From positions 1 to 23,503 of IMG/VR virus record IMGVR_UViG_3300002835_001116: DNA of 23,503 nt; one strand, written 5' to 3'. Each line of letters starts with the position of its first letter. Positions within the stretch are counted from its first letter, which is position 1. The notes beneath the pieces were generated by a model. The model saw nothing but the letters and a program-made list of their open reading frames with translations. It was not told where the DNA came from and ran no database searches. This document shows, in pieces, positions 1-23,503 of the stretch. The DNA is from a virus. The translations under genes and the position numbers were made by a program.

Positions 1-3000
1 ACAACATCGCCAGTTTTTTGATAACCAGCATTTTGTCTTTCATCTACTCTGGTATAAACTTCCTTGAGAGTAAAGTTGTCTTCTTTTACCTGTGGTCTTA
101 GTACTGATTGTTGTGTATCAATAGAGCACTTATAATCAATAGATTGAAGATTACCAATGCGATGAGTTTCGAAATTATCTACAACAAAACCGCTCTTAAA
201 TCTATCAAGACCAATTTCATCCTTAATTTGCATATTTAAAGCTTGTTGCTCCAATACGCTGAGAAGAGTATAATATTCTAATCTTTCAATACGCTTTTCT
301 AATTTGCCGATATCACGCATAGTGTAACGCTTGTTATCGACAGGAATAATTCTCACATCTTTATTGCTGTCTGTATATGCAGGAATATAGAGATAGTATA
401 AAGCAATAGCGTCATCAATAATTTCTGGCTTAGATGGATTTAATGAAGAATTACCTTCTTTGATAATAAATTGTCCTTTCTTATCTAAAAATACTCCGTC
501 AATTCTATCGAGATATTGTGTTTCACTGAAAGAGAATGTGTATTCTAAGTTAAAATCTGATGCAGGAGATCCTGCTATAATGCCACCAGGACCAGAGAAT
601 TTAATATAATCTTGTTGCGAAAGTAAAGTCTTATCTTGGAATCCAGAAATAATAGTATCGTTATCAGCTTTTGGTCTAAAATCAATTACATCTTTTAGAG
701 AAGTAATTCCATACACAGAAGAATTGAATGATGGAATTTCTTCCGAACCAACACCAGCTTCGTGTAGATAAGAATCTACTGTGCAGAAATCACCTTGGGA
801 ATGCTCAAAATAGTCAAAACCAATAACTAGTTGACCTACTGGAGCTTCAAATCCAGGCTTTAAAATTATTCTGGATACATCATAATGAGTGTCACGTTGA
901 CCATCATCGAATGTAAATCTATTTGTTACATCTGTTCCAGAGATCAAATTGCCATTTGTATCTACTTTTGGTGGATTTGTTGAAGATCCTTCATAAACAT
1001 ATTTTAGCTTATATGCATCAGAATAAGAGAAAATTTCTACTTCTTCTGTATCATAATCCTGACCACGCAGAGGAATAACTCTATCGCCACTAGATGTAAC
1101 TACAATTCTCTTATTTTTGATTGCTGTCTTTAATCTTGGCTTGGCTTTGGTAACTTCAATAGTTGCCGACAGTTTTAACTTAGGGAAGTTTGAAGTTAAA
1201 TTGCCAAAGAAATTATTTGGTAATGTAATTATAACACTACCAGCAGTCAAGCCACTTGTAGTATCTGATGAAGTTTCGACATTAACATAGCTTGGATCAA
1301 TATAAAGAATATCTCCATTAGAAACTAGAGTTGAACTTCCTCTATCAATAACTGTAATTAGGAAGTTTTGTTCTGAGTAAGAAGTAAATCTTTGTGTGCC
1401 AAATGGTAGTTGAGCAGCAAATGTAACACTACCACCACTTGAAGAACCTGTAGTGATAAAATCTCTTCTTACATAATATTTGAACTTACTATCTGCACTA
1501 TCCTTGATTAGTGAACTTACTTGGCTACTACCTGTTGGGAAGATTAGACTTGTATTGAAATTTGAAATTTGTGGTCTTAATCTAACGACAGAAACATTAA
1601 TTGCATTTGCTGGCAATGCATAATCTAAGTAAATACGTGCTTTCTTTGATCCTTCTGGCTTAGTAGTATATTGAACGATCATTCTATTCGTTCTTCCTTC
1701 ATCATCAGCAAATAGAATTAAATCACCTTGCGTCAATAGCTTAGTTGGATCTCCACCAAAACCATTGCATTCAATATACTTGTCTCCAGCAAATCCAGTA
1801 AAACTGAAATCAGTTATGGGAGTTGTATCTGTATAAGCTGTCTTATTTACTTCGATATCAGCAGTAAATTTATTATTCTTTGCAGAACCATACTCAGCAA
1901 AGAATGACTTTACATTTTGTGGTGAGTAAGTGTATACTGTATCTCTATATAAAACTGGTTCCACTATACAAGTAGAAACTGTTGCTTCGGCTGAATTTAC
2001 AACAACAATAGGTGGAGTGGAATATTCTGCTGATACTGAATCTCTATCTAAAACATCAATTCTGTAAACTGAACTTCCTTCCGTAAATACTTTTACTTTC
2101 GAGTTGTCATATGAAACGCCATCAATGGTTACAGTTGGATTAACAAATCCAGCACCACGCTTGGCAACAATAAAGTGGGATATTGTATTTTCTTTAGCAA
2201 TACGCAAAATGTTTCCATTTTCGTCAGTGATGCTCTCGCCAGGCTGGAAGGTGCCTGAGAGCGTCTTTACGAAAAGGGTGTTACCATATGAGTAAAACTC
2301 GGTTAAGGAGCCTTCTACGACCCCGTAGGCACCGCTCTGGAGACCCTTGATGTACTTGCCTGGGGTGAATTGTTGGCTACTGATGTTACTTTCAGGAACA
2401 GTACTATCCAATAATAGTCTGGTGAAAAATACTGGATTGAAATAATTAAATTTGAAAGTACTGTTGTATGATGCAGTACCATCATTCAATCTGCCACGAG
2501 AAATAACAATATCAGTATCTTGATTAAAACCATTGCCTCTTTCTACTAGGCTAAAATTCTTTGGTTTAGCTAGACCAATAACAGGAGTAATAACTTCACT
2601 ATAATCTACTACAGAACCAAATTTATTTTGGTTTGCGAAAGCATCTGCTTGAGATAAAAATACATCACGTAATTTAGATGCAGATTGTTCATCATATTCC
2701 TTGAGGAATAATGATAGTAAATCCTTTTTACCGTATATAGTAAGCTCTAATAAAGCAACATCTGCAGCAAGATCTGGGCGATTTACTTTGGAATATGCAA
2801 TTGGTCTTACACTATCAATAGTTGATGGTGTTGTGCCAGTTCTTGTCTTAATAAACCAAAGATCATTTAATACAGAATCAAAGTTGCTATCATTGATAGT
2901 TTGGATTGGATTGGTTAAACTAGATACTGAGATATAGATAGTTTTAATACCATAACCAATTTCAAACCCTTCGCTTCTTCTGCTAATAGTTTGCTTTTGA

Positions 3001-4391
3001 TTGGATGCCGACTCTAGATCATTTAGACCAATAGTGCCATCATTAAATACTGAATTTAAAAATACAGTTGGGTATGCAGTTGCATCAGCACCTTCATCAT
3101 TTAATGGTATAGTTCCATATACGTTAGTAACTTTAAATTCAGCTAATCCTTGAGTCTTTAAAGTAATGTTATCACGAGTAATAGTATCTCTGGATTTGTT
3201 AATTGGTAGATATTTGGTTTCTCCATTAACAATTTCGTAGCCTCTTACATAAGCTTTGCCTGGACCTACACTAGCAAGAAGTTTGGAAGAAGCTTCTGAT
3301 TCAGAAAGACCATTAACTAAATTATTTGAATCTTTGGTAAAGATACCAAAATTATTATTTTTTTGATAATATTCTCTAACTTCTAAAGAAAAATTATCTA
3401 CAACGTAATCACCAGATTCATCATATGTTCTGCGAGCTAAAGTGCTTTCTAAAAGAGTATAATCAGCTTGCTTAATCTGCTTTTGAACTACACCAGATTT
3501 AATTGATAACAGCTGAATGAAATTTTTATCAGTCTGTGCTCCATATTCATAAGTTTTCAACTTCAGATTAATAGTTAATCTGTGGGCTCCTGGAGCAGTT
3601 GAATTTGAAAATCCTTTTGAATTATCATATAAAGATGCATCTTGCTCAGGAGCAATGATATTCTCTTCAATATCAAAACCAACAATCAATGATGGTTCGT
3701 TATAATACTTATTGATTACTAATAACTGTTCGTTATTTCTTACAAAATATCCATTAATAAAATAAATTCCTTCTTCTACTTTAACAGCAGAAGCAAATCC
3801 CATTGCGGGGCTTTCTTTGAATGATGATTGATTTGTATCTGGATCAGTAATTTTAATACTTGTTGGTAAGGCGCTTCCATCAGTACCAACAACAAGTAGG
3901 GGTGTATTAACACCATTAATAATTTCTAAAGTTTCGCCTTGACGAAAAGTTAGCTCATCCCCAGAATTGCCACTAGTTGTATATTTAACAAATAGTGTAT
4001 CGGATTCTGTTGATGAGCTATATTCTGCAGCTAAGACATTAGCAACAACACCAGATGTAATTCCCTGAACTTGTTGACCTATTAGCTTCTTAATATCATA
4101 TTTTTGGAAAACAATATTTCCATCTACATTCACTGCTACTTCTGAAACAGAAGACAGCTTAACGTAATCCAATCGAGTATTTAACCCGACTTCTCCAGGT
4201 ACTACTAAATCTCCTTGTTTAAATTGAAATTTACCGTAGCTTTCAATTTGATTTTGGAGAATAGACTGGAGGGAGGTTAACTCCCTCGTCTGAATTGAAT
4301 ATCCTGGTCTAAAAAGAACTTTGTAGAAATTCTTTTTAGCGTCAAAATCATCATAGTATGGGGATACATTAAGATTTGTCTTCTGTGGCAT
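1..4391 (-). CDS. DUF4815-type virion structural protein, partial (C-terminus off left edge)
   Basis: An open frame runs from the ATG at 4391 to the left edge with no stop seen, giving about 1,463 codons. It begins MPQKTNLNVSPYYDDFDAKK and continues with a segment around residues 20-55 containing FRPGYSIQTRELTSLQS, ILQNQIE and FKQGDLVVPG. That N-terminus (YYDDFD, PG..IQTREL..LQ.ILQ.QIE) is the hallmark I know from the DUF4815 family of T4-like cyanophage and other myovirus structural proteins. Its exact role is not established; position after gp8 suggests a peripheral baseplate or fibre-attachment protein. The rest is beta-rich. A GAGFVNPTVTIDG module lies near 2140-2180 and a VGQ/GITSG..A-type module near 4020-4090, resembling modules in gp7 and gp8. 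It follows gp8 by 39 nt with no Shine-Dalgarno, so it is probably co-transcribed with gp8. The family call is strong; the function is inferred. Confidence 0.88.
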   Translation of the reverse strand, partial: MPQKTNLNVSPYYDDFDAKKNFYKVLFRPGYSIQTRELTSLQSILQNQIESYGKFQFKQGDLVVPGEVGLNTRLDYVKLSSVSEVAVNVDGNIVFQKYDIKKLIGQQVQGITSGVVANVLAAEYSSSTESDTLFVKYTTSGNSGDELTFRQGETLEIINGVNTPLLVVGTDGSALPTSIKITDPDTNQSSFKESPAMGFASAVKVEEGIYFINGYFVRNNEQLLVINKYYNEPSLIVGFDIEENIIAPEQDASLYDNSKGFSNSTAPGAHRLTINLKLKTYEYGAQTDKNFIQLLSIKSGVVQKQIKQADYTLLESTLARRTYDESGDYVVDNFSLEVREYYQKNNNFGIFTKDSNNLVNGLSESEASSKLLASVGPGKAYVRGYEIVNGETKYLPINKSRDTITRDNITLKTQGLAEFKVTNVYGTIPLNDEGADATAYPTVFLNSVFNDGTIGLNDLESASNQKQTISRRSEGFEIGYGIKTIYISVSSLTNPIQTINDSNFDSVLNDLWFIKTRTGTTPSTIDSVRPIAYSKVNRPDLAADVALLELTIYGKKDLLSLFLKEYDEQSASKLRDVFLSQADAFANQNKFGSVVDYSEVITPVIGLAKPKNFSLVERGNGFNQDTDIVISRGRLNDGTASYNSTFKFNYFNPVFFTRLLLDSTVPESNISSQQFTPGKYIKGLQSGAYGVVEGSLTEFYSYGNTLFVKTLSGTFQPGESITDENGNILRIAKENTISHFIVAKRGAGFVNPTVTIDGVSYDNSKVKVFTEGSSVYRIDVLDRDSVSAEYSTPPIVVVNSAEATVSTCIVEPVLYRDTVYTYSPQNVKSFFAEYGSAKNNKFTADIEVNKTAYTDTTPITDFSFTGFAGDKYIECNGFGGDPTKLLTQGDLILFADDEGRTNRMIVQYTTKPEGSKKARIYLDYALPANAINVSVVRLRPQISNFNTSLIFPTGSSQVSSLIKDSADSKFKYYVRRDFITTGSSSGGSVTFAAQLPFGTQRFTSYSEQNFLITVIDRGSSTLVSNGDILYIDPSYVNVETSSDTTSGLTAGSVIITLPNNFFGNLTSNFPKLKLSATIEVTKAKPRLKTAIKNKRIVVTSSGDRVIPLRGQDYDTEEVEIFSYSDAYKLKYVYEGSSTNPPKVDTNGNLISGTDVTNRFTFDDGQRDTHYDVSRIILKPGFEAPVGQLVIGFDYFEHSQGDFCTVDSYLHEAGVGSEEIPSFNSSVYGITSLKDVIDFRPKADNDTIISGFQDKTLLSQQDYIKFSGPGGIIAGSPASDFNLEYTFSFSETQYLDRIDGVFLDKKGQFIIKEGNSSLNPSKPEIIDDAIALYYLYIPAYTDSNKDVRIIPVDNKRYTMRDIGKLEKRIERLEYYTLLSVLEQQALNMQIKDEIGLDRFKSGFVVDNFETHRIGNLQSIDYKCSIDTQQSVLRPQVKEDNFTLKEVYTRVDERQNAGYQKTGDV

Positions 4392-4430
4392 TGTAAATAA
4401 GTTCTAGAGAATTTCTTACTAATCTAATGA

Positions 4431-6260
4431 TCAGAACTCAATAACCAGTTTGATATCTTCGATTTGGTCAGGGGCTCTGGTGATTAGTCTTCTATTCTCT
4501 ATGTATATTACTTCTCCAGAGTTATTTTTGATTTCTGGAAGAGCTAAGCCATCAGTGAAAGTAGAACCAAGAAGAACCGTGCCATCAGCAAAAGTGGTGT
4601 CAACTGCACCAGAAGCTAGTGAAATGCCGCCAGTAATTGCATTAGAAGCATTTGATTCAAATGCACGAACAACACCATTATTCTTGTGAAGTTGTGGTGA
4701 TTGGATATACTTCAATACGCCAGCAGTTGTGCTGCCAGAATCTAAAGTCCATGAAACAACGGTTCCTAGAGCAGTTCCGCCAGTTACAGTTTGAGTAATA
4801 GTTTCGTCAGGAACAAAACCAGCAGTAGCACCAGTGATTTTTACGGAATATAAACCATTAAGTGTATCTACTGTTGCATAATCAGTAGTTCCATTTAGAA
4901 GTGGGTTTCTTAAAATACCAATTCTGCGGAAATCGTTATCAACTGGGAAGTCGCCAGAACCTTCAGCATAAGTTAAACGGATGTTAAGCATTACTCGCTT
5001 ACCATTTAGCTCTTCTTCTAGGTTAGCACCATGACCACCTTGAGGAGAAATGATTGGCTCTAATGCTCCAGTTGCGTTTGAAGCAACAGTTACAGCAGCA
5101 GTTAATGCACTGTCACTGAATAAACCATATGCAGTAGCTCCAGAACCTGTGCCAGTTGCTAAAGCAACAGTTGCATAAGTGTAACCACTACCAGCAGCAG
5201 TTACAGAAACTGAAGTAATTGCACCACCAGAAACAACAATTTGTACTTTACCACCAGTACCATCACCAGTAATAGGGGCATAGTGAGTGCCATTAGGTAA
5301 GTTTGCTCCAGCAGCCTCAACTAAAACTACACGTACTTCGCCATCTACAGCAGCAGCTTCAGTTGCGACACGAGTAGCATTTGTGCTATCAACAATTGGC
5401 ATAAAGTCAGTTGATAGGAATCTTAATACATCATCGGTTGGGATGGTGAACAAATATTTCCAGATATATGTGCCAGAAGGTTCTGAATAAATGCCACTTG
5501 CATAGGTTCCTTGTCCAGCAGCTGGAGTTGTTTTTGGCTCATATGTAGCATTTGTTCCTGTTGGGTTTGCAGGAGACTGGCCATTATAAAGACACTTGAA
5601 TACTTCATAATTTGAGTTTACAACATAGAACTTAGCATCAGAAATTGACGATGCTCCAGTTGCACCAGATTTGCCGATTTGACCACCACCGCCAGGGGTA
5701 GCCGAGTAATCAGGCTTCCACATGTCAAATTTAGGGTTAGCAACCAGATCCCAATTGTATCTTCTGATTACTGTTCTTGCATATGTTGAAGTTACTCTCT
5801 TAGCAGCAATAATATCATCATAGATATCATATTTTTCTGCTTGGTTATCTAGGGGAACAGGTGGAACATCTTCGGTAGCGTAACGATATACACCTGTTAA
5901 TGCCTGAGCACCAGTATCTGAAGTTCCGTTCCAGCCTTTTAGAGTTGAACCAACGTTTGGTGAAGCTGTTGAGCTAGGAAGAACATCATAAAGAAGTAAG
6001 CTATCCGCATTTACTACACGGATTTTTGCTTTAAATGTAGCACTTGCATAAGAAGAGCCAACGTAAACTTCTTGGCCCGCTACAAATGCAGTAGCATTTT
6101 TGCTGTAAATTTCTAAGTACGAATCCCATCTCTGAGAACGACCAACAAAAAAGTACATTCTGGTGCGCTCTACGCCAGTATCGGTAGAACCTTCCGAAAG
6201 AGATTCTAGAAATTGTCCAGCATTAAAAATCCTGAATTTATCTGAAATAATAGCAGCCAT
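4431..6260 (-). CDS. 8: Baseplate wedge subunit gp8
   Basis: This 609-aa protein matches T4 gp8 (334 aa, recalled from memory) in a series of collinear motifs. They are FVGRSQRW near residue 38 (T4 FGRSEPW), VIRRYNW near 163 (T4 VIPRRDW), YEVFKCLY near 215, YIWKYLFTIPTDD near 265 (T4 YVWEYLFEIPPD), and RRIGILRNPLL near 455 (T4 RQISIITNPL). The C-terminus SGEVIYIENRRLI...DQIEDIKLVIEF parallels T4 SGEMIYMENRPPI...DQTEEINILFTF. In T4, gp8 is a dimer in each baseplate wedge and contacts gp7 and gp10. About 275 extra residues lie mainly between the LFTIP and ILRNP motifs and near the C-terminus. They include a GSGYTYATVALATG module (about 360) and a DETITQTVTGG module (about 483) also seen in its neighbours. 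The ATG at 6260 lies 37-50 nt downstream of two overlapping late promoter boxes; only a weak AGAGAG sits ahead of it. Confidence 0.95.
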   Translation of the reverse strand: MAAIISDKFRIFNAGQFLESLSEGSTDTGVERTRMYFFVGRSQRWDSYLEIYSKNATAFVAGQEVYVGSSYASATFKAKIRVVNADSLLLYDVLPSSTASPNVGSTLKGWNGTSDTGAQALTGVYRYATEDVPPVPLDNQAEKYDIYDDIIAAKRVTSTYARTVIRRYNWDLVANPKFDMWKPDYSATPGGGGQIGKSGATGASSISDAKFYVVNSNYEVFKCLYNGQSPANPTGTNATYEPKTTPAAGQGTYASGIYSEPSGTYIWKYLFTIPTDDVLRFLSTDFMPIVDSTNATRVATEAAAVDGEVRVVLVEAAGANLPNGTHYAPITGDGTGGKVQIVVSGGAITSVSVTAAGSGYTYATVALATGTGSGATAYGLFSDSALTAAVTVASNATGALEPIISPQGGHGANLEEELNGKRVMLNIRLTYAEGSGDFPVDNDFRRIGILRNPLLNGTTDYATVDTLNGLYSVKITGATAGFVPDETITQTVTGGTALGTVVSWTLDSGSTTAGVLKYIQSPQLHKNNGVVRAFESNASNAITGGISLASGAVDTTFADGTVLLGSTFTDGLALPEIKNNSGEVIYIENRRLITRAPDQIEDIKLVIEF

Positions 6261-6296
6261 TTACTTGAACTCTCTAGTGAATTTTTATGTCTGATG

Positions 6297-6310
6297 TATT
6301 TATATTTATA
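6297..6310 (-). promoter_or_regulatory. Tandem overlapping T4-type late promoter boxes upstream of gp8
   Basis: On the minus strand this reads TATAAATATAAATA, two perfect copies of the T4 late consensus TATAAATA overlapping by two bases. It lies in the 54-bp gap between the gp7 stop and the gp8 start. The T4 late box is recognised by the phage sigma factor gp55 with the gp45 clamp; a homologous system in this phage is inferred. It would allow gp8 and the following giant gene to be expressed independently of the 9.5-kb gp7 gene. Confidence 0.8.
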
Positions 6311-6314
6311 CAGA

Positions 6315-9300
6315 TCAGACGGAATATGGTATAATTTGATTTCCTGAATTAATAATATTTGATCCATTAATAATAGTACAACCAGTGAATGTTGATGTAG
6401 TTTTTCCAGTATATTGAACAACAGTATACTGTCCAGTAGAAGAAGCCTGTAATAAGTAACCTGTAGTTGGGAATGCAGAAATATTTCCCACAACACCAAT
6501 TATACTTGAAGAAGATAAATTAGATCCGACTGCATAGACTACAGGATTTTGAATAGAAGGAATTCCCATATTAAATCTTTCTCCTGTCAATGTAATTGCA
6601 GAAGTTGGTCTTTCCGTAAAATCATTAATTGTCAATGATGGATACGCTAAAGATAACTCTAGTAATGACATGCCAGAGTTAAATGTTCCAGTATCAATAA
6701 ACATATTATCTTGGAAAGATTTTAAAGTTAATCCAACGTTTCCTACTTGATATGAAGTATAAAACTCTTCACGGAATATGGTTTTATTAATAACATTTAT
6801 TGTACTTAAATTTCTCAATACAACTTCATTTTCTGGATCTTCTAATGTAATTTCTCCTGTTCTAGTCTTAATTGGGTTAAACAATACTACAGACTCTTCA
6901 AAATAATCTAGAACTCCAAACTTGCGGAATATTTCAATATCTGCATTTTTAGCTACATTAGTTGTAATTACTTTACTAAATGTGTATGCAGAAACAGGAA
7001 CATCAATTTCCGATACAATTGAAGAAGAAATTACATTATTAAATTGACTTATTAGTTCTGCTGTTTCTTTTAGAATTTCAATGTCGGTATTAACAATTGT
7101 GTTTGTGGCAGAACTTATTGTCTCAATAGAATTAGCAAGTATCGTTTGTATTGATGAAGAATAAATTTGTTGATAAGTATCAATTACAGAATTAATACCA
7201 GTTACGTACTCAGTGCCATTTTGCTGTATCGTAGTAACAAAACTAGTGATCTTAGAATCTGGTGGAGCAATAACAATTTCAGTAACTATACGGCTATTTG
7301 CATTTTGTATGTCAATTTGCTCAATTGATATAATATTTGTAGCTGTATCTTGTATAGTTACTACAGGAGTATCATCATATAAAACCTGAGTGCTTCTTAC
7401 CGATTCAAAATAAGTAGTACTGATTTGAGATACAGTAACTTCAGTAATAATTTCTGTAGTTGGCCCAGCAGAAACTACAGTTACAAGTTCAGGTAAGTGT
7501 CTAAGATAATCACCTGCATTATGAGTTGTTGCAGTAGTTCCGAATGTTCCACGAGCAACATCTAAGAAACGATCACTTAGCTTTTTGTTATAAGTTACAA
7601 TTTCTTTTCCAATAAGTAATCTACTAGAATCTGGGAATCTGCTTGTATCAGGAATATAAACAATAGTATCAGTTTCAGTGAGGGGAAGATCCAAGAATGC
7701 TCCAACATCATTAATAGAATATGGTGCAGTTTCAATAATAGAATTATTAACTACTTTGGTAATATTCTTTGTGATTTGTCTATCAGTTGAAGTTACTGTA
7801 GAACGAGAAATTACATCGAATGGAACATCAATAATATTTGTAATCTGTCTATCAGTAGAAACAATACTACTGAATTCAATTGGTCTAATAAATCCAGCAG
7901 AAACATAAAGTTCTGTGTATAATTTTTTATTTTCTAATCCAACATCATTAATTGTTTGAATGATTGCAGTGATATTTCCTTCAATACTGAGATTATTAGG
8001 ACCATTAAAAGAAATAATTTCTAGTACATTACCTTCAACTCTAGCAGTTTGTACATCAACAAAGCTAGAAAAAGTTAATGTAAATCCAGTAATTTCTATA
8101 TTTAAATTCAGCTCAGTAAAGCTATCAATTTTCCTATTAGGATCCTTGATAATATCATAACCCCTAGAAACTACTACTGTAGGAGCTTCTATGTATCCAG
8201 AACCACCGTCAAGTAATTTAAGATCAATTACTTGACCATCATATACAATAACTTCAGCTCTAGCACCACCACCAGTTTTATCATTTGGAATAAACTGTAA
8301 AATTGGTGGTGTATAATATTGATATGCAGTTGGTTGCAATAATAAGTTATATTTAAAATATAATTCTAATTCTCTCTTATTCCAATCTAAAGAAACAACT
8401 TTTCCATTGGCGATATTTGCAATAACTGCTAGTCCTTCGCCTCTAACAATATCATTATAGTTTGTAGCAAAAATTTTGCTATAAACATTATTACTTACAA
8501 AAGAATCATAACGATAATCTTTTGTTTTTACTTTAGCTGGTATTGATGAAACTTCACGATATGCTTTTTCTCCATCAATTTTAATTAAATCACCTGGATG
8601 TAAATTAGCATATGATCTGGTTTGTTCATACCAAGCTTTGTCAGCTAATTCAGAACCATATAAGTATCTGCTGCTAGATCTGCTTAATAATCTATCTCCA
8701 TCAGTATTCTGTTCGTATAAAGTAGAAAGTTGATATGGGCCAGAAATGGTCAGATCTGAAGGATCATTCAGACCTGGATGGGTAGAAAATTTGAGCGAGT
8801 AATTAGAATTGTATAAGACGTTTTGTGATGATAAAGTTATATTCCATTGGGTTTCCGTTGCTTTTCTAAAAGCTCTTAATTTTCCTAGTGCTTTATTATT
8901 TTGATATACCCAAATTTCTTTCGTTCCTACAGGACCATACCAATTTATAAACTGGGTATATGTACCAGAACCAGTAATTGTTAATGTTAATTTATTGTAG
9001 AAAGTATCTTTTTCAAAATCATAAACTGTTAATGATTGAGCAATATCTCTACCATATAATAGAATTATATTGACATCAGGATAAATGGCTTCGCCACTTT
9101 CTGACACAAAATAATTTAATGGTTTAGTAAATGTTATTGTAGGACCACTTATTCTATATGATTCTCCTTCTACTTGTAGAACACCATCAATAAAAACTAA
9201 AGCGTATTTTGAATTATCAATTTTCTTTACTCGTTGAGTAATTTCATCAATGATTAAAAATGGGCCAGTTCTTCTATACTCAATTAAATCATTATTAATT

Positions 9301-12300
9301 TTTAATCTCAAGTAAGAACCAATTGTATATCCAAATGAAGACTCCCTGCCAGATAGTTGTGGCTCGGTATTTTCATCTATGTCAGAATGTTTGATCGGTG
9401 GATCAGAAAATACAATTTTATCAGTAACATCAGGATCATCTGATCTTAAGATATAATATGAATTTTTTTCTGGTAAATAATTTAACTCTTCAGTTGAAGT
9501 ATCAATAACAGATGATTTTGCTTTTTGAACAATTGAGTTTAATGTTATGATTAAATTCTCATTTTTATCTGTCTTTACTATATCATTATTGTCATAATAC
9601 AAATCAAATTGCATATTTACGCCATCAAATTCAGACTCAATTGATCTTAATTTTCTTAAGTATTCAAAATTTAAATCATCTGTCTTGAATTTAAAATATC
9701 TACCATAAAATTTCTGGCCAGTAACATATTGACCTTCTGTTGTGTTTGATCCAAACGGAGGATAACTAAAAGTAATCTGTGTGCCGCTTACAGTGTATGC
9801 TTCGCCAGGTTCTTGTAAAACTCCATCTAAAGTAATTATTAATTGTTGCTCATTATATGGAGCAATTGGCAATCCAGATTTTTTATCAATTAATGTAAAA
9901 ACAGTATCTCCAATTGGCTGACCATCATAAGAATCTAATCTACCATTAAACGGAGTGGAAAGAATAAATTCGCCAGCGATAGTTTCTGAATTATCAAAAG
10001 TATCTACCGAAATAGATCCAAGACCTCTTTCGACTTTAAAAGCATTTAAGTTTACAAATGATTCGGTTACATATCTTCTAGTTCCAATTACGGAAATATT
10101 TTTTGCTCCAAGATTTATAAATGTAACTGACTCTGTTTTATTTGCTTCTATTTCTGATGGCATAGAAGTATTGCCATCAGATTCTACCGCAACTTCGCCA
10201 AACAGTTTAAAACCAGCTGGGTGTACAGTTTCTTTAATTAAATCTCTCCAAACAGAAATTGGAGTTTTTGATTTAATTACATAAGAGTAATCTTGATAAA
10301 AGAATGAATCAGTGATCTTTTGCGAAGAAACACCAATCTTTCCTTTATCCGAAGCAAATCTTCCTTGATTGTCAAAGAAGGTTCTGATATCTGGAGCAAA
10401 TACAGTTGATAATACTGCCTTAATCGTCGCAGTATTATTTTTGACCGTGCCTTTGATTGGTAATGATTTATCAATTACACCATTAATTTTTTCAAGTCTA
10501 AGAATATTGCTTCCTGGTCTAAATCCATTTTTGGCAACAACAGCAGAAAAAATAATATTTCCGTTATCATATTGAACTACCTTTTCGCCTATAGCAAAAG
10601 CATTGTCTACTACATCTTCAAGAAGTAGTGTTGTTGGAGATTTAAATTCGGGATATAATGTTTTGTCGTTATGGAAGGCATAACCATTTTCGACAATACT
10701 AACTGTTTGGGGAATGCCAATATTATTACTAGAAAAATATACTTTTACATCAGTTTCTATAATCTTTATTGTTGGGAGATATGAGTAATTTCTTCCTTCG
10801 TTGCGAACAGTAACTCTATTAATTGCGCCCGAATCTACTGATACTTCAAATTGAGCATCAGATCCATCTCCATCTACAACAATTGCTTTTGGTTTGGAAT
10901 AATTTGACCCACCATCAATAATAGCAATAGATTTAATTTTTTTCTCTACAGCATCATAAATCACATCAATTTTAGCTTCATACTCTTCGGCAACATCAAT
11001 TCCATACACAGTAGGAACACGACGATAATCATCTCCAAAATTTTCAATTAATATACTGTTTATTTTGCCGATAGCAAATTTAGATGATGTTGTGTAATCG
11101 ATTGTACCTGTACCATCATATTCTGGAACGCCAGATAGATTGTAAACAAATTTAGTATCTGTGGAATAAACTACTTCCTTTTCTCCTGTCAGTGGATCAT
11201 CTACTACTTGTAGATACGAATTTTGTGTATTTACATCAGATACTTTAATAAAATAAAAATAATTGGTGAAATTGATTGGTTTTTTCTGCTCAAATGTATT
11301 TGTTGAAATATTTGGTCCAAATCCCAATTTAATCGACAAATAAGATCCAGGGTTGCCAGGAGAAATGCTACTTACAAACTTTTCTTCTGTAAATACATTA
11401 TAATTTGAACTGGAAGAAAAGTCCAAATAAGTATCAGTCATTGAAAAATGACTTACATCAAATCTGTATTTGTAGTATTTTTGGATTTGTACAACTGGAT
11501 TGGCAGCAAAATTTGTGTTATCTTTGGAAAATTCTAGTCTATATTCAGAAGAATCCGTGGAAGAAATAGTTACTAATTTTCTTGGGCTGCTTGCATCATA
11601 AAAAGTATTACTTCTTAGTAGTTGATTTGGAGATGATGAAGAGTAATCAAACACCAATGTTAGTTCTTGTGTTTTTTCGTCATAAGAAGATACATATGGA
11701 TCATTTAATCCATCACCTTTAATTCTTTGTTCTTCAGTAAATCTGTATCTTGCATTCAATGAAGATATTTCTTTGCCATTATAATGATCTACAATACGAG
11801 TTTGATTTTGACCACGAACAACAAAGACAGATTTATTGATTTCGTTTACAGAAGTAACTTTAACAATTTCGTCACCTATCTGTAAAAGGTCATCATTAGA
11901 AACACTAACAATAGAATTCAATTTCAATTCTGTATTTTCTTTAGCAAATCCAACATGATCAACTAATAAAGTAAGTCTTTGTGTAGAAACACTCGATACT
12001 AATCTATTCAGATCATCATCGGCTACAGTTAAAATATCTCCTTTTCTGTAACCAGTACCTTTATTTGTGATTATTACCTGTACAACTCCACCATAATTAG
12101 AACCATTTGCACCAGAAACGATTATAGTAGCTCTAGCGTTACCAGGATCGCCAGGAAGACCAATTTCATTTCTTGCTGTAGTATTATTTTGAAAAACTAA
12201 TTCTACGTTGGTATAAGTGCCGACAGAGTAATCTACGCCACTATTTAATAGATCATAACGACCTAAACCAAGGTCATTAATCTTTTTGATTACTCTAGGA

Positions 12301-15300
12301 GCTTTTAATGTTACTTTTTGATAATATCTTTTTCTGACATAATATTCTGTTTCAGTTAAAGAATCATCTGGATTTACATCAATAATAACTTTATCGCCAA
12401 TAGTTAGATTGTGATTCTCATCTGTTTCTACAATGGCAATATTGTCATTAATTGTGTTAGCAACGATGCCAATACTTAATGAATTTAGAATAATAATTTT
12501 AGAACCAACAGTATCATTTAAGTTACCACTCTTTAGGAATAAGGTGTTATCAACTAAGAAATTACCAGTTAATACTTTTAATTTTAAACTATTTTGATTG
12601 TTAGTAGTTTCTAAAACCAATCCAGTAGCTACTGGATCATCAATGCCATTTGATAAAGATATGACACTACCTGCAGTAAATGAAGAGTTTTGACTTAAAA
12701 CTAAATTAATTACATTAATAGTGGATTCAATTTCTTCATTTGGTTCAAAAGATCCACTAACATCTCTTAAAACTAATTGATTGTTATTAATTACGTTACC
12801 AATTAATGTACCAACAGCACCAGTTGATGGTTGGGTGATAGTATCACCTTCAAAATAATATGCAGTCTGTAACGTTTTAATTTCTGTAGCTTTTGTTTGT
12901 TTTGTTTCCAGAGATAAAACATTTTTGCCTACAACAGAGGCTACTGAAGCTGCTGCCCCACTTCCTTCAGTATTCGAATTATTGATTCTTACTACAGAAC
13001 CAACTTTAAAGTTATTGTGGGAATCTTCTACTGTAGCACCAGATACTCCACCAGTTTTGACACTTTCAATATAAGCATATGCACTAGAGCCATTATTTTC
13101 TAATTCAGGAGTTCTTAATCTTCTAGCTTTTACTGGAAGATCATTTTGTGAAATATTTGAATTGTAATTAGAGTCTACAGGTAAAGAATAATAGTTTTTA
13201 CCTAAAATATAAGGAAAAACTGGAACATTACTTGAATTGACTGTCAAGAAATACGCATAAACACCATTTGGATAATCAGGAGTAACACAAAATCTACCAT
13301 TATTTTCGTCTAGCTCTGTTTTTCCTGTGTTGACAGATGGTTTCCATTCATAGTCTTCAATAAAAGTACCTAATGGATATGTGTTTACCGAAGGACCATT
13401 TAGACGAGAAGATTTTAATTGATAACCAGAAGATAACCTTACTACCAAAGAAGAAGGATCTGTTGGATTTTGGTATCCAAATGGACCATAAATTGGCACA
13501 CCATCATAAGCAAAACCAAGTATTGGTGAATGAGTTTTATATGATGGCTCGTTAAATGCAGAATTTAAATTATCATTGAGCAGTATTCTCAATCTGGTTG
13601 GGTTTGCTATTCTGCCGTAAACATAATCTTTATCTTGTCTATTGATACTATCATAAGTTTCGACAACATAACCATAGCTGTCATCAACTTTTAATTCATT
13701 TTTCTTTAATCTATCAAAAGACCACTTCTCGATTTCAGCAAATGCACTTGCTTCTGTTCCTCTAGCATCTTCTATTACTTCAACTACAACATTTTCTTTG
13801 GTGTAAAACTTCCCTTCGTCTACTTTGACAAAATCTACAAGTTGACCTTTTGGTGATATTACAGCTGTATAATCTGCAAATTTGCCTCTACCTGCCAAAT
13901 CAGTGATTCTAATAACAGGTGGAGATGAATAGTATTCACCTGGATTTCTAATAATTAAACTAGTTATCTTGCCACTAGTAACTACAGCATCTACTTTGGC
14001 TCCTCTACCAGAAGTTATAGTTATTGAAGGAATTCTTGTAAATGATTCGGTAGTATTGATCGCAATTGATTCTAAAACTTCACCTGATAAAGATGCATTG
14101 GCTTTCTTTGGTTGATCGTTAATTAATACAAATGGAGGGTTCTTGTACCCTGTGCCATTTTTTGTTACTGTTATTTTAGTAATTTTGCCAAAATTGACAA
14201 ATTCACTGTCTTTGTGGTTTAAAACTAGTGTACCATCAACAAAAATACCAACGTCTCTATTGCCAGTTGAGTATACTTCTGTTGTTGTGGTGGGATTTTT
14301 TCTGATTAAACGAAGTAAATTCTGACCAACTAAGTTTACGTCAACTTCACTCGACAAAATATCATGTGATGGATAACCAGAAGAACAGATGTAATAATAC
14401 TGGTCATCTTCGTAAATTGCTGAAACATTAGCGAGTTCTTCAGAAACAGCATTTTGAAGTGCTACATTAGATTGAATACTTGGTGAAAGATTGGATTCGT
14501 TAATAATCCACCTAACATTATTTGTTGTCTTATTAAAAATTATTGGATCTCTGGTTTCAAAACCAGAATCTGAAATTTGGATAGCATCTTTTTCTTCGGA
14601 ATAAGGTGCTGCTTGAGCAACATTTAAGTTGTATAAAATTCCTAAAGTTAGTAAAGATGTTTCTTTGCAAGTTACTGTCGAGAATGAATATACATTATCT
14701 CCTGCAAAATGTGTAGAAGGCGGTGTTCCTCGTTGATCTACTACAAATTGAGTTGCATTTTTTGCATTATATTTGATAACTTCATTGCCAATCAAAATTT
14801 TTCCAGTAGACTTCCAACCCATGGTGGAACCTACATTAATTTTTTGTCCTGTGGATAATCCTGTGGTGATTGATTTTCTTAATGTTGTTTTGGAAGCAAT
14901 CTCAAATGTTCCATTAATTGTAGCTGGATCTAATATAATTTCGTATATGTCACCTTCTTCTGTAGATCCTTTGAATACAACGTTATCAACAATAGCCGAT
15001 GCATACAGCATATCTGGCTTTGTTTCGTCTAGTGCTTGAGTTAGACGTTCTCCAATTATTGATAAAGGATCTCCAGACAGAAACTTTACTTTTAAAGAGT
15101 ATGTTGATACCCAATCAGAAGTAGATGCTTTGATTGTGGAATCTTTTGGATTGTATACTTCAGGGATATCTCCTGCATCTCTGGATACAATAGAATTAAA
15201 AATAAATTTAATTGACTTATCAGTACCTTTTGCTTTATAAAATTTACTGATATTTTTGATCAGGGTTCTTTTATCAACCTGACCCTTCAAATACTTTTCT

Positions 15301-15821
15301 GGGAAAGCTCCTAAGTACTGAGACTCGAAGTTTTTAATGAATGCATATAAAAACAGATTACTTACATTATAAACTAACTGCCCCGCTTCATGGGAGGCTG
15401 ATTCTGTAGATACAAATGTAGTTTCTGAATAAAGGTCTCCTAGAGTAGTATTTCCACTAACTCCTCTAGAAACATCTAAAAATTCTGTATCTGTTCTAGA
15501 TTTGTAGAAACAGATTTCATTATTGATGCGAATATAACCATTCTCTTTAGGGAATGATGTTGCATCTAATACAGTAATACTAGCAGCATTATCACTAATA
15601 TTAGATACTAGTGTGGTATATTGATTTAAAAGATTCTCTTCATAGAAGTCAATATCACGATATTTTGTGATATTACTAATAATATCGATGGGTTGACCCT
15701 GCGACTCTAACTGCTCGTAGTACTTTTCTACGAACTTAGAAAAATTTACGTATTCGGAAGATATGAACCCTGGTAACTGTTGTTCGACGAGGGTTGAAAT
15801 TTTTCTAGTTTTTGGAGCCAT
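6315..15821 (-). CDS. 7: Giant baseplate wedge protein, gp7-like, with YHYH module
   Basis: This 3168-aa protein sits exactly where T4 gp7 (1032 aa) sits, between gp6 and gp8. Two blocks resemble the C-terminal part of T4 gp7 as I recall it. Residues 20-212 contain YVNFSKFVEKYYEQLES, QVDKRTLIKNISKFYKAKG and KGTDKSIKFIFNS (T4 KGIEASYKFLFKV). Residues about 1855-1875 contain SVWRDLIKETVHPAGFKLFG (T4 SSRWKSDVIRFVHPVGFGFI), followed by VTFINLG (T4 FINVG). About 1,600 residues are inserted between them, including a YHYH-type module at about 766-880 (GFAYDGVPIYGPFGY, then NGRFCVTPDYPNGVYAYF). Several GxGYxxxP repeats and four LxIGxEIxxY...DVxRG modules are scattered along the chain. Residues about 2570-2970 are rich in I, T, S and V and repeat STDRQIT. 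The ATG lies 5 nt after the gp6 stop, so translation is probably coupled. In T4, gp7 is the scaffold on which the wedge assembles. The assignment to the gp7 position is firm; the rest of the chain is beta-rich and unassigned. Confidence 0.85.
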   Translation of the reverse strand: MAPKTRKISTLVEQQLPGFISSEYVNFSKFVEKYYEQLESQGQPIDIISNITKYRDIDFYEENLLNQYTTLVSNISDNAASITVLDATSFPKENGYIRINNEICFYKSRTDTEFLDVSRGVSGNTTLGDLYSETTFVSTESASHEAGQLVYNVSNLFLYAFIKNFESQYLGAFPEKYLKGQVDKRTLIKNISKFYKAKGTDKSIKFIFNSIVSRDAGDIPEVYNPKDSTIKASTSDWVSTYSLKVKFLSGDPLSIIGERLTQALDETKPDMLYASAIVDNVVFKGSTEEGDIYEIILDPATINGTFEIASKTTLRKSITTGLSTGQKINVGSTMGWKSTGKILIGNEVIKYNAKNATQFVVDQRGTPPSTHFAGDNVYSFSTVTCKETSLLTLGILYNLNVAQAAPYSEEKDAIQISDSGFETRDPIIFNKTTNNVRWIINESNLSPSIQSNVALQNAVSEELANVSAIYEDDQYYYICSSGYPSHDILSSEVDVNLVGQNLLRLIRKNPTTTTEVYSTGNRDVGIFVDGTLVLNHKDSEFVNFGKITKITVTKNGTGYKNPPFVLINDQPKKANASLSGEVLESIAINTTESFTRIPSITITSGRGAKVDAVVTSGKITSLIIRNPGEYYSSPPVIRITDLAGRGKFADYTAVISPKGQLVDFVKVDEGKFYTKENVVVEVIEDARGTEASAFAEIEKWSFDRLKKNELKVDDSYGYVVETYDSINRQDKDYVYGRIANPTRLRILLNDNLNSAFNEPSYKTHSPILGFAYDGVPIYGPFGYQNPTDPSSLVVRLSSGYQLKSSRLNGPSVNTYPLGTFIEDYEWKPSVNTGKTELDENNGRFCVTPDYPNGVYAYFLTVNSSNVPVFPYILGKNYYSLPVDSNYNSNISQNDLPVKARRLRTPELENNGSSAYAYIESVKTGGVSGATVEDSHNNFKVGSVVRINNSNTEGSGAAASVASVVGKNVLSLETKQTKATEIKTLQTAYYFEGDTITQPSTGAVGTLIGNVINNNQLVLRDVSGSFEPNEEIESTINVINLVLSQNSSFTAGSVISLSNGIDDPVATGLVLETTNNQNSLKLKVLTGNFLVDNTLFLKSGNLNDTVGSKIIILNSLSIGIVANTINDNIAIVETDENHNLTIGDKVIIDVNPDDSLTETEYYVRKRYYQKVTLKAPRVIKKINDLGLGRYDLLNSGVDYSVGTYTNVELVFQNNTTARNEIGLPGDPGNARATIIVSGANGSNYGGVVQVIITNKGTGYRKGDILTVADDDLNRLVSSVSTQRLTLLVDHVGFAKENTELKLNSIVSVSNDDLLQIGDEIVKVTSVNEINKSVFVVRGQNQTRIVDHYNGKEISSLNARYRFTEEQRIKGDGLNDPYVSSYDEKTQELTLVFDYSSSSPNQLLRSNTFYDASSPRKLVTISSTDSSEYRLEFSKDNTNFAANPVVQIQKYYKYRFDVSHFSMTDTYLDFSSSSNYNVFTEEKFVSSISPGNPGSYLSIKLGFGPNISTNTFEQKKPINFTNYFYFIKVSDVNTQNSYLQVVDDPLTGEKEVVYSTDTKFVYNLSGVPEYDGTGTIDYTTSSKFAIGKINSILIENFGDDYRRVPTVYGIDVAEEYEAKIDVIYDAVEKKIKSIAIIDGGSNYSKPKAIVVDGDGSDAQFEVSVDSGAINRVTVRNEGRNYSYLPTIKIIETDVKVYFSSNNIGIPQTVSIVENGYAFHNDKTLYPEFKSPTTLLLEDVVDNAFAIGEKVVQYDNGNIIFSAVVAKNGFRPGSNILRLEKINGVIDKSLPIKGTVKNNTATIKAVLSTVFAPDIRTFFDNQGRFASDKGKIGVSSQKITDSFFYQDYSYVIKSKTPISVWRDLIKETVHPAGFKLFGEVAVESDGNTSMPSEIEANKTESVTFINLGAKNISVIGTRRYVTESFVNLNAFKVERGLGSISVDTFDNSETIAGEFILSTPFNGRLDSYDGQPIGDTVFTLIDKKSGLPIAPYNEQQLIITLDGVLQEPGEAYTVSGTQITFSYPPFGSNTTEGQYVTGQKFYGRYFKFKTDDLNFEYLRKLRSIESEFDGVNMQFDLYYDNNDIVKTDKNENLIITLNSIVQKAKSSVIDTSTEELNYLPEKNSYYILRSDDPDVTDKIVFSDPPIKHSDIDENTEPQLSGRESSFGYTIGSYLRLKINNDLIEYRRTGPFLIIDEITQRVKKIDNSKYALVFIDGVLQVEGESYRISGPTITFTKPLNYFVSESGEAIYPDVNIILLYGRDIAQSLTVYDFEKDTFYNKLTLTITGSGTYTQFINWYGPVGTKEIWVYQNNKALGKLRAFRKATETQWNITLSSQNVLYNSNYSLKFSTHPGLNDPSDLTISGPYQLSTLYEQNTDGDRLLSRSSSRYLYGSELADKAWYEQTRSYANLHPGDLIKIDGEKAYREVSSIPAKVKTKDYRYDSFVSNNVYSKIFATNYNDIVRGEGLAVIANIANGKVVSLDWNKRELELYFKYNLLLQPTAYQYYTPPILQFIPNDKTGGGARAEVIVYDGQVIDLKLLDGGSGYIEAPTVVVSRGYDIIKDPNRKIDSFTELNLNIEITGFTLTFSSFVDVQTARVEGNVLEIISFNGPNNLSIEGNITAIIQTINDVGLENKKLYTELYVSAGFIRPIEFSSIVSTDRQITNIIDVPFDVISRSTVTSTDRQITKNITKVVNNSIIETAPYSINDVGAFLDLPLTETDTIVYIPDTSRFPDSSRLLIGKEIVTYNKKLSDRFLDVARGTFGTTATTHNAGDYLRHLPELVTVVSAGPTTEIITEVTVSQISTTYFESVRSTQVLYDDTPVVTIQDTATNIISIEQIDIQNANSRIVTEIVIAPPDSKITSFVTTIQQNGTEYVTGINSVIDTYQQIYSSSIQTILANSIETISSATNTIVNTDIEILKETAELISQFNNVISSSIVSEIDVPVSAYTFSKVITTNVAKNADIEIFRKFGVLDYFEESVVLFNPIKTRTGEITLEDPENEVVLRNLSTINVINKTIFREEFYTSYQVGNVGLTLKSFQDNMFIDTGTFNSGMSLLELSLAYPSLTINDFTERPTSAITLTGERFNMGIPSIQNPVVYAVGSNLSSSSIIGVVGNISAFPTTGYLLQASSTGQYTVVQYTGKTTSTFTGCTIINGSNIINSGNQIIPYSV

Positions 15822-15826
15822 CTAGA

Positions 15827-17626
15827 TTACTCTTGATATGCGATGAACTTACTGTTTGCAATATCAATGTCAAGGTATACATTTCTCAAAGCATTGATAT
15901 CATTGGACGCTGGTTTTACACGAATCTCGATTCGATTGTCAAAATAACTACCTTTTATGATAGTTAAATCATACAGCATAATCTCTCCCTTTTCATAATT
16001 TATGTCTCCAACAAAATCGTTCAAAACAATCTTATCACCAGTTAAAGAGTCTATTCTATATAGGACAATTTTGGCAGCCCTATCTTCCAAATACACTGTA
16101 TAATTGGGATATTCGCTAACAACAAACCCAGATGATTGCATCACAGGCTCTTCACAATCAATGTAGAATTGGTTCTGGAAACAAACCTCATAAAAGAAGG
16201 TTGAGTTGATAGAAGGATAAAAATCCTTTCTCATCATTACGGTTGTTTGGTTGGAATTAATTGACCTGTCTGCGTCATCAATTACGCCAACTGCTTTACT
16301 GTATCTAAATTTACCATTGAATTTTTCAACGTCAGATGTATCAATATAATTTTGTAGTCCAGAAATTACTTTTGAACGAATTTCTTCAGGAACTAATGTT
16401 GTGATCTGTCTGTTGTAGAAAATTTTAGATGATAACTCAACATACAATATAGATGGATTAATAATTTCAGGAGTTACCGAGGCAACCATATACTTCTTCA
16501 ATTCACGTACAATTTCTTGTTTTGTATATGAAGATAGTGCAGCTGAGTTATTTGGCTTGATTGAAATCTTTACTTTACCATATTCAGGTGGTTCTGCTTC
16601 TTCGCCACCGTAAATAATGATATCAGCGACCGCTGGGTAAATATTCCTGACAATAGCAGCATAATCAGCGGCTGTAACTGCACGATCTTGAGTGCCATAA
16701 TACTTCGGAGCATTAAATTTGATCTTCGAAATGCTTTCTACTTCTTCGCCACCACTAGCAGCAGCATTAGTAGTTACATTAACAATGCTTAGCGGGTAGT
16801 CTGAATTTTCTTCTAAGTCTTCTAAAACACCACTGAAGGTGAAAGATCTAGCTCCATTCGTATCAGAACCGTTTGTGGTGAGATAACTAATCTCAATATA
16901 CTCACCGTTCTCTAATTTTCTACCTAAAATACCATCACCAAAGAAAACTTCGTATTTTTCATCTTCAATTTCTTCAATAAAGAAAACATTTGATGATGGG
17001 TCAATATTTAAAATGTTATCAGCAAGTTGGTAAATCTTGTATGAAGTAGCGTTAGCTGATGGGTATACTTTAACTCTAATGCTAGTGGTATCAATTGCAG
17101 GGTTTTGGAGAATAAAACGCTGACTTTGTAATCCAGTATTAACTGTAAAAGTATTTGTGATTAATGATCCTTCGTAAATTGCAACTTGAGAAAACGAAGC
17201 TTCACCATTAACTACAGAAGCAGTGTGATCTTCAGTTGCAACATACTGGTATAAATTGTCGTCAAATGATGTTACAAACCCAGTTCCTTTCTTTAGGATA
17301 ATCTCTTTGGGTGCTGTGCCACTAAATTCGACATTAAAACTAACTAAAGCCTTGGGGGCTGTGATTGACTTGGGACGGTAGCCTAATTGCTTCGCTAAGG
17401 CTACTACGTTGTCCCTGAGGGTGGCTGAATCTAGGAATAGCTCATTGACTACCAGATTGGTGTTAAACGCCGTGTAGTAGGTATTATAGGCAAGTACGTC
17501 AAGCAGATTACTCCATACCGACCCTTCAAAGTCATAATCAGTAAAACTAGTCTGCGCTCTCAAATATTCTTTGAGTGCAGTCTTAATTTGTGTGAAATCT
17601 AAATTAGATACCTGAGCGTATGGCAT
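15827..17626 (-). CDS. 6: Baseplate wedge subunit gp6
   Basis: This 599-aa protein (T4 gp6 is 660 aa) has the typical N-terminus. LDFTQIKTALKEYLR, FTDYDFEGSVWSNLLDVLAY, NTYYTAFNTNLVVNELFLDS and TLRDNVVALAKQLGYRP match T4 gp6 motifs (YDFEGS...LLDVLAYNTYY, NEMFLDSAQLRDSVV). T4 gp6 forms the continuous dimeric ring that ties the six wedges to the hub; it belongs to the broader baseplate-J-like group. The central part contains EIPKK-like beta segments, VFFGDGILGRKLENGEYIEI (about 220-245) and the TAADYAAIVRNIYPAVADI segment (about 318-336), both characteristic of this family. The ATG immediately follows the gp25 TAA with no gap, so the two are probably translationally coupled. The first 90 codons (17370-17530) are visibly richer in GC than the rest. 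Confidence 0.97.
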   Translation of the reverse strand: MPYAQVSNLDFTQIKTALKEYLRAQTSFTDYDFEGSVWSNLLDVLAYNTYYTAFNTNLVVNELFLDSATLRDNVVALAKQLGYRPKSITAPKALVSFNVEFSGTAPKEIILKKGTGFVTSFDDNLYQYVATEDHTASVVNGEASFSQVAIYEGSLITNTFTVNTGLQSQRFILQNPAIDTTSIRVKVYPSANATSYKIYQLADNILNIDPSSNVFFIEEIEDEKYEVFFGDGILGRKLENGEYIEISYLTTNGSDTNGARSFTFSGVLEDLEENSDYPLSIVNVTTNAAASGGEEVESISKIKFNAPKYYGTQDRAVTAADYAAIVRNIYPAVADIIIYGGEEAEPPEYGKVKISIKPNNSAALSSYTKQEIVRELKKYMVASVTPEIINPSILYVELSSKIFYNRQITTLVPEEIRSKVISGLQNYIDTSDVEKFNGKFRYSKAVGVIDDADRSINSNQTTVMMRKDFYPSINSTFFYEVCFQNQFYIDCEEPVMQSSGFVVSEYPNYTVYLEDRAAKIVLYRIDSLTGDKIVLNDFVGDINYEKGEIMLYDLTIIKGSYFDNRIEIRVKPASNDINALRNVYLDIDIANSKFIAYQE

Positions 17627-18019
17627 TTATCGTGTTCTCTCTAGGAAAAATGCTACATTAAGTGGAACGTCTTCTCTACCAATAATTTCGAAGATTAATT
17701 CAATATCAAAACCATTTTGATCAAAATCAGGTACTGTATTCACTGCAAGAACTTTAATTCTTGGCTCATATGCTTTCAGAGTATTTTCAATCTCTGCTGA
17801 TACCATACCAGCAGTACCATAATCAAGAGGTTCGAACAATAATGAAGAAATAGAAGAACCTAAATTTGCGTTGAAAAATCTCTCACCTCTGTTGGTTAAC
17901 AATAGGTTAACAACAGACTGCTTGATGGCAGCCTCATCCTTGGTGACGATTAGATCGCCAGTGATAGGATGAGGCTTAAATGTGATATTCAGATCTTTAA
18001 AGGTAAGAGTCTTAGCCAC
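17627..18019 (-). CDS. 25: Baseplate wedge subunit gp25 (GPW/gp25 family)
   Basis: This 130-aa protein matches T4 gp25 (132 aa) in length and motifs: AAIKQSVVNLLLTNRGERFFNANLGSSISSLLFE, then IENTLKAYEPRIKVLAV and FDIELIFEII. T4 has SIKNSLLGIITTRKGSRPFDPEFGCDLSDQLFE and YEPRIDKLAVNVIP. gp25 is the small wedge protein, related to GpW/VgrG-system TssE, that joins gp6 and gp53 and initiates sheath assembly. The start is GTG at 18019: an in-frame TAA occurs five codons upstream and no ATG fits. No Shine-Dalgarno is visible. An ATAAATA box only 20 nt upstream would give a very short leader. It is the first gene of the wedge operon here. Confidence 0.96.
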   Translation of the reverse strand: MAKTLTFKDLNITFKPHPITGDLIVTKDEAAIKQSVVNLLLTNRGERFFNANLGSSISSLLFEPLDYGTAGMVSAEIENTLKAYEPRIKVLAVNTVPDFDQNGFDIELIFEIIGREDVPLNVAFFLERTR

Positions 18020-18038
18020 ACAAATAAATGTTTATTGT

Positions 18039-18046
18039 TATTTATG
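18039..18046 (-). promoter_or_regulatory. Putative late promoter before gp25
   Basis: The minus strand reads CATAAATA, matching 7 of 8 bases of the T4 late consensus TATAAATA. It lies 20 nt before the GTG of gp25, in the only 29-bp gap between gp25 and the 63-aa gene. It probably drives the wedge operon; transcription start mapping has not been done. Confidence 0.6.
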
Positions 18047-18048
18047 TT

Positions 18049-18240
18049 CTATTCTTCGAACCTTTCTACAAAATCATCGAAGCCACCAGCCCCACCACAC
18101 TGGCGAGAAAGTCGGTTCTCAGGAACTTTATATTGATTTTTATGAATTTTCTTAAGGTATTTTTCGGAAGAAAGGTCTGAAATCAGAGTCATACCTGATT
18201 GAATAAAGTCCTCACTTCTATCTACTGGTGAATTTGCCAT
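18049..18240 (-). CDS. Hypothetical small late protein, 63 aa
   Basis: I do not recognise this protein. It starts MANSPVDRSEDFIQSGMTLI, has a mixed-charge middle (SSEKYLKKIHKNQYKVPENRLSR) and ends with a CGGAGG turn and an acidic tail (FDDFVERFEE). There is no signal peptide or membrane segment. The start is supported by a clear GGAG eight bases before the ATG, unlike most genes in this window. It lies 29 bp upstream of gp25, just after a terminator and a possible late promoter, so it could be the first gene of the wedge operon. A baseplate-assembly role is possible from position only. Confidence 0.7.
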   Translation of the reverse strand: MANSPVDRSEDFIQSGMTLISDLSSEKYLKKIHKNQYKVPENRLSRQCGGAGGFDDFVERFEE

Positions 18241-18299
18241 CTGTTTACTCCATGAAGGTACAAACAGAACTTTTAAAGGGGTTGCTATCCCTTCGTTAC

Positions 18300-18307
18300 T
18301 ATTTACA
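18300..18307 (-). promoter_or_regulatory. Possible late promoter before the 63-aa gene
   Basis: The minus strand reads TGTAAATA, 7 of 8 bases matching the T4 late box. It lies 60 nt before the ATG at 18240 and directly downstream of the terminator at 18326-18348, where a new transcript would be expected to begin. Confidence 0.45.
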
Positions 18308-18325
18308 CAGCATCAAAATTGACAA

Positions 18326-18348
18326 TAAAAAAGCGGCTCTCGCCGCTA
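18326..18348 (-). terminator. Rho-independent terminator after the 48-aa gene
   Basis: On the minus strand a perfect 6-bp stem AGCGGC/GCCGCT with a GAGA loop is followed by TTTTTATT. It begins seven bases after the stop codon of the 48-aa basic protein. This is the clearest intrinsic terminator of the late region, splitting the small structural genes from the gp25-gp6-gp7-gp8 operon. Confidence 0.88.
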
Positions 18349-18354
18349 ATATTA

Positions 18355-18501
18355 TTAACCTCGACCTTGACCACGGTAACGCTTCCTAGCCTTGTTACGG
18401 CTGCTGGCAGCATACTTCGTGTGCTTGCCCATACCCTGGCGAGTAGACTTGGGCTTGGACTCGATTTGGGGACCGCCAGAAAAAGAAGGACGCTTTGCCA
18501 T
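18355..18501 (-). CDS. Very basic 48-aa protein
   Basis: This 48-aa frame reads MAKRPSFSGGPQIESKPKST and ends in a run of basic residues and glycines (SSRNKARKRYRGQGRG). About one third of residues are K or R, and there are no acidic residues after the single E at position 14. It has no membrane segment. It lies between the PAAR-like gene (35-bp gap) and a strong terminator, so it is the last gene of the small late operon. The composition resembles nucleic-acid-binding tails or ribosomal-protein extensions, but I do not recognise a family. Its reality is supported by its neat fit between the upstream stop and the terminator. A GGGGGG run lies about 20 nt before the ATG, too far to be a normal Shine-Dalgarno. 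Confidence 0.75.
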   Translation of the reverse strand: MAKRPSFSGGPQIESKPKSTRQGMGKHTKYAASSRNKARKRYRGQGRG

Positions 18502-18536
18502 ATGATGTACTAGTGAACTACCCCCCTATCATAGCA

Positions 18537-18899
18537 CTATTTGCCCGAATTGGCAACAAAGAGGTTGGGGTATGTAAATGGTCCTACCAGAGGTCTCTCA
18601 GTCCCTAGAGCTTGGCACAGGTCCCCCTGGACCAGCGGTGGGAAGCTATTGAAGAACACAGATTTATTTACTTTGTTCACAGACACTCGAACACCTGGAG
18701 CACATACAGCATTAGGTGTATTTGGAACCCCAGGCACTGTAGTTGGAGGCAAAGCAGCATGTGCAAACTTCAATGGGGCACCTGCATAGAATAGTGCAGC
18801 ACCTGGCTGAAATACTCCAAGTGCCTGGGCAGGGTACGTACATGCTCCTGGTACTGTTGATGTAGTATCAAATGTTTCTGGTCCTGCAACTAAAGGCAT
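18537..18899 (-). CDS. PAAR-like baseplate spike-tip candidate
   Basis: This 120-aa protein is rich in Pro, Gly, Ala and Val with cysteines at 20, 66 and 95. The second half looks like a PAAR fold. APGVRVSVNKVNKSVFF is followed by PPLVQGDLC (the V-x-GD turn) and by a closing TERPLVGPF...NLFVANSGK that parallels the usual 'G..NVFVNG' end. PAAR proteins cap the gp5-type spike of contractile tails (gp5.4 in T4, which lies next to gene 6). The neighbouring gp25-gp6 block makes this plausible. The N-terminal 60 residues (VFQPGAALFYAGAPLKFAHA) are not typical and a metal-binding histidine pattern is not obvious. The ATG follows the previous stop by one base, so translation is likely coupled. It could instead be another small virion protein. 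Confidence 0.55.
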   Translation of the reverse strand: MPLVAGPETFDTTSTVPGACTYPAQALGVFQPGAALFYAGAPLKFAHAALPPTTVPGVPNTPNAVCAPGVRVSVNKVNKSVFFNSFPPLVQGDLCQALGTERPLVGPFTYPNLFVANSGK

Positions 18900-18900
18900 T

Positions 18901-19086
18901 TTAATTTTTTTCTAGGTCTTTTAATCTTTTGTCTACCTCATCCAGGTACTGAACTATGTTTACATGTTCGGTTTTTTCTGGAGGACGGTACATTAATCTA
19001 AAAGGAATTGGTAGTTGATTCAATTTCTCTTCGATTCGTGCTACCTTAGTCTCTAATAAACTCAGCCTCTGGTTCAACTCTTCCAT
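18901..19086 (-). CDS. Short coiled-coil protein, 61 aa
   Basis: I do not recognise the family. Residues 1-24 (MEELNQRLSLLETKVARIEEK) show heptad-spaced L/V/I and fit a coiled coil. A Pro-rich break follows (LPIPFRLMYRPPEKTEH), and a second helix (VQYLDEVDKRLKDLEKN) is likely. The start is supported by AAGGAGAG about 11 nt upstream. The gene overlaps the end of the preceding 74-aa frame by 41 bases and its stop is one base before the PAAR-like start, so the three genes form a tight set. Such small coiled coils often trimerise or act as chaperones, but that is only inference here. Confidence 0.65.
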   Translation of the reverse strand: MEELNQRLSLLETKVARIEEKLNQLPIPFRLMYRPPEKTEHVNIVQYLDEVDKRLKDLEKN

Positions 19087-19270
19087 TCTCAGTTACTCTC
19101 TCCTTTTTAATCATATCTTGGTAAATTGTTTCTACTTCAATCTCTGGGCGAATGCCAGCATAGTAGTCTGTTGCAAGTGTCTCGATGGTGTCTGCGAATT
19201 GATTGAAGTCATCAAAGCGTTGCTCTTTTATAGTACCATCTTTGGTTTTGAAAGTTACTTTGTGTTCCAT
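19046..19270 (-). CDS. Hypothetical acidic protein, 74 aa
   Basis: This frame begins MEHKVTFKTKDGTIKEQRF, continues DDFNQFADTIETLATDYYAG and ends GRVEPEAEFIRD. The N-terminal beta hairpin (VTFKTKDGT) followed by a helix (FNQFADTIETLA) suggests a small alpha/beta fold, but I recognise no family. I chose the ATG at 19270, 10 nt after the stop of the preceding gene. A longer reading from a TTG at 19315 would overlap that gene and adds a basic leader (KKFPRKFSAKK) that looks like an out-of-frame extension. The 3' end overlaps the coiled-coil gene by 41 bases. It is probably part of the small late operon. Confidence 0.6.
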   Translation of the reverse strand: MEHKVTFKTKDGTIKEQRFDDFNQFADTIETLATDYYAGIRPEIEVETIYQDMIKKERVTENGRVEPEAEFIRD

Positions 19271-19280
19271 GGCGACTTTT

Positions 19281-19562
19281 TTAGCTGAAAATTTTCTGGG
19301 AAATTTTTTGGACAATATTGAAAATGAAATCCCAAATTCCCTCTAGCATCTTATCAAAGATATCTGGGGAGCTTGGTCTATATGTGTATTTATTCGAAGA
19401 TCTTGATGCGGTACGCCTAGTGGTCGAATTCGAGGGCTTACGTGGCTTAGCAGATTCCCGTATTCTTTGACGTTCTTTCTTTGCTTGTTCTTTGATGACT
19501 TTGCGAACTTGGAGTTGTTGGGAACGAGTTGTGGCATTTGATAACTTTTGACCTTTTTTCAT
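19281..19562 (-). CDS. Basic protein with C-terminal hydrophobic helix, 93 aa
   Basis: The first 65 residues are strongly basic and low in complexity (KKGQKLSNATTRSQQLQVRK, then KEQAKKERQRIRESAKPRKP and TTRRTASRSSNKYTYRP). The last 25 form an amphipathic or hydrophobic helix (FDKMLEGIWDFIFNIVQKIS). I do not recognise the family. The basic part could bind nucleic acid or an anionic surface, and the C-terminal helix could touch a membrane or another protein; both are inference. It is the first gene of the small late operon, downstream of the 33-bp repeat array and a TATAAAC box at 19621-19630. No good Shine-Dalgarno precedes the ATG at 19562. Confidence 0.6.
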   Translation of the reverse strand: MKKGQKLSNATTRSQQLQVRKVIKEQAKKERQRIRESAKPRKPSNSTTRRTASRSSNKYTYRPSSPDIFDKMLEGIWDFIFNIVQKISQKIFS

Positions 19563-19658
19563 GATTTTTTCTGGGGGAAATTTTTTTAAATGAAAGGAAT
19601 AATTCGAGGGCTCTGGGAAACGTTTATAGCTTAGAACGATGGGTCCCCTTTCGCTATA

Positions 19659-19676
19659 CGTTAATTATAATTAACG
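19659..19676. repeat. 18-bp perfect palindrome
   Basis: The sequence CGTTAATTATAATTAACG is its own reverse complement. It abuts the first unit of the 33-bp repeat array and lies between it and the first late gene on the left. It could be an operator or a protein-binding dyad; a TATAAT sits at its centre on the minus strand. Confidence 0.7.
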
Positions 19677-19773
19677 AACGATTACGATTAACTGTCAATT
19701 CTTTATACTTTCAATCGTAATTACCTGTTTATTCTTTATACTTACACATACGATTACACTGTTATTCTAATAC
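19675..19773 (-). repeat. Three degenerate 33-bp tandem repeats with TATAAAGA boxes
   Basis: Three consecutive 33-mers align (19675-19707, 19708-19740, 19741-19773). The first two end in the same ATTCTTTATA and all share a CGATTA/CGTAATTA core and a CTGT. On the minus strand the shared end reads TATAAAGAAT, 7 of 8 bases like the T4 late box. A fourth, very weak unit may follow at 19774-19806. Exact spacing of 33 bp is about three helical turns, placing any bound proteins on one face of the DNA. Confidence 0.6.
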
Positions 19774-19814
19774 ACTGCAAATATGATTTACAAAATATAA
19801 TTATATTCTGCAAA

Positions 19815-19845
19815 TAAAAAAAGAGAGTGATAATTATCACTCTCT
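19815..19845 (-). terminator. Rho-independent terminator after the 90-aa gene
   Basis: On the minus strand, AGAGAGTGATAATTATCACTCTCT is a perfect 24-base palindrome followed by TTTTTTATTTG. It lies 35 bases past the stop of the 90-aa gene and closes the accessory cluster on its left side. Confidence 0.9.
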
Positions 19846-19879
19846 AATAAATCTGTAATTCTATTAATAATAGAAACTG

Positions 19880-20152
19880 TTAGATTTCAAGAATACTGAG
19901 ATCTCCAGATTTGCGTGCTTTAGCTATAACTGAGCCGATGCTAATTTCGTCGGGGTTCCAGTCAGTGAGGATGGCACGAATGTGGGCAGTGAATCTATCT
20001 GTGCCCTCGAAGATGTACTGCTTCTCAGTGTTACTCTGGAAGGCGATTGTGATGTGGTTGCCTAACACCGAGATGCAGTAGATTGCCGAGGATTCATCTA
20101 CACTGAACTCCCGATAAAGCATGGAGTCGGTGATGCTGAAGGAAATGGACAT
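19880..20152 (-). CDS. 90-aa protein with KTSC-like core
   Basis: The protein starts MSISFSITDSMLYREFSVDE. Residues 20-62 (ESSAIYCISVLGNHITIAFQ, then EKQYIFEGTDRFTAHIRAIL) have the layout of small KTSC-like domains: an S-x-I start, an 'LxIxF' strand, a 'YxF' strand and a helix. The similarity is by pattern only, and the K-T-S-C residues themselves are not all present. The C-terminus (IGSVIAKARKSGDLSILEI) is a likely helix plus tail. There is no signal peptide. The gene is the leftmost of the accessory cluster and ends before a strong terminator. A G5/C5 hairpin with a TATA-like loop precedes it. Its function is unknown. Confidence 0.7.
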   Translation of the reverse strand: MSISFSITDSMLYREFSVDESSAIYCISVLGNHITIAFQSNTEKQYIFEGTDRFTAHIRAILTDWNPDEISIGSVIAKARKSGDLSILEI

Positions 20153-20180
20153 TTTCAGGAAAAGTGAGAAGAACTGGAAT

Positions 20181-20207
20181 GGGGGAGTTAGCTATATTCA
20201 CTCCCCC
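20181..20207 (-). promoter_or_regulatory. G5/C5 hairpin with TATA-like loop
   Basis: A perfect 8-bp stem GGGGGAGT/ACTCCCCC encloses an 11-base loop that on the minus strand reads GAATATAGCTA. It lies 10 bp past the stop at 20218 and 28 bp before the ATG at 20152. It may end the upstream transcript (no U-run follows), start the next one, or both. Confidence 0.5.
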
Positions 20208-20217
20208 GTGGGGTTTG

Positions 20218-20511
20218 TTACACCGTGGTGTTCTTATCCTGTGCCCAATTGCGTAGACGAGCGTTGCTTGCTTTGTTGAACACTCGGTCGCAAATGTTGC
20301 CATCAACGTTGAGATGACGGTTCACAGATTTGGCACACTGCTTGAGTGCATCCCGACCCAACTTGCGGTTGGATTTGTGATCACCACTGGTGGCAAGATC
20401 GAACAGGATGGTGGCACGACGGGGACCGATCTTGCGGGGGTTGTTGATGAGAATGGACGCAAGATCGGTGGGGTTGTTGAACAGAACTGCGAGGCGGGTG
20501 CTGTTGAACAT
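20218..20511 (-). CDS. Hypothetical basic protein, 97 aa
   Basis: I do not recognise this protein. It begins MFNSTRLAVLFNNPTDLASI and continues LINNPRKIGPRRATILFDLA, then a basic stretch (DHKSNRKLGRDALKQCAKSV), and ends NARLRNWAQDKNTTV. It has a net positive charge, no signal peptide and no obvious membrane span. NNP occurs twice (NNPTDLA, NNPRKIG) in the first 26 residues. It may be a small helical DNA- or RNA-binding protein, but there is no motif to prove it. The start is preceded by CTTCCAGGACA, without a Shine-Dalgarno, and by a cassette with a TGCCATACTAT box. Confidence 0.7.
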   Translation of the reverse strand: MFNSTRLAVLFNNPTDLASILINNPRKIGPRRATILFDLATSGDHKSNRKLGRDALKQCAKSVNRHLNVDGNICDRVFNKASNARLRNWAQDKNTTV

Positions 20512-20544
20512 TGTCCTGGAAGTGCGAGGGGTGGGGTAACTCGT

Positions 20545-20587
20545 TTCCCCCCTCGATGCCTATAGTATGGCACAGCTGAGGGGGGAA
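20545..20587 (-). promoter_or_regulatory. Promoter cassette: -10-like box in the loop of a G6/C6 hairpin
   Basis: A perfect 10-bp stem (TTCCCCCCTC and GAGGGGGGAA on the plus strand) encloses a 23-base loop. On the minus strand the loop contains TGCCATACTATAG (20560-20572), whose TACTAT fits a -10 element. No convincing -35 lies 16-18 bp upstream. The box lies 49 bp before the ATG at 20511. The transcribed leader could form its own GAGGGG/CCCCTC hairpin. Confidence 0.55.
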
Positions 20588-20598
20588 TGGTGATTTAC

Positions 20599-20622
20599 TG
20601 TGCCACTTTGATTAGTGGCACA
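20599..20622 (-). terminator. Hairpin GTGCCACT/AGTGGCAC after the 49-aa gene
   Basis: A perfect 9-bp inverted repeat with a six-base loop begins six bases past the stop at 20628. It has no U-run afterwards (AGTAAATC), so it may be an RNA 3'-end stabiliser or a weak terminator rather than a classic one. The same GTGCCA/TGGCAC words recur in other gaps of this cluster. Confidence 0.5.
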
Positions 20623-20627
20623 CGGTA

Positions 20628-20777
20628 TCACGAATCTTGGAGAATTTGTGCTATGAGAGAATCCAATTCTCCCAAGATTTCCTCAGATTCGTTATCATCG
20701 AGATTTTCAAAATCCTCGATAATTTGTGATACCAACTCGTCGATCTGTTGCTCGTCAGTGTAAGCGAGGCTGGTCAT
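20628..20777 (-). CDS. Acidic small protein, 49 aa
   Basis: A complete frame starts MTSLAYTDEQQIDELVSQII, continues EDFENLDDNESEEILGELDS and ends LIAQILQDS. It has about 17 acidic and no basic residues, so it is extremely acidic. Leu/Ile spacing suggests two amphipathic helices (IDELVSQIIEDF and ILGELDSLIAQIL). I recognise no family. Very acidic small phage proteins can act as DNA mimics or inhibitors of host enzymes, but that is speculation here. It lies 24 bp downstream of the 57-aa gene and is probably co-transcribed with it. The ATG is preceded by CACGAACC, without a Shine-Dalgarno. A hairpin follows its stop. Confidence 0.65.
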   Translation of the reverse strand: MTSLAYTDEQQIDELVSQIIEDFENLDDNESEEILGELDSLIAQILQDS

Positions 20778-20801
20778 GGTTCGTGTTAGTTAGTGGGTGA
20801 A

Positions 20802-20975
20802 TCAGTGACGGTCGGAGATGTTGAAAACTCCCCAGCCACCAGTTACACGTTCGTGCTCAAGTTGGCGGGTGTCGATTGCATCCAGACGCTGTTGGGAAGT
20901 GTACTTATCCCAGAGAGAATAATCGCTGCTGTTGTAGCAATCATTCCAGATCTGGTTTGCTTCTTCGAGGGTCAT
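20802..20975 (-). CDS. Hypothetical protein, 57 aa
   Basis: A complete frame starts MTLEEANQIWNDCYNSSDYS, continues LWDKYTSQQRLDAIDTRQLE and ends HERVTGGWGVFNISDRH. It is soluble in character, with helices likely at residues 3-13 and 21-43. Two Trp-containing motifs (QIWNDCY and GGWGVF) stand out. I do not recognise a family. Its leader contains one of the two identical 29-bp repeats (20984-21012), directly after the stop of the exported-type gene at 21014. No Shine-Dalgarno is present; the ATG follows ACACCCAACC. Function unknown. Confidence 0.6.
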   Translation of the reverse strand: MTLEEANQIWNDCYNSSDYSLWDKYTSQQRLDAIDTRQLEHERVTGGWGVFNISDRH

Positions 20976-20983
20976 GGTTGGGT

Positions 20984-21012
20984 GTCTGTGGTTGACTTGA
21001 TCAGTCTACAGG
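20984..21012 (-). repeat. 29-bp leader repeat, copy 1
   Basis: The minus strand reads CCTGTAGACTGATCAAGTCA followed by ACCACAGAC. It is identical to 21398-21426. It lies between the stop at 21014 and the ATG at 20975, so it is the leader of the 57-aa gene. Its core GACTGATCAAGTC is nearly palindromic, as an operator would be. Confidence 0.85.
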
Positions 21013-21013
21013 G

Positions 21014-21190
21014 TCAGGGGAGCTGGCAGCTGCCAGGTAGGACACTGTTGTAAGTGGCACAGCGGCGCTCGGTGGCGGCGTTCACAGCCCCCACAGTGTC
21101 AGCAGCGAACCCGATGGCAGCGGCACCCACAGCCCCGATGGGAGCATAGAGAGCAGCACCGATGGAGAGCAGGGCGATGGTCTTGAGCAT
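21014..21190 (-). CDS. Small exported-type di-cysteine protein A, 58 aa
   Basis: A complete frame starts MLKTIALLSIGAALYAPIGA, continues VGAAAIGFAADTVGAVNAAT and ends ERRCATYNSVLPGSCQLP. Residues 5-30 are hydrophobic and Gly/Ala-rich after a single Lys, fitting a signal peptide or one membrane span. The outer part would carry Cys44 and Cys55, which could form a disulphide. Length, layout and the C-terminal C...C..QLP pattern resemble the next gene upstream (58 aa, C42 and C51). Codons are strongly GC-rich. A possible role in altering the host envelope or as a lysis helper is inference only. The leader has a short variant of the repeated leader (GTCTAGACTAACCACA). Confidence 0.65.
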   Translation of the reverse strand: MLKTIALLSIGAALYAPIGAVGAAAIGFAADTVGAVNAATERRCATYNSVLPGSCQLP

Positions 21191-21215
21191 GGGGGTGGGT
21201 GTCGTTGTGGTTAGT

Positions 21216-21392
21216 CTAGACGGTGGGCAGCTGATCCAGGCAGTCGCTCAGCCGCTCTGTGGGGTGGCACAGGGGGGCGGTGCTCTGGAGAGCCTTGGCA
21301 TCCCTCAGGGAAGCGAACAGCGGCAGCCCCACCACGATTCCCAGGGCAGCAGCAGCGAGGATGGCAGCAGACAGGCGCTCGGCGGTTTTCAT
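21216..21392 (-). CDS. Small exported-type di-cysteine protein B, 58 aa
   Basis: A complete frame starts MKTAERLSAAILAAAALGIV, continues VGLPLFASLRDAKALQSTAP and ends LCHPTERLSDCLDQLPTV. Residues 7-28 form a strong hydrophobic segment after a positively charged N-terminus, a likely signal anchor or signal peptide; AQS-like or ASLRDA sites could be cleaved. Cys42 and Cys51 lie in the polar tail, near a QLP ending like that of protein A. The leader holds the second copy of the 29-bp repeat. The gene follows GP88 by 72 bp. Family unknown. The two proteins may come from an old tandem duplication, although sequence identity is low. Confidence 0.65.
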   Translation of the reverse strand: MKTAERLSAAILAAAALGIVVGLPLFASLRDAKALQSTAPLCHPTERLSDCLDQLPTV

Positions 21393-21397
21393 GGGTC

Positions 21398-21426
21398 GTC
21401 TGTGGTTGACTTGATCAGTCTACAGG
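21398..21426 (-). repeat. 29-bp leader repeat, copy 2
   Basis: This copy is identical to 20984-21012 and lies 6 bp before the ATG at 21392. It is the leader of exported-type protein B. A third, shortened relative (GTCTAGACTAACCACAACGAC on the minus strand, about 21202-21222) precedes protein A. Confidence 0.85.
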
Positions 21427-21433
21427 CAGGGGT

Positions 21434-21451
21434 GGGGGCAGTGGTGCCCCC
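21434..21451 (-). terminator. GGGGGCA/TGCCCCC hairpin after GP88
   Basis: A perfect 7-bp stem with a four-base loop lies 14 bp beyond the GP88 stop. No U-run follows on the minus strand. A GGCACACAG word just before it resembles the GGCACAGT of the other cassettes, so it probably belongs to the same set of intergenic modules. Confidence 0.45.
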
Positions 21452-21464
21452 TGTGTGCCACCTG

Positions 21465-22211
21465 TCAGACTGCCACAGGCTGGCTGGCGGTCGCCTTGCT
21501 GTAGCCTCCAAACTGCCCAGCCTGCCGCCGCTGGCGGATCGCCTTGCCCCAGTCGCTGCCCTTGGGTTGGGTGCCATGCACCAGGAGGGCGAACGGTGCA
21601 GCCTCGAAACAGTGGCTGTCGTCGTGATCAACAATCAAACCAGCAGCGTTAGCATCTGCTTCTGTCATGAACACTTTGCTATAGCGAGTGAACACACCTT
21701 CATCGATCAGGTAGTCAAACTTGCCACCATAGCTTGCCGTCATGTAGAAGTTAGAGGGCAACTCCAAACCAACAAACAGTGGCAGATTCTTGCTGTAGCA
21801 GTAGAACTTCAGATCAGGATTGTGCATAGCAACCATAACCCACGCCTGAAGGTAAGCTGCGTTGAAGAAGTCCCCCGACTCATGAATTCGGACGAGTTTA
21901 GTAGACTTTTTGCGAGCTTTTTGCAATTCAGTGTTGATAAGATCAGCACAATTGCCAGACTTGAGAGCTTCAACAATTGTTTTAAAGTTGTGTTGGCGGT
22001 TGTGGAAAACTGCATCATATTGCACCTCGGAGGATGCAGCGAAGCAACGAAACTCGGTGTGCTTACCATCAACAATAGAACGCTTGCCGTTCTCATCTGC
22101 AACTGCCATAGAGAAGCATTGCAGAGCACCAGGGCAGGTAGAACCTGCAGGCAGGCTGAAAATCAGGGTGCCTTTGTTAAGCTTAGCGTTACCCTTGGAG
22201 AAGTGAAGCAT
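21465..22211 (-). CDS. Gene product 88 (GP88) family protein
   Basis: This 248-aa protein matches the phage GP88 family (named for mycobacteriophage L5 gp88) in its hallmark motifs. They are FSKGNAKLNKG at 4-14, FSLPAGSTCPGALQC at 18-32, TEFRCFAAS at 52-60, VRIHESGDFFNAAYLQAW at 107-124, FYCYSKNLP at 136-144, VDHDDSHC at 194-201 and FALLVHGTQPKGS at 207-219. Cysteines at 26, 32, 56, 138 and 201 and the His/Asp-rich motifs suggest metal or Fe-S binding, which is inference; the family has no established function that I know. The ATG at 22211 is chosen because the family motif begins right after it. A longer reading to 22307 runs through the promoter box and has an atypical Pro-rich start. Codons are markedly GC-rich toward the 3' end. 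It is preceded by a TGCCATACTAT cassette. Confidence 0.88.
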   Translation of the reverse strand: MLHFSKGNAKLNKGTLIFSLPAGSTCPGALQCFSMAVADENGKRSIVDGKHTEFRCFAASSEVQYDAVFHNRQHNFKTIVEALKSGNCADLINTELQKARKKSTKLVRIHESGDFFNAAYLQAWVMVAMHNPDLKFYCYSKNLPLFVGLELPSNFYMTASYGGKFDYLIDEGVFTRYSKVFMTEADANAAGLIVDHDDSHCFEAAPFALLVHGTQPKGSDWGKAIRQRRQAGQFGGYSKATASQPVAV

Positions 22212-22253
22212 GGCTCTGTGTGGTGGTGGGAGGCTGTCTTGCCCCCCGTTGAA

Positions 22254-22278
22254 CATAGTATGGCACCCCCTGAGGGGT
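22254..22278 (-). promoter_or_regulatory. Promoter cassette upstream of GP88
   Basis: On the minus strand a short hairpin ACCCC-TCA-GGGGGT (22265-22278) runs directly into TGCCATACTATG (22254-22265), followed by a GGGGGG run. The TACTAT fits a -10 element and lies 45 bp before the GP88 ATG. No -35 is visible at normal spacing. The same box occurs at 20560-20572 and 23094-23105. Confidence 0.55.
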
Positions 22279-22318
22279 CTGGGGTCAGTTGGTGGACAGT
22301 GCCCCAACTGGCACAGGG

Positions 22319-22510
22319 TCAGAAGTCTACACTCCAGTCTGTGTCATTCTTTACAGCAACCCAAAAAAAGTATTTGCCATTAGTAGAACGAAGGAACACA
22401 CGGTTCTCTTTAATCTGTTCTACAATACACTCGGGGTTGCTATTCATCATGTTAGCGAATCTGTTCTTCGCTTTCTTAGACTTAGGTGTGACAAATGCGA
22501 GGTCGAACAT
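22319..22510 (-). CDS. Hypothetical protein, 63 aa
   Basis: The protein reads MFDLAFVTPKSKKAKNRFAN, then MMNSNPECIVEQIKENRVFL, and ends RSTNGKYFFWVAVKNDTDWSVDF. The second half looks like a small beta sheet (VEQIKENRVFLRS followed by KYFFWVAVKND), and the first part is a basic helix (SKKAKNRFANMMN). I do not recognise a family; the fold might be a small substrate- or RNA-binding sheet. Its start lies 9 bp after the stop of the 59-aa gene, so the two are probably one transcript. Its stop lies within the GTGCCA-type repeat region in front of GP88. Confidence 0.7.
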   Translation of the reverse strand: MFDLAFVTPKSKKAKNRFANMMNSNPECIVEQIKENRVFLRSTNGKYFFWVAVKNDTDWSVDF

Positions 22511-22519
22511 GATGCAAAC

Positions 22520-22699
22520 TCACAGAACGTAGTAACCTTGAGCAGCAAACAATTGGGGTCGATTCTGTTGCCAACCGTTCAGCATCTGTTGCAGTTGCTG
22601 ATTAGAATACCTGTTCACCCAGGTATATTCAGCAGTGGAACAGTTGTTGTCAACCCGAAGAAAATTGATGATGGTTTGAATAGCTTTGGAGCGATTCAT
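22520..22699 (-). CDS. Hypothetical protein, 59 aa
   Basis: A complete frame starts MNRSKAIQTIINFLRVDNNC, continues STAEYTWVNRYSNQQLQQML and ends NGWQQNRPQLFAAQGYYVL. It appears helical (residues 3-16 and 32-46), is Gln/Asn-rich, and has no signal peptide. I recognise no family. It is the first gene after a TATACT box with an adjacent G6/C6 hairpin (22719-22745). Its leader, AACAAACAACC, lacks a Shine-Dalgarno and is free of G and T apart from the ATG. It is probably co-transcribed with the 63-aa gene that follows 9 bp later. Confidence 0.65.
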   Translation of the reverse strand: MNRSKAIQTIINFLRVDNNCSTAEYTWVNRYSNQQLQQMLNGWQQNRPQLFAAQGYYVL

Positions 22700-22718
22700 G
22701 GTTGTTTGTTTGAACTGA

Positions 22719-22745
22719 GGTTAGTATAGGGGGCATCCAGCCCCC
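22719..22745 (-). promoter_or_regulatory. Hairpin plus TATACT promoter before the 59-aa gene
   Basis: A perfect 6-bp stem GGGGGC/GCCCCC with a TGGAT loop (22729-22745) is followed on the minus strand by TATACTAACC. TATACT matches five of six bases of a bacterial -10. The ATG lies about 22 bp further on. The box is a variant of the TGCCATACTAT boxes of the other cassettes. Confidence 0.55.
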
Positions 22746-22754
22746 CTGTGGGTG

Positions 22755-23048
22755 CTACTGTGCCAGTTCAGAAAGTGTCACATCACACACCCGATAGTAG
22801 GCTTTCTCTGTGATAGAATTAAGAAACAGCAGAACACGTTGAGTATAACGAAGCAGGGTTTCACGCCCACCTTCATTATACCAATCGCTGACACGGTTAG
22901 CAACCCAAACCGTGACGCCGACGATGAATCCAACCACCGTGGCGATTGTATAAAGAATCTGTTGGATGGTCTCGTTGTTAGCAACCTCATCCATCAGTTC
23001 ATTATACTTTTCGACGATGGGGTTGTTGAGAAGAATTGCGGTGTTCAT
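22755..23048 (-). CDS. Single-span membrane protein, 97 aa
   Basis: The protein starts MNTAILLNNPIVEKYNELMD and has a clear membrane span at about residues 31-53 (ILYTIATVVGFIVGVTVWVA). A mixed-charge tail follows (WYNEGGRETLLRYTQRVLLF, then ITEKAYYRVCDVTLSELAQ). The N-terminal part is acidic and the region after the span carries R residues, so the C-terminus is probably cytoplasmic by the positive-inside rule, but this is not certain. I chose the ATG at 23048; an extended start to 23147 would run through the promoter box. The last codons (SELAQ stop) lie inside a 26-bp repeat. Family unknown; a small phage membrane protein of the accessory type. Confidence 0.72.
   Translation of the reverse strand: MNTAILLNNPIVEKYNELMDEVANNETIQQILYTIATVVGFIVGVTVWVANRVSDWYNEGGRETLLRYTQRVLLFLNSITEKAYYRVCDVTLSELAQ
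22757..22782 (-). repeat. 26-bp intergenic repeat, copy 1
   Basis: On the minus strand this reads TGTGACACTTTCTGAACTGG followed by CACAGT. It matches 23131-23156 in 24 of 26 bases. It overlaps the last codons of the 97-aa gene. Its ends can form a short imperfect hairpin. Confidence 0.8.
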
Positions 23049-23072
23049 TGTTGTAGAGAATTGAACAGTGGT

Positions 23073-23105
23073 GGCTGATCCCTCAGCCATGCACACAGTA
23101 TGGCA
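23073..23105 (-). promoter_or_regulatory. Promoter cassette upstream of the 97-aa gene
   Basis: On the minus strand TGCCATACTGTG (23094-23105) is followed by a 6-bp hairpin GGCTGA/TCAGCC with a GGGA loop (23073-23088). The box shares nine bases (TGCCATACT) with those at 20560 and 22254. A TTGCAT lies upstream of it at a spacing a little longer than the usual -35. Confidence 0.5.
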
Positions 23106-23130
23106 GAGCAACCACCAGGATGCAACCCCC

Positions 23131-23156
23131 ACTGTGCCAGTTCCCAAAGTGTCACA
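23131..23156 (-). repeat. 26-bp intergenic repeat, copy 2
   Basis: The minus strand reads TGTGACACTTTGGGAACTGG followed by CACAGT, two mismatches from 22757-22782. It lies between the terminator at 23171 and the promoter cassette of the 97-aa gene. Confidence 0.8.
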
Positions 23157-23170
23157 GGGTCACTTGACAA

Positions 23171-23205
23171 ACAATAAAATACCCCCTAGAATACACTAGA
23201 GGGTA
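23171..23205 (-). terminator. Rho-independent terminator after the 41-aa gene
   Basis: On the minus strand TACCCTCTAG-TGTATT-CTAGGGGGTA forms a 10-bp stem (one G-T pair) followed by TTTTATTGTTTG. It lies 22 bp beyond the stop at 23228 and marks the left end of that transcript. Confidence 0.85.
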
Positions 23206-23227
23206 TAAAGAAACTATCCCTATTATA

Positions 23228-23353
23228 CTATTCTTGAGTAGTATAATCTATATCTACTACTATACTATAATCATCATATTCTACATCTTTATTCTTTATA
23301 TCATATTCTTTCATCTCTTCTATAATATACTGATCAAATGTTAGATAAGACAT
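23228..23353 (-). CDS. Short acidic protein, 41 aa
   Basis: A complete frame starts MSYLTFDQYIIEEMKEYDIK, continues NKDVEYDDYSIVVDIDYTTQ and ends in E. It is acidic, rich in Tyr and Ile, and AT-rich in codons. I recognise no family. The strong terminator 22 bp past the stop supports a real transcript. No Shine-Dalgarno precedes the ATG (TTTAATTCTT). It is less certain than the other small genes because AT-rich sequence easily yields short frames. Confidence 0.5.
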   Translation of the reverse strand: MSYLTFDQYIIEEMKEYDIKNKDVEYDDYSIVVDIDYTTQE

Positions 23354-23389
23354 AAGAATTAAAGATTAATTGTTACAGTTATATTTTAT

Positions 23390-23421
23390 ATCTTAAATCT
23401 TAATTTGTAAAGATTTAAGAT
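23390..23421. repeat. AT-rich 12-bp inverted repeat
   Basis: ATCTTAAATCTT and AAGATTTAAGAT form a perfect 12-bp stem with an eight-base loop. It lies between the 41-aa gene and a second, longer hairpin, and the two share AATCTTAA/TTAAGATT words. Confidence 0.7.
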
Positions 23422-23422
23422 T

Positions 23423-23463
23423 ATTGAGAAATCTTAATTTTTGATTTATTAAGATTTCTCAAT
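23423..23463 (-). terminator. AT-rich 16-bp hairpin, possible terminator
   Basis: A perfect inverted repeat ATTGAGAAATCTTAAT/ATTAAGATTTCTCAAT encloses a nine-base loop. The plus strand continues TTTTAGG, but no plus-strand gene precedes it. On the minus strand it lies just past a possible gene end at 23475. It may terminate a gene entering from the right, although the U-run on that side is poor. Confidence 0.5.
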
Positions 23464-23474
23464 TTTTAGGATTT

Positions 23475-23503
23475 TCAGCTTTCCAACAATTCAGGATTAT
23501 ACT
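23475..23503 (-). CDS. Possible C-terminal end of a gene entering from the right
   Basis: At the right edge one minus frame reads YNPELLES then a stop at 23475-23477, 12 bp before the hairpin at 23423-23463. Only eight codons are visible, and another frame is open slightly longer, so this is weak. Confidence 0.25.

Follow-up and report, generated by a model that had tools for sequence, protein, structure and literature searches.

A giant protein in the gp7 slot of a T4-like baseplate operon with a gp7-type core probably divided by a large insertion

The established composition of the baseplate wedge is (gp6)2-gp7, which implies six copies of gp7 per baseplate. In T4 the peripheral baseplate is built from separate proteins and the N-terminal arm of gp7.

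Loops and tails of gp7-like proteins have been described as docking sites elsewhere. According to the available part of PMC10457771, domain I of XM1 gp17 is discontinuous (residues 1-79 and 107-133), and the loop inside this domain and the C tail each dock six spikes. In the available text of PMC8894135, the gp7-like part of Alg12 in AlgoCIS is described as the binding site of tail fibres and as a re-engineering hotspot. For marine phages, the accessible portion of PMC7029224 states that cyano- and pelagimyophages have no T4 Gp7 and that VrlC appears to stand in for it. Sullivan 2010 (PMC3037559), likewise as far as its accessible text goes, counts gp7 among the structural proteins of the non-cyanophage core, divergent into up to nine clusters.

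The window analysed here is the whole 23,503-nucleotide stretch of virus record IMGVR_UViG_3300002835_001116. Among described proteins, S-PM2p084 of phage S-PM2 (3,048 aa, T4-GC 826) shares with the giant protein of the window its slot, both halves of a gp7-type core, a split of similar length between them (1,513 versus 1,509 residues) and an N block that is 63% identical. It differs in that its C-terminal domain is a separate ORF following an in-frame TAA and in that its record label is virion structural protein only. The proteins of P-SSM2 (5,195 aa) and P-HM1 (4,446 aa) also occupy the gp7 slot, have both halves and are labelled gp7 baseplate wedge, whereas their splits measure 2,167 and 2,284 residues and their N blocks are only 28% and 33% identical to that of the window. 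T4 gp7 (1,032 aa) has in common with the window protein the helical core region, the start of domain V and the return segment. However, no counterpart of its ~640 N-terminal residues or of domain VI was found in the window, and its two segments are parted by domain V alone. The short gp7 of Rhizobium phage RHph_I1_18 (528 aa) and the viral-contig proteins of L098-L177, which have both halves in the same order, form a bridge to T4, but their splits are 175 to 896 residues long and some of them (RHph_I1_18) have little C tail. XM1 gp17 is similar in its discontinuous domain I and in having two extra segments, the loop inside it and the C tail; it is 242 aa long with a loop of 27 residues, and the likeness is one of description in the available part of PMC10457771, not of sequence comparison.

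Giant genes of this kind, some of them named gp7, are thus already known. The relation of their split core to T4 gp7 was not found in the searchable papers, and a split gp7 core is not described among the titles and abstracts listed from open PubMed Central papers.

The gp7 slot and the two halves of the core

On the minus strand of the window, Pfam and PHROGs gave the gene order gp25, gp6, giant ORF, gp8 and VrlC-type protein (Table 1), which places the giant ORF between gp6 and gp8 in the baseplate operon. Its frame opens with ATG and has no internal stop. The preliminary description had placed a protein about three times as long as T4 gp7 in the gp7 position, and both statements hold: the protein is 3.07 times the length of T4 gp7.

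Table 1. Positions of the genes and protein regions in the window
Feature	Position	Strand	Basis
Putative giant gp7-type baseplate wedge protein, 3,168 aa	6315..15821	(-)	ORF; gp7 slot; PF23786 matches; two further viral contigs
gp25	17627..18019	(-)	PF04965
gp6	15827..17626	(-)	PF21379, PF21871; phrog_219
gp8	4431..6260	(-)	PF09215; phrog_438
VrlC-type protein, runs off window	3..4391	(-)	DUF4815; phrog_358; HTVC008M VrlC match
Core N half, first part (residues 1-69)	15615..15821	(-)	Short gp7 relatives, prob 99.9, E 9.3e-35; PF23786
Small extra module within N half (residues 70-152)	15366..15614	(-)	Without counterpart in RHph_I1_18 (hhalign)
Core N half, second part (residues 153-311)	14889..15365	(-)	Block 1 at 198-210; residues ~240-311 are counterpart of T4 domain V start
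Insertion (residues 312-1834)	10320..14888	(-)	HMM limits (1,509 residues); AlphaFold2 of 312-1500; alignment of 23 giants
YHYH domain PF14240 (residues 756-864)	13230..13556	(-)	99.4 bits, cut-off 25
Insert stretch with predicted beta-barrel of ~75 residues (residues ~1176-1358)	11748..12296	(-)	Structure aligner
Core return half (residues 1835-1877), block 2 at 1856-1874	10191..10319	(-)	PF23786 235-281; hhalign prob 99.3, E 3.5e-20
C-terminal extension (residues 1881-3168 and stop codon)	6315..10181	(-)	Identity and codon comparisons
Most variable C-tail part (residues 2601-2985)	6867..8021	(-)	Mean pairwise identity 0.30; bins 2601, 2801 vs L005
C-terminal domain phrog_9689 (residues 2990-3167)	6321..6854	(-)	PHROGs; separate ORF in S-PM2

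Two segments that the preliminary description had placed near the C-terminus of T4 gp7 are indeed present there, KGIEASYKFLFKV at residues 738-750 and SRWKSDVIRFVHPVGFGFI at 873-891. Their counterparts in the window protein are KGTDKSIKFIFNS (residues 198-210, block 1) and SVWRDLIKETVHPAGFKLF (residues 1856-1874, block 2). The segments are 122 residues apart in T4 gp7 versus 1,645 in the window protein, and ~1,290 residues follow block 2, close to the 1,300 first estimated. The preliminary idea of a T4-like domain split by a huge insertion needs to be qualified: sequence profiles assign both blocks, in order, to one gp7-type core with a very large module-rich segment in between, but in T4 the two segments are already parted by Pfam domain V (96 aa, 766-861). 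Via short relatives, window residues 211-311 correspond to T4 gp7 751-826 and thus reach into domain V. The extra module at residues 70-152 is related to stretches at ~328-375 and ~2721-2771 of the same protein (internal BLASTP repeats).

Direct BLASTP against T4 gp7 was weak (E 0.017 for block 2, 0.32 for block 1) and was dropped as a decisive test, as an unrelated pairing (0.026) ranked between the two blocks. With phmmer, the full-length protein had no match in the PDB at E<=1. The Pfam models Gp7_helical, Gp7_5th and Gp7_6th, all present in T4 gp7, had no match in the window protein at E<=1, nor in residues 1-330 at E<=10. Domain VI of T4 likewise had no Pfam counterpart, and for T4 residues 1 to ~640 no significant counterpart appeared with PDB phmmer, BLASTP or the short-relative profile (the profile comparison being limited to short relatives). 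The window protein does not have the domain architecture of a T4-type gp7 in the sense of Pfam.

Because pairwise similarity to T4 gp7 is weak, shorter relatives were used as a bridge. Phage records contain shorter forms of the gene in RHph_I1_18 (528 aa), Cr30 (767), Melnitz-2 (896), phiM7 (1,006) and DLP_6 (1,288), and a scan of viral contigs yielded at least 80 loci, 71 of which were passed to the ORF script and 61 of which had closed frames. A profile of 22 short relatives, compared with a profile of eight T4-type gp7s, aligned RHph_I1_18 residues 1-196 with T4 629-826 (prob 98.6, E 1.4e-15). A second match followed in order, RHph_I1_18 477-502 with T4 862-887 (E 0.0032, with a prob of only 9.9). 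The N halves of the giants (n=33) matched the short profile at prob 99.9 and the T4 profile at 90.9; for the return halves (n=31, those in which the motif was found) the values were 99.3 and only 50.8. The profile comparison with T4 gp7 that had been proposed as a check came out in favour of homology: short relatives scored 137.7, the N half of the giants 60.0 and their return half 40.1, while the best of 40 column-shuffled T4 controls per query reached 27.8, 27.6 and 26.8, respectively, and reversed T4 controls 16-22. In a search of 177,635 PDB sequences with an HMM of 44 short viral-contig proteins, the top two hits were gp7 (E 6.8e-11 for 9f4a and 2e-6 for T4), followed by a third-ranked sequence at E 0.061.

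The externally built Pfam model PF23786 (Baseplate_wedge) matched the window protein twice, in one frame and in order. Profile positions 10-206 lie at residues 10-210 and positions 235-281 at residues 1835-1877, so that neighbouring parts of the model are 1,624 residues apart in the protein. Both scores (17.1 and 19.3 bits) are below the cut-off of 27, with E 9.3e-6 for the return half; the N part alone scored 17.6 bits, and the model was absent from the hmmscan output for the full-length protein at E<=1. All 44 short relatives were matched by PF23786. HMMs of the two halves matched all eight T4-type gp7s in order, with sequence E values, for a set size of 20, of 4e-14 to 7e-10 (N half) and 6e-5 to 6e-3 (return half); in T4 itself the return-half match was weak (domain E 0.029). 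As controls, the N-half HMM gave E 6.5e-7 with the VrlC-type protein of the window (over a shared beta module), 0.034 with gp6, 1.6 with gp8 and 0.47 with the reversed protein. The return-half HMM gave 0.67 with the VrlC-type protein and 0.68 with the reversed protein.

The helical core and the return segment thus have homologues in T4-type gp7 in the same order, by profile comparisons and HMMs. These results support the view that both blocks belong to one ancestral gp7-type core, and the sequence data likewise support homology, order, operon position and a graded series of insert sizes. We propose that the giant protein serves as the gp7-type subunit in the (gp6)2-gp7 wedge. Its core would be encoded as residues 1-311, including the core-bundle helices, and the return segment 1835-1877, with ~1,500 residues inserted between them at the old insertion site of domain V and ~1,290 residues of C tail after the core; the two halves would fold together beside gp6. 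This reading as a whole appears likely to us, and its architectural part, a split gp7-type core with a large insert, very likely.

The insertion and the C tail

Split lengths were surveyed with the half-HMMs in 100 proteins, among which P-HM1 was counted twice (L087, PHM1) and 22 match by construction, as they built the half-HMMs. Both halves were present in 99 of the 100; L172 is without the return half. Among the 99 relatives the split ranges from 175 to 2,284 residues and falls into groups of 175-179, 243-344, 398-507, 605-896, 1,476-1,595 and 2,137-2,284. By HMM limits the window protein (1,509) belongs to the group of 1,476-1,595, together with 28 contig giants and S-PM2 (1,513). In S-RIM2, a single CDS of 6,378 aa carries the block matches ~3,300 residues apart, judged by match positions outside the HMM survey; this gp7-slot CDS (L183:2141-20001) follows gp6 and is recorded as hypothetical protein. 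By sequence the window protein is a middle-sized giant, and the event appears to be growth at an existing insertion site, since the T4 segments are already parted by domain V and domain I of XM1 gp17 is likewise in two pieces.

AlphaFold2 predicted window residues 312-1500 to be nearly all beta (pLDDT 69.5, pTM 0.38). With Foldseek, this model had no match in the PDB at E<=0.001 but 83 matches at that threshold among predicted viral proteins, and the named proteins among the best 50 of these 83 were mainly from cyanophages or uncultured phages. In a second look, only a barrel of ~75 residues stood above the rest, and other parts may still have known folds. The barrel resembles modules of a phage capsid structure, the JBD30 baseplate and the Chi tail tip (Z 9.2-10.7), with matches to 9in6_M (Z 10.7, 1.4 A over 76 residues), 8rk3_b (Z 9.9, 1.8 A over 74) and 8vjh_A (Z 9.2, 1.7 A over 74). 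It is of a common type, as unrelated ATP synthase barrels reach Z 7.5 and elongation factor barrels also come next. The bin of residues 801-900 is the most conserved in the insert, with 0.70 identity to the window protein and a pairwise mean of 0.66. The YHYH domain reads YAYF at the place of what we presume to be the name-giving residues. Beta modules recur inside the giant protein (internal BLASTP) and in its gp8 and VrlC-type neighbours, as if modules moved among baseplate genes.

In 23 long giants, which are near relatives of the window protein, the length of the insert is nearly constant (1,495-1,569 residues). Mean pairwise identity in this set was highest of nine regions for the return half (0.78), followed by 0.67 for the N half and 0.51 for the insert. 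Four successive stretches of the C part gave 0.50, 0.43, 0.30 and 0.38, that is, 0.30-0.43 from residue 2291; minimum lengths of the C part are lowered as some of the 23 giants are cut by contig ends. In a codon comparison with relative L005, based on raw counts and not on dN/dS, silent differences outnumbered amino-acid changes in each of the 200-residue bins that cover residues 1-2200. Amino-acid changes prevailed in bins 2201, 2601, 2801 and 3001, with bin 2401 dominated by silent differences. The insert, being conserved and of constant length, behaves like scaffold, and the variable far C tail like a changing outward part.

The insertion itself was earlier taken as a possible adhesin facing the host. 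Its YHYH domain, its predicted richness in beta structure and a barrel akin to modules in capsid, baseplate and tail-tip structures from other phages would suit such a role. However, the constancy of its length, its higher identity compared with the C part and the excess of silent changes fit this idea poorly, and we regard it as unlikely. Fibre docking or host contact would be a more plausible role for the faster-changing C tail.

We therefore favour the split gp7-type wedge subunit with a structural insert. As both ends of the insert would stay at the wedge, it would have to loop out to the periphery of the baseplate, where six copies of its beta modules may form the outer baseplate. The variable C tail may hold fibres or touch the host, in parallel to the loop and C tail of XM1 gp17. 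We consider the chances of this functional part, with the outer baseplate formed by the insert and fibre docking or host contact left to the C tail, to be about even. A wider generalization is more tentative still: in marine T4-like phages the peripheral baseplate may have grown inside gp7 at two old spike-docking sites, the loop in the core fold and the C tail, with a single core fold tolerating natural insertions that range in size from a short loop to over 3,000 residues.

The C tail also varies in its gene structure. In S-PM2 the giant gp7 ends in TAA, followed immediately by the in-frame ATG of the next ORF (L089:22139-22144), and the domain encoded by that ORF is fused in the window protein. 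Among 28 viral-contig giants surveyed, it is fused in 20 of the 20 with a C-tail match; of the eight others, seven are cut by the contig end and one is without a match. The TAA of S-PM2 may reflect a recent split, read-through or a sequence error. DLP_6 (L085:4609-8475) carries a long threonine-rich repeat tail after the return half, and L098 ends in a similar sequence. The C tail of BUCT-ZZ01 contains tandem repeats of ~18 residues.

One core or separate domains

Block 2 might instead lie in a separate domain; its likeness to gp7 would then go back to duplication or shuffling of a module, and the two halves would not pack together. The protein is rich in repeated modules, and the module that closes the N half recurs in the VrlC-type neighbour. 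Moreover, packing was predicted only in a relative and with moderate confidence. This relative, L100 (558 aa), was modelled by AlphaFold2 from 44 sequences with a mean pLDDT of 73.6 and a pTM of 0.50, the core helices and block 2 being of moderate confidence. In a Foldseek search of the PDB, the only three matches of the model at E<=0.001 were two T4 chains that have the length of gp7 and a chain of similar length from 9f4a, with TM-scores of 0.12-0.13 of the query and an rmsd near 19 A.

A second aligner placed model residues 62..512 on T4 gp7 702..895 (Z 9.4, 171 residues, rmsd 15.5 A). The preliminary description had proposed a structure model of the chain as a test of packing between the two blocks; in the 558-aa relative this alignment would be compatible with packing, but the TM-scores are low. 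Model residues 92..512 also aligned with 449..538 of 9gtp_2G, a baseplate chain of a Streptomyces injection system (Z 5.3, 2.7 A over 68 residues), and the unrelated chain 6wuq_B likewise spans both ends of the model (Z 4.0). The model of this short relative, whose aligned ranges give end residues only, leads us to infer one domain for both blocks.

Three observations argue against separate domains. The best match of the return half falls after the N half in the window protein, HTVC008M, BUCT-ZZ01 and all eight T4-type gp7s; both segments lie within one Pfam model (PF23786); and the return half is the most conserved region of the giants. We consider an origin of block 2 in a shuffled, unpacked module quite improbable and retain the single gp7-type core in two halves.

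VrlC, record labels and distribution

A further possibility is that gp7 was lost in these phages and that an unrelated structural protein, VrlC in the published account, took its place. The available text of PMC7029224 states both the absence and an apparent substitution, and direct BLASTP to T4 is weak. Against this, VrlC (VlrC) follows gp8 in phiM7, DLP_6, P-HM1 and HTVC008M, all of which have another gene in the gp7 slot; the gp7-slot gene of HTVC008M has both halves, and profile and fold searches return gp7. VrlC as a substitute for gp7 was dropped on account of this separate gene and of the gp7 profile and fold matches, and loss of gp7 appears very improbable. The gene order in P-HM1, S-PM2 and HTVC008M is consistent with a gp7 slot, and the VrlC-type protein of the window matches HTVC008M VrlC at 44% over 423 columns (E 7e-100).

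Naming in the records is uneven. The gp7 label is already in those of P-SSM2 and P-HM1; other records read structural protein, VrlC (KF156338) or head closure Hc2 (HTVC008M). KF156338 gives the name VrlC to the gp7-slot giant itself, and the sense intended in the available part of PMC7029224 is therefore uncertain. The 1,016-aa gp7-slot protein of HTVC008M (L181:5983-9033), labelled head closure Hc2, contains both gp7 halves. The label may stem from shared modules, as phrog_3465 and phrog_460 bear the same name.

Window residues 1-200 matched 464 of 50,697 phage records at E<=1e-5, a figure that counts matches and not protein sizes; 457 of these records are named Synechococcus phage, Cyanophage or Prochlorococcus phage. 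Giants of 2,995 to 6,378 aa were found in the fetched records of the named cyanophages S-PM2, P-HM1, P-SSM2, Sf-FS3 and S-RIM2. Growth of an insertion at a loop of the wedge, as first suggested, is likely, but with 464 matching records and giants in five named cyanophages it is not special to the phage of the window. Synechococcus phage BUCT-ZZ01 (L182:4869-6692) has a compact gp7 of 607 aa, which indicates that infection of cyanobacteria does not require a giant one.

Fusion of genes by an assembly or sequencing error, conceivable for a 23.5-kb virus record from a collection, was dropped as practically negligible, since the 9,507-base frame recurs whole and ungapped in two further contigs of different collection number, which differ from it by 2 and 6 substitutions, and the homologues in cultured phages measure 3,048 to 6,378 aa. 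At the DNA level, a search against phage records gave one short match only, and tandem repeats within the giant ORF were trivial.

If the split gp7-type core is correct, gp7 would be restored to phages for which the available text of PMC7029224 reports its absence, and cyanophage proteins now called only 'virion structural protein' would gain a place in the baseplate. It would also mark one insertion site where the sizes found in nature form a graded series. This site may serve for studies of host recognition in abundant marine phages and may suit the engineering of contractile machines.

Elsewhere in the window, no tRNA and no Rfam family at gathering scores was detected. An ORF at 21465-22307 (-) matches GP88 (PF17338) with E 8.7e-41.

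Follow-up and report, generated by a model that had tools for sequence, protein, structure and literature searches.

A conserved dyad at fixed distance from a sigma-70-type -10 box marks a probable promoter class ahead of small genes in T4-like cyanophages

The DNA analysed here, hereafter the window, comprises 23,503 nucleotides (23.5 kb) of the IMG/VR virus record IMGVR_UViG_3300002835_001116 and carries T4-like baseplate genes on the minus strand, with small minus-strand genes to the right of them. The best matches of this region are the Synechococcus phages Sf-FR1 and S-SRM01, and the window can therefore be assigned to a T4-like cyanophage. The small genes and the elements ahead of them are collected in Table 1. 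The 59-aa ORF is followed after 9 nt by another ORF (22319-22510, phrog_1653), and these two are probably carried on one transcript. An RNA family search of the window gave no match.

The initial annotation had drawn attention to a nine-base word, TGCCATACT, placed just before gene starts. Indeed, the word occurs exactly three times in the window, always on the minus strand, and ends 45-52 nt ahead of an ATG; the TATACT variant reported with it is also present, and its exact position is given in Table 1. Three exact copies in 23.5 kb are more than the roughly 0.15 expected under a Markov model, as scaled from the 11.5 expected in 1.86 Mb. When one mismatch is allowed, the window holds 8 such words compared to a mean of 5.7 in shuffled sequences, and they are not commoner by this measure. 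In 1.86 Mb of related genomes 28 exact copies were found against 11.5 expected, an exact loose dyad lying upstream of 8 of them and a variant dyad, recognized by eye, upstream of 9 more. A chance origin of the word fits the 11 copies that are without a dyad (11.5 expected), not the module to which the others belong. The bare word is weak evidence by itself, and it is only the -10 end of a larger promoter module, whose main element, an upstream dyad, had been missed when the -10 word was seen.

A repeat search of the window revealed a 26-nt repeat, ACTGTGCCAGTT....AAAGTGTCACA, adjoining the boxes. Six modules composed of a dyad and a -10 box lie within 2.6 kb, each ahead of a small minus-strand gene and each with nearly the same offset between the two elements (Table 1). 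Beside the dyad at 23134-23155 there is a second -10 box on the plus strand (TTGACA-17-TAGAAT, 23164-23192). The proposal that every small gene has its own transcript stands for most of them, but neither the gene at 22319-22510 nor that at 20628-20777 has its own module.

Table 1. Genes, promoter elements and hairpins in the small-gene region of the window, ordered by position
Feature	Position	Strand	Remarks
97-aa ORF	20218..20511	-	no family match; behind promoter with dyad 20600-20621
Hairpin	20545..20587		flanks the box
TGCCATACT, extended -10, hexamer CATACT (20564-20569)	20564..20572	-	start predicted near 20557
Dyad GTGCCACTAATCAAAGTGGCAC	20600..20621	-	30 nt to -10; promoter of gene 20218-20511
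57-aa ORF	20802..20975	-	weak phrog_10986 match; behind promoter with variant dyad 21039-21060
-10 TAGACT, then GATCAAGTCAACC	21003..21008	-	promoter of ORF 20802-20975
Variant dyad GTGCCACTTACAACAGTGTCCT	21039..21060	-	30 nt to -10
58-aa ORF	21216..21392	-	behind promoter with dyad 21455-21476
-10 TAGACT	21417..21422	-	promoter of ORF 21216-21392
Hairpin GGGGGCACCACTGCCCCC	21434..21451	-	between dyad and -10; terminator-like, no T-run; absent from the initial annotation
Dyad GTGGCAGTCTGACAGGTGGCAC	21455..21476	-	32 nt to -10
GP88-domain gene	21465..22211	-	PF17338, E 5.9e-41; behind variant dyad 22293-22314
TGCCATACT, extended -10, hexamer at 22257-22262	22257..22265	-	promoter of GP88-domain gene
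Hairpin	22265..22278		overlaps -15
Variant dyad GTGCCAGTTGGGGCACTGTCCA	22293..22314	-	30 nt to -10
59-aa ORF	22520..22699	-	behind promoter with dyad 22760-22781
-10 TATACT	22723..22728	-	promoter of ORF 22520-22699
Hairpin GGGGGCTGGATGCCCCC	22729..22745	-	in spacer between dyad and -10; terminator-like, no T-run
97-aa ORF	22755..23048	-	weak 8xMP similarity, below cut-off; behind dyad 23134-23155
Dyad GTGACACTTTCTGAACTGGCAC	22760..22781	-	31 nt to -10; within last codons of upstream gene
Hairpin	23073..23088		downstream of the box, in the leader
TGCCATACT, extended -10, hexamer at 23097-23102	23097..23105	-	promoter of ORF 22755-23048
Dyad GTGACACTTTGGGAACTGGCAC	23134..23155	-	31 nt to minus-strand -10

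The dyad promoter upstream of the GP88-domain gene is kept in related phages, and comparison by eye of this upstream region in 63 related contigs mostly showed the order dyad, spacer, -10, leader and ATG, with leaders such as CAGTTCACACC or CAAGTCAACC. The dyad is an imperfect one of 24 bases with the consensus TGTGaCAsTynnnnAAsTGgCACA and its centre near -54; in its degenerate form, TGTG(A/C)CA(G/C)TynnnnAA(G/C)TG(G/T)CACA, it spans about -66 to -43, reckoned with the -10 box set at -12 to -7. The -10 hexamers (TATAAT, TATACT, CATACT, and TAGACT) start 29-32 bp past the dyad and often have a TG extension, TGn preceding them in 30% of sites. The pattern GTGNCA-N10-TGNCAC was found in 19 of 22 records, the window included, whereas a reversed control pattern gave 0 matches; it occurs 95 times in 15 contigs and is clustered in the small-gene region. 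As a control on the spacing between the arms, removing a single base from it reduced the matched phage contigs from 18 of 21 to 0 of 21.

The distance to the -10 box is tightly constrained. Over 106 dyad sites whose orientation was set by the neighbouring ORF, the -10 box gave 98 counts at offsets 29-32, compared to about 2 per offset elsewhere, and among 502 dyad sites 90% have it at 29-32 on at least one side (9% per side in control windows), leaving about 10% without a -10 at the right distance. An ORF starts 30-220 nt downstream, with a median of 61, in 369 of the 389 sites that could be oriented unambiguously. Around -30, conservation is limited to a partial TTG at -35 (16-18 nt spacer), which is present in 32-37% of sites compared to 3.6% in shuffles; the earlier remark that no convincing -35 exists describes the window correctly, but not the class, about a third of which carries TTG. 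When dyads are oriented by their -10 box, A4/G19 outnumbers C4/T19 by 165 to 32, an asymmetry that follows the direction of transcription. Moreover, 126 sites have a -10 on both sides of the dyad against about 41 expected, and direction is therefore not always set.

A weight matrix trained on IMG/VR sites alone was applied to genomes of cultured phages that are complete or nearly so. Examples of the dyads in these genomes are those at 20397 and 20654 in S-PM2, at 48558 and 52996 in Syn9, and at 60626 and 61988 in P-SSM2. At the lowest threshold it matched 6 times in Syn9, 11 in S-PM2, 16 in S-SRM01, 21 in P-SSM2, and 3 in S-RSM4 (Kyanoviridae), the distinct places being fewer than these counts because strong dyads count on both strands; the same matrix gave 0 matches in T4, in S-CBWM1 and in five shuffles of each genome. 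The module is found at the same orthologue in different genome positions, namely at a 320-aa gene of Syn9, S-SRM01, and P-SSM2, a 707-aa gene of both Syn9 and P-SSM2, the DUF7717 gene of both S-RSM4 and S-SRM01, and a 79-aa gene of both S-PM2 and S-RSM4. Furthermore, blastn of the dyad against 50,697 phage records matched 75, of which 74 are cyanophages and one is another phage, and in IMG/VR the dyad occurs in at least 120 stretches. The module is probably a promoter class common to T4-like cyanophages (Kyanoviridae), located before small genes. The evidence supports the phage promoter class ahead of many small genes that the initial annotation had supposed.

Such an arrangement, with an operator at a fixed distance from the -10, is that of activator-dependent sigma-70 promoters, and because the dyad is conserved and fixed relative to the -10, the special factor that had also been supposed is likely to be needed. 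In CRP-type promoters, likewise, a dyad precedes a sigma-70 promoter and the spacing is constrained, but there the centre is at -41.5 or -61.5, and both the sequence and the half-site spacing differ from those of the cyanophage dyad. A classical activator would not usually be centred near -54, which counts against one. On balance of the sequence evidence, we nevertheless consider it likely that the module is a host sigma-70 promoter aided by a dimeric, probably phage-encoded activator on the dyad. A phage protein, probably made early, would sit on the dyad as a dimer and would bring the host RNA polymerase, carrying its main sigma factor, to promoters with a poor -35, so that every small gene or gene pair would be started separately. 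In most cases the dyad overlaps the stop codon of the gene before it, and where this gene has a terminator, that terminator would fall within the promoter spacer.

The location at the upstream stop codon would also be a good place for a roadblock, and some sites, with a fair -35, might function unaided, so that the dyad might serve as a repressor operator or as a roadblock, shutting the promoter later or stopping polymerase that arrives from the upstream gene. This appears unlikely, since a repressor site usually overlaps the region from -35 to +1, whereas the dyad ends at about -43 and keeps a tight spacing to the -10. In addition, two thirds of the sites are without a TTG at -35, and would therefore be weak promoters without an activator.

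As for the identity of the factor, the -10 and -35 conform to the host sigma-70 type, and regulatory sites of host type, those of NtcA, are known from cyanophages (PMC3037559). A host regulator could accordingly bind the dyad, with the phages plugging into a host regulon whose own sites are possibly degenerate or looser. The dyad is nearly absent from hosts, showing no excess in either 194 cyanobacterial genomes (10 matches vs. about 6.5 expected) or 84,980 bacterial species (11 vs. about 7.5 expected), which makes a host regulator improbable. Being nearly confined to cyanophages and near chance in bacteria, the dyad points to a phage-encoded factor.

The G/C hairpins to which the boxes had been said to be tied all exist, but their positions relative to the box are inconsistent (Table 1). 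Another, at 20181-20207, is real as well but belongs to no promoter module, with neither dyad nor -10 beside it, and thus fits a terminator reading. Across the class, the frequency of strong hairpins between dyad and -10 is 12 times that in shuffles (27% of sites vs. 2.3%), an enrichment that would suit the model of the initial annotation, in which the hairpin, as extruded DNA, is an element for promoter recognition. That model is very improbable, since 44% of sites have no hairpin and keep the same spacing between dyad and -10, and since the position of the hairpin varies, as do its arms (77 arm pairs in 106 sites), with only the pairing kept. Hairpins instead go with a gene that ends just upstream: of 106 hairpin sites, 87 have the end of a same-strand gene at the dyad, compared to 99 of 171 hairpin-less ones (p 2.5e-5). 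The 7 nt past the stem contain 2.6 T against 1.8 expected, with 4 or more in 25% of cases, and a stem followed by a T-run was found at 14 sites (clear in L013, L032, L157, and L253), the window copies being without one. Given these gene ends, the raised T content and the variable arms, the hairpins look like terminators, mostly of the preceding gene, with less certainty for copies that have no T-run, as in the window. The early hairpin promoters of N4 have small inverted repeats beside the start region, whereas the hairpins here need not be present and differ from site to site in place and sequence, and to our knowledge no virion polymerase is known in the cyanophage family.

A role of the dyad at the RNA level, where a 3′ stem-loop would serve end protection or processing of the upstream transcript and the promoter would merely come after it, would agree with its overlapping or following the upstream stop codon and with the perfect inverted repeats among some copies (e.g., 20600-20621), but is hardly credible, because columns 7 and 16 pair in 25% of sites vs. 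44% under independence (about 8 sd below), one arm having G where the other has C, columns 4 and 19 pair in 40% vs. 47% expected, and the fixed distance to the -10 would be left unexplained. These column statistics argue that the dyad is a feature of the DNA and not an RNA stem.

Among known systems, the middle promoters of T4, which depend on MotA, have a host sigma-70 type -10 together with a poor -35, bind a factor to an upstream element at fixed distance, and serve non-late genes. The MotA box is short and asymmetric and lies at about -30. The cyanophage module shares the sigma-70 type -10 with these promoters, but in place of the MotA box it has the 24-bp dyad, and T4 itself has no copy of the module. 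The module has no MotA box, and motA and asiA are absent from cyanomyoviruses (PMC2984593); it would therefore work like a T4 middle promoter without being a member of that class. T4-type late promoters have TATAAATA as their sole element, instead of a TATAAT or TATACT -10 with an upstream dyad. Within the same family, the early promoters of S-PM2 and Syn9 are described as sigma-70-like with host-type -10 and -35, and the dyad is absent from the descriptions summarised in that source (PMC2984593).

Comparison of gene content offered candidates for the factor. There are 36 genes common to Syn9, S-PM2, S-RSM4, P-SSM2, and S-SRM01 that both T4 and S-CBWM1 lack, and one of them encodes a protein of 54-70 aa with a helix-turn-helix-like stretch, for which neither Pfam nor PDB gave a family match and the only PHROGs matched were of unknown function. 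To name this protein, or the DUF7717 protein, as the one that binds the dyad would be a guess. More tentatively, and with slightly less than even confidence, we suggest that all T4-like cyanophages may carry their own dyad-binding activator, a counterpart of MotA that drives a regulon of small genes in early or middle infection, and that the G/C asymmetry of the arms at position 7 may help to set direction.

A literature search, whose scope did not extend to the Syn9 transcriptome (Doron et al., ISME J), found no description of the dyad. The control of early and middle transcription in these phages has been reviewed as unclear (PMC2984593). T4-like cyanophages are among the commonest marine viruses, and what is at stake is how their non-late genes are controlled without MotA and AsiA (PMC2984593). 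With a family-wide dyad promoter as sequence model, starts could be predicted ahead of dozens of uncharacterised small genes, and the dyad could serve both as bait for isolating the factor and as a way to sort small genes into a regulon. It would also reveal a compact layout, with overlap between a stop codon, a terminator and the promoter that follows.

A -10 hexamer at the proper distance was found on both sides of the dyad in 126 of the 502 sites, against about 41 expected, and this excess suggests that some of these sites may drive bidirectional or antisense starts. Across the related viral stretches L005-L265, the stop codons of upstream genes concentrate between positions -10 and +20 relative to the dyad start, and the TGA within the TGTGACA of the dyad itself is a possible stop codon for the upstream gene.

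Tandem arrays of the same dyad also occur: an array of at least eight copies with a period of 57–62 bp is present in L170 and L211 (contig IMGVR_UViG_3300008113_001711) and likewise in L174 and L223. In these arrays, TTGACA follows each copy and a clear -10 is absent.

Coordinates of the features discussed
Feature	Source	Position	Strand	Remarks
Two-sided dyad (example)	window	23133-23192		
Hairpin GGGGGAGTGAATATAGCTAACTCCCCC	window	20181-20207	minus	intergenic, between two genes
GP88-domain protein gene (PF17338)	window	21465-22211		
Single ORF, 3168 aa	window	6315-15821		flanked by baseplate genes
Module	Syn9 (DQ149023)	48558-48640		gp73 annotated start, 48608

Neither a dyad nor a -10 adjoins the minus-strand hairpin of the window, which is probably a plain terminator. 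Elsewhere in the window, the GP88-domain protein has relatives in cyanophages and more distant ones in mycobacteriophages and Streptomyces phages, and the long ORF sits where the annotations of S-PM2 and S-SRM01 place very large structural proteins. In Syn9, because the -10 of the module overlaps the annotated start of gp73, the true start codon of this gene probably lies about 28 nt further in.
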